From Ectopseudomonas composti (GTDB lineage Bacteria > Pseudomonadota > Gammaproteobacteria > Pseudomonadales > Pseudomonadaceae), in the NCBI RefSeq assembly GCF_001567565.1, contig NZ_LSSW01000002.1, positions 1-64,000 of the forward strand: 64,000 bases of DNA, read 5' to 3'. The notes under the pieces are model-generated. The model did not search any database and had not been told where the DNA came from. It saw only the letters and a list, made by a program, of their open reading frames with translations. The first letter of the stretch is position 1. Each line of letters opens with the position of its first letter. Position numbers and translations under genes: made by a program. This document shows, in pieces, positions 1-64,000 of the stretch.

Positions 1-30
1 TAAGCGGCAGGTGTTGGAAGGCTTCAGTTG

Positions 31-90
31 CGCTTGCTCAAGTCGCGGCGAAAGCTCCTCCCACGATTCGGCGCAGTCTTCCTTCCCGCC
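31..90 (+). repeat. Direct repeat copy A (60 bp)
   Basis: Starts CGCTTGCTCAAGTCGCGGC and recurs at 211-270 with five mismatches. The partner copy is in the same orientation, 180 bp downstream. The CGCGGC...AAAGC...CTCC core resembles half of a Pseudomonas REP unit. Confidence 0.75.
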
Positions 91-104
91 TCAGGCCCGC
101 GTTT

Positions 105-175
105 GTAGGAGCGGATTTATCCGCGATCAGGGGTCGCAGCGTTGTCCGCCGTATCGCGGCTGAAGCCGCTCCTAC
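105..175. repeat. REP-type inverted pair (REPIN/BIME-like)
   Basis: GTAGGAGCGGATTTATCCGCGA on the left and the inverted TCGCGGCTGAAGCCGCTCCTAC on the right, each about 22 bases, face one another across about 27 bp. This is the layout of the extragenic palindromic elements widely dispersed in Pseudomonas genomes. Each half also folds on itself. Confidence 0.8.
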
Positions 176-210
176 AGGGATGGGGGTGTTCGTTGCGCTT
201 GCAGGCAGCG

Positions 211-270
211 CGCTTGCTCAAGTCGCGGCTAAAGCCCCTCTCACGATTCGGCGCAATCTTCTTTCCCGCC
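211..270 (+). repeat. Direct repeat copy B (60 bp)
   Basis: Second copy of the 31-90 repeat, differing at the bases that align with positions 50, 56, 61, 76 and 82. The two copies bracket the REP pair, so the whole block looks like a local duplication around a REP element. Confidence 0.75.
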
Positions 271-440
271 TTTCCCTTAAGCCATGGCGCTGCTGTGTCG
301 CCTGGGTAAGAAGCACGTCCGTCTTTTGCGCGATGCGGGCGGAAGCAGGCCTTCCGCTCGTTGTTCGTCGCCCAGTGAGCGGAAAGGATCTTTCACCTGG
401 CGGTTCTCGGAAACCCCTCTAGATCAAGGGTTTCAGCTGT

Positions 441-456
441 TGGCACCGCTATTGCT
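441..456 (+). promoter_or_regulatory. Sigma-54 (RpoN) promoter of the fliD operon
   Basis: TGGCAC at 441-446, five bases, then TTGCT from 452, matching the RpoN -24/-12 consensus TGGCAC-N5-TTGCW at every defined base. Transcription would begin near 466-468, leaving a leader of under 20 nt that contains AGGA just before the ATG at 484. Lateral flagellar middle genes in Vibrio depend on RpoN and the activator LafK; no lafK is visible here. Confidence 0.8.
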
Positions 457-483
457 ATCTCTCAGGAAAACGGGTGTCCGACT

Positions 484-1779
484 ATGGCTATCGATTCAGA
501 TTACGTTCAAAGCATGGCGACCCAGCTGGCCCAGTATGAAGTTCAGGGCCAGTTGGCCAAGGCCAATCGCAACGAGGCGGCATACAAGGCGCAGCTAGGC
601 GCTCTGACCACCCTGGACACCGCGTTGAAGACCTTCAAGACGGCTGCCAGTGGCCTCAAGCTGGCTGGCAGCAGCATGTTGGTCAACAGTGCGAGCTTCA
701 GTCAGGAAGGCTATGCCAGCGCCACCGTAGGCACCAAGGCAGTGGCCGGCAGTTACGACTTCTTCGTTCAGCAGCTGGCCAGCAAGAGCCAGGTGACCTT
801 GCAAGGCCTGCAGGACGGCAACCTGGGCAGCGGTAGCCTGACCATCGGCCAGGGCGGCGACTCGTTCAATATCGACCTCGGCTCCGTCGCCACCCTCGAC
901 GAACTGGCCGCGGCCATCAATGGCGCCGATGGCAATAGCGGTGTCAAGGCGACGCTGGTGCGCAGCAATGGCCAGGTCAACCTGGTGCTTACCAGCGAGA
1001 AGACCGGTGCCGACCAGGCCATCAACCTGAGCGCTGCGGGCAACGGCGCATTCGAGGGCGCGGTCGCCGCGCGTCAGGAGCTCTCGGTCGCCAAGGATGC
1101 CATCGTGCGTCTGGGCGGCGAGGCGGGTATCGAGCTGACCAGCACCAGCAACACCTTCGATAACGTCATCGACGGCGTCAGCCTGACCTTCAACAAGACA
1201 CACAAGAGCGGTGACGCACCGCTGACCATGGCGGTTGGCCAGGACCAGAAAGCCACCAAGGAGAAGGCGCAAACCTTCGTCAGCGCTTTCAACGCGTTGA
1301 TGAGCAGTTTCGACACGCTCACCGCCAGTGGCGGCGAAAGTGGTACCCGTGGAGTCCTGGCCGGTGATGCCAGCATTCGGGCTATCGAGAGCATGCTCAA
1401 CCAGCTGGTGCGCACGTCCTTCGGTGGCGTCAGCCTGACCGAGTTCGGCATGGTCGCTGACCGCAACGGCAAGCTGACCATCGACAACGCCCGCTTCGAG
1501 AAGGCCGTGGCCGCCAATCCGGAAGGCTTCGAGAGGCTGTTCACCGACAAGGGCAACCTGCTCGACACCCTGGACAAGAACCTGGCGGTTTACACCAGCA
1601 GCGCCGGTGGCCTGCTGAGCAACCGCAAGGACACCCTCAACAGTCAGCTGCGGCGTGTCGATCAGCAATTCGACACCATCCAGAAGCAGTACGACTCCTA
1701 CTACAGCCGCTATCTCCGTCAGTACACCAGTCTCATGCAGACCATGGCGGCGATGGAGCAGACCTACGGAATGTTCTGA
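484..1779 (+). CDS. fliD: Flagellar filament cap protein FliD (lateral LafB type)
   Basis: FliD forms the pentameric cap at the filament tip and promotes flagellin insertion. The 431-residue product begins with the typical FliD N-terminal amphipathic helix, has hypervariable middle domains (residues about 70-330), and ends in a coiled-coil C-terminal region rich in Gln and Tyr (QQFDTIQKQYDSYYSRYLRQY), as in the family. It follows a sigma-54 promoter and overlaps fliS by TGATG coupling. The following gene order fliS, fliT-like, fliK, fliL, fliA, motA, motB matches lafB-lafU of Vibrio lateral flagella, not the Pseudomonas polar cluster (fliC-flaG-fliD-fliS-fleQ). I infer the lateral assignment from order; the FliD identity is secure. 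Confidence 0.92.
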   Translation: MAIDSDYVQSMATQLAQYEVQGQLAKANRNEAAYKAQLGALTTLDTALKTFKTAASGLKLAGSSMLVNSASFSQEGYASATVGTKAVAGSYDFFVQQLASKSQVTLQGLQDGNLGSGSLTIGQGGDSFNIDLGSVATLDELAAAINGADGNSGVKATLVRSNGQVNLVLTSEKTGADQAINLSAAGNGAFEGAVAARQELSVAKDAIVRLGGEAGIELTSTSNTFDNVIDGVSLTFNKTHKSGDAPLTMAVGQDQKATKEKAQTFVSAFNALMSSFDTLTASGGESGTRGVLAGDASIRAIESMLNQLVRTSFGGVSLTEFGMVADRNGKLTIDNARFEKAVAANPEGFERLFTDKGNLLDTLDKNLAVYTSSAGGLLSNRKDTLNSQLRRVDQQFDTIQKQYDSYYSRYLRQYTSLMQTMAAMEQTYGMF

Positions 1780-2177
1780 TGAGTGCCTACAACTTCAACG
1801 AAAGTTACGACAGCTATCGCACCGTGGACCTCGAGGCACGCGCCGCTGCGGCTTCGCCATACGAGCTGGTGCTGGTGCTGTTCGACGGCCTGCTCGACGA
1901 GCTGGCGCGTGCCCGTGGCCATATCGAGGCCAAGCGCTACCAGCAGAAAGGTCAGTCGCTGGAGAAGTGCCTGAACATCCTCAACGGCCTCAATGGCGCC
2001 CTTGATTACGAGAACGGCGGCGAGCTGGTACAGGGCCTGGCACGGCTCTACGACTACTGCATCTATCGCCTCTCCGACGTCAGCGTCAGCCTCTCGCTGG
2101 AAGGGCTGGATGAAGTGGTCGGCCTGCTCGGCGTGCTGCGTGAAGGCTGGGAAGGCGTGAATGCAACGCGCAAGTGA
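1779..2177 (+). CDS. fliS: Flagellin export chaperone FliS (LafC)
   Basis: A cytoplasmic chaperone of 132 residues (family usually 120-140) that binds the C-terminal helix of flagellin and prevents premature polymerisation. The sequence has the expected start pattern with a conserved Tyr-rich N-terminus, the motif AAAASPYELVLVLFDGLL near residues 20-37 (SPxxLxxMLxDG in the family), and an all-helical remainder. Its ATG overlaps the fliD stop codon by one base, so translation is probably coupled. The 3' end overlaps the next gene by 17 nt. Its client would be the flagellin at 8263-9162. Confidence 0.92.
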   Translation: MSAYNFNESYDSYRTVDLEARAAAASPYELVLVLFDGLLDELARARGHIEAKRYQQKGQSLEKCLNILNGLNGALDYENGGELVQGLARLYDYCIYRLSDVSVSLSLEGLDEVVGLLGVLREGWEGVNATRK

Positions 2178-2478
2178 ATTGCGTGCGCTGCAGCAGTTGC
2201 ACGGCCAGCTGGCCGAAGCCCTGCAGCAGGGCGACTGGGCGCGACTCGGCGAGATCGATTCGCTGATCCGCACCTGCCTGAAGCTGCTGGCCGGGCTGCC
2301 GAGCCTCAGCGACGAGGTGCGCGAGGCCAGGGAGCAGTTGCGGCAGTTGCACGGGCAGGCGCGTATCGCCTGCGCCGAGGAATGCGAGCGGGTGCGTCGG
2401 CTGCTGCTGACGCACCTGGAATACGCCGAAGGGCGCAGCGCCTACATGCGCGTCGATCTGTACCAGGGTGGGAGATAA
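2161..2478 (+). CDS. FliT-like flagellar chaperone (LafD position)
   Basis: A 105-residue, almost entirely helical, charged protein (many Leu, Gln, Arg, Glu) lying exactly where fliT or lafD sits, between fliS and fliK. FliT is the export chaperone for the FliD cap, and small size plus helical composition are the usual FliT traits. Primary sequence in this family is poorly conserved, so the call depends largely on position. The start at 2161 lies inside fliS (17-nt overlap), and the operon continues into fliK with a 3-nt gap. Confidence 0.65.
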   Translation: MQRASELRALQQLHGQLAEALQQGDWARLGEIDSLIRTCLKLLAGLPSLSDEVREAREQLRQLHGQARIACAEECERVRRLLLTHLEYAEGRSAYMRVDLYQGGR

Positions 2479-2481
2479 AGG

Positions 2482-3555
2482 GTGCTGCAACCGATCAATA
2501 GCAACGCTCAGGTCAATCTGAACGAGGCCGTCGGGCAAGGTCTGCCGGCCGGCTTCGCCCAGGTTCGGAGGAGCGCCGACGCGTCAGCGGCCTTCGATCT
2601 GCAGCTGGCCGTGCAGGCGTTCAGCGCCGCCGAGGTACAGGCCCCGCTGGGTGAGGATGGCGCTCCCGCTGCGTTCACTCTCAGCGAGGCCGATGCCGAG
2701 CAGTGGCTGGCCAGCGTGCTGAACCAGCAGGCGGCGCGTATCGAGGCCCGCGAATCGCCGGAGACGGCAGCGCATGAGCGCACGCATCAAGAAGAACAGG
2801 CCGAAGCCGTCGCACAATCGCCAGTCGCGCCGCTAGGCCTGGTGCAGGTATTGCCGCGCGAGCAACTGCCGGCTGATTCAGCACCTGTGGCGTCAGTGGC
2901 CGCTCAGCGCGCAATGCTCCCGACGACTCAGGCCCAGGCTGCACCGGCCGCGCAGATGCCCGTCGAGGCCATGCTTCAGGCGGCCTTGCCAGGCGCAGCG
3001 AGCGACATGATCGACGCGACCACCCTGGAGCGACTGCCAAGCCCGGCTGCCGAAGGCGACCGGTCCGCGCCAGTGACGGCCACCTCCAGCCAGGCGACGC
3101 CTGCACTGCTGACTGCCGAGCGCCACCTCAAGCTACAGGCGCCGCAGGCGCAATGGGGTGAGCAGATGCTGGCCAGTCTGCGTGAGCATGTCGACCTACA
3201 GATCAATCAGCGTATCCAGAACGCGACCATCCGCCTCGACCCTCCGGAGCTGGGCAGCCTGGAAATCTTCCTCAGCCACGAATCCGGCCGTCTGAGCGTG
3301 CAGCTGTCGGCCGCCAATGCCGATGTCGCTCGCCTGCTGCAGCAGACCAGTGAGCGCCTGCGCCAGGAGCTGGTCGGGCAGAACTTCGTGCAGGTCAATG
3401 TGCAGGTCTCTGCCGATGCCCAGGGCGGCCGCCAACAGGGCCAGCCGCGTCAGGCCTGGCCCGCAGAAGAGCCGGTGCAGGCCGCGAGTGTGGCTGCATC
3501 AGGCCGCGAGCGCGGCAACCCGGATTCCACCAGCGACGTGCTGGTCACCGTTTAA
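2482..3555 (+). CDS. fliK: Flagellar hook-length control protein FliK (LafE)
   Basis: FliK is a secreted ruler that ends hook growth and switches export specificity. The 357-residue product has a long, low-complexity Ala/Gln/Pro N-terminal and middle part (ruler) and a C-terminal Flg_hook domain at about residues 210-315, including NATIRLDPPELGSLEIFLS and the following helix-strand pattern typical of FliK-C. The start is GTG, preceded by GGAGATAAAG. It is short compared with many polar FliK proteins, which fits a shorter lateral hook, though hook length cannot be read from sequence alone. Confidence 0.88.
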   Translation: MLQPINSNAQVNLNEAVGQGLPAGFAQVRRSADASAAFDLQLAVQAFSAAEVQAPLGEDGAPAAFTLSEADAEQWLASVLNQQAARIEARESPETAAHERTHQEEQAEAVAQSPVAPLGLVQVLPREQLPADSAPVASVAAQRAMLPTTQAQAAPAAQMPVEAMLQAALPGAASDMIDATTLERLPSPAAEGDRSAPVTATSSQATPALLTAERHLKLQAPQAQWGEQMLASLREHVDLQINQRIQNATIRLDPPELGSLEIFLSHESGRLSVQLSAANADVARLLQQTSERLRQELVGQNFVQVNVQVSADAQGGRQQGQPRQAWPAEEPVQAASVAASGRERGNPDSTSDVLVTV

Positions 3556-3583
3556 CCCTTTGCAAGTGGATCGAGAATCAACC

Positions 3584-4054
3584 ATGACCATGCCGCGCAT
3601 CATCCTGTTGCTGCTGATCTTCAACACCCTGGTGGTGATCGGCGGTAGCGTCTTCAACTACGCGATGCTGCGCTCGATGCAGTCCGGGCAGCCGCTGCTC
3701 GGTCTGTCCACGGGCAGTGGCGAGGCCGAGGAAGCGACCAGCGAATACCGCTTCTTTCCCATCGAGAAGGTCATCGTCAGCCTGAAGGGCGAAAGCCGCG
3801 AGCACTACTTCGTGCTCGACCTGGTGCTGCAGGCCGACCTCGAAACCGATCCCAAGAAGCTCGAGCAGATCGATCCGATGGTGCGCAATTCGGTGGTCGC
3901 CCACCTGTCCGCGATGACCTTCGAGAGCCTGCGCGCGATGCCCATCCCCGAATTGCAGGGCAAGCTGGAAAGCGCGCTGTTCGATGACTTCGCCAGCAAG
4001 AAGCTGGCGATACCCTTCGCCAACGTGCTGGTCAGCAAGCTGATCGTCCAGTAG
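3584..4054 (+). CDS. fliL: Flagellar basal body-associated protein FliL (LafF)
   Basis: FliL is a single-pass inner-membrane protein that rings the stator and stabilises it under load. I chose the ATG at 3584 because residues 4-22 then form the N-terminal membrane segment (PRIILLLLIFNTLVVIGG). An open frame extends further upstream but runs through fliK. The roughly 120-residue periplasmic part contains YRFFPIEKVIVSLKG and the C-terminal pattern FANVLVSKLIVQ typical of FliL. At 156 residues it is normal in length. It precedes fliA, motA and motB, so stator and stator-helper are made together. Confidence 0.87.
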   Translation: MTMPRIILLLLIFNTLVVIGGSVFNYAMLRSMQSGQPLLGLSTGSGEAEEATSEYRFFPIEKVIVSLKGESREHYFVLDLVLQADLETDPKKLEQIDPMVRNSVVAHLSAMTFESLRAMPIPELQGKLESALFDDFASKKLAIPFANVLVSKLIVQ

Positions 4055-4070
4055 AGAGCAGGGCCTGCCC

Positions 4071-4805
4071 ATGAACGCCAACTGCGCCGTCGACTACCGC
4101 TATGCCGCCGAACAGGGCGGTGCCGCGCTGTTCGCCCCCGGAGCCGAGCAGAAATGGCTGCTGCAGTACCTGCCGCTGGTCAAACGCATCGTCAGCCAGC
4201 TGGCGTTGCAGGCCAACCAGGTGCTCGATCGCGAGGACATGGAGCAGATCGGCCTGATGGGCCTGCTCGACAGCCTGCGCCGCTACGGCACGCCGGACGA
4301 GCAGTTCGGTCGCTTCGCCGCGCTGCGCGTACGCGGCGCGATTCTCGACGAGCTGCGTCGCCAGGACTGGCGCCCGCGTCAGGTGCGCCAGCAGACCCAC
4401 AGGATTCGCGATGCCATCCGCCAGCTGGCGCGGCAGTTGGGCCGCGCGCCGCAGGAAGAGGAAATTCTCCAGGCCGCCGGCATCAGTGCCAAGGACTACC
4501 AGGAGTTCCTCCAGGCCGACGCCTGCGAGGCCATCGAGAGCCTCGACGAGCTGCTGCAGAACGGTCATGAGGGCTTCGCCTGTGGCGCCAGCGGCGTCGA
4601 GGATCGCGTGCTCAAGGAGCGCCTGCTGGCCCAGGCACTGAGTCAGCTCAGCGAGCGTGAGCGGCTGGTGCTGACCCTTTACTACCAACACGAGCTGAGC
4701 CTCAAGGAAATCGCCCTGGTGCTGGAGCTGAGCGACGCCCGCGTCTGTCAGCTGAGCAAGCAGGCGATCGCCAAGGCCAGCCGCTACCTGAACGAGAGAG
4801 GCTAG
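4071..4805 (+). CDS. fliA: Flagellar sigma factor sigma-28 (FliA/LafS)
   Basis: A 244-residue sigma-70 family factor of the FliA branch. Region 2 includes LVKRIVSQLALQANQVLDREDMEQIGLMGLLDS (abridged by position: residues about 32-66) and the -10-reading helix FAALRVRGAILDELRRQDW. Region 4 near residues 190-240 has the HTH ELSLKEIALVLELSDARVCQLS. Such factors transcribe late flagellar genes (flagellin, motors). Lying in the same operon as its likely targets motA and motB is the Vibrio lafS arrangement, whereas Pseudomonas polar fliA sits in the flhAF-fleN region. No flgM anti-sigma gene is visible in this window. Confidence 0.92.
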   Translation: MNANCAVDYRYAAEQGGAALFAPGAEQKWLLQYLPLVKRIVSQLALQANQVLDREDMEQIGLMGLLDSLRRYGTPDEQFGRFAALRVRGAILDELRRQDWRPRQVRQQTHRIRDAIRQLARQLGRAPQEEEILQAAGISAKDYQEFLQADACEAIESLDELLQNGHEGFACGASGVEDRVLKERLLAQALSQLSERERLVLTLYYQHELSLKEIALVLELSDARVCQLSKQAIAKASRYLNERG

Positions 4806-4806
4806 G

Positions 4807-5679
4807 GTGCAGAAGTTATTAGGTGCATTGATCATCGTCGCCTGCGTGCTCGGGGGCTACGTCATGGCCCATGGCGAGCTGGCCATGCTCTGGCAGCCGG
4901 CCGAGGTGATCATCATCGTCGGCGCAGGCTTTGGCGCCCTGGTGGTGGCCAACCCCAAGGACGTGCTGATCGAGATGCTGCATCAGATCAAGGGTGTGTT
5001 CGTCTACAAGAAGCGCGGCGAGGAGTTCCAGCGCCAACTGCTGATGCTGCTCTATGAACTGCTGGAGATGGTCGACGTCGGCGGTCTCAAAGTGCTCGAC
5101 GCGCATATCGAGGAGCCGGAGCAGAGCGATCTGTTCGCCAAGTACCCGTTGATCCGCCAGGAAAAGAACCTGATGGCCTTCATCGCTGACAACTTCCGCC
5201 TGATGGCCATGGGCAAGATCAGCGCGCACGAGCTTGAGGGCTTTCTCGAGCAGGAACTGGAGGCCATGGAGCATGTGCTGCTGCAGCCCTCGCGTTCGCT
5301 GCACAAGATCGGCGAAGCCATGCCCGGTTTCGGCATTCTCGCGGCGATCCTCGGCATCGTCATCACCATGGGCAACATCGGCGGTTCGGTGGCCGAGATC
5401 GGTGCCCACGTGGCGGCAGCGCTGGTCGGCACCTTCCTCGGTATCTTCATGTGCTATTGCGTGATGGAGCCGCTGTCGAGCGCCATGGGGCAGTGCATCA
5501 AGACCGAGATGTCGGCGCTCGAATGCGTGCGCACCACCCTGGTTGCGCATGTCGCCGGCAAGCCCACGCTGCTGGCGGTGGATGCCGGGCGTAAGCTGAT
5601 CGAGCAGGACGTCAAACCGGCCTTCAAGCAGCTGGAGGTCTGGGTCAACCGTTACGAAGATGAAAGGGACGCTGCATGA
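4807..5679 (+). CDS. motA: Flagellar motor stator protein MotA (LafT)
   Basis: A 290-residue inner-membrane stator subunit that forms an ion channel with MotB and pushes on FliG. Four membrane segments are visible, two at the N-terminus (residues 1-22 and about 30-50) and two near residues 170-215. The large cytoplasmic loop has charged helices, including the RSLHKIGEAMPGFGILAAILGIVITM stretch around the third segment. The start is GTG one base after the fliA stop. The length and the AMPGFGI-type motif fit the proton-driven MotA/LafT branch rather than PomA. This is a third type of stator beside the polar MotAB and MotCD usually found elsewhere in Pseudomonas. Confidence 0.92.
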   Translation: MQKLLGALIIVACVLGGYVMAHGELAMLWQPAEVIIIVGAGFGALVVANPKDVLIEMLHQIKGVFVYKKRGEEFQRQLLMLLYELLEMVDVGGLKVLDAHIEEPEQSDLFAKYPLIRQEKNLMAFIADNFRLMAMGKISAHELEGFLEQELEAMEHVLLQPSRSLHKIGEAMPGFGILAAILGIVITMGNIGGSVAEIGAHVAAALVGTFLGIFMCYCVMEPLSSAMGQCIKTEMSALECVRTTLVAHVAGKPTLLAVDAGRKLIEQDVKPAFKQLEVWVNRYEDERDAA

Positions 5680-6617
5680 AACCGCGCGGCGGCGAAGGCC
5701 ACGAGATCATCATCAAGCGGCGTGGCAAGAAAGGTGGCCACGACGAGCATGGCGGTGCCTGGAAGGTGGCCTTCGCTGACTTCACCATGGCCATGATGGC
5801 GTTGTTCATGGTGCTGTGGATCATCCAGCCGCAGACCCAGGATGCCAGCCGCGCCAATGCCGACATGCTGAACAACCCGTTGGTCGATGGTGGTGCCGGC
5901 ATCTTCGACGGGACCAGCACCACGCCGCTGGACCTCGATGGCGTGCCGGTGCAGGTCGCCCCGCGCCGCGACCCCGAGAACCGTGCACGCACGCCGCAGG
6001 AAGATCCTGGCGCGGCCCTGGGCGAGGGCCAGCCCGGCGAGCCGCGGCGCCCGCATTTTGCCGAGCCGCTGCAGATGCAGGAGCTGGCCAAGCTGATGGA
6101 AGAGCTGGCGCTGCAACTGGATGCCGAGGCCAATATCGAAGTCCAGGTGGTGCCGCAGGGCCTGCGTATCCTGATCAAGGATGACCAGCAGCGTTTCATG
6201 TTCTCCCGCGGCAGCGCCCGTCTCGATCCACATTTCGAAAAGCTGCTGCAGCGTCTGGCCGGCATTCTGGGGCGGGTGGAAAACCACCTGATCATCAGTG
6301 GCCACACCGACTCCATGCCCTATCGCGGCGTGGTCGGCGGTTACAACAACTGGAACCTCTCCGGGGATCGTGCGCTACGGGCGCGCAACGTGCTGGTCGA
6401 GGCCGGCCTGCCGACCGGCCACGTGCTGCAGGTGGCCGCCCAGGCCGACGGCATGCCCCTTCTGCCGGATGATCCGGAGAACGGTGCCAACCGGCGCATC
6501 GAGCTGCTGCTGCTGACCAGCCAGGCCGAAGGCCTGTATCGCGAGTTGTTCGGTGAGGCGCAGGTGCGGGCGGAATATCGAAGCGATGGCGCCCGTTTCA
6601 GTGCGCCGGACGCCTGA
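5676..6617 (+). CDS. motB: Flagellar motor stator protein MotB (LafU)
   Basis: The peptidoglycan-anchored stator partner of MotA, 313 residues. The cytoplasmic N-terminus is basic. The single membrane segment (about residues 30-50, AFADFTMAMMALFMVLWI) carries the ion-carrying aspartate at residue 35. A linker follows, then an OmpA-like peptidoglycan-binding domain at about residues 160-290 with ISGHTDSMPY and NRRIELLLL. It overlaps motA by 4 nt (ATGA). It ends the lafB-U-like operon and converges on the minus-strand gene 10 bp away, with no room for a separate terminator. Confidence 0.93.
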   Translation: MKPRGGEGHEIIIKRRGKKGGHDEHGGAWKVAFADFTMAMMALFMVLWIIQPQTQDASRANADMLNNPLVDGGAGIFDGTSTTPLDLDGVPVQVAPRRDPENRARTPQEDPGAALGEGQPGEPRRPHFAEPLQMQELAKLMEELALQLDAEANIEVQVVPQGLRILIKDDQQRFMFSRGSARLDPHFEKLLQRLAGILGRVENHLIISGHTDSMPYRGVVGGYNNWNLSGDRALRARNVLVEAGLPTGHVLQVAAQADGMPLLPDDPENGANRRIELLLLTSQAEGLYRELFGEAQVRAEYRSDGARFSAPDA

Positions 6618-6627
6618 CATGTGCCCG

Positions 6628-7104
6628 TTACAGGTGCTTAGCGCCGGGAGCGGGGCAATAGATCTGGCGCGTTTCCAGGGCGTAGAGGCAGTCGTTGAAG
6701 CGGGCCAGGCGAATGGTCGAGCCCTTGTGCCGGCCATAGAGCAGATTGAACACCAGCTCGTCATCGGTTTCGCTGGACAGTCCGGTGACCTGGCCGTCCC
6801 TGACGCGCAGGCGGTAGTTGCCGAGAAAGCCGTAATCCACCACGCCCGAGGTCTCCAGAATGCTCGCGCCCTGACGGGTCATGGCGTAGAAGCGGCCGTT
6901 GCTGACCTGCAGGCTGTGGCTGATGTCCAGCACCTGGCCGTTGCTCAGTTGCACCTGGCCGCTGGACTGGTAGCGGCCATCGAGCTCGGTGCTGGACATG
7001 AAGCTCAGCCACAGGGCGAGCATGCCCAGCAACATCGCAATGGCCATGGCCAGTACGCTCAGCAGCCAGCCCCGGCGCAGTCCTCGGTGCACGCAGGAGG
7101 TCAT
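6628..7104 (-). CDS. Small membrane-anchored protein, partner of the ToxR/CadC-like regulator (LafX-like position)
   Basis: I do not recognise the family. The 158-residue product has one N-terminal membrane segment (about residues 10-32) and a predicted periplasmic domain that is mostly beta, with one Cys pair near the C-terminus (CLYALETRQIYC). The ATG at 7104 overlaps the stop of the upstream regulator gene (ATGA), so the two are translationally coupled. A membrane regulator plus a co-transcribed single-pass periplasmic protein is the layout of ToxR/ToxS and TcpP/TcpH, where the second protein stabilises the first. Vibrio lateral clusters carry lafZ and lafX here. Function is inferred from context only. 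A GTG at 7113 is an alternative start. Confidence 0.6.
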   Translation of the reverse strand: MTSCVHRGLRRGWLLSVLAMAIAMLLGMLALWLSFMSSTELDGRYQSSGQVQLSNGQVLDISHSLQVSNGRFYAMTRQGASILETSGVVDYGFLGNYRLRVRDGQVTGLSSETDDELVFNLLYGRHKGSTIRLARFNDCLYALETRQIYCPAPGAKHL

Positions 7105-7937
7105 GGCAGGCACCTGCTCAGCTGTGCGTCGGCCACCTGGTCGAGCTGGCTTTCGTGCAGCATCAGTGAGCGCACCGAGCCGTTATCTTGCTGGCAGAGC
7201 AGTTCGTAGAAGTCTCCGCGCAGGCTCAGTAGCAGATGGCTGGGTTTGTGCGCCAGCGCCGTCAGGCGACTGGTCAGGCCGTGAGTCTGCAGGATCAGTT
7301 GCTGCAGCCGTTGCGGGTCTCGATCGATGTACTGCACGTTGAGCGTGCCCAGGTTCATTTCGCTGCTGTGCAGATCCTCCGGTTTGCTGATGTGCTGGAG
7401 GAAGAGGAACTGGCCGATGCCCAGCACGCTGAACAGCGAGAGCAGCATGACCCAGGACGCGCGCTGGGTGCCATGACGATGCAGGAAGGCCGGTTGCGGC
7501 GGGTTTTGCTCGGCCGGATCGGCCACCTCGCCGATGTCGTCGATATTCGGTGGGTAGACCAGGTAATTGGGGTTGAGCAGGTAGCCTCGGCGCGGCAGGG
7601 TCTGGATGATTTCGCGACTCTTCTCGTCGCCGAGTACCTGGCGCAAGGTGTAGACCTGCTGATTCAGACTGCCCTGACCGACCACGCGATCAGCCCAGGC
7701 ATGGCTCATCAGCTCTTCCCGCGACACCACTTCACCGGGCTCCTGCAGCAGGCGCTCGAGCAGGCGACTGCCGGAGTAGCCGAGATCGATCTTCTCCTCG
7801 ATGCCGCCTTTGACCAGGGTGAGCTGGTACAGCGCTGGGTAGAAGTGCGCATAGCAGTCGCTGCGCCCGGTCTTGATGATCAGGCAGGCGATGCTGCTTC
7901 CCGGCTCGGCGGGTGGCGTATCGGCGCGGGAGTTCAT
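7101..7937 (-). CDS. ToxR/CadC-like transmembrane winged-helix regulator (LafZ-like)
   Basis: The 278-residue product has an OmpR/PhoB-type winged-helix DNA-binding domain at about residues 40-125 (LLERLLQEPGEVVSREELMSHAW, then LNQQVYTLRQVLGD and TLPRRGYLL, all family hallmarks), one membrane segment at 162-181, and a roughly 95-residue periplasmic domain with two Cys. It therefore resembles CadC/ToxR, which sense the periplasm and bind DNA directly without a phosphorelay. I chose the ATG at 7937, preceded by AAGGAC; the longer frame has no comparable ribosome site. It lies between motB and flagellin, where Vibrio has lafZ. The likely job is control of lateral flagella, which is inferred. Confidence 0.75.
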   Translation of the reverse strand: MNSRADTPPAEPGSSIACLIIKTGRSDCYAHFYPALYQLTLVKGGIEEKIDLGYSGSRLLERLLQEPGEVVSREELMSHAWADRVVGQGSLNQQVYTLRQVLGDEKSREIIQTLPRRGYLLNPNYLVYPPNIDDIGEVADPAEQNPPQPAFLHRHGTQRASWVMLLSLFSVLGIGQFLFLQHISKPEDLHSSEMNLGTLNVQYIDRDPQRLQQLILQTHGLTSRLTALAHKPSHLLLSLRGDFYELLCQQDNGSVRSLMLHESQLDQVADAQLSRCLP

Positions 7938-8262
7938 GCGGTCCTTGAGGCGAATGGCATTCCGTTGGGAAAAATCCGGGGCGATAGGTGGTCGGCATTC
8001 TGGCGCCAGAAAAATGCAGTCGCAAGTCTTGTGCCAGCGATGGCTAGCCTGTAGCGACCTTGGCAGTCGCCCATGAGTCGATACTCGTCGGGCTTGGAAC
8101 GCGCCGCAGAGGGTTGCCGGAACCTGGACGATCATGCGCCATCGGCGTGACGATTGATCGCGAGTCGGAAGCAGGAGCGCTGGCCGAGCGGCCATGAGAA
8201 ACGCCCCGCAGAGGCGGGGCGTAGAGGGGTGGCGCAGTCTGTTGCGCCCGGATGACGCGGGA
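7938..8262. other. Intergenic region between the regulator and flagellin genes
   Basis: This 325-bp stretch holds the promoter region of the minus-strand regulator on its left side and the flagellin terminator (8196-8222) on its right. I see no gene and no clear sigma-54 or sigma-28 promoter. Confidence 0.6.
8196..8222 (-). terminator. Rho-independent terminator of the flagellin gene
   Basis: ACGCCCCGC at 8201-8209 pairs perfectly with GCGGGGCGT at 8214-8222. Read on the minus strand the stem is followed by TTTCTC. It lies about 40 bp past the flagellin stop. Confidence 0.8.
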
Positions 8263-9162
8263 TCAGCCCAGCAGGGACATGACCATGCCCGGCATCTGGC
8301 CGGCTTGCTTGAGCATGGAGATGCCGGACTGCATCAGCATGGAGTTCTTGCTCATGTTGGCACTTTCCTTGGCGAAGTCGGCATCCATGATGCGACCCTT
8401 GGCCATGTCGGTGTTGTCCTTCATGTTGTTCAGGTTGTTGGCGGTGTGGTTCAGGCGGTTGATGTTTGCACCAAACTGGGCACGCAGTTCGCCGATGCTG
8501 TCCAGCGCGTCGCTCAGGGTGTCGATCATGCCGTTGGCCGCGGTGCCGTCGGCGCCGGCGATCTCGGTGCCCGGAGTGGTGCTGTCCGGCGTAGCGTACT
8601 GAGCGGACAGGCCGTCCAGAGCGGTGGCCAGGTCGCCCAGCGGGGTGGTGACGTCCAGGGTCAGGGTCTCGGCGGCGCTGGCGCCGATCTGGAAGTCCAT
8701 GGCTGCACCGAACTTGCCGGCGGTGCCGTCGGTGGTGGTGCCGTCGCTGAACAGGTTCTCGCCAGCGTACTTGGTGTTCTTGACGATGTTGCCCAGTTCC
8801 TGACCCAGTTGGTCGTACTCGGATTGCATCGCGTCGCGGTCTTTTTCGCTGGCAGTGGCGTTGGCCGCCTGGGTGGCCAGGTCTTTCATGCGCTGGACGA
8901 TGTCGGTCATCTCGGTCAGCGCGCCTTCGGCGGTCTGCAGCAGGGAGACGGAGTCACCGGTGTTGCGGATGGCTACATCCATACCGCGCGATTGAGCGTT
9001 CAGGCGGGTGGCGATCTGCAGGCCAGCAGCGTCGTCGGCGGCGGAGTTGATGCGCAGGCCGGTGCCCAGGCGCTGCTGGTTGGTGCCCAGAGCGTTGTTG
9101 GTCTTGCCGAGGTTGGTCTGGGTGATCAGCGAGGAATAGTTGGTATGAATCGACAGAGCCAT
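8263..9162 (-). CDS. lafA: Flagellin (lateral-type LafA)
   Basis: The filament subunit, 299 residues. The conserved D0/D1 N-terminus (ALSIHTNYSSLITQTNL, then LGTGLRINSAADDAAGLQIA) and the C-terminal helical region ending LMQSGISMLKQAGQMPGMVM are plain flagellin. The variable central domain is very short (about residues 170-215). Small flagellins with this ending are typical of lateral filaments, while polar Pseudomonas flagellins are usually longer. It is a lone flagellin gene on the minus strand, apart from the fliD-motB operon, with its own terminator. It needs FliS for export and presumably sigma-28 for transcription; I could not find a convincing sigma-28 box upstream. Confidence 0.92.
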   Translation of the reverse strand: MALSIHTNYSSLITQTNLGKTNNALGTNQQRLGTGLRINSAADDAAGLQIATRLNAQSRGMDVAIRNTGDSVSLLQTAEGALTEMTDIVQRMKDLATQAANATASEKDRDAMQSEYDQLGQELGNIVKNTKYAGENLFSDGTTTDGTAGKFGAAMDFQIGASAAETLTLDVTTPLGDLATALDGLSAQYATPDSTTPGTEIAGADGTAANGMIDTLSDALDSIGELRAQFGANINRLNHTANNLNNMKDNTDMAKGRIMDADFAKESANMSKNSMLMQSGISMLKQAGQMPGMVMSLLG

Positions 9163-9302
9163 GATGATGTTCCTTCAGTTGAGTGAAGCTGGCTGTGATT
9201 GCCTGCTGTAAGTGAAGGGCGACCGGCTTATGGCGCTGATTAAATGGCGCTGAGGTTTTTTTCGCTGTCCGGCCAGTGGCCGCTCTGGCACGGGACGTCG
9301 GC

Positions 9303-9334
9303 CAATGAAAAACGGCGACCCTGGGGTCGCCGTT
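9303..9334 (-). terminator. Rho-independent terminator downstream of rubredoxin
   Basis: AACGGCGACC at 9311-9320 pairs with GGTCGCCGTT at 9325-9334 around a 4-nt loop. On the minus strand it is followed by a run of T. It lies about 20 bp past the rubredoxin stop. Confidence 0.8.
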
Positions 9335-9354
9335 GTGTTGAAAAGCAGGCGTGA

Positions 9355-9522
9355 TCAGCCGATTTCGATCATCTCGAAATCCATCTTGCCAACGCCACAG
9401 TCGGGGCATAGCCAGTCTTCCGGCACGTCTTCCCAGCGGGTGCCGGGAGCGATGCCGTCATCCGGCCAGCCCTGGCTCTCGTCGTAAATCAGTCCACAGA
9501 CCACGCATTGCCACTTCTTCAT
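9355..9522 (-). CDS. Rubredoxin
   Basis: A 55-residue electron carrier, the usual length, that binds one iron through four cysteines. The two ligand pairs are plain: CVVCG at residues 6-10 and CPDCG near residues 39-43. The conserved core [11 protein letters not shown] lies between them. The start ATG at 9522 is preceded by AGGGTT, and a strong terminator follows. Rubredoxins pass electrons to alkane hydroxylases or oxidative-stress enzymes. No hydroxylase or rubredoxin reductase is in this window, so its partner is unknown. In many Pseudomonas genomes a rubredoxin gene lies beside the glc locus. Confidence 0.95.
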
Positions 9523-9635
9523 ATAACCCTCAGGCGTATCTCACGGTAGTGCGCGACGAACGCTACCGTAATTGCACCGATGCGCCAAGCAGGCGGGCGA
9601 CGATCGTCGCCCGCCAGAGGCCAACCAAAGTAGGG

Positions 9636-11336
9636 TCATCCCGCGGCCAGCAGTGGGTCGCTGATGCCCATGACGTACATGCTGACCAGCGCGATACAGC
9701 CCGCAGCAGCGAGGTAGTAGAGCGTCGGCAGGATGGTTTTGCGCAGGGTGATGCCTTCGCGTCCCAGCAGGCCGACCGTCGCCGAGGCCGCCACCACGTT
9801 GTGGATGGCGATCATGTTGCCCGCTGCCGCCCCCACCGATTGCAGCGCCACCATCATCGCCCCGGATACACCCAGCAGCTCGGCAGCGTTGAACTGGAAC
9901 TGCGACAGCATCAGGTTGGACACCGTGTTGGAACCAGCGATGAACGCGCCCAGCGCGCCCACGGCCGGGGCGAAGAACGGATAGATGCTACCGACGCTGT
10001 CGGCCACCAGTTGCGCCATGGCCACCGGCATCGAAGCCAGGTCGCTGCCATTGACCCCCGAGTTGATCAGGATACGCACCATGGGAATGGTGAAGATCAG
10101 CACGAAGCCGGCGCCGAGCAGGGTCTTGCTCGATTCGCCTACCGCCGCCTTGAGCTCGGAGAAGCGCATGCGATGGAGGAAGAAGGTCACCAGCACCACC
10201 ATGCACAGGATGCCCCCCGGCAGGTACAGTGGCTCGATGGTGCCGGATACGCCGGTCTCACCGAGGATGTCCTTCCAGCCGAAGCTCAGGCTCATCAGCG
10301 CGGCCTTGAGTTCGGGGAAGATCCGCGACAGCACCAGGAACACCGCCAGCAGCAGGTACGGCGCCCAGGCCATGGGCACCGAGATCGGCGCCTTGCCGGC
10401 CACGTCGTCGAGTTTCATCTCGATCTTGCCCATCCACTCGGCCGGCCAGTCCTTGGCATCGGCGAAGTCCCAGGTCTCTTTCGGCAGCAGGAAGCCGGCC
10501 TTGGCTGCCGGTACCACGATGGCCAGGCCAACCAGGGCGCCGATCATCGAGGGGAATTCCGGGCCGAGGAACACGCCGGCCGCCATGTACGGCAGGGAGA
10601 AGGCGAAGGCGGTGAAGATGGCGAACGGCGCGATGGCCAAGCCTTCTTTCCAGCTGCGGTTCTTGCCGAAGAAGCGGGTCATGATCATCACCATGATCAG
10701 CGGCATCAGCAGGCCGATCACGCCATGGGTGATGGCCACCCGCGAGTAGATCAGATGGAAGAAGGTCTCCCAGGTGCTGCCGGTGGCCACCAGCTGTTCG
10801 GTGATGCCGGTCCTGTCCAGGCCGGCGCCGACACCCACCAGGATCGGGGTGCCCACCGCGCCGAAGGATACCGGCGTGGACTGCACCATCATGCCCAGCA
10901 CCACGGCGGCCAGGGCCGGGAAGCCGAGGGCGACCAGCAGCGGTGCGGCGACGGCGGCCGGGGTACCGAAGCCGGAGGCGCCTTCGATGAAGCAGCCGAA
11001 CAGCCAGGCGACGATCAGCGCCTGCACGCGGCGATCCGGGCTGATATTGGAGAAGCCCCGGCGAATCGCCGCAATACCGCCAGAGTGCTTGAGCGTGTTC
11101 AGCAGCAGGATCGCGCCGAAGATGATCCACAGGATCGAGGCCGTGAGAATCAGCCCCTGCAGGCTGGAGGCGATGACCCGGTTGAGGGACATGTCCCAGG
11201 CCAGCAGGCCGATCAGGGCGGTGAGGACGAACACCAGCGGCATCGCGTACTTGGCTGGCCAGCGAAAGCCGATCAGCAGCACACCCGCTAGTACCAGCGG
11301 CACGAAGGCCAGGATGGACAGCAGCGTTTGACTCAT
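9636..11336 (-). CDS. glcA: Glycolate/lactate permease (LctP family)
   Basis: A 566-residue inner-membrane symporter of the L-lactate permease family, with at least twelve hydrophobic segments throughout. The ATG at 11336 is preceded by AGAAGGAACC; the longer frame upstream crosses non-coding sequence. The family takes up L- and D-lactate and glycolate. The gene order glcD-E-F-G-B-permease is that of the E. coli glcDEFGBA operon, so glycolate is the likely main substrate, though an lldP-like lactate role cannot be excluded. A 269-bp gap with a hairpin separates it from glcB, so it may also have its own promoter. Confidence 0.85.
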
Positions 11337-11604
11337 GGGTTGGTTCCTTCTTTTTCTTGTGAACCACAGTTTTCCGGGGCTTACCCGGCGCCACGCATCT
11401 GGAAGGGCCGGGCGCCACGGCACCGACCTTTCCGTGAGCCGCGACGGCTGGGATCTCCAGCGTCGCGCTCATGCCCGAAAGCCCCGACGGCCAGAAGCCG
11501 TCAGGGCTTGGTACTGCTCAGTGGGAGGGGCTGGGCGGTATCCCGCTTCAGCCGCGAGCTGTTTGTAGTGGGTTTGTCGCGGCTGAAGCCCCTCCCACAG
11601 TCGT
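11337..11604. other. Intergenic region between glcA and glcB
   Basis: Contains a likely minus-strand terminator (11476-11509) and, at 11565-11600, a REP-like sequence (TCGCGGCTGAAGCCCCTCCC). No gene seen. The permease promoter could lie here. Confidence 0.5.
11476..11509 (-). terminator. Hairpin terminator after malate synthase
   Basis: AAGCCC-C-GACGGC at 11479-11491 pairs with GCCGTC-A-GGGCTT at 11497-11509, a 13-bp stem with one mismatch. On the minus strand it is followed by TCGGGC, a weak tail, so termination may be partial between glcB and glcA. Confidence 0.5.
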
Positions 11605-13782
11605 TCAAACCTCCTCTTTGAAGCGCAGACGCCAGGCGTGCAGCAGCGGCTCGGTGTAACCGGACGGCTGCTCGCGGCCCTTGAACACCAGATCGCTGGC
11701 GGCGCGGAAGGCGTGCGATTGCTCGAAATTCGCGGCCATCGGGCGGTAAGCCGGATCGCCGGCGTTCTGTCCGTCGACCACCTGGGCCATGCGCTGCAGC
11801 GTCTCGCGCACCTGGGCCTCGTTGACCACGCCGTGGTGCAGCCAGTTGGCGATGTGCTGGGCGGAGATGCGCAGGGTGGCGCGGTCTTCCATCAGGCCGA
11901 CGTTGTGGATATCCGGCACCTTGGAGCAGCCCACGCCCTGTTCGACCCAGCGCACCACGTAGCCGAGGATGCCCTGGCAGTTGTTGTCCAGCTCCTGCTG
12001 GATGTCTTCGGCGCTCCAGGGGCGCTCGGCGCTGACCGGCACGCTGAGCAGGTCACCGAGCAGGCTGTCGCGCTGGCTGGCCAGGTCGATCAGTTCCAGC
12101 TCGCTCTGCACCGCCTGCACGTCGATCTGGTGGTAGTGCAGGGCGTGCAGCACGGCGGCGGTCGGCGACGGCACCCAGGCGGTGTTGGCACCGGCTTTCG
12201 GATGGCCGATCTTCTGTTCGAGCATGGCCGCCATCAGGTCCGGCATAGCCCACATGCCCTTGCCGATCTGTGCCTTGCCACGCAGCCCGCAAGCCAGACC
12301 GACCAGCACGTTGTTGCGCTCGTAGGCCTGGATCCAGGCGCTGGACTTCATGTCGCCCTTGCGCAGCATGGCGCCGGCTTCCATCGCCGTGTGCATCTCG
12401 TCGCCGGTGCGGTCGAGGAACCCGGTGTTGATGAAGGCCACCCGCGCGCTGGCCGCCTCGATGCAGGCCTTGAGGTTGACGCTGGTGCGCCGCTCCTCGT
12501 CCATGATGCCCATCTTCAGGGTGTTGGCCGGCATGCCCAGCAGCTGCTCGACGCGGCCGAACAGTTCGTTGGCGAAGGCCACTTCGAACGGGCCGTGCAT
12601 TTTCGGTTTGACGATATAGACGCTGCCGGTGCGCGAGTTGCCGCGGCGCTTGAGGTCATGCAGGGCGATCAGGCTGGTGACCACGGCATCGAGGATGCCT
12701 TCGGGGATCTCCTGGCCTTCGCCGTCGAGAATCGCCGGGTTGCTCATCAGGTGACCGACGTTGCGCACGAACAGCAGCGAGCGGCCGTGCAGGGTCAGTT
12801 CGCTGCCATCGGCTGCGGTGTAGACACGGTCCGGGTTGAGGCGACGGGTGATGCGCTTGCCGCCTTTTTCCATTTCCTCGGCCAGATCACCCTTCATCAG
12901 GCCCAGCCAGTTACGGTAGACCACCACCTTGTCGGCGGCGTCGACGGCGGCCACCGAGTCCTCGCAGTCCATGATGGTCGACAGCGCCGCCTCCATCAGC
13001 ACGTCCTTCACGCCAGCGCCGTCGGTGCGGCCGATGGCGCTGCCCGCGTCGATCTGGATCTCGAAGTGCAGGCCATTGTTCTTCAGCAGCACGGCGCTCG
13101 GTGTGGCGCCATCGCCCTGGTGGCCGAGGAATTTTTCCGGCTGCGCCAGGGAAGTTTGCGCGCCGCCGTTCAGGGTCACCTGCAACTGGCCGGCGACCAC
13201 GGTGTAAGCGCTGGCGTCGGCGTGCGAGCCCTGAGCCAGCGGCGCGGCCTGGTCGAGGAAGGCGCGGGCGAAGGCGATCACCTTGGCGCCACGTACTTCG
13301 TTGTAGCCGGGGCCTTTGCTGGCGCCGCCTTCCTCGCTGATTGCGTCGGTGCCGTACAGGGCGTCGTACAGCGAGCCCCAGCGGGCGTTGGCGGCATTGA
13401 GCGCATAGCGCGCATTCATCACCGGCACCACCAGCTGCGGACCGGCCTGGCTGGTGATCTCGCTGTCGACGCCTGCGGTGCTCGCCTTGACCTGTTCCGG
13501 CTGCGGCAGCAGATAGCCGATGGAGCCGAGGAAGGCGCGGTAAGCGTTCATGTCACGGATCGGCCCGGGATGGGCGCGATGCCAGGTATCCAGCTCGCTC
13601 TGCAGGCGGTCACGCTCGGCCAGCAGGGCGCGATTGCGCGGCGCCAGGTCATGCACCAGGGCGTCGAAACCGTTCCAGAAGGCCGCAGCCTCGATACCGC
13701 TGCCGGGCAGCACTTCGTTTTCGATGAACTGCTTGAGCTCGGCGGCTACCTGCAGACGCTGGCATTGCACGCGTTCGGTCAT
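11605..13782 (-). CDS. glcB: Malate synthase G
   Basis: Condenses glyoxylate with acetyl-CoA to malate, feeding glycolate-derived glyoxylate into the TCA cycle. The 725-residue length is that of the monomeric isoform G (AceB is about 530). Recognisable parts are [23 protein letters not shown] near residues 260-285, the catalytic barrel segment [13 protein letters not shown] near residue 625, and [15 protein letters not shown] in the middle. It follows glcG with a 109-bp gap and precedes the permease. It would act on the product of the GlcDEF oxidase encoded upstream in the same direction. Confidence 0.96.
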
Positions 13783-13891
13783 TTTCCTGTTCTCCTGTCT
13801 GCATCCGGTTGCCTGGGATGCCTATGAATTTCGTCTCGCCTCAATCAGCCCCTCTCCTGCAAGCGGGAGGGGAGAAAACGATGCGCGCTGC

Positions 13892-14290
13892 TTACAGCGC
13901 TGCGATACCTGCCTTGGCCACCTGCGCGTCCTGTTCGGCCTTGACCCCGGACACGCCCACGGCGCCGACTACCTGGCCTTCGACCACGATCGGTACACCG
14001 CCTTCCAGCGAGGTGATCAGTGGCGCGCTGAGGAAGGCGCTGCGCCCGCCGTTGACCATGTCCTCGTAGCCCTTGGTTTCGCGGCGGCCGATGGCGGCGC
14101 TACGGGCCTTTTCGGTGGCGATGTAGGCGCCGATGGGCGCGCAGCCGTCGAGGCGTTCCAGCGCCAGCGGGTGGCCGCCGTCATCGACCACGGCGATGGC
14201 CACGGCCCAGCCCTGTTGTTGTGCTTCGTTGCGGGCGGCCTGGAGGATCTGGGCGACTTCGGTCTGGCTGAGTACGGCTTTGTGGTGCAT
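13892..14290 (-). CDS. glcG: GlcG/HbpS-family heme-binding-type protein
   Basis: A 132-residue member of the GlcG/HbpS (DUF336) family, with AIAVVDDGGHPLALERLDG and GGVPIVVEGQVVGAVGVSG, both characteristic. The exact biochemical role in glycolate use is not established; relatives bind heme or cobalamin. I chose the ATG at 14290 because family members begin at this point and the frame upstream runs through a repeat. It sits between glcF and glcB as in E. coli. Confidence 0.9.
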   Translation of the reverse strand: MHHKAVLSQTEVAQILQAARNEAQQQGWAVAIAVVDDGGHPLALERLDGCAPIGAYIATEKARSAAIGRRETKGYEDMVNGGRSAFLSAPLITSLEGGVPIVVEGQVVGAVGVSGVKAEQDAQVAKAGIAAL

Positions 14291-14314
14291 GGCATACCTC
14301 GTATTCGTGGTTTC

Positions 14315-14374
14315 GTAGCCCGGATGCAATCCGGGATTTACGGCGTTCGTTGTCCCGGATTTCATCCGGGCTAC
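14315..14374. repeat. Extragenic palindromic repeat, GTAGCCCGGATG family
   Basis: GTAGCCCGGATGCAATCCGGG faces an inverted CCCGGATTTCATCCGGGCTAC. The same element recurs at 23653-23703 inside the flg operon. It lies in the gap between glcF and glcG and could form a strong stem in the transcript. Confidence 0.8.
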
Positions 14375-14379
14375 GGCGA

Positions 14380-15597
14380 TCAGTGCATCGCCTCTTCGAC
14401 GATCTCGATCCAGTGCCTCACTGGCGTGCGCCCGGCGCCGTCCAGATGGGTCTGGCAGCCGATATTGGCGGTGACGATGGCGTCCGGTTTGCCGCTTTCC
14501 AAGGCGTTCAATTTGTTGTCGCGCAGCTGCCGCGACAGCTCGGGCTGGGTCAGCGAATAGGTGCCGGCCGAGCCGCAGCACAGGTGGCCGTCCGGCACGG
14601 CAGTGAGGCCGAAGCCAAGGCGCGTCAGCACGCCTTCGACGGCGCCGCCGAGCTTCTGCGCATGCTGCAAGGTGCAGGGGCAATGGAAGGCCAGGCGCTG
14701 TTCGGCGCGCACCTGCAGCTTTTCCAGGTTTTCACCTTGCAGCACCTCGACCAGATCCCTGGCCAGGGTGCTGACCCGCGCTGCCTTGGTGGCGTAGGCC
14801 GAGTCGCCTGCGAGCAGGTGGCCGTAGTCCTTGACGAAGGCGCCGCAGCCGCTGGCGGTCTGCACGATGGCCTCAATGCCAGCCTCGATGGCCGGCCACC
14901 AGGCGTCGATGTTCTGCCGGGCGCGTTGCAGGCCGGCTTCCTGGGCGTTGAGGTGGTAATCGACGGCGCCGCAGCAGCCGGCTTCGCGGATCGGCGTGAC
15001 GCTGATGCCAAGGCGATCCAGCACGCGCGCGGTCGCTGCGTTGGTGTTGGGCGACAGCCCTGGTTGCACGCAGCCTTCGAGCATCAGCACGCGGCGCGTG
15101 TGCTGCATGGTCGGGCGCGACTTGGCCGGGCGCACCTCGCGCGGCAGCTTGGCCTTGAGCGCCGCCGGCAGCAGCGGGCGCAAGGCCAGGCCGGTCTGGG
15201 TCAGCGCCTTGAACAGCGCCGGGCGCGGCACCACAGCGCGCAGACCCTGGCGCAGCAGGCGCTCGTTCAGCGGCCGCGGCACCGCCTGCTCGACCACTTC
15301 GCGGCCGATGTCCAGCAGGTTGTGGTACTGCACACCGGAGGGGCAGGTGGTCTCGCAATTGCGGCAGGTCAGGCAGCGATCCAGGTGCTGTTGGGTCTTG
15401 GCGGTGACCTCGCCGCCTTCGAACATCTGCTTGATCAGGTAGATGCGCCCGCGCGGGCCGTCCAGCTCGTCGCCGAGCAGCTGATAGGTCGGGCAGGTGG
15501 CGTTGCAGAAGCCGCAGTGCACGCAGGAGCGCAGGATACGTTCGGCTTCCTCGGCGCGCGGCAGGCGTTTGGCCTGTTCACTCAAATTGGTCTGCAC
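14380..15597 (-). CDS. glcF: Glycolate oxidase iron-sulfur subunit GlcF
   Basis: The electron-transfer subunit of the membrane-associated glycolate dehydrogenase, 405 residues. Two 4Fe-4S motifs lie near the N-terminus (CVHCGFCNATCP around residue 26 and CLTCRNCETTCP around residue 76). Two CCG-type cysteine-rich repeats follow (GCCGAVDYHL, LCCGSAGTYS). It receives electrons from the flavin subunits GlcD and GlcE encoded just upstream in the same operon and passes them to the quinone pool. Confidence 0.96.
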   Translation of the reverse strand: MQTNLSEQAKRLPRAEEAERILRSCVHCGFCNATCPTYQLLGDELDGPRGRIYLIKQMFEGGEVTAKTQQHLDRCLTCRNCETTCPSGVQYHNLLDIGREVVEQAVPRPLNERLLRQGLRAVVPRPALFKALTQTGLALRPLLPAALKAKLPREVRPAKSRPTMQHTRRVLMLEGCVQPGLSPNTNAATARVLDRLGISVTPIREAGCCGAVDYHLNAQEAGLQRARQNIDAWWPAIEAGIEAIVQTASGCGAFVKDYGHLLAGDSAYATKAARVSTLARDLVEVLQGENLEKLQVRAEQRLAFHCPCTLQHAQKLGGAVEGVLTRLGFGLTAVPDGHLCCGSAGTYSLTQPELSRQLRDNKLNALESGKPDAIVTANIGCQTHLDGAGRTPVRHWIEIVEEAMH

Positions 15598-15600
15598 GTC

Positions 15601-16656
15601 TTATACCTCGGCGTACATGCGGCCAGGGTTGAAGATGCCCTGGGGGTCGAGTTGGTTCTTCAGCTGGCGCTGGTAGCGCAGCAGCGGTGCCGCCAGCGGC
15701 TGGAAGGGCTGGGCGTGACCGGCGGCGAAGCAGGTGGCATGGCCGCCGAGCTTGGCCGTCACGCGCTGGATCAGCTCGCCGTCGGCGTCGGTTTTCAGCC
15801 AGCGTTGTGCGCCGCCCCAGTCGATCAGTTGGCGGCCGGGCAGGTCGAGGAGGCCACTGTTGGCCGGCAGCGACAGACGCCACAGCGTGCCGCTGGCGCT
15901 GAAGAACGGCAGGCGCTGTTCGCGCAGCTCATGCCAGTAAGCGTTGTCGATCTCCTCGCCACCCAGGCGCTGGCGCGCGGCCTGTACCGAGCCTTCGCCG
16001 CCTTCCAGGCGCAGGTGCAGGGCCGCACCGTCATGGCTGGCGGCGCTGATCGGCAGCGGTTGCTGGCCCCATTCGGCGAGTTTGTTCAGTGCATGCAGGG
16101 CGTCCACTTCCAGGCGCAGGCTGAGCACCTGGCGCGGCTTGGGCAGCACCTTGATCGATACCTCGGTGAGCAGGCCCAGGCAGCCGAAGCTGCCAGCCAT
16201 CAGGCGCGACAGGTCGTAGCCGGCGACGTTCTTCATCACCTCGCCACCGAAGCGCAGCAGCTTGCCCTGGCCGGTGATTACCCGGGTGCCGAGCACCTGG
16301 TCACGCACCGACCCGGCCCAGGGGCGGCGCGGGCCGGACAGCCCGGCGGCGACCATGCCGCCAAGGGTGGCGCCATCGCCCAGGTGCGGCGGTTCGCATG
16401 GCAGCATCTGGTTATTGGCCTGCAGCGCTGCCTCGATCTCGGCCAGCGGCGTGCCGGCACGAGCGGTCAGTACCAGCTCGGTCGGGTCATAGCTGACGAT
16501 GCCGCGGTGCATGCGGGTATCGAGCACTTCGCCGGTGGTGGCGCGACCCAGATGAGCCTTGCTGCCACTGCCCTGGATGCGCAGGGGCGTGGCGCTGTTG
16601 AGTGCGTGGTTGACCTGTTCCAGCAACGCGGCGCTGGCGTCGAAATCCTGCGACAT
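15601..16656 (-). CDS. glcE: Glycolate oxidase FAD-binding subunit GlcE
   Basis: A 351-residue flavoprotein subunit of glycolate oxidase. It has the FAD-binding type-4 fold, with LRIQGSGSKAHLG near residue 24, CEPPHLGDGATLGGMVAAGLSGPRR in the FAD pocket and GEVMKNVAGYDLSRL further on. The ATG at 16656 overlaps the last base of the glcD stop codon (TGATG), so translation is probably coupled; this fixes the start although the frame is open upstream through glcD. Confidence 0.94.
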   Translation of the reverse strand: MSQDFDASAALLEQVNHALNSATPLRIQGSGSKAHLGRATTGEVLDTRMHRGIVSYDPTELVLTARAGTPLAEIEAALQANNQMLPCEPPHLGDGATLGGMVAAGLSGPRRPWAGSVRDQVLGTRVITGQGKLLRFGGEVMKNVAGYDLSRLMAGSFGCLGLLTEVSIKVLPKPRQVLSLRLEVDALHALNKLAEWGQQPLPISAASHDGAALHLRLEGGEGSVQAARQRLGGEEIDNAYWHELREQRLPFFSASGTLWRLSLPANSGLLDLPGRQLIDWGGAQRWLKTDADGELIQRVTAKLGGHATCFAAGHAQPFQPLAAPLLRYQRQLKNQLDPQGIFNPGRMYAEV

Positions 16657-18155
16657 CAGAAACGCTCCAGTTCCGGGAAGGGCAGTTGGCCGTGGTGCAC
16701 GTGCATCGCGCCGAATTCGGCGCAGCGGTGCAGGGTGGGGATGTTCTTGCCCGGATTGAGCAGGCCGCCGGGGTCGAACGCCGCCTTCACCGCGTGGAAC
16801 AGGGTGATCTCGTCGCTGTTGAACTGCGCGCACATCTGGTTGATCTTCTCGCGGCCCACGCCGTGCTCGCCGGTGATGCTGCCGCCGACCTTGACGCAGA
16901 GTTCGAGGATCTTGCCGCCGATGGCTTCGGCGCGCTCCAGCTCGCCGGGTACGTTGGCATCGAAGAGGATCAGGGGGTGCATGTTGCCGTCGCCGGCGTG
17001 GAACACGTTGGCCACGCGCAGGCCATATTCCTCGGACAGCTCGGCGATGCCGCGCAGCACGCCCGGTAGCTCGCGGCGCGGAATGGTGCCGTCCATGCAG
17101 TAGTAGTCCGGCGAGATGCGCCCGACCGCCGGGAAGGCGTTCTTGCGCCCGGCCCAGAATTTCACCCGTTCGGCTTCGTCACGGGCCAGGCGCACTTCGG
17201 TGGCGCCGGCTTTCTCCAGCACCTCGCGCACGCGCTCGCAGTCATCGGCGACGTCGGCTTCCACGCCGTCCAGCTCGCAGAGCAGAATGGCTTCGGCCTC
17301 CACCGGGTAGCCGGCGTGGATAAAGTCTTCGGCGGCGCGAATGGCCAGGTTGTCCATCATCTCCAGGCCGCCGGGGATGATGCCGGCGGCGATGATGTCA
17401 CCGACCGCGCGGCCGGCCTTTTCCACCGAGTCGAAGGCGGCCAGCAGGACCTTGGCCACCTGCGGCTTGGGCAACAGCTTGACCGTCACCTCGGTGACGA
17501 TACCGAGCATGCCCTCGGAGCCGGTGAACAGCGCCAACAGGTCGAACCCCGGCGCGTCCAGCGCGTCGCTACCGAGGGTCATGAACTCACCTTCGACGGT
17601 GAGGATGTCGACCTTGAGCAGGTTGTGCACGGTCAGGCCGTATTTCAGGCAGTGCACGCCACCGGCGTTTTCGGCGACGTTACCGCCGATCGAGCAGGCG
17701 ATCTGCGAGGACGGGTCCGGGGCGTAATACAGCTCGAAGGGCGCGGCGGCCTGGGAGATCGCCAGGTTGCGCACACCGGGCTGGACCCGGGCGAAGCGGC
17801 CTTCGCGGTTGATCTCGAGGATCTGGTTGAAGCGCGCCATGACCAGCAGGATGCCTTTCTCCAGCGGCAGCGCACCGCCGGACAGGCCGGTGCCGGCGCC
17901 GCGCGCCACCACTGGCACGCCGCGGGCATGACAGAGCTTGAGCAACTGCTGCACCTGCTCGATGCGTTCGGGCAGCACCACCAGCATGGGCGTGGTGCGG
18001 TAGGCGGACAGGCCATCGCACTCGTAGGGCTTGAGGTCTTCCTGGGTGTGCAGGATGTCGAGACCGGGCAGGCACTGACGCAACTCCGTCAGCAGGGCGG
18101 CCTTGTCGACCTCGGGTAGCGCGCCGTCGACGCGCTCGTCGTACAGAATGCTCAT
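16656..18155 (-). CDS. glcD: Glycolate oxidase catalytic subunit GlcD
   Basis: The FAD-containing catalytic subunit that oxidises glycolate (and D-lactate) to glyoxylate, 499 residues, the normal length. The FAD-binding motif is VVARGAGTGLSGGALPLEKG around residue 75, followed by PDPSSQIACSIGGNVAENAGG. The C-terminal catalytic domain has GDGNMHPLILFD and GSITGEHGVGREK, where the conserved His and Glu line the active site. It is the first gene of the minus-strand glc operon, starting about 240 bp from the divergent glcC, with the GlcC operators between. Confidence 0.97.
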   Translation of the reverse strand: MSILYDERVDGALPEVDKAALLTELRQCLPGLDILHTQEDLKPYECDGLSAYRTTPMLVVLPERIEQVQQLLKLCHARGVPVVARGAGTGLSGGALPLEKGILLVMARFNQILEINREGRFARVQPGVRNLAISQAAAPFELYYAPDPSSQIACSIGGNVAENAGGVHCLKYGLTVHNLLKVDILTVEGEFMTLGSDALDAPGFDLLALFTGSEGMLGIVTEVTVKLLPKPQVAKVLLAAFDSVEKAGRAVGDIIAAGIIPGGLEMMDNLAIRAAEDFIHAGYPVEAEAILLCELDGVEADVADDCERVREVLEKAGATEVRLARDEAERVKFWAGRKNAFPAVGRISPDYYCMDGTIPRRELPGVLRGIAELSEEYGLRVANVFHAGDGNMHPLILFDANVPGELERAEAIGGKILELCVKVGGSITGEHGVGREKINQMCAQFNSDEITLFHAVKAAFDPGGLLNPGKNIPTLHRCAEFGAMHVHHGQLPFPELERF

Positions 18156-18254
18156 GGCAGGCTCAATCGTGAACGTTGTTTTTATGGATGGTCATGCTGC
18201 GACCATGCGCCGCATCTTCAGCCTGCCTTCGTCTATCAGTCCATCGTCTTCCAT

Positions 18255-18269
18255 ACTGGTAGGACCAGT
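18255..18269. promoter_or_regulatory. GlcC operator 1 (TGGT-N3-ACCA)
   Basis: ACTGGT-AGG-ACCAGT, a perfect 6-bp inverted repeat with 3-bp centre. It is 99 bp upstream of the glcD start and matches the FadR/LldR-branch GntR operator consensus. Confidence 0.75.
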
Positions 18270-18361
18270 TTCTTTCTCCAGGCTTTCACACCAAAGTCTC
18301 TAAAGCGCTTATTCTCTTGAGCCTTGCTGGTCGATCCAGGGCGGATCGGGCAGGGTTGTTG

Positions 18362-18378
18362 AACTGGTACGACCAGTT
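18362..18378. promoter_or_regulatory. GlcC operator 2 (TGGT-N3-ACCA)
   Basis: AACTGGT-ACG-ACCAGTT, a perfect 7-bp inverted repeat, 14 bp upstream of the glcC ATG. The position would allow autoregulation of glcC. The two operators are 107 bp apart centre to centre, about ten helical turns. Confidence 0.78.
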
Positions 18379-18392
18379 ATGACGAGGGCGAA

Positions 18393-19166
18393 ATGGACGC
18401 GAATCTGAACGCCGCACGACGGCAGGTGAGTGATGTGGTCGCCGAACGTATCGAGCGGCTGATCGTCGATGGTGTGCTCAAGGTCGGGCAGCCGCTGCCA
18501 TCGGAGCGGCGCCTGTGCGAGAAGCTGGGCATCTCCCGCTCGGCGCTGCGCGAAGGGCTCAAGGTGCTGCGCGGGCGCGGCATCATCGAGACCGCGCAGG
18601 GCCGCGATTCACGCGTGGCCAAGCTCAGCGGCGAGCGCGACGCCAGCCCGCTGATGCATCTGTTCGGTTCGCAGCCGCGCACGCTCTACGACCTGCTGGA
18701 GGTACGCGGCCTACTCGAAGGCGAGTCGGCGCGGTTGGCGGCGCTGCGTGGCACCGATGCGGATTTCGTCCTGCTGACCCGGCGTTACGAAGAGATGCTC
18801 GCCGCGCACACCCAGGAGAACCCGGTCGACCCGCGCGAGCATGCGCGTCTCGACCATGCCTTCCACCTGGCCATCTGCGAGGCTTCGCACAACCCGGTGC
18901 TGGTGCACACCCTGCAGTCGCTGACCGACCTGATGCTCAGCACCGTGTTCGCCTCGGTGAACAACCTCTATCACCGCCCGGCGCAGAAGCGTCAGATCGA
19001 CCGCCAGCACTCGCGGCTGTACCACGCGGTGATCGAACGCCTGCCGGAGCAGGCCCAGCGTGCCGCGCGTGATCACATCAACAGCATTCGTGACAACCTG
19101 CAGGAGATCGAGCAGGAAGAGCAGCGCCTGGTGCGCGCCACCATGCGTCTGGAAGGCTGGGCGTAG
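18393..19166 (+). CDS. glcC: Glycolate operon regulator GlcC (GntR/FadR family)
   Basis: A 257-residue regulator of the FadR branch. The N-terminal winged HTH at about residues 8-75 contains GQPLPSERRLCEKLGISRSALREGLKVLRGRGII, the GntR signature. The C-terminal all-helical FCD ligand domain carries metal-ligand His residues (DHAFHLAICEASHN and later H in RAARDHINSI). E. coli GlcC activates glcDEFGBA in the presence of glycolate; the same divergent arrangement and paired operators suggest the same role. Confidence 0.93.
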   Translation: MDANLNAARRQVSDVVAERIERLIVDGVLKVGQPLPSERRLCEKLGISRSALREGLKVLRGRGIIETAQGRDSRVAKLSGERDASPLMHLFGSQPRTLYDLLEVRGLLEGESARLAALRGTDADFVLLTRRYEEMLAAHTQENPVDPREHARLDHAFHLAICEASHNPVLVHTLQSLTDLMLSTVFASVNNLYHRPAQKRQIDRQHSRLYHAVIERLPEQAQRAARDHINSIRDNLQEIEQEEQRLVRATMRLEGWA

Positions 19167-19186
19167 GGCGGGTTAAACCCGCCCTA
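19164..19186 (+). terminator. Palindromic hairpin after glcC
   Basis: TAGGGCGGG at 19164-19172 pairs perfectly with CCCGCCCTA at 19178-19186. It starts within the glcC stop codon. The tail (CATATTTG) has few T's, so this may be a bidirectional attenuator between convergent glcC and flgA. It is also a common dispersed motif in Pseudomonas. Confidence 0.5.
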
Positions 19187-19264
19187 CATATTTGTGGGAG
19201 GGGCTTTAGCCGCGACCCGCCAGACCCGCTCGCCGCTGAAGCGCCTTCCAGGTGGTGTGGCACT

Positions 19265-20080
19265 CTACCTGAAGGTGCTGGTCACCACGCCTTCTTCCAC
19301 CACCTGCGCCTCGATCACTTTCTGGCTGCCGAGGTTGCGCACGCGGATCACTTCGCCTTCGCGACCATTGGCCAGCGCCTCGCCGGTGGCCGAGGCGGAG
19401 ATGCCGTCCTGGCTGGCGACGATGGTCACCTGCTGGCCACGGCGAACCAGCAGCGGCGCGGCCAGCAGGTTCGGCGCGATCAACTGGCCGGCGCGCACGC
19501 GGCGCTTGGCGCCCTGACCGATGACATCGGCGGCGTCGCTGTAGAAGCCGCGCGGCGTCTTGCCGATATTCACCTCCTGCATCTGCAACTGCTCGGCCGT
19601 GATGGTCTGGCCGCGCTCGATCACGCGCGCGGCATGCACCACCGGCAGGAATACGCTGGCCTGCACCAGTGCGGTGACGCTCCAGCCCGGGTTGTCTGCA
19701 CAGCTCAGCTCCAGACGTTGGCGTGACAGCGGCGAGAGATCGCTGCTGCTGGCCGTCACGCTCGGCATCTGGGTGCAGGCTGGCAGGCGGTCGGCGCTAT
19801 TGAGCAGGCTGGTGTCGAGCCTGTGGCGTTGGCCTTGCCAGGCCTGGCGACTGGCTTCTTCGGCGAGCTTGTCCCGCATGTACGTGGCCACCGCCTGGTC
19901 GATCTGGCTGGCAGCTGTCGCCTCGACCTGCGCGGTCGCCGAGGTGCATACGGCGAAGAGGAAAAGCAGCGACGCGCAGGCGGAAAAAACCTTTCCGCTT
20001 TTATTCCTGGCGCCTGCTCGATGCGGAAAAAGGGCGACACAGAAGCCCCTGATTGATCTTGAAAATCCCTGATAAATCAA
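19265..20080 (-). CDS. flgA: Flagellar P-ring assembly chaperone FlgA
   Basis: A periplasmic chaperone for FlgI in P-ring assembly. The C-terminal SAF-type domain is plain (AARVIERGQTITAEQLQMQEVNIGK, then GQLIAPNLLAAPLLVRRGQQVTIVA), and the product ends VEEGVVTSTFR. A signal peptide with hydrophobic core SLLFLFAVCTSATA precedes VEA. The start is uncertain: the frame opens at a TTG at 20080 and I see no nearer ATG before the signal peptide. It is divergent from flgB with about 80 bp between. FlgA is commonly located beside flgB, and beside flgMN, which are missing here. Confidence 0.88.
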   Translation of the reverse strand: MIYQGFSRSIRGFCVALFPHRAGARNKSGKVFSACASLLFLFAVCTSATAQVEATAASQIDQAVATYMRDKLAEEASRQAWQGQRHRLDTSLLNSADRLPACTQMPSVTASSSDLSPLSRQRLELSCADNPGWSVTALVQASVFLPVVHAARVIERGQTITAEQLQMQEVNIGKTPRGFYSDAADVIGQGAKRRVRAGQLIAPNLLAAPLLVRRGQQVTIVASQDGISASATGEALANGREGEVIRVRNLGSQKVIEAQVVEEGVVTSTFR

Positions 20081-20104
20081 TGGAATACGGCTCTCTCATG
20101 GGTT

Positions 20105-20120
20105 GGGCACGCTTTGTGCT
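20105..20120 (+). promoter_or_regulatory. Candidate sigma-54 promoter of flgB operon
   Basis: GGGCAC-GCTTT-GTGCT has GG and GC at exactly the RpoN -24/-12 spacing and matches 8 of 10 defined consensus bases (T1 and T12 replaced by G). It lies 42 bp upstream of the flgB ATG. Weaker than the fliD promoter at 441. Confidence 0.5.
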
Positions 20121-20161
20121 CAAGGCACCTGGGCACAACCTTGGGTTAAGGGTACCGGTGA

Positions 20162-20515
20162 ATGAGTATACGGATTGATGACGTGGTGGGCCTGCACTCG
20201 CGGGCCATCGAGCTGCGCATGCAGCGCAGCGAGATTCTCGCCGCCAACCTGGCCAACGAAGACACGCCGGGCTTTCTCGCCCGTGACATAGACTTCGCCG
20301 GCGAGATGCAGCGCCTCGACCCGCAGCAAGCGTTCACTGCCAGCACGGCGGATCTCAAGTACCGCGTGCCGACCCAGCCGTCGCAGGACGGCAATAGCGT
20401 CGAGTTGAGTGTGGAACAGGCCGCGTTCTCCAAGAACAGCATGGACTTCCAGACCAGCCTGACCTTTCTCAGCATGAAATTCCGCGGTCTGAAACAGGCC
20501 ATCGAGGGACGCTGA
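20162..20515 (+). CDS. flgB: Flagellar proximal rod protein FlgB
   Basis: A 117-residue proximal rod subunit secreted by the flagellar export apparatus. The N-terminal pattern LHSRAIELRMQRSEILAANLANEDTPGFLARDIDF is the rod/hook-family signature (ANLANxxTPGY/F). The C-terminal half has the other amphipathic helix. It is the first gene of the plus-strand flg operon, with a 2-nt gap to flgC. Confidence 0.94.
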   Translation: MSIRIDDVVGLHSRAIELRMQRSEILAANLANEDTPGFLARDIDFAGEMQRLDPQQAFTASTADLKYRVPTQPSQDGNSVELSVEQAAFSKNSMDFQTSLTFLSMKFRGLKQAIEGR

Positions 20516-20517
20516 TC

Positions 20518-20946
20518 ATGGCTTTCGACTCCATCTACCGTATCGCCGGCTCGTCGATGAATGCGCAGACCGTGCGCCTCAACACCGTCGCCAGCAACCT
20601 GGCCAACGCCGACTCGGCCGCGGCCAGTGCCGATGACGTTTACCAGGCGCGCAAGCCGGTGTTCGCCGCCGTCTACAACAACGACCAGCTGACCCGCAGC
20701 GCCGGTATGGGCGGCGCGCATGTGCAGGTGCTCGATGTGGTCACGGCCGGTCGTGAGCCGGTACGCCGTTATGAGCCGGACAACCCGCTGGCCGACGACC
20801 AGGGCTACGTGTTCTACGCCGATATCGACCAGATCGAGGAAATGACCGACATGATGTCGGCCACCCGCAGTTTCGAGACCAGTGTCGAGGTGCTCAACCG
20901 CCTGAAAAGCATGCAGCAAGGTCTGCTCAAGCTCGGAGAATCCTGA
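20518..20946 (+). CDS. flgC: Flagellar proximal rod protein FlgC
   Basis: A 142-residue rod subunit. It begins FDSIYRIAGSSMNAQTVRLNTVASNLANADS and ends with the conserved SATRSFETSVEVLNRLKSMQQ helix, both diagnostic of FlgC. Its last base overlaps the flgD ATG, so translation is coupled. Confidence 0.95.
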   Translation: MAFDSIYRIAGSSMNAQTVRLNTVASNLANADSAAASADDVYQARKPVFAAVYNNDQLTRSAGMGGAHVQVLDVVTAGREPVRRYEPDNPLADDQGYVFYADIDQIEEMTDMMSATRSFETSVEVLNRLKSMQQGLLKLGES

Positions 20947-21623
20947 TGGCAGCGGTCAGCAACAACAGCCAGAACAACCCTGCCTACGGTATCGACGAGG
21001 CGGTGAAACAGTCGGTCAACGTCAGTGACGCGACCCAGCTGGAAAACAACTTCCTCACCCTGATGGTCGCGCAGATCCAGAACCAGGACCCGACCAAGCC
21101 GGTGGACAGCACCGAGTTCCTCAACCAGTTCGCCGCCATGAGTCAGGTCAAGAGCCTGGAAAACATGGCCTCGCTGAGCAAGAGCAACCTGGTGCTGCTG
21201 GACAACCTGCAGACCCTCACCGCCTCAGGCCTGGTCGGCCAGGAGGTGAAGGTGGCGACCGAGCAGCTGGAGCTGAACCAGGACAAGGTCAGGGGCGAGA
21301 TCAACCTGGAGCATGCCGCCGGCGCGTTGGCCCTGGTGCTGACCGATAGCAACGGCGTGAAGAAGGAGATCGACCTCGGCTCTCAGGCGCCGGGGAGCGT
21401 CCAGTTCGAGCTGGACCCCAAGGCCCTTGGCCTGGCGCCGGGCAGCTACAAGGTCGAGGTCAAGAGCGACAGTGGCGAGTACCCCAAGGTCGAGGTGGCC
21501 GGGCGCGTTACCCAGGTGCGCGTCAGCGCCGAAGGCCCGGTACTGGAAGTCGTCGGCGTTGGCTCCGTGCCCTTTTACAACATCACCGAATTCGGCCAGA
21601 CGCAGACCGCCGGTCTGCTCTGA
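20946..21623 (+). CDS. flgD: Flagellar hook cap protein FlgD
   Basis: A scaffold at the tip of the growing hook, removed in the finished flagellum; 225 residues. The N-terminal export/cap region contains NNFLTLMVAQIQNQDPTKPVDSTEFLNQFAAMSQVKSLENM, the FlgD hallmark. The C-terminal part folds into FlgD Ig-like and tudor domains (about residues 85-215). It overlaps flgC and is followed by flgE after 36 bp. Confidence 0.95.
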   Translation: MAAVSNNSQNNPAYGIDEAVKQSVNVSDATQLENNFLTLMVAQIQNQDPTKPVDSTEFLNQFAAMSQVKSLENMASLSKSNLVLLDNLQTLTASGLVGQEVKVATEQLELNQDKVRGEINLEHAAGALALVLTDSNGVKKEIDLGSQAPGSVQFELDPKALGLAPGSYKVEVKSDSGEYPKVEVAGRVTQVRVSAEGPVLEVVGVGSVPFYNITEFGQTQTAGLL

Positions 21624-21659
21624 ACCTTCCCGCTCGTTCAATTCAAGGGTCCAGTCGCC

Positions 21660-22847
21660 ATGAGTTTCAATATCGCCATGACCGGCCTCAGCGCCGTCAA
21701 CGAACAGCTCAACACCATCAGCCACAACATCGCCAACGCCGGCACCACCGGTTTCAAGTCGTCGCGCACCGAGTTCGGCAGCATCTACGCCGACAGCCAG
21801 GCGATGGGCGTCGAGGTGCTGGCCACCACCCAGAGCATCAGCCAGGGCGGTTCCCTGGTGACCACCGGGCGCAGCCTGGACCTGGCGATTTCCGGCGGCG
21901 GTTTCTTCGTCACCCGCGACACCAATGGCGACCTGAGCTACACCCGCGCCGGCGTGTTCGGCGCCGACAAGGACAACAACATCGTCAACGCCGCCGGGCA
22001 GACCCTGCAGGGTTATCCGGTGGACGCCGCCGGCAACCTGCTGGTCGGCGCCATGGGCGACCTGCAGCTGCAGAACGCCAACCTGCCGGCCCGCGCCACC
22101 GACACCCTGGCCTTCGTCATGAACCTGGACTCCAACCAGACGGTGCCGGCCACTGCGCCGTTCGACCCGGCGGACGTCAACACCTACAACTCCACCTACA
22201 CCACCAAGGTGTTCGACTCCCAGGGCAAGGAACACACCCTCACCCAGTACTTCGTGAAGACCGGTGACAACACCTGGGCTGCCCATTACTACCAGGGCAA
22301 CACTGCCGTCGGCGGCCCGCAGGCGTTGACCTTCGGCACCAACGGCACGCTGACCGCGCCGGCCGGTCCGGTCAACGTCGGTTTCGCCCTGCCCGGTGTC
22401 GACCCGATGGCGATCGCCATCGACTACAGCAACTCCAGCCAGTACGGCTCCGATTTCGTCGTCACCAGCAACCGCGCCAGCGGTTATGCCGCGGGCGAGC
22501 AGACCGGCCTGTCGGTGGAGAAGGACGGCATGGTCTACGCCAACTACAGCAACGGCCAGCGCATGCTCCAGGGCCAGGTGGCACTGGCCACCTTCGCCAA
22601 TGCCGGCGGCCTGAAGAACATCAGCGGCACCGCCTGGGTGGAGACCGCCGATTCCGGCGCCGCGCTGATCGGTGTGCCGGGTGTCGGCCCATTCGGTGAG
22701 CTGGTGGCCGGTTCGCTGGAGAACTCCAACGTCGACCTGACGCAACAATTGGTCGGCCTGATGGAGGGCCAGCGCAACTACCAGGCCAACACCAAGGTGC
22801 TGACCACCAACAAAGAACTCACCCAAGTGCTGTTCGGCGCGATCTGA
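21660..22847 (+). CDS. flgE: Flagellar hook protein FlgE
   Basis: The structural subunit of the hook, 395 residues. It has the N-terminal SFNIAMTGLSAVNEQLNTISHNIANAGTTGFK motif and the C-terminal helix ELVAGSLENSNVDLTQQLVGLMEGQRNYQANTKVLTT, with a central FlgE D2-type beta domain. The length is close to the lateral and E. coli hook proteins, and polar Pseudomonas FlgE is commonly longer, which again suggests a second system; I have not compared alignments. Confidence 0.95.
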   Translation: MSFNIAMTGLSAVNEQLNTISHNIANAGTTGFKSSRTEFGSIYADSQAMGVEVLATTQSISQGGSLVTTGRSLDLAISGGGFFVTRDTNGDLSYTRAGVFGADKDNNIVNAAGQTLQGYPVDAAGNLLVGAMGDLQLQNANLPARATDTLAFVMNLDSNQTVPATAPFDPADVNTYNSTYTTKVFDSQGKEHTLTQYFVKTGDNTWAAHYYQGNTAVGGPQALTFGTNGTLTAPAGPVNVGFALPGVDPMAIAIDYSNSSQYGSDFVVTSNRASGYAAGEQTGLSVEKDGMVYANYSNGQRMLQGQVALATFANAGGLKNISGTAWVETADSGAALIGVPGVGPFGELVAGSLENSNVDLTQQLVGLMEGQRNYQANTKVLTTNKELTQVLFGAI

Positions 22848-22856
22848 GGCTGACCC

Positions 22857-23588
22857 ATGGACCGTCTCGGCTACACCGCCATGACCGCTGCCAGCCGCAC
22901 CATGAGTTCGCTCACGGTGCGCGCCAACAACCTGGCCAACGTCAACACACCCGGTTTCCGCGCCGATCTGGAACAGGCCCAGGCCGTTGCCGTGGAAGGC
23001 TACGGCTACGACAGCCGGCACCTGGCGCGGGTCAAGAACAACGGCGTCAACCTGGCGCCCGGTGAGCTGATGGCCACCGGCCGCGACCTCGACGTGGCGA
23101 TCCAGGGCCGTGGCCTGTTCGCCGTCGAGGGCGATGACGGCGCCGAGCGCTACACCCGCAACGGTGCGCTGCAGGTCGATGCCGAGCTGCGCCTGACCCT
23201 GAACGGCCGCGCCGTGCTGGGCGAGGGTGGCCCCATCGTGCTGCCCGAATACGACAGCCTGCATATCGGCCGTGACGGCACCGTGTCGGTGATCCCGCGC
23301 GGTGATTTCGTGACCGCCGAGGTCGACCGCATCCGCGTGGTCGACGTCGATGCCGCCGACCTGAGCAAGGATGCCAGCGGCCTGTTGCTGCGCAGCGATG
23401 GCCAGCCGGCCGAGGATATGGAAGCGCCGGTACTGGTGTCCGGCTACCTGGAAGCGAGCAACGTCGGTGCCATCGACCAGCTGGTGGCGACCATGAGCCT
23501 GAACCGGCTGTTCGAGACCCAGGTGAAGATGATGAAGGCCGCCGAGGACCTGTCCGAAGCCGGCAACCGGATGATTCGCGGCAGTTGA
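22857..23588 (+). CDS. flgF: Flagellar proximal rod protein FlgF
   Basis: A 243-residue rod subunit of the hook/rod family. It begins MDRLGYTAMTAASRTMSSLTVRANNLANVNTPGFRADLEQAQA and ends with EASNVGAIDQLVATMSLNRLFETQVKMMK. It is 9 bp downstream of flgE. A 129-bp gap with two palindromic repeats separates it from flgG. Confidence 0.94.
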   Translation: MDRLGYTAMTAASRTMSSLTVRANNLANVNTPGFRADLEQAQAVAVEGYGYDSRHLARVKNNGVNLAPGELMATGRDLDVAIQGRGLFAVEGDDGAERYTRNGALQVDAELRLTLNGRAVLGEGGPIVLPEYDSLHIGRDGTVSVIPRGDFVTAEVDRIRVVDVDAADLSKDASGLLLRSDGQPAEDMEAPVLVSGYLEASNVGAIDQLVATMSLNRLFETQVKMMKAAEDLSEAGNRMIRGS

Positions 23589-23602
23589 TGGGGACGGCCG
23601 TA

Positions 23603-23621
23603 GGGTGGGTTTCAGCCCACC
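23603..23621 (+). repeat. Short palindrome GGTGGGTTTCAGCCCACC
   Basis: GGTGGG and CCCACC flank a 6-nt loop right after the flgF stop codon. It lies 32 bp before the larger repeat at 23653 and may stabilise the 3' end of the flgF message. Confidence 0.55.
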
Positions 23622-23652
23622 GGCTCGCCCTGGGGTTGAAAGCACACGACGA

Positions 23653-23703
23653 GTAGCCCGGATGCAATCCGGGAACGATTTCCCCGGAGCGCATCCGGGC
23701 TAC
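23653..23703. repeat. Extragenic palindromic repeat, GTAGCCCGGATG family
   Basis: GTAGCCCGGATGCAATCCGGG faces CCGGAGCGCATCCGGGCTAC. It is the same family as 14315-14374, here inside an operon, just before the flgG ribosome binding site GAGGAG. Confidence 0.8.
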
Positions 23704-23717
23704 AGAGGAGACACGAC

Positions 23718-24503
23718 ATGAGTTCCGCACTTTGGGTCAGCAAGACCGGCCTGGCCGCCCAGGACAAGGCCATGAGCGCCGTGGCCAACAACCTGGCCAA
23801 CGTCAACACCAACGGCTTCAAGAGCGACCGCGTGGTGTTCGAGGACCTGTTCTACGCCATCGAGTTACAACCAGGCGCGCAGGCTGATGAGGTCAACACC
23901 GTACCCTCGGGCATCCAGCTCGGCAGTGGCGTGCGCGTGGCCGGTACGCAGAAGGTGTTCACCGAAGGCAGCATCCAGACCACCGGCCAGCCGATGGACC
24001 TGGCGATCATCGGTGCCGGTTTCTTCCAGGTGGAAGCGCCCAACGGCGACATCTACTACACCGAGAACGGCCAGCTGCAGCTCAACGCCGAAGGCATGAT
24101 CGTCAATTCCCAGGGCCTGCCGCTGACCCCGGCCATCGAAGTGCCGGCCGGTAGCAGCCGCTTCACCGTGGGCAGCGACGGCATCGTCACCGCCGTGCTG
24201 GCGGGCGACACCCTGCCATCGGAGCTGGGCCAGATCACCCTGGTCAACTTCACCAATCCGGGCGGCCTCGAAGCCCTCGGCGGCAACCTCTACCGCGAGA
24301 CGGTGGCCAGCGGTGAGCCGGTCGAAGGCGTGCCGGGCGAAGAGGGCCTGGGCAATCTCAAGCAGGGCGTGCTCGAAGGCTCCAACGTACAGGTGGTCGA
24401 GGCCATGGTGGCGATGATCTCCATCCAGCGCGCCTACGAGGCCAACGCCAAGGTGCTCGACGCCGCGTCGGGCATGCAGCAGTTCCTCAACCAGACCGTG
24501 TGA
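23718..24503 (+). CDS. flgG: Flagellar distal rod protein FlgG
   Basis: The 261-residue distal rod subunit, the usual FlgG length. It begins SSALWVSKTGLAAQDKAMSAVANNLANVNTNGFKSDR and ends NVQVVEAMVAMISIQRAYEANAKVLDAASGMQQ, both typical. A good ribosome site (AGAGGAGACACGAC) lies before the ATG, so it can be translated independently even though the repeat separates it from flgF. Confidence 0.96.
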   Translation: MSSALWVSKTGLAAQDKAMSAVANNLANVNTNGFKSDRVVFEDLFYAIELQPGAQADEVNTVPSGIQLGSGVRVAGTQKVFTEGSIQTTGQPMDLAIIGAGFFQVEAPNGDIYYTENGQLQLNAEGMIVNSQGLPLTPAIEVPAGSSRFTVGSDGIVTAVLAGDTLPSELGQITLVNFTNPGGLEALGGNLYRETVASGEPVEGVPGEEGLGNLKQGVLEGSNVQVVEAMVAMISIQRAYEANAKVLDAASGMQQFLNQTV

Positions 24504-24508
24504 TCGTC

Positions 24509-25171
24509 ATGAAGCGCCTGATCCCGCTCGCTCTGTTTCTGGCCCTCGGCGGCTGCGCCAGTTTCAACGAGATGCTCCCCGACGAGGACTCCAGCCACTA
24601 CGAGCCCTTGCCGCTGGACTACAGCGTGCCGCCGACCACCGGCGGTGGGCTGTTTCGCAGCGGCTACAGCGGCTCGCTGATCGGCGACAGGCGTGCGGTG
24701 CGGGTCGGCGACATCCTTACTGTGGTGCTCGACGAGTCCACCCAGTCGAGCAAGAGCGCCGGCACCAGCTTCGGCAAGAAGTCCGGGGTTTCCGTGGGCA
24801 TCCCCACCGTGCTCGGCAAACAGTACGACCAGCTGGAGAGCTCCGCCGAGGCCGAGCGCGACTTCAACGGATCGGCGCGCAGCTCGCAGCAGAACACCCT
24901 GCGTGGCTCCATCGCCGTGACCGTGCACCAGGTGCTGCCCAACGGCACCCTGCTGATCAAGGGCGAGAAGGCCCTGCGCCTGAATCAGGGTGACGAGTAC
25001 ATCCGCCTGGTCGGCCTGGTGCGCATGGATGACATCAACCGCGCCAACCAGGTGTCCTCGCAGAACGTGGCCAACGCACGTATCTCCTACGCCGGCCGTG
25101 GCGTGCTCAACGACAGCAACTCGGCGGGCTGGCTGACGCGCTTCTTCACCCATCCGCTGTTCCCGCTCTGA
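24509..25171 (+). CDS. flgH: Flagellar L-ring lipoprotein FlgH
   Basis: An outer-membrane lipoprotein that forms the L-ring bushing, 220 residues. With the ATG at 24509 the signal sequence KRLIPLALFLALGGC ends in a lipobox with Cys at residue 16. A GTG at 24500 overlapping the flgG stop is an alternative. The body carries the FlgH signatures SLIGDRRAVRVGDILTVVLDE and VLPNGTLLIKGEKALRLNQG, ending IRLVGLVRMDDINRANQVSSQNVANARISYAG. Confidence 0.95.
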   Translation: MKRLIPLALFLALGGCASFNEMLPDEDSSHYEPLPLDYSVPPTTGGGLFRSGYSGSLIGDRRAVRVGDILTVVLDESTQSSKSAGTSFGKKSGVSVGIPTVLGKQYDQLESSAEAERDFNGSARSSQQNTLRGSIAVTVHQVLPNGTLLIKGEKALRLNQGDEYIRLVGLVRMDDINRANQVSSQNVANARISYAGRGVLNDSNSAGWLTRFFTHPLFPL

Positions 25172-25180
25172 GGCCCGAAC

Positions 25181-26275
25181 ATGCTCAAACGCACACTCGT
25201 CGTCCTGCTCCTGACCTGGCCGCTGTCGACCAAGGCCATACCCCTGATGGACCTGGTGGACGTCGAAGGTATCCGTGGCAACCAGCTGATCGGCTACGGT
25301 CTGGTGGTCGGCCTGGATGGCACCGGGGACAAGAATCAGGTCAAGTTCACCAGCCAGTCGGTGACCAACATGATCAAGCAGTTCGGCATCAACCTGCCGC
25401 CGAACGTCGATCCGAAGCTGAAGAACGTCGCCGCCGTCACCGTTACGGCAGAAATTCCGCCGTCCTACAGCCCGGGGCAGACCGTGGACATCACCGTTGC
25501 TTCGCTGGGCGATGCCAAGAGCCTGCGCGGTGGCCAGTTGCTGATGACCCCGCTGCAGGGCGTCGACGGCGAAACCTATGCCCTGGCCCAGGGCGCCATC
25601 GTCGTCGGTGGCCTCAATGCCACCGGGCAGAGCGGCTCCAGCGTGGCGATCAACTCCGCCAACAGTGGCCGTGTACCCAATGGCGCCACCGTCGAGCGGA
25701 TGATCCCCAGCGATTTCAGCACCCGTGACGAGGTCATGCTCAACCTGCGCCAGCCCAGCTTCCAGACTGCCGCCAAGGTGGTCGAGGCGGTCAACGGCCG
25801 TTTCGGCAGCGGCACCGCCAGTGCCCTGAACTCGACCAAGATCGCCATTCGCGCGCCCGTCACCAGCACCCAGCGCATCGGTTTCATGGCCATGCTCGAA
25901 GGCCTGGAGGTGGAAGAAGGCCGCGAGCGGCCGAAGGTGGTGTTCAACAGCCGCACCGGCACCGTGGTGGTTGGCCAGGGTGTGCGGGTCAAGGCTGCCG
26001 CCGTGGCCCATGGCACCCTGACCGTGACCATCAGCGAGAACCCGCAGGTCAGCCAGCCCAATGCGTTCTCCGGCGGCCAGACCGCCATCACGCCGAGCTC
26101 TGACGTAGCCGTCAGCCAGGACAAGAACGCCATGTTCAAGTGGCCCGAAGGCGCCAGCCTGGACAGCATCATCAACACCGTGAACAGCCTCGGCGCCACC
26201 CCGGACGATGTCATGAGCATCCTCCAGGCGCTGGAACAGGCCGGTGCCCTCAACGCTGAACTGATCGTGATCTGA
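25181..26275 (+). CDS. flgI: Flagellar P-ring protein FlgI
   Basis: A periplasmic ring subunit, 364 residues, with an N-terminal signal peptide (LKRTLVVLLLTWPLSTKA). Conserved pieces include DLVDVEGIRGNQLIGYGLVVGLDGTGDK and the end of the protein, with DDVMSILQALEQAGALNAELIVI. It is assembled with help from FlgA, encoded divergently from flgB. It follows flgH by 9 bp. Confidence 0.96.
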   Translation: MLKRTLVVLLLTWPLSTKAIPLMDLVDVEGIRGNQLIGYGLVVGLDGTGDKNQVKFTSQSVTNMIKQFGINLPPNVDPKLKNVAAVTVTAEIPPSYSPGQTVDITVASLGDAKSLRGGQLLMTPLQGVDGETYALAQGAIVVGGLNATGQSGSSVAINSANSGRVPNGATVERMIPSDFSTRDEVMLNLRQPSFQTAAKVVEAVNGRFGSGTASALNSTKIAIRAPVTSTQRIGFMAMLEGLEVEEGRERPKVVFNSRTGTVVVGQGVRVKAAAVAHGTLTVTISENPQVSQPNAFSGGQTAITPSSDVAVSQDKNAMFKWPEGASLDSIINTVNSLGATPDDVMSILQALEQAGALNAELIVI

Positions 26276-26278
26276 GCC

Positions 26279-27403
26279 ATGAGCATCGTTTCCCTCGCCC
26301 AACACATGAACAGCCATCGTGGCAGCGCCGATGGCATCGGCACCGCCCGTGAGCAGCAACTGCAGGCCGCCGCCGAGCAATTCGAGGCGCTGTTCCTGCA
26401 ACAGATCCTCAAGCAGATGCGCAAGGCCAGCGACGTGCTCGCCGAAGGCAACCCGATGCGCAGCCGCGAGATGGACACCATGCGCGACTTCTACGACGAA
26501 GTGCTGGCCGAGACCCTGGCCGGACGCAAGCAGACCGGTATCGCCGACATGCTGGTCAAGCAGCTGTCCGCTGGCGGCGACAGCGCGGCGGACCTGAGCG
26601 CGGCGGCCGCCGCTGCCCGTTCGGCGGAACTGCCGCAGCGCTCTTCCAGCAGCCTGCTGGAGCCGCTGCGCAGCACCTGGCAGCGTGGAGTCGACAGCCT
26701 CGGCAAGATCCTGGGCAAGGGCTCGGCGGGTTTTGTCGCGCTGGTCGATCGCGTCATCCAACAGGAGTCGGCCGGCCGTGTCGACGCTGTTTCGCCCAAG
26801 GGCGCACGCGGCCTGATGCAGCTGATGCCGGACACCGCGCGGGAAATGGCCGCCGAACTCGGTCTGCCGTTCGACGAGACGCGGCTGACCTCGGACGCCG
26901 CCTACAACAAGCGCCTCGGCAGTGCCTATCTGGACAAGATGCTGCAGCGCTACGACGGCCATCAGGCGCTGGCGCTGGCGGCCTACAACGCCGGCCCGGG
27001 TCGGGTCGACGAGTGGCTGAAGGTCAATGGCGACCCGCGCACTGGCGAGATCGCCACTGGTGCCTGGATCGAGCGCATCCCCTTTCAGGAAACTCGCGAC
27101 TACGCGCGCAAGATCCTCGGTGATCTGGCCAGGACCGAGATGCCGACCAACAACGATGCTCAGGCCAGCAGCCCGCTCAGCGCGCAGACCCGCCAGCAGT
27201 TGGCCAGCGCGTTGAGCGCCGACAGCGGCCTGCTGCTGGGCGCCGTTGCCGGCAAGCAGGTACTGGCGCGCGACGAATTTAAGTCCGGCGACGATTCCGT
27301 CGCCCTGTCTTCGGTAACAGCCCAATTCGCTGCCGACGACGCCCGTGCGCCGCGTCTGGCGGCCTTCGCTCAGCCGATGCGCTTCGAGCGTCAGGAGTCC
27401 TGA
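26279..27403 (+). CDS. flgJ: FlgJ rod-cap protein fused to a GH23 lytic transglycosylase domain
   Basis: A 374-residue bifunctional protein. Residues about 25-95 are the rod-cap (FlgJ-N) domain: AAEQFEALFLQQILKQMRKASD and MRDFYDEVLAETLAGRKQTGIADML. Residues about 150-285 form an SLT/GH23 domain with VDRVIQQES (catalytic Glu 163), GLMQLMP and ALAAYNAGPGRVDEW. In most gamma-proteobacterial FlgJ, including polar Pseudomonas FlgJ, the C-terminal enzyme is instead a GH73 glucosaminidase. The substituted enzyme would cut peptidoglycan at the MurNAc-GlcNAc bond to let the rod through. It has a roughly 100-residue low-complexity tail. Confidence 0.94.
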   Translation: MSIVSLAQHMNSHRGSADGIGTAREQQLQAAAEQFEALFLQQILKQMRKASDVLAEGNPMRSREMDTMRDFYDEVLAETLAGRKQTGIADMLVKQLSAGGDSAADLSAAAAAARSAELPQRSSSSLLEPLRSTWQRGVDSLGKILGKGSAGFVALVDRVIQQESAGRVDAVSPKGARGLMQLMPDTAREMAAELGLPFDETRLTSDAAYNKRLGSAYLDKMLQRYDGHQALALAAYNAGPGRVDEWLKVNGDPRTGEIATGAWIERIPFQETRDYARKILGDLARTEMPTNNDAQASSPLSAQTRQQLASALSADSGLLLGAVAGKQVLARDEFKSGDDSVALSSVTAQFAADDARAPRLAAFAQPMRFERQES

Positions 27404-27406
27404 TTC

Positions 27407-28774
27407 GTGAGCATCCTCAACCAGATCGCCTACAGCGGTGTGCGTGCCAGCCAGGTAGCCCTGGCCACCACCGGGCAGAACATCGCCAACGTCAACACGC
27501 CGGGCTTCAGCCGTTTGCAGACCATCACCGGCTCGCTGGCCGGGCAGGGCGGTCTGAGCGTCGGTGGCGGTGTCGAGGTGATCAGCATCCGCCGCATGAC
27601 CAGCGAATTTCATAACCAGCAGCTATGGCGCGCGACCACCGAGCAGAATTTCTACGGCGCCTCGCAGCAGTACCTGACTGCGCTGGAGGCGCTGATGTCC
27701 GGCACCGGTTCGAGCATCAGCGCCGGCCTCGACCAGTTTTTCGCCGCGCTCAGCGAAGCCAGTGCCACGCCAGGCTCGATTGCCCTGCGCCAGCAGATCA
27801 TCAGCGAGGCCGGCAACCTGGCGCAGCGTTTCAATGGCCTGAGCAGCAACATCGACGCGCAGGTCAAGGCGCTGCAGGAGCAGCGCACGGCCATGGCCAC
27901 CGAGATCAACGGCCTGACCGAGAACATCGCGCTGCTGAACAAGAAGATCGTCGAAACCGAGTCGGTCAAGGGCGACAGCACCGCGCTGCGCGATCATCGC
28001 GAAAGCCTGATCGGTCAGCTCAGCCAGTTCGCCAAGTTGCGCATCAACGAAGTGCCGGATGGCTCGGTCAGCGTTGCCCTGTCCAATGGCCAGCCGCTGG
28101 TGGCCGGCCCGACCGCCGGCCAGCTCAAGGTGGCGATGACTGCGAGCGGCGAGCAGGAAGTCAGCCTGGCGTTTGCCGGCACCAGCTTCCCGCTGCGTCA
28201 GGACGGCTTCGGTGGCGCCTTCGGCGGGCTTCACGATGTCGAGTACAACAGCCTGCGGCCGAATCAGGACGCCCTGCACGACATGGCCAGCCAGCTGGCG
28301 CAGATGGTCAACGACGTGTTGGCCAGCGGCTTCGACCTCGACGGCAACCCCGGCCAGCCGCTGTTCGTCTACGACCCTAGCAGCACCACGGCGCTGCTGC
28401 GCGTCGAGCCCCTGAGCGCCGAGCAGCTGGCGTTCTCCTCGGCGGCTGGTGAAACCGGTAACAACGAGGTGCTGCTGGACCTGCTCGGCCTGAAGAACCA
28501 GACCATCACCCTGAACGGCAGCCAGGTCACGCTCAACGATGCCTACGCCGGCCTGCTCGGCCAGGTCGCCAGCGACAGCCGGCAGAACCAGGCCGATTTG
28601 AAGTCCGCCACGGCCGTGACCCAGCAGGCGCAGTCGCAGCGCGATAGCGTCAGCGCGGTGAGCCTGGATGAGGAGGCGGTCAACCTGATGACCTACCAGC
28701 AGGCCTACCAGGCCAACATGAAGGTGATCAGCACCGCCAACCAGTTGTTCGACGACATGCTTTCCGCGTTCTGA
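27407..28774 (+). CDS. flgK: Flagellar hook-associated protein 1 FlgK
   Basis: The hook-filament junction protein HAP1, 455 residues. It begins SILNQIAYSGVRASQVALATTGQNIANVNTPGFSR and ends LDEEAVNLMTYQQAYQANMKVISTANQLFDDMLSAF, both diagnostic for FlgK. The product is shorter than the polar FlgK proteins of Pseudomonas (commonly over 600), as in lateral systems. It sits 3 bp after flgJ. Confidence 0.95.
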   Translation: MSILNQIAYSGVRASQVALATTGQNIANVNTPGFSRLQTITGSLAGQGGLSVGGGVEVISIRRMTSEFHNQQLWRATTEQNFYGASQQYLTALEALMSGTGSSISAGLDQFFAALSEASATPGSIALRQQIISEAGNLAQRFNGLSSNIDAQVKALQEQRTAMATEINGLTENIALLNKKIVETESVKGDSTALRDHRESLIGQLSQFAKLRINEVPDGSVSVALSNGQPLVAGPTAGQLKVAMTASGEQEVSLAFAGTSFPLRQDGFGGAFGGLHDVEYNSLRPNQDALHDMASQLAQMVNDVLASGFDLDGNPGQPLFVYDPSSTTALLRVEPLSAEQLAFSSAAGETGNNEVLLDLLGLKNQTITLNGSQVTLNDAYAGLLGQVASDSRQNQADLKSATAVTQQAQSQRDSVSAVSLDEEAVNLMTYQQAYQANMKVISTANQLFDDMLSAF

Positions 28775-28797
28775 CGCGGCTTCGGAGAGATCCAGCC

Positions 28798-29715
28798 ATG
28801 ATGCGCATCACCAACTCGCAGATCACCTCGATGATGCACAGCTCGATGAACGCCAGTTCCGCCGAGCTGGGCAAGCTGATGCAGCAGATGGCGACCAGTC
28901 AGCGCATCCTGCTGCCATCCGATGACCCCATCGCCAGCGTGCGGGTGCTGCGCGTGCAGCGCGAAGAGGCGAGCCTGGAGCAGTTCCGCAAGAACATCGC
29001 CAACGTCTCCGGCAGCCTGTCGACCCAGGAGGCCAACCTCAAGTCCACCTCCGACGCCATGCTCAACGTGCGTGATCTGCTGCTGTGGGCGGCCAACGGC
29101 TCCAACACCAGCGAGGACCTGTCCGCCATGGCCGGTGAGCTGTCGATCATCGAGGACACCATCTTCAGCTTCGCCAACGTGCGTGACGAGGAGGGCCGCT
29201 ACCTGTTCTCCGGCACCTTGAGCGACACCCCGGCGCTGGCCTTCGACGCTGCGACCCAGAGCTACAGCATCACCGGCAACGACAAGCACCGCCAGGCCGC
29301 CGTGGCCAATGGCGTGCTGGTCGACGAGAACGTCACCGCCGCCAGCGTTTACGGCGCGGGCGTGGGCGTGCTCAACGAGCTGCGCGGCCTGATCAACACC
29401 CTGCAGGACCCGGCGCTGGACGTCACCGACCCGGCCGTACGCCAGCAGATCGTCGCGACCCTGGGCGCTCTGGACGAGGCACATGGGCGCGTGATGGGCT
29501 CGATCACCGAACTGGGCGGGCGGCAGAATGCCCTGACCCTGCTGACCGACAGCAACGAGGACGTGTCGCTGGTCAACCAGAAGATCGAAGGCGAGCTGTC
29601 GCAGCTGGACTATGCCGGCGCCACCATCGACCTGAACAACTACCAACTGGCGCTGGGGGCGACGCAGAAGACCTATCTGAAGATCAACCAGATGTCGCTG
29701 TTCAGCCTGCTGTAA
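28798..29715 (+). CDS. flgL: Flagellar hook-associated protein 3 FlgL
   Basis: HAP3, the second junction protein, 305 residues, with flagellin-like N- and C-terminal helices: RITNSQITSMMHSSMNASSAELGKLMQQMATSQRILLPSDDPIAS and, at the end, YQLALGATQKTYLKINQMSLFSLL. An ATG at 28801 is an alternative start. It is 23 bp after flgK and 12 bp before the next gene's start. Confidence 0.94.
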   Translation: MMRITNSQITSMMHSSMNASSAELGKLMQQMATSQRILLPSDDPIASVRVLRVQREEASLEQFRKNIANVSGSLSTQEANLKSTSDAMLNVRDLLLWAANGSNTSEDLSAMAGELSIIEDTIFSFANVRDEEGRYLFSGTLSDTPALAFDAATQSYSITGNDKHRQAAVANGVLVDENVTAASVYGAGVGVLNELRGLINTLQDPALDVTDPAVRQQIVATLGALDEAHGRVMGSITELGGRQNALTLLTDSNEDVSLVNQKIEGELSQLDYAGATIDLNNYQLALGATQKTYLKINQMSLFSLL

Positions 29716-29727
29716 GGAGTGACATTG

Positions 29728-30756
29728 GTGATCAAGGTCGATAAGCAGCTTCCGCTCGTCACCGCGCTCGATCCGCAGGCGCGCCGGCCCGTGCAGGGCG
29801 AGCAGGCCGTGCAGCGCCAGCGCAAGCAGACGCCGGCTGCCGAGCAGGCGCCGCCGCCGCGCGCCAAGAGCGCCGCCTTCAACCTGCAGCTCAACCAGCA
29901 GCTGACCTCGATGCAGGCCGCCGACAGCTACCTGGGCGAGCTGGCCGGGCGCCTCGGTCAGCTCAAGCTCAGCCTCAGCCGTGAACTGAGCAACGCCCAG
30001 AGCGGCGAGCGTGAGGGGCTCAAGCGCGAACTGGAGCAGGTGCGCAAGCTGCTCGCCGAGCGTGGTCAGCGCTCCGCCGAGGCGCTGGATGCGGGCTTCA
30101 AGTTGCGTCTCAACGAGCCGGTGCGCAGCCGCTTCAGCCTGCAGGGCCTGGACTCCATCGCCACAGTGCAGCAGGCCGGCAAGGAAACCCTGCTGTTCAG
30201 TGCCGGTCGCAAGCTGGCCGAGCCGTTGGCGGTGGTGCTTGATGAAGGCCTGAGCGAGCAGCAGATTCTGCGTCGCTTCAATGCCGGCCTCGGCCCGGCG
30301 GGTATTCGCGCCGAACTCGATAGCGGCGGTGCGCTCAGGTTCAGCGCCCGTGAAAGCGAGTGGCAGCAACTCAAGGGCGAGCTGCGCGTGCAGGGTGAGG
30401 GCAAGCTGGCGCCGCCGGGTGCCGCGCCGCTGGCCAGCCAGGAAGAACAGCTGTTGCGCCTGCCCGATGCCGCGCGCCTGGAAGGTGCGCGTGAACTGCG
30501 GCGGGCACTGGATGAGGTGGTTACCGCGCTGGACAGGATCGGTGCGCTGCGTGAACAGCTCAGCCATCGCCAGGAGGAGATTCGCGAATTTCTCGCCCGC
30601 CATGCCGAGCAGAACGAGCGCGAGTGGGCGCGGGATTTTGCCGGCGAAGTGTTCAACCTGATGCGCCGCAGCCCCAGCAGTTATGCCGCAGTGACCCAGA
30701 CTGTGGTGGCTCAGGCCAATATCAGCCGTTCCAGCGTGGTCAGTCTGCTGTCCTGA
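29728..30756 (+). CDS. Hook-associated/flagellin-like protein of unknown role (LafW-like position)
   Basis: I do not recognise a named family for sure. The 342-residue product has a charged N-terminus, a coiled-coil helix at about residues 50-120, a middle region with a flagellin IN-type motif (EGLSEQQILRRFNAGLGPAGIRAELDSGGALRFSA, about residues 165-210) and a long C-terminal helix with SYAAVTQTVVAQANISRSSVVSLLS. The order helix, IN motif, helix resembles hook-associated and flagellin proteins. It is co-transcribed after flgL, and the strong terminator at 30777 ends the operon after it. Vibrio lateral clusters encode LafW, annotated as hook-associated-like. A TTG at 29725 or a GTG at 29719 are alternative starts; AGGAG at 29714-29718 favours 29725 or 29728. 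Confidence 0.65.
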   Translation: MIKVDKQLPLVTALDPQARRPVQGEQAVQRQRKQTPAAEQAPPPRAKSAAFNLQLNQQLTSMQAADSYLGELAGRLGQLKLSLSRELSNAQSGEREGLKRELEQVRKLLAERGQRSAEALDAGFKLRLNEPVRSRFSLQGLDSIATVQQAGKETLLFSAGRKLAEPLAVVLDEGLSEQQILRRFNAGLGPAGIRAELDSGGALRFSARESEWQQLKGELRVQGEGKLAPPGAAPLASQEEQLLRLPDAARLEGARELRRALDEVVTALDRIGALREQLSHRQEEIREFLARHAEQNEREWARDFAGEVFNLMRRSPSSYAAVTQTVVAQANISRSSVVSLLS

Positions 30757-31057
30757 CCGCTGCAATTTCGACTCTGGCCGCCAGTCGTTTCCCCCTTGCT
30801 TCACGACGACTGACGGCTTTTTTATTCGCGGCCGCTGCTGAGGCGGACGACCGGTCGTCCGCTTCATGACTGGTTGCACAGAATGATGGCGTTATACCAG
30901 CTATCATCGCGCCCTTTTTCGCAGCATCTGGGCCGTGCGCCCGTCGAAACTGCCCTCCCGCATTCCAATAAAAAACCCCGCATTCAAGGGTTCAACCCGT
31001 TACCGGTGGCGCGTGCCTCCGGTGCATTGCCTCGTTCTCGAATTTTGGAGTACCGAC
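30757..31057. other. Intergenic region after the flg operon
   Basis: It holds the operon terminator (30777-30823). The remainder contains no gene I can support; the promoter of the next gene would lie near its right end. Confidence 0.6.
30777..30823 (+). terminator. Rho-independent terminator of the flgBCDEFGHIJKL operon
   Basis: GCCG-CCAGTCG (30777-30787) pairs with CGACTG-ACGGC (30807-30817) with one mismatch, followed by TTTTTT. It is 20 bp past the last operon gene. Confidence 0.85.
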
Positions 31058-31840
31058 GTGTTGAAGAAGTACCTGCCCCTCATTCTGCTGGCCTGCTCAA
31101 TGCTGGTCAGCACGCCCGGCCTGGCGCAGTTGAGCGATTCCGAGGCCATGAACATGGCCGGCCTGCAGCGCTCGCTCGGCCAGCGCATGGCCAAGGACTA
31201 CCTGATGATCGGCGCCGACGTGCGCGTGGACGCTGCGCAGCGTCAGCTGCAGGAAACCGTTCAGCGCTTCGATGCCAGTCACAAGGCCCTTAGCGAATAC
31301 GCCCCCAACGCCGAGATCAAAGCTGCGCTGGCTCAGGTCAGCGCCACCTGGGCGAACTACCGCCAACAGGTCGAAGCCAAGCCGGACCCCGCCAAGGCCG
31401 CGCAGGTGCTGGCCAACGCCGAAACCCTGCTGCAGCAGACCCAGGCCGTTACCGACGCGATGGCCAAGCACCTCGGCGAGATGGGCGCCACCGTCAATCG
31501 CAGCGGCTGGGCACGCGTACAGACCCAGCGTATCGCCATGCTCTACATGGCCAAATCCTGGAACGTGCAGTCACCGGATCTGGATGCCAAGCTGGACACT
31601 GCGGTGAACGACTTCGAAACCATCCTCAAGGAGTTGGAAGCTCGTGGTACGCCGAACGATGAAATCGCCAACGCACAGCGACGCGCTCGCGCCCACTGGG
31701 GCTTCACCCTCAAGGGTATCGACCTGCACGCCAAGCAGGACTTCGTACCGACCGTTATCACCGTCAGCACCGACTCGCTGTTCCGCCAGCTCAACGAGTT
31801 GACTCGTCTGTACGCCGGCCTGAAGGCCCGCGAGTCCTGA
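31058..31840 (+). CDS. Secreted protein with PilJ-type methyl-accepting chemotaxis N-terminal domain
   Basis: A 260-residue exported protein with a signal peptide (KKYLPLILLACSMLVSTPGLA). The mature part holds the PilJ-N-type helix NMAGLQRSLGQRMAKDYLM, followed by helical repeats and a second similar helix (GWARVQTQRIAMLYMAKSW). These are the sensor domains of some chemoreceptors and histidine kinases, here without membrane or signalling domains, so the product should be a free periplasmic protein. The GTG start at 31058 has GGAG 7 bp upstream. It precedes the diguanylate cyclase gene by 78 bp in the same direction; a shared function is plausible but unproven. Confidence 0.7.
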   Translation: MLKKYLPLILLACSMLVSTPGLAQLSDSEAMNMAGLQRSLGQRMAKDYLMIGADVRVDAAQRQLQETVQRFDASHKALSEYAPNAEIKAALAQVSATWANYRQQVEAKPDPAKAAQVLANAETLLQQTQAVTDAMAKHLGEMGATVNRSGWARVQTQRIAMLYMAKSWNVQSPDLDAKLDTAVNDFETILKELEARGTPNDEIANAQRRARAHWGFTLKGIDLHAKQDFVPTVITVSTDSLFRQLNELTRLYAGLKARES

Positions 31841-31918
31841 TAGCCATTCGCCGGCTCGTCACCTTGGTTACCTGATTTTGCGTTATAAACAAACGCAATT
31901 AGGGCTGAGGTGACGGGT

Positions 31919-32890
31919 ATGAGCGAGGCAACTGATCAGGCGGTTTACAAGACCCTGCTGGAGTCCACCCGGGCAATTCCCTGGAAGATCGACTGGAAGA
32001 CCATGACCTTTGCCTACATCGGCCCGCAGATCGAAACGCTGCTGGGCTGGTCGCAGGCCAGCTGGGTCAGCGCCGAGGACTGGGCCACGCGCATGCACCC
32101 GGATGATCGCGAGAAGGTGGTGGAATTCTGCATCTCGCAGTCGCAGAACGGCGTCGATCACGAAGCCGACTACCGGGCGCTGACCGCCGCTGGCGGCTAC
32201 GTGTGGATTCGCGACGTGGTGCATGTGGTGCGCGACGACACCGGCGAGGTGGACTCGCTGATTGGCTTCATGTTCGACATCAGCGAACGGAAGAAGACCG
32301 AGGAGCAGTTGCTGACCCTGCAGAAGCAGCTGGAGGAGTATTCCTACAAGGACGGCCTCACCGGCGTGGCCAACCGGCGCATGTTCGACACGGTGCTGGC
32401 CAGCGAGTGGGCCAATGCCCAGCGCACCCGGCAGCCGCTGTCATTGATCCTGCTGGATATCGATCACTTCAAGCAGTTCAACGACCACTACGGCCATATT
32501 CAGGGTGATGACTGCCTGAAGAGCGTCGGCCAGGCCCTGAGCCATGCGGTCAGCCGGCCACGGGATTTCGTCGGCCGTTTCGGTGGCGAGGAGTTCGTGC
32601 TGGTGCTGCCGGAGACCGACGAAGCGGCCGCCCGCCATATCGCCGAGCGCTGTCGCCAGCAGGTGCGTCAGCAGCGCATTCCCCACGAACGCTCTGCGGT
32701 GTCACCCATGCTCACCGTCAGCCTCGGTGTGGGCACCATAGTGCCGGGCGCGGGTGACCGTTCGCTGGATTTTCTCAACAGTGTCGACAAGCTGCTTTAC
32801 CGGGCCAAGCAGCGCGGGCGTGATCGACTGGAGGTGGCCAGGATGTCCACCCACTCGACTCATGACGACACCGAAGACTCCCGTGCTTGA
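31919..32890 (+). CDS. PAS-GGDEF diguanylate cyclase
   Basis: Makes cyclic di-GMP from two GTP. The 323-residue product has a PAS fold at about residues 15-125 (GWSQASWVSAEDWATRMHPDDREKV, YVWIRDVVHVVRDDTGEVDSLIGFMFDISERKK), a short coiled linker, and a GGDEF domain with the active motif GGEEF at residues 222-226. The inhibitory I-site RPRD (213-216) lies five residues before it, so product feedback is likely. There are no membrane segments. The ATG at 31919 follows GAGG. It lies between flagellar and malonate genes, so it could act on the flagella or on pel, but this is inference. Confidence 0.92.
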   Translation: MSEATDQAVYKTLLESTRAIPWKIDWKTMTFAYIGPQIETLLGWSQASWVSAEDWATRMHPDDREKVVEFCISQSQNGVDHEADYRALTAAGGYVWIRDVVHVVRDDTGEVDSLIGFMFDISERKKTEEQLLTLQKQLEEYSYKDGLTGVANRRMFDTVLASEWANAQRTRQPLSLILLDIDHFKQFNDHYGHIQGDDCLKSVGQALSHAVSRPRDFVGRFGGEEFVLVLPETDEAAARHIAERCRQQVRQQRIPHERSAVSPMLTVSLGVGTIVPGAGDRSLDFLNSVDKLLYRAKQRGRDRLEVARMSTHSTHDDTEDSRA

Positions 32891-32919
32891 GCAATCGTTA
32901 ATCTGAGCGTAACGATTGC
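32891..32919. promoter_or_regulatory. Inverted repeat upstream of mdcA, candidate MdcR site
   Basis: GCAATCGTTA at 32891-32900 and TAACGATTGC at 32910-32919 form a perfect 10-bp repeat with a 9-bp centre, 77 bp before the mdcA ATG. The T-N11-A layout fits a LysR-type box. It directly abuts the diguanylate cyclase stop codon but lacks a T tract, so I prefer an operator over a terminator. Confidence 0.6.
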
Positions 32920-32995
32920 GCTGGCTGCTTGATTGATGACTCCAGCGTCACGCTCCTAATGTGCTTCCACGACAGCGGAACTCGTGGAGTCTTCA

Positions 32996-34657
32996 ATGAC
33001 AACAACAATATCCCCACCGCCGCAGTGGTCGCGCCGGCGCGCGGAAAAAGCGCGGCGACTCGATCAGGTGCGCAATCTCGCCGATGGCGTGGTGCTGCCC
33101 AGCGACCAGATAGTCGCCGCCCTCGAAGCGCTGATCGCCCCAGGTGATCGCGTGGTGCTCGAAGGCAACAACCAGAAGCAGGCGGATTTTCTTTCCCGCT
33201 CGCTGGCCAAGGCCGACCCCGGCCGCCTGCACGACCTGCACATGATCATGCCCAGCGTCAGTCGCGCCGAGCACCTCGATCTGTTCGAGCGTGGCATCGC
33301 CCGCAAGCTCGATTTCTCCTTCGCCGGGCCGCAGAGCCTGCGCATTGGCCAACTGCTCGAAGACGGGCAGATGGAAGTCGGCGCCATCCACACCTATATC
33401 GAACTCTACTCGCGCCTGCTGGTGGACCTGATTCCCAACGTCGCGCTGGTCGCCGGCTTTCAGGCCGACCGCCACGGCAACATCTACACCGGCCCGAGCA
33501 CCGAGGACACCCCGGCGCTGGTCGAACCCACTGCGTTTTCCGACGGCATCGTGATCTTCCAGGTCAACGAGATCGTCGACGAGCTGCCGCGCGTCGACAT
33601 CCCCGCCTCCTGGGTCGACTTCGTGGTGGTGGCGGACAAGCCGTTCTACATCGAGCCGCTGTTCACCCGTGACCCGCGCCATATCAAGCCGGTGCACGTG
33701 CTGATGGCGATGATGGCGATCCGCGGCATCTACGAAAAACACAACGTGCAGTCGCTCAACCACGGCATCGGTTTCAACACCGCCGCCATCGAGCTGATCC
33801 TGCCCACCTACGGCGAATCGCTGGGCCTGAAGGGCAAGATCTGCCGCAACTGGACGCTCAATCCGCACCCGACGCTGATCCCGGCCATCGAGACCGGCTG
33901 GGTCGAGAGCGTGCACTGCTTCGGCACCGAACTGGGCATGGAGAACTACATCGCCCAGCGCCCGGATGTGTTCTTCACCGGCCGTGACGGCTCGATGCGT
34001 TCCAACCGCATGATGTGCCAGCTGGCCGGGCAGTACGCGGTCGACCTGTTCATCGGCGCCACCCTGCAGGTGGACGGCGATGGCCATTCTTCCACCGTGA
34101 CCCGTGGCCGCCTGGCCGGCTTCGGCGGCGCGCCGAACATGGGGCATGACCCGCGTGGCCGGCGTCACTCGACACCCGCCTGGCTGGATATGCGCCCGGG
34201 CGACAGCGAAGCGCCGCTGCTCGAGCGCGGCAAGAAGCTGGTGGTGCAGATGGTCGAAACCTTCCAGGAAGGCGGCAAACCGACCTTCGTCGAGCAGCTC
34301 GATGCCGTCGACGTGGCCAAGAAAGCCGGCATGCCCCTGGCGCCGATCATGATTTACGGCGATGACGTCACCCATCTGCTCACCGAGGAAGGCATCGCCT
34401 ACCTGTACAAGGCGCGCACCCTGGAAGAACGCCAGGCGATGATCGCGGCGGTGGCCGGCGTTACCGCCATCGGCCTGCGCCATGACCCGAAAGAGACTGC
34501 ACGCATGCGCCGCGAGGGTCTGATCGCCCTGCCCGAAGACCTCGGCATCCGCCGTACCGATGCCAGCCGCGAACTGCTCGCGGCCAAGAGCATCGCCGAG
34601 CTGGTCGAGTGGTCGGGCGGCCTGTACAACCCGCCTGCCAAGTTCAGGAGCTGGTGA
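32996..34657 (+). CDS. mdcA: Malonate decarboxylase alpha subunit (acetyl-S-ACP:malonate ACP transferase) MdcA
   Basis: Exchanges acetyl for malonyl on the acyl carrier protein, the first step of the malonate cycle. 553 residues, the usual size. The product begins [21 protein letters not shown] and has [19 protein letters not shown] and [29 protein letters not shown]. The ATG at 32996 follows GGAG; a GTG at 32984 is less likely. Stop and the mdcB start overlap as TGATG. It starts the mdcABCDEGH operon, presumably under MdcR. Confidence 0.95.
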
Positions 34658-35535
34658 TGAATGCACTGACTGCAATTCAGCCAACGCTCTCTTTAAGCGA
34701 TTGGTTGGCCGACCTGGCGGTCGACGCGCTGATCGACGAGGCCGACCTGTCGCCCAAACCGGGGCTGGTCGACCGGCGTGGCAGCGGCGCCCACACCGAC
34801 CTGCACCTGGGCCTGATGCACGCCTCGGCGCTGGCCCTGTGGCCGAGCTTCAAGGCCATGGCCGAGGCCGCGCAGCAATCTGGTGAGATCGATCAGGCGT
34901 TGCGTGAAGACGTCGGCCGCATCGGTCGCGAAGGCGAGGTGGAGATGCTGCGCGTCACCGGCGGCGTCAACACCCATCGCGGCGCGATTTGGGCTTTGGG
35001 GCTGCTCAGCAGCGCCGCCGCACTGGATGTCAGCGCGTCGGCAGCGGAGCAAGTAGCCCTGCGCGCCGCGCGCCTGGCCCTGCTCAATGACCGCGCGGCG
35101 CCCGTCACCGGCGACAGCCATGGTGCCCAGGTCTGTCGCCTGTACGGTGTGCATGGGGCCCGCGAAGAAGCGCAGCTGGGCTTTCCATCGGTGATCCAGC
35201 AGGCGCTGCCGCAACTGGCGCGCAGCCGCGCTGCCGGGGCAGGGGAGCAGAACGCCCGCCTCGACGCGTTGCTGGCGATCATGACCCAGCTGGCCGACAC
35301 CTGCGTGCTGTATCGCGCCGGTATGGCCGGGCTGACCCGTATGCAGAGCGGTGCCCGCGCGGTGCTCGCCGCTGGCGGCTGCGCCAGCCTCGACGGTCGA
35401 CGCCTGCTGCGTGATCTGGAACGCGACATGCTGCACCTGCGCGCCTCGCCTGGCGGCGCGGCCGATCTGCTCGCCGCCACCCTGTTCCTCGACCGCCTGC
35501 AGCATGGCCTGCCGGCGCAGCTTGGGAGTCTGTGA
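34657..35535 (+). CDS. mdcB: Triphosphoribosyl-dephospho-CoA synthase MdcB
   Basis: Makes the prosthetic group precursor for the acyl carrier protein. It is a CitG-family protein of 292 residues. The motif [25 protein letters not shown] is near residue 30, and [18 protein letters not shown] follows. I start it at the ATG at 34657, which overlaps the mdcA stop, rather than at an in-frame ATG further upstream. Confidence 0.94.
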
Positions 35536-35536
35536 A

Positions 35537-35836
35537 ATGGAAACCCTGTCTTTTCAATTCCCCGCCGGACAACCGGCCAAGGGCCGCGCGCTGGTGGGTT
35601 GCGTCGGCTCCGGCGACCTGGAAGTGATGCTCGAACCCGGCCAGGCCGGCACCCTCGCTATCGAAGTGGTCACCTCGGTCAACGGCAGCGCGCCGCGCTG
35701 GCAGCTCTTGTTCGAGCGCATGTTCGCTGAGCAACCAGTACCGGCGCTAAACATCGCCATCCACGATTTCGGCGCCACGCCCGGCGTGGTGCGCCTGCGC
35801 CTGGAACAGGGCCTGGAGGAACTCAATCATGGCTGA
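35537..35836 (+). CDS. mdcC: Malonate decarboxylase acyl carrier protein MdcC (delta subunit)
   Basis: A 99-residue carrier that bears 2'-(5''-phosphoribosyl)-3'-dephospho-CoA on a serine. The expected attachment context is the GCVGSGDLEVMLEP stretch near residue 25, and PVPALNIAIHDFGATPGVVRLRLEQGLEE completes the family pattern. The true start is the ATG at 35537; a longer frame reads through mdcB. It overlaps mdcD by 8 bp. Confidence 0.94.
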   Translation: METLSFQFPAGQPAKGRALVGCVGSGDLEVMLEPGQAGTLAIEVVTSVNGSAPRWQLLFERMFAEQPVPALNIAIHDFGATPGVVRLRLEQGLEELNHG

Positions 35837-36680
35837 GCAGAACATTGCGCGCCTGTTGGCGCAGCGCAGCTTCACTGAACTCGGTGCCCGCGAGCGCGCC
35901 CGTGCATTGCTCGATACCGGCAGCTTTCGCGAGCTGCTCGATCCCTTCGCCCGGCTGATGTCGCCCTGGCTGCCCAAGCAGGGCATCGTGCCCCAGGCCG
36001 ATGACGGTGTAGTGGTGGCCAAGGGGCTGATCGATGGCGCGCCTGCGGTGGTGATCGCCATCGAAGGCGCTTTCCAGGGCGGCAGCCTCGGTGAAGTGGG
36101 CGGGGCGAAGATCGCCGGAGCTCTGGAGCTGGCCGCTGAAGACAACAAGAGCGGCACGCCGACCCGCGCCGTGCTGCTGCTGGAAACCGGCGGCGTGCGC
36201 CTGCAGGAAGCCAACCTGGGCCTGGCGGCCATCGCCGAGATCCAGGCCGCCATCGTCGAGCTGCGCCAGTACCAGCCGGTGATCGGTCTGGTCGCCGGCC
36301 CGGTCGGCTGCTTTGGCGGCATGTCCATCGCCGCCGGGCTGTGCAGCTACCTGCTGGTGACCCGCGAGGCGCGCCTGGGGCTCAACGGCCCGCAGGTGAT
36401 CGAGCAGGAAGCCGGGCTGGACGAATACGACTCGCGCGACCGTCCCTTTATCTGGAGCCTGACCGGCGGCGAGCAGCGCCACGCCAGCGGCCTGGTCGAC
36501 GGCTATGTCGGCGATGACGTCGAGGCGATTCGCGGCGAGCTGCACCGTTTGTTTGCCCAGGGCAAACCAGAGATCGAGCGCAGCCGTCGCCACGCCTGGT
36601 TCCTGCGGCGCCTGGCTGATGTCGACACCGCCGTCCAGGCCGATGCCGCTGCCGTGCGCAGCGCTTACCAGGGAGCATGA
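35829..36680 (+). CDS. mdcD: Malonate decarboxylase beta subunit MdcD
   Basis: The carboxyltransferase-fold subunit that, with MdcE, decarboxylates malonyl-S-ACP. 283 residues with AIEGAFQGGSLGEVGGAKIAGALELA, LLLETGGVRLQEANLGLAAIAEI and VAGPVGCFGGMSIAAGLCSYLL (oxyanion-hole loops). It overlaps mdcC and mdcE by a few bases, showing coupled translation. Confidence 0.94.
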   Translation: MAEQNIARLLAQRSFTELGARERARALLDTGSFRELLDPFARLMSPWLPKQGIVPQADDGVVVAKGLIDGAPAVVIAIEGAFQGGSLGEVGGAKIAGALELAAEDNKSGTPTRAVLLLETGGVRLQEANLGLAAIAEIQAAIVELRQYQPVIGLVAGPVGCFGGMSIAAGLCSYLLVTREARLGLNGPQVIEQEAGLDEYDSRDRPFIWSLTGGEQRHASGLVDGYVGDDVEAIRGELHRLFAQGKPEIERSRRHAWFLRRLADVDTAVQADAAAVRSAYQGA

Positions 36681-37489
36681 ACATGAGCACAGTCCAAGAA
36701 CAACGTGGCCTGCACTGGTTCCAGGCCCTGGCAGGCGATGCCCGGCCGCAACAGGGTTTGCCGGCCTCGCTGCGCGTAGCCGATGGCGAACTGGCCGGTC
36801 AGGCGGTGCGCTATCTGGCGGTGATCGCCGATGCCGACAATCCCTTTCCCCGTGCCCGCAATGGCGAGGTCGGTCTGCTCGAAGGCTGGGGCCTGGCCCA
36901 GGCGGTGGACGAGGCTATCGAAGCCGACCGCGACCAGGTACACAAGCGCGCACTGATCGCCATCGTCGATGTGCCGAGCCAGGCCTATGGTCGCCGCGAG
37001 GAGGCCTACGGCATCCACCAGGCGCTGGCCGGTGCGGTGGATGCCTATGCCCGTGCTCGCCTGGCCGGGCATGCAGTGATCGGTTTGCTGGTCGGCAAGG
37101 CCATGTCCGGCGCCTTTCTCGCTCACGGCTACCAGGCCAATCGGCTGATCGCCCTGCGCGACGCCGGGGTGATGGTGCATGCCATGGGCAAGGCCGCCGC
37201 CGCGCGTATCACCCTGCGCAGCGTCGATGAGCTTGAAGCGCTGGCCGCCACGGTGCCGCCGATGGCCTACGACCTGGACAACTACGCCTCGCTCGGGATG
37301 CTTTCGGAGGTGCTCGATGTGGAGCAGGTGACGCAGCCGAGCGGCGCTGATCTGGCCCGCGTGCAGGACGCCCTGGGCCGCGCCCTGGCCGATATCGCCG
37401 GCAGCCCGCGCGATCTGAGTAACCGCCTGGGTGCTGCCAACCGCGCGGCGTCTTCGCAAGTGCGCGAACTGCTGCGCGCGCAGTGGTAG
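36677..37489 (+). CDS. mdcE: Malonate decarboxylase gamma subunit MdcE
   Basis: The second decarboxylase subunit, 270 residues, with ALIAIVDVPSQAYGRREEAYGIHQALAG and AVIGLLVGKAMSGAFLAHGYQANRLIALRDAGVMVHAMGKAAAARIT. It overlaps the mdcD stop by 4 nt (ATGA); a second ATG at 36683 is possible. It is an ordinary partner of mdcD. Confidence 0.94.
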   Translation: MNMSTVQEQRGLHWFQALAGDARPQQGLPASLRVADGELAGQAVRYLAVIADADNPFPRARNGEVGLLEGWGLAQAVDEAIEADRDQVHKRALIAIVDVPSQAYGRREEAYGIHQALAGAVDAYARARLAGHAVIGLLVGKAMSGAFLAHGYQANRLIALRDAGVMVHAMGKAAAARITLRSVDELEALAATVPPMAYDLDNYASLGMLSEVLDVEQVTQPSGADLARVQDALGRALADIAGSPRDLSNRLGAANRAASSQVRELLRAQW

Positions 37490-37498
37490 GAGCCGATC

Positions 37499-38131
37499 AT
37501 GCATACCCCCCGTCCACATGACCTGCTCTGGGGCCTGCGCCCCGAGCAACTGCCGCAGGAGGCGCCGGCCTGGGCTCGCGCCGCCCTGGGTGCGCATGTG
37601 CCGGTGGTGGTGCGCCGTGCTCCGGCCGAGCCAGGCTGGGTCGCGGTGGGTGTCCGTGGCGCTGCGCGTGAACAGCGGCACGCCAGCTGGATGCGGGTGA
37701 GCGAAATCAGCCGGCTGGTCAGCCCGCAGGCGGTGGCACGGGCCGGACGCTGGCGCAGTCACGCGCAGCCACACTGGCCGGCGTTGCGCGCCCTGGGCCA
37801 GCTGGCGCCGCATCTGGATGCCCTGGGCGTGGCCTGGGGCGTCACCGGCAGCCTGGGTTTCGAGCTGGCCAGCGGCATCACGGCGGCGCACCCGGACAGC
37901 GATCTCGACTTGTCGTTACGTGCGCCCGATCTGCTTTCTCGCGCCGAGGCGCGGACATTGTGCGTGCTGCTGGACGCCGCGCCGGGGCGTATCGATCTGC
38001 AACTGGAAACCCCATATGGCGCCGTGGCCCTGCGTGAGTGGGCCGGCCAGACGCCACGTGTTTTGCTGAAAACCCAGAACGGCCCGCTGCTGGTCAGCGA
38101 CCCGTGGCAGTTGCAGCAGGTGGCCGCGTGA
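37499..38131 (+). CDS. mdcG: Phosphoribosyl-dephospho-CoA transferase MdcG
   Basis: A nucleotidyltransferase-fold enzyme that loads the prosthetic group on MdcC. 210 residues with GVTGSLGFELASG and, further on, PDSDLDLSLRAP, the GS...DxD pattern of the family. It is 9 bp after mdcE and overlaps mdcH by 4 nt. Confidence 0.93.
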   Translation: MHTPRPHDLLWGLRPEQLPQEAPAWARAALGAHVPVVVRRAPAEPGWVAVGVRGAAREQRHASWMRVSEISRLVSPQAVARAGRWRSHAQPHWPALRALGQLAPHLDALGVAWGVTGSLGFELASGITAAHPDSDLDLSLRAPDLLSRAEARTLCVLLDAAPGRIDLQLETPYGAVALREWAGQTPRVLLKTQNGPLLVSDPWQLQQVAA

Positions 38132-39054
38132 GCACGCTCTGGGCCTTTCCCGGCCAGGGCGCGCAGCAGCCCGGCATGCTGCATGCCTTGCCCGCTGCCC
38201 CGGTGGTACAGGCCTGTATCGAGCAGGCCAGCGCCGCCCTGGGTGAAGACGTGCGCCTGTTGGACTCGCCCGAAGCGCTGCAAGCTACCCGCGCCGTGCA
38301 ACTGTGCCTGCTGATTGCCGGTGTGGCGGCTTCGCGTCTGCTCAGCGAACGCGGCCATCGCCCCGACTACGTCGCCGGCCTGTCCATCGGTGCCTATGCC
38401 GCCGCCGTGGTGGCCGGTGCGCTGGACTACGCCGATGCCGTGCGCCTGGTCGCCCTGCGTGGCGAGCTGATGCAGCGCGCTTATCCTGATGGCTACGGCA
38501 TGACCGCCATCCTCGGCCTCGACCAGAGCAGCGTCGAGCGCCTGCTGGCCGAAGCCGACGGCCCGGTGTACCTGGCCAATATCAATGCCGAAACCCAACT
38601 GGTGATCGCCGGCAGCGAGGCCGCCATGGCCGCCGTCGCCGAGCGTGCCCGTGCGCTGGGGGCGGGTGCGGCAAAGCGTTTGGCCATGAGCGTGCCGTCG
38701 CACTGCGAACTGCTCGATGCACCGGCTCGGGAGTTGGCGTCAGCATTCGCCAAGGTCGAGCTGCGGGCGCCGCAGGTACGCTACCTGAGCAGCAGCTCGG
38801 CGCGCCTGATCCGTGATCCCGAAGCCCTGCGCGACGACCTGGCCTGCAACATGAGCCGCGTCGTCGACTGGCAGGCCACCCTGGTCACCGCCTATGAGCG
38901 TGGCGTGGGCCTGCACCTGGAACTGCCGCCCGGTGGCGTGCTGACCGGGCTCGCCCGCCGCGTATTCGAACCCGGTCAGGCCATCGCCTTCAGCGGTGCC
39001 CGTCTGGATACACTCGACGCCATGTTGCGTCAGGAGGTAAGCCGCGACCGCTGA
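38128..39054 (+). CDS. mdcH: Malonate decarboxylase malonyl-CoA:ACP transacylase MdcH
   Basis: Starts the cycle by loading malonyl on the carrier; FabD-like, 308 residues. It has the N-terminal AFPGQGAQQPGML, the nucleophile elbow GLSIGAYAAAVVAG (Ser in GxSxG near residue 90), and VPSHCELLDAPA with the catalytic His. The start is a GTG overlapping the mdcG stop. Confidence 0.94.
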   Translation: MSTLWAFPGQGAQQPGMLHALPAAPVVQACIEQASAALGEDVRLLDSPEALQATRAVQLCLLIAGVAASRLLSERGHRPDYVAGLSIGAYAAAVVAGALDYADAVRLVALRGELMQRAYPDGYGMTAILGLDQSSVERLLAEADGPVYLANINAETQLVIAGSEAAMAAVAERARALGAGAAKRLAMSVPSHCELLDAPARELASAFAKVELRAPQVRYLSSSSARLIRDPEALRDDLACNMSRVVDWQATLVTAYERGVGLHLELPPGGVLTGLARRVFEPGQAIAFSGARLDTLDAMLRQEVSRDR

Positions 39055-39116
39055 GCCGTAGCGTTTACCGAAGCACAAGAACAACAACTTCGATACGTAA
39101 GACGAGGACAACAACA

Positions 39117-39518
39117 ATGATCATCTACGGTGTCGCCTTTCTGGCGTTCTGCACCCTGGCAGGAATCTTTATCGGTTCACTGCTGGGACAACTCATCGGC
39201 GTGCCCGCCAATGTCGGCGGTGTCGGCATCGCCATGCTGCTGCTTATCTTCCTCGGCAGTTACCTGAAAAAACGTGGCCTGTTCGTCGGCAAGTCGGAAC
39301 AGGGCGTGGAGTTCTGGAGTGCCATCTACATCCCCATCGTGGTCGCCATGGCGGCTCAGCAAAACGTTTACGGCGCGCTCAGCGGTGGGCCGATGGCGAT
39401 CATCGCCGGGACTGCCGCCGTGGTGGCCGGCTTCGCCCTGGTGCCGGTGCTCAGCCGTATCGGGCAAAAGAAGCCTGAAACCGATGCCACTTCCCCTCTG
39501 ACCAAAGCGCCACGGTGA
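39117..39518 (+). CDS. madL: Malonate transporter subunit MadL
   Basis: A 133-residue membrane protein with four hydrophobic segments, matching the small subunit of the MadLM sodium:malonate symporter. Its 5' gap of 62 bp after mdcH is the longest in the operon. It overlaps the madM frame (GTG at 39515) or precedes its ATG by 5 bp. Confidence 0.9.
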   Translation: MIIYGVAFLAFCTLAGIFIGSLLGQLIGVPANVGGVGIAMLLLIFLGSYLKKRGLFVGKSEQGVEFWSAIYIPIVVAMAAQQNVYGALSGGPMAIIAGTAAVVAGFALVPVLSRIGQKKPETDATSPLTKAPR

Positions 39519-39523
39519 TCAGC

Positions 39524-40288
39524 ATGTACGAATCTCTGCTCAAGGTAGTCACCAGCTACGGCCTGCTCAGCGGCTTCGCCATCATCGGCATCACCATGTG
39601 GGTGTCCTACTGGATCTCCGACAAGTTCACCAAGGGCCGGCTGCACGGCTCGGCCATCGCCATCCTGCTCGGGTTGCTGCTGTCGTATATCGGCGGTGCC
39701 TATACCGGTGGGCAGAAGGGCCTGGTGGATATTCCGCTGTTCGCCGGCATCGGCCTGCTCGGCGGCGCCATGCTGCGCGACTTCGCCATCGTCGCCACCG
39801 GTTTCGGGGTCAGTGTCGAGGAGCTCAAGCGCGCCGGTGTCGCCGGGGTGCTGGCCTTGTTCGTCGGGGTGTTTTCGTCCTTCATCGCCGGTGTGGCAGT
39901 GGCCATGGCCTTCGGCTACACCGACGTGGTCAGCCTGACCACCATCGGCACCGGCGCGGTGACCTACATCGTCGGCCCGGTTACCGGTGCAGCACTCGGC
40001 GCCAGCTCCGACGTGATGGCACTGTCCATCGCCGCAGGGCTGATCAAGGCGATCCTGGTGATGGTGGCGACGCCTTTCGTCGCGCCCTACATCGGCCTGG
40101 ACAATCCGCGCAGCGCGGTGATCTTCGGTGGTCTGATGGGGACTTCCAGTGGCGTGGCCGGCGGCCTGGCCGCGACCGATCCCAAGCTGGTGCCGTACGG
40201 TTGCCTGACGGCTGCGTTCTACACCGCACTGGGCTGCCTGCTCGGCCCATCCTTGCTCTACTTTCTGATGCGCGGCCTTCTGGGCTGA
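39524..40288 (+). CDS. madM: Malonate transporter subunit MadM
   Basis: The large subunit of the malonate symporter, 254 residues with eight or more membrane segments. It begins MYESLLKVVTSYGLLSGFAIIGITMWVSY and has GLMGTSSGVAGGLAATDPKLVPYGCLT near the end. I prefer the ATG at 39524; a GTG at 39515 is an alternative. It is followed by a strong terminator that ends the malonate operon. Confidence 0.92.
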   Translation: MYESLLKVVTSYGLLSGFAIIGITMWVSYWISDKFTKGRLHGSAIAILLGLLLSYIGGAYTGGQKGLVDIPLFAGIGLLGGAMLRDFAIVATGFGVSVEELKRAGVAGVLALFVGVFSSFIAGVAVAMAFGYTDVVSLTTIGTGAVTYIVGPVTGAALGASSDVMALSIAAGLIKAILVMVATPFVAPYIGLDNPRSAVIFGGLMGTSSGVAGGLAATDPKLVPYGCLTAAFYTALGCLLGPSLLYFLMRGLLG

Positions 40289-40294
40289 CACTTC

Positions 40295-40319
40295 GCCCGC
40301 CTTCAAGGCGGGCTTTTTT
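40295..40319 (+). terminator. Rho-independent terminator of the mdc operon
   Basis: GCCCGCCTT (40295-40303) pairs perfectly with AAGGCGGGC (40305-40313) and is followed by TTTTTTA. It is 7 bp past madM, marking the probable left edge of the inserted island. Confidence 0.9.
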
Positions 40320-40378
40320 ATTCGCTCATCGTGGCGCGTTCCTGCCTGTGCCAGGCGCACAGGCAGGGGCAGGTGACC

Positions 40379-41056
40379 TTATTCGGGCAGTTGGCAGCCC
40401 TTCTGACGCAGCGATTCGATGACCCATCTGCGGTCGTTCTGGCCGGCGGCGATGCGTTCGAGCTGCGCAATTTCCGCGCGGTTCTTGGCGTCGGCGCGTT
40501 CATACACACCAGCGACTTCGTCGTAGGGCACGCACAGCAGGCCATCGTCGTCGCCGATCAGCAGATCGCCCGGCTCGATGACCATGCCGTCGATGGCGAT
40601 TGGTACATTGATTTCACCCGGGCCGTCCTTGTACGGGCCGCGATGGGTGATACCGGCGGCGAACAGGGGGAAGTCACCGGCGCGGATGGCTGCTGCATCG
40701 CGGATCGCCCCGTTGATGACGATGCCGGCAACTCCGCGCGTGGCGGCGTAGGCCACCATCATTTCGCCGATCAGGGCGTTGCTCAGGTCACCGCCAGCGT
40801 CGACCACCACCACGTCGCCGGGTTCGGCGATATCCAGTGCATGGTGCAGCATCAGGTTGTCACCCGGACGGGCCTTGACCGTCAGCGCCGGGCCGGCCAG
40901 GACGCCGCCGCCATGCATCGGACGCAGACGTGAGCCACCGGCGGTCATCCGGTTCATCGAGTCGCTGACGCAGGCGACAGGAACGTGGCGGAAACGCTCG
41001 ACCCACTCCGCGCTGACTTTGCGAGCGGCAGGCAGGACCCTGAATCCGATGGACAT
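40379..41056 (-). CDS. RraA-like aldolase/decarboxylase (HMG/CHA aldolase family)
   Basis: A 225-residue protein of the RraA/MenG-like family. It includes CVSDSMNRM near residue 33, GPALTVKARPGDNLMLHHALDIAEPGDVVVVDAGGD and GEMMVAYAATRGVAGIVINGAIRDAAAI, which carries the Arg and Asp residues used for metal-dependent retro-aldol or decarboxylation. Characterised relatives cleave 4-hydroxy-4-methyl-2-oxoglutarate or 4-carboxy-4-hydroxy-2-oxoadipate to pyruvate plus a keto acid. I start it at the ATG at 41056, preceded by GAGG. Upstream is a long GAAATG-N-CATTTC palindrome at 41093-41115, suggesting it belongs to the island regulon. Confidence 0.83.
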   Translation of the reverse strand: MSIGFRVLPAARKVSAEWVERFRHVPVACVSDSMNRMTAGGSRLRPMHGGGVLAGPALTVKARPGDNLMLHHALDIAEPGDVVVVDAGGDLSNALIGEMMVAYAATRGVAGIVINGAIRDAAAIRAGDFPLFAAGITHRGPYKDGPGEINVPIAIDGMVIEPGDLLIGDDDGLLCVPYDEVAGVYERADAKNRAEIAQLERIAAGQNDRRWVIESLRQKGCQLPE

Positions 41057-41092
41057 GAATTGATACCTCGTGATGATGATAGTCATTGTGGG

Positions 41093-41115
41093 TTTATGAA
41101 ATGTCATTTCATAAA
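41093..41115. promoter_or_regulatory. Operator P1, extended GAAATG-N-CATTTC palindrome
   Basis: A perfect inverted repeat of 11-bp arms about a single central T: TTTATGAAATG and CATTTCATAAA. It lies 37-59 bp upstream of the RraA-like start codon on the minus strand. It has the longest arms of the five sites in the island and includes the core GAAATG-N-CATTTC found at the other four. Confidence 0.8.
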
Positions 41116-41243
41116 TATCATTGAGAGGTACGGGTATACAACAGTCGCACAGGCGATTGCTGGGTCAATTTGGGTGTTTTTTGGGTCGTCTCGCGGGTGA
41201 AGGGCCTGTGCATGGCCGATTGTCGTCAGGCAAAAAGCTCTTA

Positions 41244-41334
41244 TTGAAATGCCATTTCTTTATGCTAGTCTGGATTGACCGTCGCCGGGCTGCCTCCCGG
41301 AAGCAGACGAACCAACAAGAACAAGGTACGCACC
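41244..41334 (+). promoter_or_regulatory. Leader copy 1: core promoter with operator P2 and hairpin
   Basis: TTGAAA at 41244-41249 overlaps operator P2 (GAAATG-C-CATTTC, 41246-41258); the -10 TAGTCT is at 41266-41271, a 16-bp spacer. A hairpin follows, CCGGG (41285-41289) pairing CCCGG (41296-41300). The leader ends AACAAGGTACGCACC before an ATG at 41335. The geometry is the same as at 46571 and 51738. Confidence 0.7.
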
Positions 41335-41586
41335 ATGACTCGAAGCACCCTGGGCAGCAGCCCGGCGCTATCGCCATCTGCCATGGCCTTTGCCGCCGCA
41401 GCGGCCGTCAAGCGCTCTGCGACCCGGCCCCATGGGCTGTCCGCCGAACTTCCCGCCCCCATCGCCGCTGACCAGTCTTGGGCTGTCACCGCCCGCCTGG
41501 GAATGGTCAGCCCTGAGTTGCCCTGCGCATCGCGCTCGCCCTTGCCGCGAAGTCACGCGCCCCGCGCCATCCGCGCAAGGCACTGA
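41335..41586 (+). pseudogene. Decayed 5' remnant of a D-hydroxyacid dehydrogenase gene
   Basis: The first 20 codons, MTRSTLGSSPALSPSAMAFA, parallel the start of the intact dehydrogenase at 46660 (MNRSILVTGPALSPSAMAFA). Beyond that a weaker match continues to about residue 66 (VKRSATRP versus VKVIPTRP; SWAVTARLGMVSPEL versus PGAAIVRQGKFAREL). An 83-codon frame is open, but the rest of a 326-residue dehydrogenase, including the NAD motif, is missing. I treat it as a truncated copy; a short leader peptide is an alternative. Confidence 0.6.
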
Positions 41587-41704
41587 CCCCGTTCGATTAC
41601 AACAAGACGGCTTTTCGCGGTTGGCGGACGGCGCGCAGCTCTGCGCGGCGCTCTGGCACCTCGTCAGGCCCCGGCCATACAGACGTTGTCACGAGGAACT
41701 GATC

Positions 41705-42691
41705 ATGGGATTCGCCAAACGCTATCTGCTTTCCAGCCTGGTACTGATCGGTAGCGCCGCTGCCGCTGTGGCGCACGCCGCCAACTGGACTGGCTACACC
41801 TATTCCGCCGTATCCACCACTGCCGCGGTGCAGGGCATGGAGCGGATTTCCCAGCGCATCAAGGCGGATACCGACGGAGACCTGTCGATCACCCTGCACC
41901 TGGGCAAGACCCTGCAGATTTCGTCGACCGATATCACGCAGGCTGCCGGTGACGGTATCGTCGATTTCGCCGCTGACCTGTTCTTCTCCGGCAACGTGCA
42001 GATCGCGCGCATCCTCAACCTGCCGATGTTGATCAACAACGCCGAGGAATGGGACAAGGCCTACAAGGTCATGGAGCCTTACCTCAAGGAGGGTTTCGCC
42101 AAACAGGGTGTGGCCTATCTGGGCAGCTACCGCTACCCGCAGCAGACCCTGTTCACGCGTTTCGAGATGCACGGCCTGGACGACCTGGCTGGGCGCAAGA
42201 TTCGCGTCACCTCGCCGGAGCAGGGCGCCTTCGTCGAGGCCTTCGGTGGTTCGGCGATCACCCTGGCTGGCACCGACGTGCCCAGTGCTCTGGAGCGCGG
42301 GGTGATCGACGGTGTGCTGACGGCCAGCGCGGGTGGGGCGAAGAACTGGCACGAATTCCTGCCGAACAACTACCGCCTGCCGGTCAGCTACGCCTTCAGT
42401 GCGCTGATCGCCAATCAGGATTCCTACGACGATCTGTCCGACGCCACCCGCGCCAAGCTCGATGCCATCGTCGCTGACGAAATCATCAAGATCGACCAGG
42501 GTTTCATCGAAGACGAGGAAGTGCAGAAGCAGAGCCAGGCCAAGGCCGGGATGAAGATCGTCGAGGTCGATGCGGCGACCGTCGCTGCCGCGCAGCAGAA
42601 GCTGGCGCCGTTCTGGCGTGAATGGGCCAAAGGCGCTGGCCCGCAATACGAGAAGGTCCTCGGCGAAGTCCTGCAAGCCCTTGGTAAGTAA
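41705..42691 (+). CDS. TRAP transporter substrate-binding protein (DctP family)
   Basis: A periplasmic binding protein of 328 residues with a signal peptide cleaved near residue 26 (AAAAVAHAANW). The DctP pattern is recognisable: FAADLFFSGNVQIARILNLPML, RKIRVTSPEQGAFVEAFGGSAITLAGTDVPSALERGVIDGVLTA with the conserved Arg that binds the ligand carboxylate. It starts at the ATG at 41705 with GAGGA upstream. Substrates in this family are organic acids; the ligand is unknown. dctQ and dctM follow. Confidence 0.9.
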   Translation: MGFAKRYLLSSLVLIGSAAAAVAHAANWTGYTYSAVSTTAAVQGMERISQRIKADTDGDLSITLHLGKTLQISSTDITQAAGDGIVDFAADLFFSGNVQIARILNLPMLINNAEEWDKAYKVMEPYLKEGFAKQGVAYLGSYRYPQQTLFTRFEMHGLDDLAGRKIRVTSPEQGAFVEAFGGSAITLAGTDVPSALERGVIDGVLTASAGGAKNWHEFLPNNYRLPVSYAFSALIANQDSYDDLSDATRAKLDAIVADEIIKIDQGFIEDEEVQKQSQAKAGMKIVEVDAATVAAAQQKLAPFWREWAKGAGPQYEKVLGEVLQALGK

Positions 42692-42706
42692 GAGCCGGAG
42701 CCGACC

Positions 42707-43228
42707 ATGAGCGAAGTAGATCTGCAGGCAGGGCAGCCGGTTTCGGCTGGCCGCCTATTCGATGGCGTGGCCGCGCTGGTGCGCTTCATCACCGGCCTGG
42801 CGCTGGTCTCGCTGGTGCTGCTGGTGTGCGCGGAGATTGTTTCGCGCTCGTTCTTCAGCTACTCGCTGAAGGTCATGGAAGAGCTGGCGGGTTACCTGGT
42901 GGTCGGCCTCACCCTGTTCGGCGCCAGTCTCAGCCTGCGCAGCAATAGCCTGTTCCAGGTCGGCTTCGTTCTGCATGCGCTGCCGGCAGCTCTGCAGCGC
43001 GTGCTCAACCTGCTGTTCCAGTTGATCTCGCTGGGCGTTTGCGCGGTGCTGATCTGGCAGACCGGCAAGCTGGTGCTGAGCTCCTATGCGCGTGGCAACG
43101 TTGCCCCCACCACGCTGATGACGCCGCTGTGGATTCCGCAACTGTTGGTGCCGCTGGGCCTGTCGATGATTGCCATCTTCATCATCGAACAGCTGATCGT
43201 CACGCTGCGCGCCAAGAGGGCTGAATGA
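42707..43228 (+). CDS. TRAP transporter small permease (DctQ family)
   Basis: A 173-residue inner-membrane protein with four membrane segments and the conserved start VARFITGLALVSLVLLVCAEIVSRSFF and EELAGYLVVGLTLFGASLSLR. It begins 15 bp after the receptor gene and overlaps dctM by 4 nt. Confidence 0.9.
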   Translation: MSEVDLQAGQPVSAGRLFDGVAALVRFITGLALVSLVLLVCAEIVSRSFFSYSLKVMEELAGYLVVGLTLFGASLSLRSNSLFQVGFVLHALPAALQRVLNLLFQLISLGVCAVLIWQTGKLVLSSYARGNVAPTTLMTPLWIPQLLVPLGLSMIAIFIIEQLIVTLRAKRAE

Positions 43229-44523
43229 TGGATGCTGCCATCGCTTTCATCGTGCTGCTGGTGCTGATCATCGGCGGTCTGTGGGTGCAGTTCGCGGTCG
43301 GCGCAGCGGCGCTGATCTACCTGTTCCTGTTCAAGGGCGTTACTGGCTGGAAGGCACTCGGCCTGGTCAGTTGGGGTTCGGCCAACAGCTTTACCCTGGC
43401 TGCCATTCCACTGTTCATCCTGATGGCCGAGATTCTCCTGGCCAGTGGCCTGAGCGGGCGTCTGTACAACGGCATCGCGCCGTTCGTGAAGCGCCTGCCT
43501 GGCGGCCTGCTGCATACCAACATCGTCGGCAGCGGCGTGTTCGCTGCCGTGGCGGGCGGCAGTGCGCCGACGGCGGCGGCCATGTCTACCGTGGCCTTGC
43601 CGGCGTTATCCGCGCGCGGTTACAACCGCCGGCTGGTAGCCGGTTCGCTGGCCGCTGGCGGCACCCTGGGGATTCTCATCCCGCCGTCGATCACCATGAT
43701 CATCTACGCCACTTTCACCGAAACCTCGATCGCCAAGTTGTTCGCTGCCGGCCTGATCCCGGGCATTCTGCTCGGCGCCTGCTACAGCCTGTTCATCATG
43801 GCGCGTGCGCTGCTCAACAAGGATCTGGTGCCGCGCGACACGCAACAGCGCTCGCTGCGCGATTACCTGCAGGCACTGAGCGACGTGCTCCCCTTCGGCC
43901 TGTTGATCCTGATGATCCTCGGCAGCATCTACAGCGGCCTGGCCACCCCGACCGAGGCCGGAGCACTGGGCGTGGTCGGCGCGATGTTGATTGCCGCGCT
44001 GTACCGTCGGCTGAATCTGGCCATGCTGCGCTCGGCCATGTCGCGCACCCTGCTGATGAGCGGCAACGTGCTGTTCATCGTGTTCATCTCGATGATCTTC
44101 GCCTACGCCACCGCGCTGTCCGGGGTGGGGGAACAGATGGTCGACTGGGTGGCGCAGGCCGGCCTGTCCAAGGTCGGCCTGTTGCTGATCCTGATGCTGG
44201 TGTTCGCCATTCTCGGCTGCTTCATGGAAGGCCTGGGCATGATCGCCATCATCGTTCCGGTGATTTTCCCGACGCTGATGGCCATGGGTGTGGATCCGAT
44301 CTGGTTCGGCATCTTCGTCGTCGTGCTGGTGGAACTGGGCCAGCTGACCCCGCCGCTGGGGGTGATCCTGTTCGTGGTCGCCGGTTCGGACAAGGACACC
44401 AGGGTGGAAGATGTGGTGATGGGCGTGCTGCCCTATTTCATCATCATCCTGGCCTTCCTGTTGCTGCTCATCGCGCTGCCCGACATCGCGCTGTGGTTCC
44501 CCAATCTGACCGTTGGAGGTTGA
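43225..44523 (+). CDS. TRAP transporter large permease (DctM family)
   Basis: A 432-residue membrane subunit with 12 or so membrane segments that couples uptake to the sodium or proton gradient. Typical motifs are IPLFILMAEILLASGLSGRLYN, GGSAPTAAAMSTVALP and GTLGILIPPSITMIIYA, plus PTEAGALGVVGAML. An ATG at 43228 is an alternative start. Together with the two genes before it a complete TRAP system is encoded. Confidence 0.93.
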   Translation: MMDAAIAFIVLLVLIIGGLWVQFAVGAAALIYLFLFKGVTGWKALGLVSWGSANSFTLAAIPLFILMAEILLASGLSGRLYNGIAPFVKRLPGGLLHTNIVGSGVFAAVAGGSAPTAAAMSTVALPALSARGYNRRLVAGSLAAGGTLGILIPPSITMIIYATFTETSIAKLFAAGLIPGILLGACYSLFIMARALLNKDLVPRDTQQRSLRDYLQALSDVLPFGLLILMILGSIYSGLATPTEAGALGVVGAMLIAALYRRLNLAMLRSAMSRTLLMSGNVLFIVFISMIFAYATALSGVGEQMVDWVAQAGLSKVGLLLILMLVFAILGCFMEGLGMIAIIVPVIFPTLMAMGVDPIWFGIFVVVLVELGQLTPPLGVILFVVAGSDKDTRVEDVVMGVLPYFIIILAFLLLLIALPDIALWFPNLTVGG

Positions 44524-44527
44524 TAGC

Positions 44528-45466
44528 ATGGCCTTTCCCCATCCCGATCCGCTGCTGATCGAGGCCGAAGTCTTCACCAGTCTGCCGCCGGCGCTGCGCC
44601 GTCCCGCTGCGCGCTCCTACTGGGCCGACAAGAATCGTCGCGGCGCACCGGTGGACAGCTTTATCGAAGGGCCGTCGTTCGATCTGCAGGGCAACCTGTG
44701 GTTCGTCGACATCCCCTTCGGGCGCATCTTCCGCGCCTCGCCGGGCGGCGAGGTGGAACTGATGGCCGAGTACGACGGCCAGCCCAACGGCCTGAAGATC
44801 GATGCCCACGGGCGCATCTTCATCGCCGATTTCCGCAACGGCATCATGAGCCTCGACCCGGCCAGCGGTCAGGTCGAGACCGTGCTCGGCGATGCCGACA
44901 GCGAAGGCTTCAAGGGCTGCAACGATCTGCACTTCGGCCCTGATGGCGCGCTGTATTTCACCGATCAGGGGCAGACCGGCCTGCAGGATCCCAGTGGGCG
45001 TGTCTATCGCTGGTATCCGGACAGCGGCCGCCTGGATTGCCTGATCGACAAGGTGCCGAGCCCCAACGGTCTGGTGCTCGATAGCAGCGGGCACACCCTG
45101 TACGTGGCGGTGACCCGCGCCAATGCGGTCTGGCGTCTGCCGCTGTCGCAGAGCCAGCGGGTGGTCAAGGCCGGGCTGTTTCTGCAGTTCTCCGGCGGCC
45201 GCGCCGGGCCGGATGGCCTGGCGCTGACCCGCGACAACGGCGTGGTGGTCTGCCAGACCGGCATGGGCCTGGTGTGGGTGCACGATGCCCTCGGCATTCC
45301 GATTGCGGTGGTGCGCTCGCCCAAGGGCCTGGGTACCACCAACTGCGCTTTCGGCGGACCGGACGGGCGCACGCTGTACATCACCGAGTCCGACTCGGGC
45401 TCCATTCTGCGCGCCGAGCTGCCGGTGGCGGGGCAGCCGATGGCCTCGGGCTGGGGCTTGCGCTAG
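44528..45466 (+). CDS. SMP-30/gluconolactonase-like lactonase
   Basis: A six-bladed propeller hydrolase of the SMP-30/LRE family, 312 residues, that opens sugar-acid or related lactones with a divalent metal. Metal-ligand positions are recognisable: E in FIEGPSFD, N in KGCNDLHFGPDG, N in PSPNGLVLD and D in GPDGLALTRD. The ATG at 44528 follows GGAGG. It is the last gene of the TRAP operon, suggesting the transported acid or its product is a lactone or forms one. Confidence 0.88.
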   Translation: MAFPHPDPLLIEAEVFTSLPPALRRPAARSYWADKNRRGAPVDSFIEGPSFDLQGNLWFVDIPFGRIFRASPGGEVELMAEYDGQPNGLKIDAHGRIFIADFRNGIMSLDPASGQVETVLGDADSEGFKGCNDLHFGPDGALYFTDQGQTGLQDPSGRVYRWYPDSGRLDCLIDKVPSPNGLVLDSSGHTLYVAVTRANAVWRLPLSQSQRVVKAGLFLQFSGGRAGPDGLALTRDNGVVVCQTGMGLVWVHDALGIPIAVVRSPKGLGTTNCAFGGPDGRTLYITESDSGSILRAELPVAGQPMASGWGLR

Positions 45467-45615
45467 GTCATCGTTCGCGGCGCGGCGCCGTCGCCAGGAG
45501 GGGGGCGCCGCGCGCCTCATCTTCACGCCATGCGCTACAAATGTGGCGCATCCGGTCGTCGGGGCTCGATAATGCTCGGCAAACTGCTAAATCGTCTGTC
45601 GATGAGGAACTCTTG

Positions 45616-46320
45616 ATGATCAAAACACGCCCTCGCCCGGCCGTCAGTGGCGTCGCTTCGGCCGACCGCGTTCTGACCGTGTTGACCGCGTTTCAGGTGG
45701 GTGATGTTTCGTTGGGGCTGGTCGAGCTCGCCGAGCGCACCGGCCTGAACAAGAGCACCATCATGCGCCTGACGGTATCGCTGGAAACCTTCGGTCTGAT
45801 CAATCGCATGGCCGATGGGCGCTACCAGCTGGCCAGCGAGGTCATGCGCCTGAATGCCGTCTACCAGGACGCCCTCGACCTGGAGCGGCATGTCATGCCG
45901 GTGCTGCAGGCGCTGACCGACGAAACCGGCGAAACCGCCTCGCTCTACGTGCGCCATGGCGCCTATCGCCTGTGCCAGTATCGGGTCAACTCGCCGCATC
46001 GCCTGCGTCTGCACCTGCAGCCAGGCGACATGCGGCCTATGGACAATGCTGCCGGCGCCCAGGCGCTGCGTACCAGCATCGACAAGGCGCGAACCCTCAC
46101 CGAGCCGTTCTACTCCAGCGGGGTCACCGACCCACATGCGGCGGCCATGGCGCTGCCGATCTTCGGCGCGGGTGATGAGATGGTCGGTGCGCTGATGATC
46201 TCCGGGCCTGCCAGCCGGCTCACCGAGGAGCGTGCCGGCATTCTGCGCGAGGCGTTCTGCAAGGCAGCGGCCGATCTGGCTCGCAGCCTGGGTTGCAAGG
46301 TCGATTTCACCTGGGGCTGA
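45616..46320 (+). CDS. IclR-family transcriptional regulator
   Basis: A 234-residue regulator. The N-terminal winged HTH (about residues 10-70) reads VLTAFQVGDVSLGLVELAERTGLNKSTIMRLTVSLETFGLI, typical IclR. The C-terminal GAF-like effector domain has ETASLYVRHGAYRLCQYRVNS and GVTDPHAAAMALPIFGAGDEMVGALMISGPASRL. The ATG at 45616 lies after GAGGAAC. It is the only regulator inside the island and therefore the natural reader of the GAAATG-N-CATTTC sites; whether it represses or activates is not visible, but sites overlapping -35 elements suggest repression. Confidence 0.9.
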   Translation: MIKTRPRPAVSGVASADRVLTVLTAFQVGDVSLGLVELAERTGLNKSTIMRLTVSLETFGLINRMADGRYQLASEVMRLNAVYQDALDLERHVMPVLQALTDETGETASLYVRHGAYRLCQYRVNSPHRLRLHLQPGDMRPMDNAAGAQALRTSIDKARTLTEPFYSSGVTDPHAAAMALPIFGAGDEMVGALMISGPASRLTEERAGILREAFCKAAADLARSLGCKVDFTWG

Positions 46321-46458
46321 AGGCGGCTGAGCTGTGGTAGTGCGTCGGTCTGTCTGACCGCGTGCGGCCCATGAGTGAGCAGATACTCCGCGAAACGCCC
46401 CTCTGGCCCATGGCCTTGCTGGCTTAGGGTCGGCAGGCTACACGCCTTGCCATTTATC

Positions 46459-46471
46459 GAAATGGCATTTC
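46459..46471. promoter_or_regulatory. Operator P3 (GAAATG-G-CATTTC)
   Basis: A perfect 13-bp palindrome 201 bp upstream of the dehydrogenase ATG and 139 bp past the IclR stop codon. It lies 114 bp upstream of P4, at a distance that would allow DNA looping between two bound dimers. Confidence 0.75.
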
Positions 46472-46570
46472 TTTTTTGTATTTTTAATTGCGCTGATCTC
46501 GTCATGAATCTGGGTTTTTGCTCGGTTTTGTTGTGGTTTCGCTGGAGTCTTCTTTTCCTTTTTCTTATTT

Positions 46571-46659
46571 TTGAAATGCCGTTTCTTTATGGTAATCTGC
46601 CTACTGCTCCGGTGGGGTAGCCCCGCCGTTGGTGAACATAAAAGAACAAGGTACGCACC
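46571..46659 (+). promoter_or_regulatory. Leader copy 2: core promoter with operator P4 and hairpin
   Basis: TTGAAA at 46571-46576 overlaps GAAATG-C-CGTTTC (46573-46585, one mismatch in the right arm); TAATCT is at 46593-46598. Hairpin CGG-T-GGGG (46610-46617) pairs with CCCC-G-CCG (46621-46628). The leader ends AACAAGGTACGCACC before the ATG at 46660. Confidence 0.75.
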
Positions 46660-47640
46660 ATGAATCGAAGCATCCTGGTTACAGGTCCGGCGTTGTCGCC
46701 TTCTGCCATGGCCTTCGCCGCCGAACAGGGCGTCAAGGTCATTCCGACCCGGCCTTACGCGCCGCTCGACGAGCTCCTCGCCATCATCGCCAGCGAGCAG
46801 CCGGGTGCGGCCATCGTCCGTCAGGGCAAGTTCGCTCGCGAACTGATCGACGCTGCGCCCGATCTGAAGATCATCGCCAAGCATGGTGTGGGCTACGACA
46901 CCATCGACATTCAGGCTGCAGCCGCACGCAATATCCCGGTGACCATCGCCCTGGGTGCCAATGCCCAGTCGGTGGCCGAGCATGCCTTCGCCCTGATGTT
47001 CGCCGTGGCCCGCCAGGTGGCCTGGCTGGATGGCCGTATGCGCGCCGGTCACTGGGACAAGGCCACCGCCAAGGGCGTGGAGCTGTCCGGCAAGACCCTG
47101 GGCCTGGTCGGCCTGGGCTCGATTGGCGGGATCCTGCTCGACCTGGTCGCGCCGCTGAAGATGCAGGTGCGTATTTTCGATCCTTACCTGAAGCATCTGC
47201 CTGAGCGTGACAACGTCAGTCGCGAGAGCGACTTCCAGCGCCTGCTCGAAGAGTGCGACGTGATCAGCCTGCACTGTCCGCTGACCGCCGATAACCGCCA
47301 CCTTATTGGCGCCGAGCAGCTCAAGCTGATGAAGCCCGAGAGCATTCTGGTCAACACGGCGCGTGGTGAGCTGATCGACAGTCAGGCGCTGGCGGCCGCG
47401 CTGCGTGCCGGCGAGATTGGCGGGGCCGGCCTGGATACCTTCGAGCAGGAGCCGCCAGCAGCCGACAGCGAGCTGTGGTCGCTGGGCAATCTGGTGGCGA
47501 CCCCGCATGTGGGGGCCAACACGCAGGCGTCGCAGGATCGTGTAGGCCTGCTTGCGGTGCAGCAGATCGTCGCCCACTGGGCCGGCGAAGCGCTGGAGCC
47601 GCGTTGCGTGGTCAACCGCCACCTGCTGCCAGGGGGCTGA
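46660..47640 (+). CDS. D-isomer-specific 2-hydroxyacid dehydrogenase (phosphoglycerate dehydrogenase-like)
   Basis: A 326-residue NAD(P)-dependent oxidoreductase. The nucleotide fold starts GKTLGLVGLGSIGGILLDLVAP (GxGxxG around residue 148), and the catalytic trio is recognisable as Arg in NTARGELIDSQAL, Glu in DTFEQEPP and His in TPHVGANTQAS. Substrate is not predictable; relatives act on 3-phosphoglycerate, glyoxylate, tartronate or other 2-keto/hydroxy acids. It is the only intact gene preceded by the triplicated leader. Downstream are a TTT transporter and an amidohydrolase. Confidence 0.9.
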   Translation: MNRSILVTGPALSPSAMAFAAEQGVKVIPTRPYAPLDELLAIIASEQPGAAIVRQGKFARELIDAAPDLKIIAKHGVGYDTIDIQAAAARNIPVTIALGANAQSVAEHAFALMFAVARQVAWLDGRMRAGHWDKATAKGVELSGKTLGLVGLGSIGGILLDLVAPLKMQVRIFDPYLKHLPERDNVSRESDFQRLLEECDVISLHCPLTADNRHLIGAEQLKLMKPESILVNTARGELIDSQALAAALRAGEIGGAGLDTFEQEPPAADSELWSLGNLVATPHVGANTQASQDRVGLLAVQQIVAHWAGEALEPRCVVNRHLLPGG

Positions 47641-47773
47641 GCAGCACTGCGGGCCGTTGACACGAGCCGGCCCGAGCGGGCTCGCTAGCGCCCCGAACTG
47701 ACACCCAGCTTCACACTGAGCGCCGCATGTGTGCGGTGTTCGCTATTCCCACAATAAAAACAAGGGAAAGCTC

Positions 47774-48745
47774 ATGAAAACGCTGCTTGCGAAGGTTGCA
47801 CTTCGCCATGGCCTTCTGGCTGCCACTGCCCTGCTGATGTCGCTGCTGCTGCCCGTGGCGCAGGCTGCGGACTATCCGAGCCGGGCCATTTCGCTGATCG
47901 TGCCCTACGGCGCGGGTGGTACCACGGATATTTCCGCCCGGCGTCTGGCGGCTCTGGCCGAGCCACTGCTGGGCCAGCCGGTGGTGGTGGAAAACCGCCC
48001 CGGTGGCGGTGGCATCAATGCCATGCGCGCGCTGGCGGCGGCCAAGCCTGATGGCTACGCGCTGATCGCCACCACCTCGTCGCCGCTGTTCGTGACCCCG
48101 GCGCTGCGTCCGGTCGGCTATGACCCGATTGCCGATTTCGTCTCGCTGATGAATTACTCCGGCCCCTATCACGGTGTGCTGGTGCGGGCCGACAGCCCCT
48201 ATCACTCGCTGGATGAGCTGATCCGCGCGGCAGCGTCCGGCAAGCGCCTGACCTACGGTACGGCGGGGGCGCTGAGTGGCCCGCGCCTGACCTTCACTGC
48301 GCTGGCGCGCAAGGCCCAGGCGGACCTGCAGCACGTGCCTTTCAGCAGTGCTTCCAGTGTCACCGCGGCGCTGCTCGGCGGGCATATCGACATTGCTCTG
48401 GTGCCGGCTTACCGCGATATGGTCAGGAGCGAGCGCCTGCGTCTGCTGGGTGTGCTCGACGACAGTCGCGACCCGGATTTTCCGCAGATTCCGACCCTGA
48501 CCGAGGCCGGCTATGCCATCGAATTTCCCTCCATCGTCGGCCTGATGGTGCCGCGTGGTGTGCCGCCCGAGCGCGTCGAGCGTCTGCGTGCAGCGTTCGC
48601 CGAAGCGGCGGCGTCGGAATCCTTCGCCCGTGACATGGACAAGCTCAGTCAGCCGGTACGGATCATGTCCGGCGCGCAGATGGACGAGGTGATCGAGCGC
48701 AATCTGCTGGTCTACCGCAACCTGGCCGAGGAGCTGAAACGATGA
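47774..48745 (+). CDS. Tripartite tricarboxylate transporter receptor (TctC/Bug family), system 1
   Basis: A 323-residue periplasmic binding protein with a signal peptide (ATALLMSLLLPVAQA, cleavage before ADYPS) and the Bug-family pattern SLIVPYGAGGTTDISARRLAAL, VVENRPGGGGINAMRALAAAKPDGYAL and VPFSSASSVTAALLGGHIDIALVP. The ATG at 47774 follows AGGGAAAG. Ligands are carboxylates; tctB and tctA follow immediately. Confidence 0.9.
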   Translation: MKTLLAKVALRHGLLAATALLMSLLLPVAQAADYPSRAISLIVPYGAGGTTDISARRLAALAEPLLGQPVVVENRPGGGGINAMRALAAAKPDGYALIATTSSPLFVTPALRPVGYDPIADFVSLMNYSGPYHGVLVRADSPYHSLDELIRAAASGKRLTYGTAGALSGPRLTFTALARKAQADLQHVPFSSASSVTAALLGGHIDIALVPAYRDMVRSERLRLLGVLDDSRDPDFPQIPTLTEAGYAIEFPSIVGLMVPRGVPPERVERLRAAFAEAAASESFARDMDKLSQPVRIMSGAQMDEVIERNLLVYRNLAEELKR

Positions 48746-49218
48746 GTGCCAAGCTATCCGGCGGTGCGTCCGCCAAACCCTGCCGTTTCGGCCTGCAGAG
48801 CCTGGCTACTCTGATCATTCTGCTGCTGGCGCTGGCCGGCTTGCTGGCCCTGCAGAGCCAGGTGCTGGTGTTCGACTTCGGTGACAGCGGCCCGGATGCG
48901 CGTTTCTTTCCACGGCTGATTCTCGCCTTGCTGGTGCTGGCCACCGGTCTGCGTCTGTGGTTGCGGCGAAGTAGTGTCGAGGATGCCCCCGGCCCGGTGG
49001 TGCACTGGGGTCGTGTGCTGCTGATCGGCCTGCTGATCGCAGGCGCCGTGCTGGCCATGGATGCGCTGGGTTTTCTGCTTTGCGCGGCGGCGGTTGGTGT
49101 GCTGCTGGCCTGGGTGCTGGGCGAGCGGCGGGTGCTGCTAGGCGTGCTGCTGCCGCTGGTAGTGGCTGTGCTGGTCACCTTCGGTGCGCGCTACGCACTG
49201 AACATTCCCCTTCCCTGA
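48742..49218 (+). CDS. TTT small permease (TctB family), system 1
   Basis: A 158-residue inner-membrane protein with four membrane segments and the TctB signature GPDARFFPRLILALLVLATGLRLW. It overlaps the receptor gene by 4 nt. The family is weakly conserved, so position supports the call. Confidence 0.82.
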   Translation: MSAKLSGGASAKPCRFGLQSLATLIILLLALAGLLALQSQVLVFDFGDSGPDARFFPRLILALLVLATGLRLWLRRSSVEDAPGPVVHWGRVLLIGLLIAGAVLAMDALGFLLCAAAVGVLLAWVLGERRVLLGVLLPLVVAVLVTFGARYALNIPLP

Positions 49219-49233
49219 CTGGCGGAGCCTGCC

Positions 49234-50718
49234 ATGCTTCTCGAAGCCTTTTACGCATTGTTCGACATATGGGTGCTGGTCGCGGCTGTCTGCGGTGTCG
49301 TCGTCGGCATCATCATCGGCGCCATTCCGGGCCTCGGCCCGACTATGGCCATCGCCCTGCTGATTCCGGTGACCTTCGGCATGTCGCCGGTTCCGGCGAT
49401 CATCCTGCTACTGGGGGTCTACCAGGGCGCTATCTTCGGCGGCTCGATCTCCGCCATCCTGCTCAATGTGCCCGGTACGCCGTCCTCGGCGGCCACCGTG
49501 CTCGATGGTTACCCCATGGCGCGTCAGGGGCGCGCCGGCGAAGCGCTGCGCGTGGCGCTGTATTCCAGCGTGTTCGGCAATCTGTTCAGCTGTGTGGTGC
49601 TGATCCTGCTGGCGCAGCCGCTGGCAGCCTTCGCCCTGGATTTCGGCCCCGCGCAGATGGCCGCGCTGATGTTCTTCGCGCTGTCGATCATCGTACTGTT
49701 CGGCGGTGGCTCGAAGCTCGACTCGGCGATCATGGTGCTGGTCGGTATCGCCGCCAGCATCGTGGGTCTCGACCCCATCGAAGGCCTGCCGCGCTTCACC
49801 TTCGGCAGCTTCGCCGCCGAGGATGGCCTGCAGCTGATTCCGGTGTTGATCGGTCTGTTCGCCATGTCCGAGGTGTTGCAGCAGGTGTTCGAGCGTCGCC
49901 GTGGCGAGCGCGCGGCGGTCGAGCCGGTTTCGGTGGATAGCGGCAAGGTGGGCTTTCTGGCCATGTGGCGGATGCGCAGCACGCTGCTGCTGTCGTCGTT
50001 GATCGGCACCTTCGTCGGCATCCTGCCGGGCATCGGCTCCACCGTGCCGGCGTTCGTCAGCTACAACCTGGCGCGCTCGCGTTCGCCACGCAAGGAGGCC
50101 TTCGGCAAGGGTGAGGCAGAGGGCGTGGCCGCGCCGGAAGCAGCCAACAATGCCGTGACTGGCGGGGCGCTGGTGCCGACGCTGGCGCTGGGTATTCCTG
50201 GCGACGCGGTGACGGCGGTGATCCTCGGCGCCTTCATGCTGCAGGGTCTGACTCCGGGGCCGTTCCTGTTCCGTGATCACGGCGTGGAAGTCTATGCGAT
50301 CTTCCTGGCGCTGATCCTGCTGTCGATTCCCTGCATCATCTTCGGCCTGGCGATGTTCCGTGGCGCGGTGCACGTGATCCGCATCCAGGCTCGTCACCTC
50401 TATCCGTTGATCACCATTCTCGCGCTGTTCGGCGCCTACTCGGTGAACAACAGCCTGTTCGATGTCGGCGTGATGCTCGCGGCCGGTGGTGTCGGCTTCG
50501 CCTTGCGCCGTGCCGGGTTCCCGCTGCCGCCGTTGCTGATTGGCCTGATCCTCGGTCAGTCGCTGGAGCAGAGCCTGCGTCAGGCATTGCTGGCCGGTGG
50601 TGGCAGTGCCGACATCTTCCTCAACTCGCCCATCGTCCTGGCGCTGCTCGGGGTGACCCTGCTGTGCGGGCTCGGTGCCGCCTGGCAGCACCGGCGCCAG
50701 GCCGTTCGAGGAGCTTGA
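49234..50718 (+). CDS. TTT large permease (TctA family), system 1
   Basis: A 494-residue transporter with about 12 membrane segments. TctA hallmarks: GIIIGAIPGLGPTMAIALLIPVTFGM, LGVYQGAIFGGSISAILLNVPGTPSSAATVLDGYPMARQG, and VAAPEAANNAVTGGALVPTLALGIPG. It completes the first TTT system (genes 47774-50718). Confidence 0.94.
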   Translation: MLLEAFYALFDIWVLVAAVCGVVVGIIIGAIPGLGPTMAIALLIPVTFGMSPVPAIILLLGVYQGAIFGGSISAILLNVPGTPSSAATVLDGYPMARQGRAGEALRVALYSSVFGNLFSCVVLILLAQPLAAFALDFGPAQMAALMFFALSIIVLFGGGSKLDSAIMVLVGIAASIVGLDPIEGLPRFTFGSFAAEDGLQLIPVLIGLFAMSEVLQQVFERRRGERAAVEPVSVDSGKVGFLAMWRMRSTLLLSSLIGTFVGILPGIGSTVPAFVSYNLARSRSPRKEAFGKGEAEGVAAPEAANNAVTGGALVPTLALGIPGDAVTAVILGAFMLQGLTPGPFLFRDHGVEVYAIFLALILLSIPCIIFGLAMFRGAVHVIRIQARHLYPLITILALFGAYSVNNSLFDVGVMLAAGGVGFALRRAGFPLPPLLIGLILGQSLEQSLRQALLAGGGSADIFLNSPIVLALLGVTLLCGLGAAWQHRRQAVRGA

Positions 50719-50720
50719 GC

Positions 50721-51521
50721 ATGCGTCCGCCCGTTGCAGCGCCGCTGTGCGATTGCCACATTCATGTGTTTTCGCCGGATCGCGTCTATGCCGAGGCCAG
50801 CTACCGGCCGCCGCGCAAGAGCATCGAGGCGTTTCGCCGGGAGGCGCAGGTTGCAGGCATGGGCCGTGCCGTGCTGGTGCAGGCGTCGATCGATGGCAGC
50901 GATAACAGCCATCTGCTCGAGGTGCTGCGCAATACCACGGATATCGAGTTGCGCGGCGTGGCGATGATCGACGAGCACAGCCAGAACCTCGCTGAGCTGG
51001 ATGCTGCTGGCGTACGCGCGATCCGCATCCAGGATCGCAGTCGTCTCGGTATCAACGACCTGCCACGCCTGCCGGCGCTGGCTGCGCGGGCGGCCGAGCA
51101 GGGCTGGCATGTCGAGCTGAATACCGAGCCGCAGCGCTACGCTGCGCTGCAGGCAAGGCTCGGCGAGCTGCCGGCAGGGCAGGCGCTGGTGCTCGATCAC
51201 TTCGGCCAGATCGCTCCGGACAGCACTGCAGATCTCGCCGGCCTGAGTCGCCTGCTCGACAGCGGGCGGGTCTGGGTCAAGCTGGCGCCGACCCGTGTCA
51301 GTCGTCAGCCTGGCCGGTATGACGACCTCGCCGCGCCGTTGCGTCATCTGCTCACGCAGTACACCGAGCGCTGCCTGTGGGGCAGTGACTGGCCGCATGT
51401 GATGACGGCCGAACCGCTGCCGCAGTCAGCGGACATGCTGGCGTTTCTCCAGCGCGAGCTGGACGCGCGTCAGTTACAGGCCTGCCTGGTGGACAATCCG
51501 GCGCGACTCTATCGTTTCTGA
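50721..51521 (+). CDS. Amidohydrolase-2 family hydrolase (PDC/sugar lactonase-like)
   Basis: A TIM-barrel hydrolase of 266 residues. It begins with the metal-binding motif CDCHIHVF (residues 10-17) and has VLDHFGQIAPDS and, near the end, LWGSDWPHVMTAEP with the catalytic Asp. It resembles COG3618 proteins such as 2-pyrone-4,6-dicarboxylate lactonase (LigI) and L-rhamnonolactonase-type enzymes. It is 2 bp after tctA, in the same operon as the dehydrogenase. The function is probably lactone hydrolysis; the exact substrate is open. Confidence 0.82.
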   Translation: MRPPVAAPLCDCHIHVFSPDRVYAEASYRPPRKSIEAFRREAQVAGMGRAVLVQASIDGSDNSHLLEVLRNTTDIELRGVAMIDEHSQNLAELDAAGVRAIRIQDRSRLGINDLPRLPALAARAAEQGWHVELNTEPQRYAALQARLGELPAGQALVLDHFGQIAPDSTADLAGLSRLLDSGRVWVKLAPTRVSRQPGRYDDLAAPLRHLLTQYTERCLWGSDWPHVMTAEPLPQSADMLAFLQRELDARQLQACLVDNPARLYRF

Positions 51522-51725
51522 GATCTTATTTAATAGAACGATATTTCTATTTATAGATTTTAAAGCCCGCGGCTGGAGTCGCCTTTGGCTCGCTTCAGGC
51601 GGTCGCGGCTGAGAGCATGCCGAGAAAGCACACAGTTTACGGTGCTTTTTAGAGCTATTTATCGCTGTTTGAGTGCGTGGTGACGCACTCTGCAGCATTT
51701 TTCAGGGTGTGAGCTGGGTGAAGCT

Positions 51726-51752
51726 GAAATGGCATTATTGAAATGACATTTC
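51726..51752. promoter_or_regulatory. Operator P5 with adjoining half site
   Basis: GAAATG-A-CATTTC (51740-51752) is a perfect palindrome. Next to it GAAATGGCATTA (51726-51737) matches all but the last two bases, so this is a double site. It is the only promoter in the island with two sites this close together. Confidence 0.7.
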
Positions 51753-51826
51753 TATATGTTAGGCTTCAGCCTATTCGCAGCAGGCCTGACCTGCCCCTGG
51801 TGAAGTAGAACAACAAGGTCCGCACC
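51738..51826 (+). promoter_or_regulatory. Leader copy 3: core promoter with operator P5 and hairpin
   Basis: TTGAAA at 51738-51743, 16 bp, TAGGCT at 51760-51765. Hairpin GCAGG (51780-51784) pairs with CCTGC (51790-51794). The leader ends AACAAGGTCCGCACC before the ATG at 51827. The distance from -10 to ATG is 67 bp, the same as in copy 2 and two less than in copy 1. Confidence 0.7.
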
Positions 51827-51997
51827 ATGAGTCGAAGCATCTCCCTGCCGGGCGCCTGGCTGCGTCCCTGCATCCTGCCCCTCGGCGCGACTGCGCCAGG
51901 TTTTCAGCTCCGCACCTCATTCGTCTTTTGCCTGGCGCCGCTGCCTGTGTCGGCCGCTGCCCGGCCGGCCCATGCCTGTTTCGGTTCGACTGCCTGA
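51827..51997 (+). other. Short ORF after leader copy 3 (leader peptide or gene remnant)
   Basis: A 56-codon frame beginning MSRSISLPGAW, sharing only the first five codons (MxRSI) with the dehydrogenase at 46660. The rest is Pro/Ala/Leu-rich and unlike any family I know. It shares the start context AACAAGGTCCGCACC-ATG with the other two leaders. It is either a more decayed dehydrogenase start or a real short peptide. Confidence 0.4.
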
Positions 51998-52118
51998 TCG
52001 GCCTGCCTGCCGATCGTCAAAACGGCGCCCCGGGTTTTGCGAGGCGCCACTGTGTAGAGAAGAAGAGCCAAGGCAGCAGTGCCGCGGCTATCAGGAAGCC
52101 CCAACGAGGATCGTCCCC

Positions 52119-53099
52119 ATGATCGGCAAAATCACAAGAAAGCTAACCGCCAGTGCCCTGGTTGCCCTGGCCATGTCGACTCTCCCGGCTCACGCGGATG
52201 ATTATCCGCAGGGCAACATCGGTTTCATCGTGCCGTTCCCGCCTGGCGGTGGCACCGATATCTCCGCGCGTCAGCTGACCCAGCAGATTGGTGAAAGCAC
52301 CGGCTGGACCTTCGTGGTCGAGAACCGTCCCGGCGCCGGCGGCAACATCGGCCTGGCGCAGCTGGCCCGGGCCAAGGCCGATGGCCTCAGCCTGGCCATC
52401 GGCCAGACCTCCAACCTGGCGGTCAACCCCAGCCTGTACAAGGACATTCCCTACGACCCGCTGAAGGACTTCCGCCAGATTGCGGTGATCTCCACCCAGC
52501 CGATGGTCATCGTTACCCGCAGTGATTCGTCGATCAAGGATCTGCCCAGCTTCCTCGCCGATGCCAAGGCCGAGCCGGGCAGCCTGCTGTTCGGCACGCC
52601 GGGCTCGGGCACCGTGGCTCACCTGTCGCTGGAGCTGCTGCAGAGCAAGGCCGGCATCGAGCTGACCCACGTGCCGTACCCGGGCATCGCCCAGGCCATC
52701 AGTGACGTGATGGGGGGCGTGGTCGACATCTACATAGGCAGCATGCCCAGCGTCCTGCCACATATCCGCGCCGGCTCGCTGCGGCCGCTGGCCGTGACTT
52801 CGGCGCAGCGCAGCCCGATCCTGGCGGACGTGCCGACGGTGGCCGAGAGCGGCTTCGCCGGCTTCGAGACCGCCGACTGGAAAGCCGTGGTCGGCCCTGC
52901 CGGGCTCTCCGACGAGCGTGTTGCCCAGCTCAATCAGGTGATCAATGAAGCCCTGCGCTCGGACAAGGTGCGCAAGGCCATGGAAGCCGAGGGCAGCACC
53001 GTGCTCAACGAAGACAGCGCCTACTTCACCACTTTGCTGGGTGAGGAAATCGAGCGCTGGCGCGAAGTGATCAAGGTCTCCGGCGCCACCGTCAACTAA
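52119..53099 (+). CDS. TTT receptor (TctC/Bug family), system 2
   Basis: A 326-residue periplasmic binding protein with a signal peptide (ALVALAMSTLPAHADD) and the Bug motifs GFIVPFPPGGGTDISARQLTQQIG, FVVENRPGAGGNIGLAQLARAKADG and LFGTPGSGTVAHLSLELLQSKAG. It starts at the ATG at 52119, with AGGA upstream; the frame upstream is open but lacks a ribosome site. tctB and tctA follow after 55 and 11 bp. Confidence 0.92.
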   Translation: MIGKITRKLTASALVALAMSTLPAHADDYPQGNIGFIVPFPPGGGTDISARQLTQQIGESTGWTFVVENRPGAGGNIGLAQLARAKADGLSLAIGQTSNLAVNPSLYKDIPYDPLKDFRQIAVISTQPMVIVTRSDSSIKDLPSFLADAKAEPGSLLFGTPGSGTVAHLSLELLQSKAGIELTHVPYPGIAQAISDVMGGVVDIYIGSMPSVLPHIRAGSLRPLAVTSAQRSPILADVPTVAESGFAGFETADWKAVVGPAGLSDERVAQLNQVINEALRSDKVRKAMEAEGSTVLNEDSAYFTTLLGEEIERWREVIKVSGATVN

Positions 53100-53154
53100 G
53101 GCTGCAACTGCCGGGGGCTGCCCGTCTAGCTCCTGGCCTTTCGAGGAATTCGCA

Positions 53155-53598
53155 ATGTCACAGCGTAACTATCAGGACGCGATCAGCGGCCTGCTGATTG
53201 CGGTGTTCGGCGTGGTGATCGCGCTTTACGCGGTCAACCACTACAACATCGGCAGCATTCAGCGCATGGGCCCGGGCATGTTTCCGGTGGCCATGGGCAG
53301 CGTGCTGGCGGTGCTCGGCGCGCTGCTGGCCCTGTTCGCCTGGCTGCGTCCGGGGCTGCGCGAGGGCATGCCGGTGCAGTGGCGCCCGGCGCTGCTGGTG
53401 CTTGGCGCCATCGCGTTCTTCGCGCTGGCGGTGACCTACTCCGGCCTTATCCCGGGCGTGCTCGGCGTGGTGCTGATCTCCGCCATGGCCGATCGCAAGA
53501 CCCGCGCGAAACAGGCGTTGCTGCTCAGCGCCGCGCTGGTGCTGCTCGCTTACCTGATCTTCCAGCTCGCGCTGGATATGAACTTCGACCTGTTCTGA
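53155..53598 (+). CDS. TTT small permease (TctB family), system 2
   Basis: A 147-residue, four-segment membrane protein with IGSIQRMGPGMFPVAMGSVLAVLGALLALFAW, the TctB signature. The ATG at 53155 follows a GAGG-type site. Confidence 0.85.
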   Translation: MSQRNYQDAISGLLIAVFGVVIALYAVNHYNIGSIQRMGPGMFPVAMGSVLAVLGALLALFAWLRPGLREGMPVQWRPALLVLGAIAFFALAVTYSGLIPGVLGVVLISAMADRKTRAKQALLLSAALVLLAYLIFQLALDMNFDLF

Positions 53599-53609
53599 AA
53601 GGTGCCGGA

Positions 53610-55112
53610 ATGTCCTTCGCTGACAATCTGCTGATCGGCATGGAGACCGCCTTCTCCTGGTACAACCTGTTCTATTGTTTCGTCGGAGTGTTCATGGGCA
53701 CCCTGCTCGGGGTGATTCCGGGCATTGGCGTGCTGGCGGCCATCTCCATGCTGTTCCCGATGACGTTCCACCTGGAGCCCACCGCCGCGCTGATCATGCT
53801 CGCCGGCATCTGGTACGGCACCAGCTACGGCGGCAGCACGGCGTCGATCCTGCTCAACGTGCCGGGCACGCCGTCCAGCGCGGTAACCTGCCTCGACGGC
53901 TACCCGATGGCGCAGCAAGGGCGCGGCGGCGTGGCGCTGCTGATGACCACCGTGGCGTCGTTCTTCGGCGGTTCGTTTGGCATCATCCTGCTGATGAGCC
54001 TGGCCTCGACCATCAGCCACTACGCCCTGAGCTTCTCCTCGGCGGAGTACTTCGCGTTGATGCTGCTAGGCCTGGTGGCGGCCTCGAACATTTCCGGCGG
54101 CTCGCTGCTCAAGGGCCTGATCATGGTGGCCTTCGGCATCCTCTTTGGCACTGTCGGCAGTGACATCTATACCGGCACGCGGCGCTTCGACTTCGGTGTG
54201 CTCGACCTGGCCGACGGCATCAACCTGGTGGCGCTGGCCATGGGGCTGTTCGGTGTCGCCGAGGTGATCGCCAGCATCGGCAAGGTCGACGGCGGCCAGG
54301 TCGATCGCAAATCTCTGCGTCTGGCGGCGATGAAGCCCACCCGTGACGATCTCAAGCGCTCCTGGTGGCCGATGCTGCGTGGCTCGAGCATCGGTTCGTT
54401 CTTCGGCACGCTGCCGGGCACTGGTCCGTCCATCGCGGCGTTTCTCGCCTATGCCACCGAGCGTCGTCTGGCCCGTGAGCCGGAGCGTTTCGGCAAGGGC
54501 GCCATCGAGGGCATCGTCGCGCCGGAGTCGGCCAACAATGCGGCCGACCAGACCGCCTTCATCCCCACCCTGGCATTGGGCATTCCCGGCAGTGCGACCA
54601 TGGCGCTGATGCTCGGTGCGCTGATGATCCACGGCATCGCCCCCGGCCCCCAATTGATGACTGACCAGCCTTCGCTGTTCTGGGGCCTGGTGATCAGCTT
54701 CTGGATCGGCAACCTGCTGCTGGTGATCCTCAACGTGCCGCTGATCGGCCTCTGGGTGCGCCTGCTGATGGTGCCGTACCACCTGCTGTTCCCGGCGGTG
54801 CTGATGTTCGTCTGCATCGGCACTTACAGCGTCAACCACAGCGCCTTCGACGTGCTGGTGGTGACCCTGTTCGGCGCCTTCGGTTACGCCATGCGTGTGC
54901 TTGGTTTCCCTGCTGCGCCATTGCTGCTGGGTTTCGTCCTCGGGCCGATGATGGAGGAGCACTTCCGCCGCGCCATGCTGCTGTCGCGTGGGGATTTCAT
55001 GACCTTTGTCGAGCGGCCGATCAGCGCCACCGTGCTGGCCTTTACCGTCCTGGTGTTGCTGCTGGGCTTGCGCCCGCTGCTAATGGCCTGGCGCAAGCCC
55101 CGCTCGGCCTGA
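53610..55112 (+). CDS. TTT large permease (TctA family), system 2
   Basis: A 500-residue transporter. TctA hallmarks: GVFMGTLLGVIPGIGVLAAISMLFPMTF, GGSTASILLNVPGTPSSAVTCLDGYPMAQQG and GIVAPESANNAADQTAFIPTLALGIPG. The frame starts further upstream inside tctB, but the ATG at 53610 and the receptor-family start MSFADNLLIGMETAF are the natural beginning. It converges on mdcR with 12 bp between. Confidence 0.94.
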   Translation: MSFADNLLIGMETAFSWYNLFYCFVGVFMGTLLGVIPGIGVLAAISMLFPMTFHLEPTAALIMLAGIWYGTSYGGSTASILLNVPGTPSSAVTCLDGYPMAQQGRGGVALLMTTVASFFGGSFGIILLMSLASTISHYALSFSSAEYFALMLLGLVAASNISGGSLLKGLIMVAFGILFGTVGSDIYTGTRRFDFGVLDLADGINLVALAMGLFGVAEVIASIGKVDGGQVDRKSLRLAAMKPTRDDLKRSWWPMLRGSSIGSFFGTLPGTGPSIAAFLAYATERRLAREPERFGKGAIEGIVAPESANNAADQTAFIPTLALGIPGSATMALMLGALMIHGIAPGPQLMTDQPSLFWGLVISFWIGNLLLVILNVPLIGLWVRLLMVPYHLLFPAVLMFVCIGTYSVNHSAFDVLVVTLFGAFGYAMRVLGFPAAPLLLGFVLGPMMEEHFRRAMLLSRGDFMTFVERPISATVLAFTVLVLLLGLRPLLMAWRKPRSA

Positions 55113-55124
55113 CCGCCTGGTGCT

Positions 55125-56036
55125 TTACGACTGCCGGCTATACATCCGGCATTCGGCCAGCAGCGCCAGCAGGTTCGGGTCACGCTCCTTGGCCTTGAGG
55201 AAGACCACGCCGATATGCTGCTGCAGGTGGTACTTGGCCTGCAGCGGGATCAGTTTCACCCGGTTTTCGTACACCGCCGCCACGCGCCCGGGTAGCAGGG
55301 CGTAGCCGACGCCTGAGCTGACCATGCTGAGCAGGGTGAAGATGTCCTTGACCTGCATCGCCACCTTGGGCTCGAAGCCGGCCTGCTGGAACACCCGCTC
55401 GCCGTCGCGGAAGGTGGCGTAACCCTGGGTCAGGGTGATGAAAGTGTCGTTGCGCAGGTCGGCCAGGTCGACTTCGGGGTGATCGGCGAAGGGCGAGTCG
55501 TTGGGCGCGGCGAGAAAAATGTCGTCGGAGAACAGCGCCAGCTGTTCGCAGTCCGGGTCGCTGATGCTGTCGTCGAGGGCGATCAGAATCGCGTCCAGCT
55601 CCATGTTCTTCAGCTTGTACAGCAGGTCGACGTTGGAGCCGAGCACCAGGTCGATGTTCAGTTCGCTGCGGCGCAGCTTCAGGCCCATGATCAGTTGCGG
55701 CACGGTCTTCACCGTCAACGAGTAGAGCGCGCCGAGCTTGAAGCGTTCGGCGCCGAAGCCGGCTGCCTCGCGGGTCAGGCGCACCATCTCCTGAGCGTCG
55801 TGGATCAGCTTCTGGGCTTTCTCTTCCAGCACATAGGCGCTCTCCAGCGGAATCAGGTTGCGCCCCTCGTGCTTGAACAGTGGGCAGCGCAGCGCGCTTT
55901 CCAGCGAATGGATGGCGCGGTGCACGCTGACGTTGCTGGTCTGCAGCTCGCTGGCGGCGCGCGCCAGGTTGCCGCTGCGCATGAAGGCCAGGAAAACCTC
56001 CAGCTTCTTCAGGGTCAGTTCTTCATCGATCAGCAT
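55125..56036 (-). CDS. mdcR: LysR-type malonate regulator MdcR
   Basis: A 303-residue LTTR. The N-terminal HTH is ELTLKKLEVFLAFMRSGNLARAASELQTSNVSVHRAIHSLES, and the effector domain contains RFKLGALYSLTVKTVPQLIMGLKLRR and VGYALLPGRVAAVYENRVKLIPL. From memory the pattern SVHRA-H-LE and YSLT-TVP-IMG-KLRR closely matches malonate-utilisation regulators of Klebsiella and Pseudomonas. This would make it the regulator of the mdc operon at 33-40 kb, now 15 kb away. In P. aeruginosa I recall the regulator directly following madM. The identity is my recollection, not a search result. Confidence 0.85.
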   Translation of the reverse strand: MLIDEELTLKKLEVFLAFMRSGNLARAASELQTSNVSVHRAIHSLESALRCPLFKHEGRNLIPLESAYVLEEKAQKLIHDAQEMVRLTREAAGFGAERFKLGALYSLTVKTVPQLIMGLKLRRSELNIDLVLGSNVDLLYKLKNMELDAILIALDDSISDPDCEQLALFSDDIFLAAPNDSPFADHPEVDLADLRNDTFITLTQGYATFRDGERVFQQAGFEPKVAMQVKDIFTLLSMVSSGVGYALLPGRVAAVYENRVKLIPLQAKYHLQQHIGVVFLKAKERDPNLLALLAECRMYSRQS

Positions 56037-56376
56037 CGGCCAGTCCTTTTTCAGCGATGGCTGATTGTGCCGTATCCGCGTGGCGCGGCGGGGTGCGACT
56101 TTGGTTGCAGGGCCGTGGTGTCGGGAACGCCTCTTTATCTGTAATCCTAATAATGCTGATGTGATCAGTGGTCGGGGCCGCCGTATCAGCAGTCCAGTGA
56201 TGACGGATTTCGCTTCTCTGCCTGCGATATCAGACCTGAAAGCCCTGCAGCCTTGATGCGCGGTGAGCTACCGGCACTACCCATCGGCGAGGCCATGGGA
56301 TATTCGCGCTGGATGACGTGACGCTCAGCCTGGGGCGTCAACCAGCCTCCTCACAACCTGACACAGGAACACGCGC
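56037..56376. other. Intergenic region between mdcR and the GST gene
   Basis: 340 bp holding the mdcR promoter on the minus strand and the ribosome site of the GST gene (ACACAGGAACACGC). I see no further gene, repeat or operator. Confidence 0.5.
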
Positions 56377-56982
56377 ATGCAACTGATCTACGCCGCCGCT
56401 TCACCCTTCGCCCGCAAGGTTCGTGTGCTCGCCCATGAGACCAGCCTGCTGGAACGTATCGAGTTGCTCGACACCGCCGTACTGCCGACCACGCTCAACG
56501 AGCGGGTCAATGCGCTCAATCCGCTGGGCAAGATTCCGGTGCTGCTGAACGGAGAAGGCGAGGCGCTGTACGACAGTCGAGTGATCTGCGAGTACCTCGA
56601 TACCCTGCATCAGGGCCAGAAGCTGCTGCCGGAGGGGGCTTCGCGCTGGCAAGTGCTGCGCCTGGCCGCGCTGGCCGATGGACTGATGGATGCGGCCCTG
56701 CTAGCGCGTTACGAGCGCGGTGTGCGTCCGGAGCAACTGCGGTGGGCGGCCTGGCTGGATGGCCAGTTGGGCAAGGTGCAGCGCGCCCTGGCCGAGCTGG
56801 AGCGCCAGGCCGCGCAGTTGCAGGGGCCGCTCGACCTGGCGCAGATCGGTGTGGCCTGCGCCCTGGGCTATCTGGATTTTCGCTTTGCCGACCTCGACTG
56901 GCGCGCCGCGCATCCGCGCTTGACCGCCTTCCAGCAGGCCTTCGCTCTGCGCGCGTCGATGCAGGCCAGCGAGCCGGTGTGA
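56377..56982 (+). CDS. Glutathione S-transferase family protein
   Basis: A 201-residue GST with the thioredoxin-like N-terminal domain (MQLIYAAASPFARKVRVLAHETSLLERIELLDT with the catalytic Ser in the ASPFARK motif) and NPLGKIPVLLNGEGEALYDSRVICEYLD, the glutathione-binding Ser-Arg. The C-terminal helical domain follows. It is a single gene with its own ribosome site. Substrate unknown. Confidence 0.93.
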   Translation: MQLIYAAASPFARKVRVLAHETSLLERIELLDTAVLPTTLNERVNALNPLGKIPVLLNGEGEALYDSRVICEYLDTLHQGQKLLPEGASRWQVLRLAALADGLMDAALLARYERGVRPEQLRWAAWLDGQLGKVQRALAELERQAAQLQGPLDLAQIGVACALGYLDFRFADLDWRAAHPRLTAFQQAFALRASMQASEPV

Positions 56983-57204
56983 GCTTTTGTGCTCCGGCGC
57001 TGCCTTCCCGGCAATGTGCCGGCGTCCTGCTAGGCTGCATTAGGGGGCGTTCTTGAGGTTGCCCGCTACCGTCCGTCGGCGGAACGAACAGTGGTGTGCT
57101 CATTTTTTGCCCTCTCGGCATGTTTCTGGCGCCCGCTTGTGGTGCGCCTTTGTTGTTGATATCAAAGGGCTATCTCAAGTGGGATGTCCGTCACATCGGG
57201 TTTC

Positions 57205-57218
57205 GCCGTTAATTTGAC
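57205..57218 (+). promoter_or_regulatory. FleQ-box-like sequence 1
   Basis: GCCGTTAATTTGAC matches 10 of 14 positions of the FleQ box GTCA-N-TAAATTGAC (as remembered from P. aeruginosa pel). Weaker than box 2, and 51 bp upstream of it. Confidence 0.4.
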
Positions 57219-57255
57219 TGATTTTCGTGGTGTTCGATTTTGCGTACATCGAATG

Positions 57256-57269
57256 ATCAAAAAATTGAC
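57256..57269 (+). promoter_or_regulatory. FleQ-box-like sequence 2
   Basis: ATCAAAAAATTGAC matches 12 of 14 bases of the FleQ box. It lies 160-173 bp upstream of the chosen pelA ATG. P. aeruginosa pelA has several such boxes. Confidence 0.55.
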
Positions 57270-57428
57270 ATATCAAGGGCCGGTTGATTCAATGCGCAGG
57301 CTTTTTGATGTCAAGTTTCTCCTTGGTTCCCGTCTGTTGGGGCCGGTTTCCTGACGTTGTGGGGGAAGTATCATCATCGGCTTCTATCAAGCAGTAAGCG
57401 CGCATGCGCTATTTCAGTGCAGTGGGTT

Positions 57429-60200
57429 ATGCAGGTGAAGTTCTCAACGGGAATTGCCAGACTTTTTGGTCTGGCCTTAGCATTTTTCGCTTCTACGCCA
57501 TTTGCCCAACCTGCCAGCGTGGCCTTCTGGTACGCCGATCAGTTGCCCCTGCCTGAGTTGTCGCAGTTCGAGTGGGTGGTCGTCGAGCCGGACCATGTCT
57601 CGCCAGGCGATCTTGCTTACCTCCAGAAGCAGGGCAGTGAGGTCTTCGCCTACCTGTCCATTGGCGAATTCGCCGGTGACGTTGCCCAGGCTGGTTTGAG
57701 CGAGGCCACCAGCGTTGTGCGCAACGATGCCTGGAACAGCCAGGTCATGAATTTGGCCTCGCCGGTATGGCGTGAACATCTTTTCAAGCGCGCCAGTACC
57801 CTGCGCCAGCAGGGTTACACGGGCCTTTTCCTCGACACGCTGGACAGTTTCCAGCTGCAAGCACAGGACCTTCAGGGTAGCCAGCGTGAGGCGCTCAAGA
57901 GCCTGCTGAGCGAACTGCATCGGCGTGAACCGACACTCAAGTTGTTCTTCAACCGTGGTTTCGAGGTACTGCCGGAACTGCCGGGCGTTGCCTCCGCGGT
58001 CGCCGTCGAGTCCATTTATGCGGGTTGGGACGCGGGCGGTGGTTACAAGGAGGTTTCGCAGGGGGATCGTGACTGGTTGTTGCCGCGCCTCGATGCGGTG
58101 CGCAAACAGGGTGTTCCAGTGGTGGCGATCGAGTATCTGCCGCCCGAGCAGCGCGAACAGGCACGCAAGCTGGCTACGCGCCTGACCCAGGAGGGCTTCA
58201 TTCCCTATGTAACGTCCCCGGCGCTGGATGCCATCGGCGTTGGCGGCGTGGAAGTCCAGCCTCGGCGTATCGCGCTGGTCTACGATGCGCGCGAAGGTGA
58301 GCTCGAAGATAACCCGGGGCACGTGCACCTGGGCGGTTTGCTCGAGTATCTGGGCTACCGGGTCGACTATTGGCCGGCCGACACCACGTTGCCGCAGCGT
58401 CCTCTGAAAGGGCTCTACGCCGGTATCGTGGTGTGGATGACCAGCGGCTCGCCAGTGGATCGCGATTACTTCGAGAACTGGTTGGGCCAGCGACTCGATG
58501 AGCAGGTACCGCTCGCCTTTATGGCTGGGATGCCCACCGAAAACGACAGCCTGCTGGACCGTCTGGGCATTCGCACGCGTTCGCAGCCGGTCGGCCAGGA
58601 TGCTGTGCTGCTGTCCCATGACGCTGCGCTGGTCGGTGGCTTCGAAGCGCCGCTGCGCTTGCGCACGCGGGATGTCCCGCCGCTGACCGTGACCGCCCCC
58701 GAGCGTACCCAGGCCGCGCTTTCCCTGCAGAGCGGTGACCGGGTCTATGTGCCGGTGGCGACCGGGGACTGGGGCGGCTATGCGTTGGCGCCTTATGTGT
58801 TCGAAGAGGGGCTCGATCATCGGCGCTGGGTGCTCGATCCCTTTGCCTTCATTTCCCGTGCCTTCAAGCTGCCGGCGTTGCCGCGTCCCGATACCACGAC
58901 GGAGAACGGCCGCCGCATCGCCACCGTGCATCTGGATGGCGATGGCTTCGTGTCCCGCGCCGAAGTCCCCGGCTCACCTTACTCGGGTATCCAGGTACTG
59001 GAGGACTTCATCAAGCCATACCCGCTGCTGACCTCGGTGTCGGTGATCGAGGGCGAAGTCGGCCCACGCGGCATGTACCCGCATCTTTCGCGGGAGCTAG
59101 AACCTATCGCCCGCGAGATTTTCGCCAACCCCAAGGTCGAGGTCGCCAGTCATACCTTCAGTCACCCGTTCTTCTGGCAGCCGGAAAAGGCTACGAAACG
59201 GGAGAACTTCGAGGCGGAGTACGGCTACATGATGGCCATCCCGGGGTACAAGACGCTGGACATGCAGCGCGAGGTCGTCGGCGCGCGTGACTATATCAAT
59301 CAGCGCCTGACCACCCCGAAGAAGCCGGTGAAGATGATCTTCTGGTCCGGCGATGCCATGCCCAGCGCCGAAACCATCAAGCTGGCCTATGACAGCGGGC
59401 TGCCGAACGTCAACGGCGGCAATACGGTACTGACCAAGGCCTATCCCTCGCTGACCGGGCTCTATCCGCTGATCCGACCGACCACTGGCGGTCTGCACTT
59501 CTATGCGCCGGTGATCAACGAGAACGTCTACACCAACCTGTGGACCGGGCCGTACTACGGCTTCCGTGACGTTCAGGACACCTTTGCACTGACTGACAGT
59601 CCGCGCCGCCTGCGTGGCTTCCACCTCTATTACCACTTCTACTCGGGGACCAAGCAGGCCTCCATCCGGGCCATGCGCCAGATCTACCAGACCATTCTCG
59701 ATGGCCAGCCGCTGTCGTTGTGGATGAGCGATTACATCAAACGGGTCGAAGGGCTGTACCGCGCGAGCCTGGCCAGACGCAGCGACGGAACCTGGCAGGT
59801 CAAGGGCCTGGTGGGCATGCGCACGCTGCGTCTCGATCCTTCTCTGGGCTGGCCTGATCTGGCTCGCTCCCAGGGGGTTGCCGGTGTGCGTGATCTACCA
59901 CAGGGGCGTTATGTGCACCTGACCGGCGCCGATGCGGTGCTGGCGTTGCGTGAGACCCGTGACCCGCGTCCTGCGTTGGAAGAGGCCAATATTCCACTGA
60001 CCGGCTGGCGTTATCTGGATGACAAGCGCGTGACGTTCTCTTTCCAGGGTGAGTTCCCGCTCAGTTTCAGCGTGCGCTCGGCCGGAGCGTGCCACGTGAC
60101 GGCGGGGGGCGGCCGGTTCAGCGGTACGCATGACAATGGCGTATGGCATTTCGAATTGCCGATGAAGCAGGTGAGCGATGCACAACTCGTCTGCAACTAA
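57429..60200 (+). CDS. pelA: Pel polysaccharide deacetylase/hydrolase PelA
   Basis: A periplasmic bifunctional enzyme that partly deacetylates and trims Pel; 923 residues, close to the roughly 950 of P. aeruginosa. It has a signal peptide (LFGLALAFFASTPFAQ), an N-terminal hydrolase domain (residues about 30-290, ASVAFWYADQLPLPELSQFEWVVVEP, SIYAGWDAGGGYKEV), a middle domain (to about 480), then a deacetylase barrel with the metal-binding pattern HLDGDGF (501-507, Asp 503) and SHTFSH (His 575 and 579). The ATG at 57429 gives the signal peptide directly at the N-terminus. It overlaps pelB by 23 nt. Confidence 0.95.
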   Translation: MQVKFSTGIARLFGLALAFFASTPFAQPASVAFWYADQLPLPELSQFEWVVVEPDHVSPGDLAYLQKQGSEVFAYLSIGEFAGDVAQAGLSEATSVVRNDAWNSQVMNLASPVWREHLFKRASTLRQQGYTGLFLDTLDSFQLQAQDLQGSQREALKSLLSELHRREPTLKLFFNRGFEVLPELPGVASAVAVESIYAGWDAGGGYKEVSQGDRDWLLPRLDAVRKQGVPVVAIEYLPPEQREQARKLATRLTQEGFIPYVTSPALDAIGVGGVEVQPRRIALVYDAREGELEDNPGHVHLGGLLEYLGYRVDYWPADTTLPQRPLKGLYAGIVVWMTSGSPVDRDYFENWLGQRLDEQVPLAFMAGMPTENDSLLDRLGIRTRSQPVGQDAVLLSHDAALVGGFEAPLRLRTRDVPPLTVTAPERTQAALSLQSGDRVYVPVATGDWGGYALAPYVFEEGLDHRRWVLDPFAFISRAFKLPALPRPDTTTENGRRIATVHLDGDGFVSRAEVPGSPYSGIQVLEDFIKPYPLLTSVSVIEGEVGPRGMYPHLSRELEPIAREIFANPKVEVASHTFSHPFFWQPEKATKRENFEAEYGYMMAIPGYKTLDMQREVVGARDYINQRLTTPKKPVKMIFWSGDAMPSAETIKLAYDSGLPNVNGGNTVLTKAYPSLTGLYPLIRPTTGGLHFYAPVINENVYTNLWTGPYYGFRDVQDTFALTDSPRRLRGFHLYYHFYSGTKQASIRAMRQIYQTILDGQPLSLWMSDYIKRVEGLYRASLARRSDGTWQVKGLVGMRTLRLDPSLGWPDLARSQGVAGVRDLPQGRYVHLTGADAVLALRETRDPRPALEEANIPLTGWRYLDDKRVTFSFQGEFPLSFSVRSAGACHVTAGGGRFSGTHDNGVWHFELPMKQVSDAQLVCN

Positions 60201-63200
60201 GAAGAACGTACCGCGTACGCGCTTGCTCAACCCCTGGATGATCCTGCTGGTTGCCGGGTTCGTGGTGGCCTTGCTGGCGCTGTCCTACAAGAGCGAGGAG
60301 GTGTTCCTGCCGAGCGCGGACGATACGCCGGACGCCGTCGCCATCAGCTATACCGAGCTGCTGATCAAGGCTCACCCGGAAGACGACAAGCTCAAGCTGC
60401 GCCTGATCGATCAGCTGATCCAGGTCGGTGACTTCACCCGTGCTCGCGAGTACCTCGAGCAATTGCAGGGGCGCCTGCTGGCCGTTACCCCCTTCTACTC
60501 GGCGATGCTCGATGTGCTGCGTGCCCAGGCAGACCCTGAAGGGATCAGCGACGAGCAGCGCGCCGCGCTGGTAGACGAACTGCGCAGCCTGAAAATCGCC
60601 GATCTGGACAATGGCATGCTGGAGCGCCTGGCGCGCTACTCGCTGGAAATCGGCGGGCTGGATGTCGCCGTAGTGGCGTACCGGGAGCTGGCCGAGCGCG
60701 ACAGCGAGCGGCGCAAGCACTGGCTGGACGAGGCGGCGATCTGGAGTCTGGCCAATAACGACCAGAGTGGCGCGGCGCAGGTCTACCAGCAGCTGGCGAC
60801 CGAAGAAAGCGACCAGCAGGCGCGCATGGGCTACCTGCGAGAAGCGTTCGATGCCCTGCTTGCGGCGGGTCATCCCGATCAGGCGGCGCAACTGCTGGCT
60901 CAGCACCTGGACGAACTCGACGCGCAACAGGCATCCCTCGACTGGCTGGCAGCCGGTGTCGATGCTGCCCAGGGTGGGCTCCGTTATGACCTGGCGGAGA
61001 CCTTCATTCAGCGCTGGCTTAGCCTGAAGAGGGATGACCCGCGTGCACTGACCGCCGATTTCCACCTCAGCCTCGCCTCCGGTGCGGTCGACCGGGCGTG
61101 GCAGTTAGCGCCTGAACTGCTGGCGCTGACGCCCGATGACTATGACATGGTGGCGGAAGTTGCGCGCCTGGCCGAGTGGACCGGGCACACCCAGCAGGCG
61201 CTGAGTTACTGGATGCAGATGCTGGCGCAACGTGAAGATCCGGAGCTGCGTGACCGGGTCTGGCGTTATGCCCTGCAACTGTTCGATTTCGATCAGGTGA
61301 TCGCGACGCTTTCCACTATCGAGGCGCATCGGCAGATGAGCGATGTGGAAATCGACACCCTGGTCTACAGCCATGAAACCCGAGGCACTCCAGAGCAGGC
61401 TGAAGCCTGGCTGCGGGCCTACCTGCAACGCTATCCCAACCATCTGTTCGCGCGTCAGCGCCTGCGCATGCTGCTGGAAAACACTCAGCAGTTCAGGAAA
61501 GAGGTCGAGCAGTGGCAGGCCCTGGCTGCCCGCGGGCCGCTGACGATCAAGGAGCGTATCCGCTGGGCCAAGGTGCACTGGAATCTGTTCGAGCCGGACC
61601 AGGCCTGGCAGGTACTGACGGCGGCCGACTCACCCGAGGTCGACGATCCCGAGTTCTGGAAGCTGCGCGCCAATCTGGCCTGGGAGCTCGAACAGGATGC
61701 AGAGGTGCGCGCTTCGTACGATCATCTGCTGAGCCTCAACGTGGCGCTGGGCCTGGAGGATGAGGACCGCCTGATTCGTCTGTACTGGGATCTCGATCCC
61801 AAACGTTCCCTGCAGATTCTGGTCGATAGCTGGCAGCGCACCGGCAGGGTCACGCGTCTGATCGTCGCGCTGCAACTGGCCGAGACGTTGCGTGACTGGG
61901 ACACCTTGAGATCGCTGCTGGCCGACGCGGAGAAGTCGCCCAACGGACGCGACAACTCGCAGTACTGGATTGCCCGGGCCGCGCTGGCCTCCCAGGACGG
62001 CAATTACGACCAGGCACGGGCCTACTACAAGCAGGCCCTGGCACTGTTCCCCGACGACAATCTGGTGCGTCAACGCATCCTGTGGTTCTACATCGACAAC
62101 GCGCAGCGGGACTCGCTGGCGCAACTGTTGCCGGAATGGCGCGCCCGGGCCGTCACGGACAGCCGGCTGTGGTTGCCCTATGCCACCGGCTACATGTTGC
62201 TCAACAACACCCAGGAAGCCTTGCGCTGGTTCCGTCAGCACCTCAAGTCCAATCCAAGCGATCGCCTGGTGCTCGCGGCCTATGCCGATGCTGCCGAGGC
62301 CGCTGGCTACGAGGACCTGGCCTGGCGTCTGCGCCGCCAGCTGCTGCGTGACTTCAATCTGCAGCGTGTCACCTCGACCCCCGAGGGTTATGCCATGTAC
62401 CTGCGTCTGCTGGCTGGGTCGCAGGGTACGCTGACTTCACTGGCACAGGCCAAACGTCTCTGGAACGGCGAGCCGGCGACGTTGCAGCTATGGTTCGAAC
62501 ATTTCCTCGAGCGCCTCGACGCCGGTAACCAGTCGGCGCTGAAGGACGACTGGCTGGCCTGGGGCGCAGCACGCGGTCTGAAAGCCGGCAACTATGACGA
62601 GATCCAGCAGGCGCTGCGCAACGACAACCACGCGCAGATGCAGCGCCTGCTCGAGCATGGCGGGCTCGATGCCGCGCATACGGTGGAAGTACTCTCGCGT
62701 CTCGGTCATGAGGGTGAGGCACTGGCCTCGGGGCTCAGCAGTCAGGGCGATGAGCAACCCGATTCGATTCGCCAGCAATTGCTCTACCAGACCACCGGGA
62801 TGCTCGAGAGCTCACCGCAGGGCCTGCAACTTGGCTGGCGCAAGACGGACTACGGCGACCTCGACTTCAAGGGACCGCGCCTGCAGGTGGCCCGTCACCT
62901 GGGTGACGACTGGTATGCCGATCTGCAGCTCGAGCAGGGGCGCTACAACAGCTCGAACCTGAACAGCGCGGTGCTCGGCAACGAGCGCAACGTCAAGCTG
63001 GAAGCGCGCCGCAAGTTGGATGATGGCGACCTGCGCTTGATCGTCGACAGCAGCCTGCGTGACGACGATGACCGCCACGGCCTGGGTATCGAGCGCAGCT
63101 GGCGCCTGAGCTCGCGTGATGAACTGGGGTTGGCTTTCGACTGGCATCGTGAGGCCGAGGACACCGGCCTGCTGCGTGCTTTGGGCATGCGCGATGGCGT

Positions 63201-63780
63201 GCGTCTCAGAGGGCAACATGGTTTCTCTGCGCGTGACCAGTTGACCTGGTCGCTGACGCACAATCGCTATAGTTCCAGGCAGGGCGACGCCATTGGCAGC
63301 GGCCAAGGCGCATCGCTGGAATGGGGCCACATGGTGTTCTTCGATGACCCGTCCTGGTTGCTGCGTTCCGGTGTGGATTACCAGCGCAACAGCGCGAAGA
63401 GCACGGTTGCCGATGATCTGCTCAGTGCCAATGGCGGTGCCTACATTCCGTTCGACGATGATCCCGAGGCGACGATTCGGGGCGACGAACTGCTGCAGAG
63501 CCGCTATGGCCAGCTTTATGTCGCCAGCACCTGGCGTCGTGGCTTCCCTGGCGCCCTGAACAGAACCCGGCCGCAGTTCACCTGGATGATCGACACCGTC
63601 GCTGGCTGGCAGTGGACGGAGCGGCAATTCAACTACGGCATTAACGTTGGCGTCGGCGTCGAACTGTTCGGCGACGATGAATTGGCCCTGACCCTGGGTT
63701 ACCAGTCCGCGCCCAGAGGCGGGGAAGGTGATCCCGGTGGTTCGCTCGGTATTACCTACAGCACCCGCTTCGGGCGCTAA
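60178..63780 (+). CDS. pelB: Pel export porin/TPR scaffold PelB
   Basis: A 1,200-residue outer-membrane protein (about 1,190 in P. aeruginosa). It has an inner-membrane segment at residues about 19-37 (MILLVAGFVVALLALSY), a long run of TPR-like helices (about 50-880) and a C-terminal beta-barrel (from about 895) with alternating hydrophobic strands, ending GSLGITYSTRFGR. PelB exports Pel and organises PelA in the periplasm. It overlaps pelA by 23 nt, showing one operon. Confidence 0.95.
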   Translation: MHNSSATKKNVPRTRLLNPWMILLVAGFVVALLALSYKSEEVFLPSADDTPDAVAISYTELLIKAHPEDDKLKLRLIDQLIQVGDFTRAREYLEQLQGRLLAVTPFYSAMLDVLRAQADPEGISDEQRAALVDELRSLKIADLDNGMLERLARYSLEIGGLDVAVVAYRELAERDSERRKHWLDEAAIWSLANNDQSGAAQVYQQLATEESDQQARMGYLREAFDALLAAGHPDQAAQLLAQHLDELDAQQASLDWLAAGVDAAQGGLRYDLAETFIQRWLSLKRDDPRALTADFHLSLASGAVDRAWQLAPELLALTPDDYDMVAEVARLAEWTGHTQQALSYWMQMLAQREDPELRDRVWRYALQLFDFDQVIATLSTIEAHRQMSDVEIDTLVYSHETRGTPEQAEAWLRAYLQRYPNHLFARQRLRMLLENTQQFRKEVEQWQALAARGPLTIKERIRWAKVHWNLFEPDQAWQVLTAADSPEVDDPEFWKLRANLAWELEQDAEVRASYDHLLSLNVALGLEDEDRLIRLYWDLDPKRSLQILVDSWQRTGRVTRLIVALQLAETLRDWDTLRSLLADAEKSPNGRDNSQYWIARAALASQDGNYDQARAYYKQALALFPDDNLVRQRILWFYIDNAQRDSLAQLLPEWRARAVTDSRLWLPYATGYMLLNNTQEALRWFRQHLKSNPSDRLVLAAYADAAEAAGYEDLAWRLRRQLLRDFNLQRVTSTPEGYAMYLRLLAGSQGTLTSLAQAKRLWNGEPATLQLWFEHFLERLDAGNQSALKDDWLAWGAARGLKAGNYDEIQQALRNDNHAQMQRLLEHGGLDAAHTVEVLSRLGHEGEALASGLSSQGDEQPDSIRQQLLYQTTGMLESSPQGLQLGWRKTDYGDLDFKGPRLQVARHLGDDWYADLQLEQGRYNSSNLNSAVLGNERNVKLEARRKLDDGDLRLIVDSSLRDDDDRHGLGIERSWRLSSRDELGLAFDWHREAEDTGLLRALGMRDGVRLRGQHGFSARDQLTWSLTHNRYSSRQGDAIGSGQGASLEWGHMVFFDDPSWLLRSGVDYQRNSAKSTVADDLLSANGGAYIPFDDDPEATIRGDELLQSRYGQLYVASTWRRGFPGALNRTRPQFTWMIDTVAGWQWTERQFNYGINVGVGVELFGDDELALTLGYQSAPRGGEGDPGGSLGITYSTRFGR

Positions 63781-63807
63781 GCAAGGATTCTCAAAGGAGG
63801 AATGAAG

Positions 63808-64000
63808 ATGCAAAGCATACGTTGCCTGGCCCTGGTGGCCATTGCACTGGTCGTCGCGGGTTGCTCCAGTTTCAGCGGCGGTGGTAGTCCAACCTTGTCA
63901 CGTGATGCCTCGTGGGGCGTCGCGCCGCTGGTCAACTTCGCGCAGGCGCCGCAGGCTGGCGAACGCGCCGAGCAGATCCTGATCAGCATCCTGGCTGAAC
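63808..64000 (+). CDS. pelC: Pel export lipoprotein PelC, 5' part (cut by window end)
   Basis: The first 64 codons of pelC. The signal sequence CLALVAIALVVAGC ends in a lipobox with Cys, followed by a lipoprotein N-terminus and SWGVAPLVNFAQAPQAGERAEQIL, resembling PelC, which forms an outer-membrane ring around the PelB pore. The ATG at 63808 lies 7 bp after AAAGGAGG; an ATG at 63802 is too close to that site. The gene is truncated by the window edge, not by mutation. Confidence 0.85.
   Translation, partial: MQSIRCLALVAIALVVAGCSSFSGGGSPTLSRDASWGVAPLVNFAQAPQAGERAEQILISILAE

Follow-up and report, generated by a model that had tools for sequence, protein, structure and literature searches.

The window analysed here is a stretch of 64,000 nucleotides from Ectopseudomonas composti (contig NZ_LSSW01000002.1, positions 1 to 64,000), in which three leaders lie among genes for transporters, enzymes and a regulator. 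The features of the locus are listed below, with Pfam families in brackets.

40379..41056, minus strand: gene for an RraA-like aldolase, pointing away from leader 1 (PF03737, E 1.1e-47)
41098..41110, strand not applicable: operator palindrome without mismatch, GAAATGTCATTTC, ahead of the RraA gene
41244..41271, plus strand: leader 1 promoter, TTGAAA-N16-TAGTCT, with the operator inside at 41246-41258
41280..41309, plus strand: predicted hairpin of leader 1; one outer-stem pair, U-A, becomes C-G in a genome of the genus (G113) and in Pseudomonas sp. P818
41314..41326, plus strand: AACAAGAACAAGG, where two AAnAAnAA (CA) motifs overlap within the ribosome site of leader 1
41335..41586, plus strand: short ORF 1, 83 aa, copied from the dehydrogenase start and since decayed
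41705..44523, plus strand: TRAP transporter DctP-DctQ-DctM (DctP PF03480, DctM PF06808; DctQ from position and length only)
44528..45466, plus strand: SMP-30/gluconolactonase-like gene (PF08450)
45616..46320, plus strand: IclR-family regulator (PF09339/PF01614), likely reader of the operator
46459..46471, strand not applicable: another operator palindrome without mismatch, ahead of leader 2
46571..46598, plus strand: leader 2 promoter, TTGAAA-N16-TAATCT, with the operator inside at 46573-46585 (1 mismatch)
46610..46628, plus strand: hairpin of leader 2, CGGTGGGG/CCCCGCCG, predicted by folding
46642..46651, plus strand: AAGAACAAGG, CA motif overlapping the dehydrogenase ribosome site, leader 2
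46660..47640, plus strand: D-2-hydroxyacid dehydrogenase gene (PF02826/PF00389), owner of leader 2
47774..50718, plus strand: TTT transporter TctC-TctB-TctA (TctC PF03401, with CA motifs of its own; TctB and TctA from order and length)
50721..51521, plus strand: amidohydrolase gene (PF04909)
51738..51765, plus strand: leader 3 promoter, TTGAAA-N16-TAGGCT, with the operator inside at 51740-51752
51771..51808, plus strand: predicted hairpin of leader 3; one pair is G-C, G-U or A-U in the three species
51809..51818, plus strand: AACAACAAGG, CA motif that overlaps leader 3's ribosome site
51827..51997, plus strand: short ORF 3, 56 aa, without protein constraint
52119..55112, plus strand: another TTT transporter, TctC-TctB-TctA, following leader 3 (TctC PF03401; TctB and TctA from order and length)

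A sequence-only reading of this DNA had proposed that one leader with the promoter TTGAAA-N16-TARNCT occurs here in triplicate, and a pattern check of the window located it at 41244, 46571 and 51738, each time on the plus strand. As had also been proposed, an operator lies over the -35 in every copy; it is the palindrome GAAATGNCATTTC, with one mismatch in the copy at 46573. The distance between the first base of the -10 and the ATG, said to be 67-69 bp, measures 69, 67 and 67 bases in leaders 1, 2 and 3. The fixed start context is likewise common to all three, but the pattern first written for it had no match at all, because one T was omitted; the corrected form is AACAAGG-T-N-CGCACC-ATG-A-N-TCGAAGCA. 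With up to 3 mismatches allowed, this context occurs three times in the organism's own genome, and all three occurrences are the window leaders. The idea that the middle copy alone precedes an intact gene was right in so far as short ORFs follow the outer copies, but intact transporter genes begin about 120 bases further on. The outer leaders combine the same elements with the first codons of the dehydrogenase, upstream of transporter genes. The middle leader is the native leader of the D-2-hydroxyacid dehydrogenase gene, and the outer two are copies of it.

The neighbouring IclR protein is the likely reader of the palindrome over the -35. An IclR homologue is present in all 13 related contexts, and in 11 of the 13 the RraA gene is divergent from the dehydrogenase and adjoins it. 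Sites of IclR group 2 are given as TGRAACAN1-2TGTTYCA in PMC8222616. Both in the window and in relatives, IclR-type palindromes were found in promoters near an IclR gene; the leader operators resemble group 2 sites in being a 15-bp odd palindrome, TGAAATGNCATTTCA (TGCAACGNCGTTTCA in relatives), but these predicted sites deviate from the consensus at up to 2 positions per half-site.

The motif AAnAAnAA near a start codon is described as a mark of Crc targets, and mutating the CA motif 17 nt upstream of the estA start abolished control (PMC3480352). Each of the three window leaders has AAnAAnAA no further than about 50 nt from its start codon, at 18 to 21 nt before it as against 17 nt in estA. 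According to PMC12533007, presence of a CA motif does not always mean a response to Hfq/Crc. Among 15 plus-strand starts examined, the motif occurs at four, namely at leaders 1, 2 and 3 and at the first TctC, while the starts of DctP and of the second TctC are without it. The own genome also contains one match to the antagonist RNA CrcZ (329 bits, cut-off 95); this RNA has many CA motifs, one of which, AACAACAAGGT, is the same as that of leader 3.

In other species, too, the dehydrogenase is preceded by a promoter of this type and by an A-rich ribosome site. Matches to the enzyme (E <= 1e-80, 65-100% identity) occur in 37 of 398 genomes, the own genome included, and the resulting set of 44 leaders consists of 38 dehydrogenase leaders and 6 copies. 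The promoter/operator pattern, at up to 2 mismatches, is present in 41 of the 44 (35/38 dehydrogenase leaders and 6/6 copies), and AAnAAnAA in 37. A first clustering by identity threshold was dropped, as it placed 42 of the 44 leaders in one cluster, and a gap-aware score was used instead; it sorted them into 27 groups, between which the untranslated parts are unalignable. The CA motif is present within -26..-9 in one or more members of 23 of the 27 groups, compared with 2 of 90 control starts (1/90 in a narrower window and 4/90 in a wider one). Where the exact motif is missing (7/44 leaders, 4/27 groups), the sites end in ACCAAGG.

Among 199 genomes of the genus the core pattern has matches in 9, and the full triple is confined to the own genome and G113; the match in another genome (G031) is a dehydrogenase leader, and 6 further genomes have core matches with 2-3 mismatches. 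An exact-core scan of named genomes gave 10 loci. Of these, 3 lie in Pseudomonas sp. P818; the remaining 7, for which blastn at 1e-10 found nothing matching the window, were considered chance. Viral contigs had no core match, plasmid records contained 2 distant dehydrogenases, and additional sampling of relatives yielded no new dehydrogenase and no new core match.

The three stems, built from different bases at the same place, are present in the window as they had been described. Taken singly, however, they do not rise above chance, since of 200 shuffled sequences 47, 51 and 162 fold at least equally well, and in tighter segments the fold z is +0.13 for leader 1, -1.51 for leader 2 and +0.53 for leader 3. 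Above-chance structure is visible only across the larger leader set. There, the mean fold z of the 27 groups is -1.16, against -0.34 for 90 control gene starts (p = 8e-5; fold energy, p = 0.004), with leader segments varying from 20 to 55 nt and control segments of 38; the controls, too, are slightly better folded than their shuffles. An earlier control of only 30 starts (mean z -0.92, sd 1.66) was superseded by the 90. Folding at p <= 0.05 is reached by only 11 of 44 leaders, versus 8 of 90 controls. A longest helix of at least 6 bp occurs in 21 of 27 groups, as compared to 52% of shuffles, and the pairing profile of the leaders differs only modestly from that of shuffles. One leader of the 44 (L058) is without a hairpin.

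Hairpin parts from different species cannot be aligned by sequence. In ten alignable sets with 92 pairs in total, pairing is kept in 3 pairs where both sides change and in 4 where only one does, but 7 show a break or gap, so that 7 broken pairs stand against 7 kept. In the window, leaders 1 and 3 each have one pair compensated between species (U-A to C-G, and G-C, G-U, A-U), but leader 2 has none and 2 of its 12 pairs are broken. In a shuffle control of the pair counts, leaders 1 and 3 gave 168/500 and 306/500, which is not significant with three rows only. Selection on the RNA structure of the leaders, as suggested earlier, is moderately supported: the groups fold above controls and compensated pairs exist in leaders 1 and 3, while leader 2 contributes none.

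What such a hairpin does is a separate question, and a function unrelated to Hfq/Crc, as a 5'-end mRNA stabiliser or insulator, would be compatible with carbon control of the leaders. Its loop centre lies 20.5 +/- 4.0 nt past the -10 in 26 of the 27 group representatives, those having a helix, hence near the likely 5' end, and the stem sequence varies freely among leaders, both of which suit a stabiliser. Against it speaks that published Hfq/Crc complexes include hairpins: with amiE, estA and rbsB, one face of Hfq is on ARN repeats and the other on a hairpin, whose role beside the A-rich motif the authors call unclear (PMC9890229). We regard this explanation of the hairpin as less likely than not.

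The short ORFs behind leaders 1 and 3 bear on whether the leaders matter in themselves. Their dN/dS is 0.82-1.17, compared with 0.04-0.07 for the dehydrogenase. In three species both frames stay open, and the aligned ORFs contain no gap that shifts the frame (ORF 1 of P818 being seen to the locus end only), but open frames were rejected as a sign of translation, since the simulated chance of the frame staying open is 0.33-0.67, as GC-rich DNA gives. The start region (-24 to +24), in contrast to the ORF interior (codons 9-56), is well kept: 40/48 versus 83/144 positions in leader 1 (p = 0.0016) and 45/48 versus 100/144 in leader 3 (p = 0.0004). Because the start region is conserved while the product is not, an RNA element in its own right is supported, one of the two roles that had been suggested for the leader; these data argue against a leader peptide and for a likely portable RNA leader.

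One might argue, though, that leaders 1 and 3 are decayed duplicates of which promoter and operator alone are used, the hairpin, CA motif and start codons being leftovers of the dehydrogenase. The near-neutral dN/dS and the chance-level open frames would be expected in this case, ORF 1 is still a recognisable dehydrogenase fragment, and in copies 1 and 3 the start region has no significant advantage in conservation over the hairpin part (p = 0.30 and 0.17). Yet the ribosome site (23/24 in leader 1, where codons 1-8 keep 17/24), and in leader 3 also the first codons, stand well above the rest of the ORF in conservation, the hairpins of leaders 1 and 3 still pair across species, and a leader-3-like copy with ACCATGAATCGAAGC persists in a species whose TctC is only 72% identical. 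Decay seems to us an unlikely account. A leader peptide or attenuator, by which the short ORFs would sense a metabolite or amino acid during translation, is very improbable and was rejected, for the frames open in three species are explained by chance, dN/dS is about 1, and neither ORF has an NCBIfam match nor the window an Rfam match at gathering score.

The main reading, which we consider reasonably probable, is that the three leaders are copies of one, each putting the genes downstream under a repressor of the IclR type that acts on the promoter and under Hfq/Crc carbon repression that acts on the ribosome site. In this scenario, the IclR protein would sit over the -35 when the inducer is absent. 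With a preferred carbon source present, Hfq with Crc would bind sites such as AAGAACAAGG and AACAACAAGG, and ribosomes would be unable to start. The untranslated message would then be degraded or end prematurely, which would also lower the transporter genes behind a short ORF; once the preferred carbon is exhausted, CrcZ RNA would pull Hfq/Crc off. The short ORF would serve as a place for ribosomes to start and not as a source of peptide. The hairpin just upstream of the CA site may help to seat or time the Hfq/Crc complex. In estA, removal of the hairpin is reported to strengthen repression (PMC9890229), and therefore its role in the leaders may be the opposite. More tentatively, and with rather more doubt than belief on our side, operator, promoter, a hairpin of variable sequence, Hfq/Crc site and start codon could move together as a portable carbon-repression cassette, in which the start codon would do no more than offer Hfq/Crc a target, the product-free ORF being sacrificed to switch off a set of genes, and the hairpin would be a selected part of Hfq/Crc assembly.

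Hfq control of leader ORFs of the uof-fur type depends on a small RNA and on direct coupling. The proposed leaders share with these that Hfq acting on a leader ORF would control the gene behind, but the small RNA and the direct coupling belong to uof-fur. Another parallel is cbrX-cbrA of P. putida, where a short ORF in the leader, bearing a proposed Hfq/Crc site, is described as needing to be translated, its peptide sequence being irrelevant (PMC6591292); cbrX, however, is conserved and overlaps cbrA by 17 nt, whereas the window ORFs are unconserved at the protein level and stop about 120 bases ahead of the transporter starts (DctP at 41705, TctC at 52119). Direct coupling of the cbrX kind is therefore unlikely here, and polarity or message decay would be needed. 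The translation initiation regions of amiE, estA and rbsB, which Hfq/Crc represses in Pseudomonas, resemble the window leaders in joining an ARN-rich motif at the ribosome site and a hairpin in one leader, but the window has three paralogous copies at one locus with unrelated stems and predicted Hfq/Crc sites, two of them with a start but without a conserved product. Among the titles and abstract beginnings listed in literature searches, subscription papers being outside their scope, none described a duplicated Hfq/Crc leader of this type. If the proposed reading is true, new genes would join carbon repression through leader copying, and not through evolution of a site at each gene. The leader family has the same layout as Hfq/Crc complexes, in many species and with free stem sequence, which makes the role of the hairpin directly testable, and the three natural copies at one locus offer a controlled comparison.

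The element repeated three times in the window (leaders 1, 2 and 3, with promoters at 41244, 46571 and 51738) proved to be a real feature, as promoter, operator, spacing and start context were found in all three copies. They have in common the promoter TTGAAA-N16-TARNCT, a palindromic operator covering the -35, 67-69 bases from the -10 to the ATG, a hairpin predicted at a matching position, and AACAAGG-T-N-CGCACC-ATG-A-N-TCGAAGCA as the context of the start codon. Throughout the own genome (5.27 Mb) this context is matched at three places, all inside the window, and the promoter pattern with at most one mismatch returns the three leaders; three mismatches add two sites, one at 46457 and one on another contig. 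Additional operators lie upstream of leader 2 (46459-46471, perfect) and 14 bases ahead of the leader 3 operator (51726-51738, two mismatches). The window contains neither a tRNA nor an Rfam match. Pseudomonas sp. P818 is 86-90% identical to it over this stretch.

Genes and leaders in the order in which they follow each other
RraA-like aldolase gene, minus strand, first in the order
Leader 1 with short ORF 1, after the aldolase gene
TRAP transporter DctP, DctQ, DctM, behind leader 1 (DctQ named from order and length)
SMP-30-like gene, after the TRAP transporter
IclR regulator gene, between the SMP-30-like gene and leader 2
Leader 2 with the D-2-hydroxyacid dehydrogenase gene, after the regulator gene
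First TTT transporter, behind the dehydrogenase (TctB, TctA named from order and length)
Amidohydrolase gene, between the first TTT transporter and leader 3
Leader 3 with short ORF 3, after the amidohydrolase gene
Second TTT transporter, last, behind leader 3 (TctB, TctA named from order and length)

A search with the dehydrogenase as query (E <= 1e-80) gave matches of 65-100% identity in 37 of 398 genomes of the genus, own genome counted. Among the upstream regions of all 37 and of P818, 35 of 38 fit TTGNAANGNCNTTTCNTTNTGNTAGNNT with at most two mismatches, and in the remaining three the operator is present but the spacer is shifted. The leaders of relatives end in a similar A-rich ribosome site, and the stretch between it and the promoter is variable among species. 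Because promoter pattern and A-rich ribosome site precede the dehydrogenase across species, this gene is, judged from sequence, the owner of the leader. The "fixed start context" of the sequence-only reading is really the ribosome site and first codons of the dehydrogenase. One match, in G146 (L032), carries a single in-frame TAG, and a dehydrogenase 61% identical was met in NZ_CP064203.1 (Acinetobacter baumannii), filed in the plasmid collection and, from its 3.97 Mb length, probably a chromosome.

In wider contexts from 13 of the 37 genomes, the RraA, dehydrogenase and IclR genes always lie together inside 19 kb, RraA and dehydrogenase being divergent neighbours in 11. The exceptions are G113, where RraA faces leader 1 as in the window, and G063, where it faces a leader-3-like copy preceding the second TTT transporter. 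ORF 1 can be aligned to the 5' end of the dehydrogenase. The locus likely arose when transporter genes were inserted after the leader of the dehydrogenase and that leader was copied. Among the 398 genomes, DctP of leader 1 occurs only in G000 and G113 (E <= 1e-70) and the second TctC only in G000, G113 and G063 (E <= 1e-90).

The open frame of ORF 1 spans 83 aa in the window and 78 aa in G113, and at least 76 aa can be read in P818 before the locus ends; that of ORF 3 has 56 aa in each of these. dN/dS comes to 0.97-1.17 for ORF 1 and 0.82-0.95 for ORF 3, that of the dehydrogenase being 0.04-0.07, and unconstrained change would keep such frames open with a simulated chance of 0.33-0.67. The suggestion of a leader peptide is therefore unsupported. 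Positions -24 to +24 are conserved at 40/48 in leader 1, against 83/144 in codons 9-56 (p = 0.0016), and at 45/48 against 100/144 in leader 3 (p = 0.0004); in leader 1 this conservation comes from the ribosome site (23/24) instead of codons 1-8 (17/24). Compared with the hairpin part, the start region is not significantly more conserved (p = 0.30 for copy 1, p = 0.17 for copy 3). As the start region is conserved above the unconstrained ORF, selection seems to act on starting translation of ORF 1 and ORF 3, not on the product.

Stems of leaders 1-3 were compared in three rows (window, G113, P818). Leader 1 has one compensated pair (U-A to C-G; 30/30 cells paired) and leader 3 another (G-C, G-U, A-U; 41/42), while leader 2 has none, and 2 of its 12 pairs are broken in a gapped alignment. 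Over ten aligned sets with 92 pairs, seven changed and still pair, three of them on both sides, and seven show a break or gap. Shuffle controls of the pair counts, with three rows only, gave no significance. Folded singly, leaders 1-3 do not stand out (of 200 shuffles, 47, 51 and 162, respectively, folded no worse), and a tighter segment gave z of +0.13 for leader 1, +0.53 for leader 3 and -1.51 for leader 2.

For 44 leaders (38 dehydrogenase leaders and six copies from the window, G113 and P818) the mean fold z was -1.17, and after relatedness was removed by pooling leaders with an alignable untranslated part, the 27 resulting groups averaged -1.16, 24 being negative. As controls, 90 other gene starts preceded by 120 or more intergenic bases were drawn from stretches of G000, G113, G163, G018 and G149; they gave -0.34 at the same position and +0.05 in their coding parts (Mann-Whitney against the 27 groups, p = 8e-5 for z and 0.004 for energy, only leader segments varying in length); an earlier, smaller control of 30 starts had averaged -0.92. 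Folding reached p <= 0.05 in 11/44 leaders and 8/90 controls, and a longest helix of at least 6 bp was present in 21/27 group representatives versus 52% of shuffles. Leader L058 has no hairpin. Taken together, selection for a hairpin whose sequence is free to vary has moderate support; such hairpins had been rightly noticed, though each alone is not significant. A second hairpin-like stretch, judged by eye, lies between ORF 3 and TctC (51998-52118; GGCGCC flanking a loop with GGGTTTTG) and recurs partly, with small gaps, in G113 (L064).

The A-rich sites AAGAACAAGG, AACAACAAGG and AAAAACAAGG of the three leaders contain AAnAAnAA, described in extracts of PMC3480352 and PMC12533007 as the CA motif of Hfq/Crc targets. 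It is found in 37/44 leaders; by groups, 23/27 have it in one member or more, versus 2/90 control starts. Among 15 plus-strand starts checked across the three gene sets of the window, four have it (leaders 1 and 3, the dehydrogenase and the first TctC); DctP and the second TctC, which are the first genuine genes after the copied leaders, lack it. At the first TctC, the gene after the dehydrogenase, a separate AATAAAAACAAGG site (47753-47765) contains two CA motifs. CrcZ, the RNA antagonist of Hfq/Crc, is encoded in the own genome with numerous CA motifs, one of which reads AACAACAAGGT, as the site of leader 3 does.

We infer a double control, in which IclR would mediate induction at the promoter and Hfq/Crc would exert carbon repression on the leader. 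The operator comes close to the group 2 type of IclR sites outlined in part of PMC8222616. In the amiE, estA and rbsB complexes of PMC9890229, Hfq uses one face for ARN repeats and the opposite one for a hairpin, and Crc, in an extract of PMC8266614, stabilises complexes of this type. Passages of PMC9890229 report stronger repression of estA upon hairpin removal, and those of PMC6591292 describe P. putida cbrX as a leader ORF with a proposed Hfq/Crc site, whose translation is required for cbrA expression irrespective of the peptide. The window leaders combine both layouts, having a hairpin beside an A-rich site as in estA and a leader ORF as in cbrX. Repression of ORF 1 and ORF 3 would affect genes about 120 bases downstream, polarity or message decay being the likeliest route. 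The leaders are best read as a variant of Hfq/Crc-controlled leaders, in which one dehydrogenase leader occurs three times over. A TTT operon in G001 (L073 7585, minus strand), distant at 32-50% tblastn identity, shows a promoter/operator of similar kind together with a CA motif and a 25-aa ORF ahead of TctC, and is perhaps an independent case.
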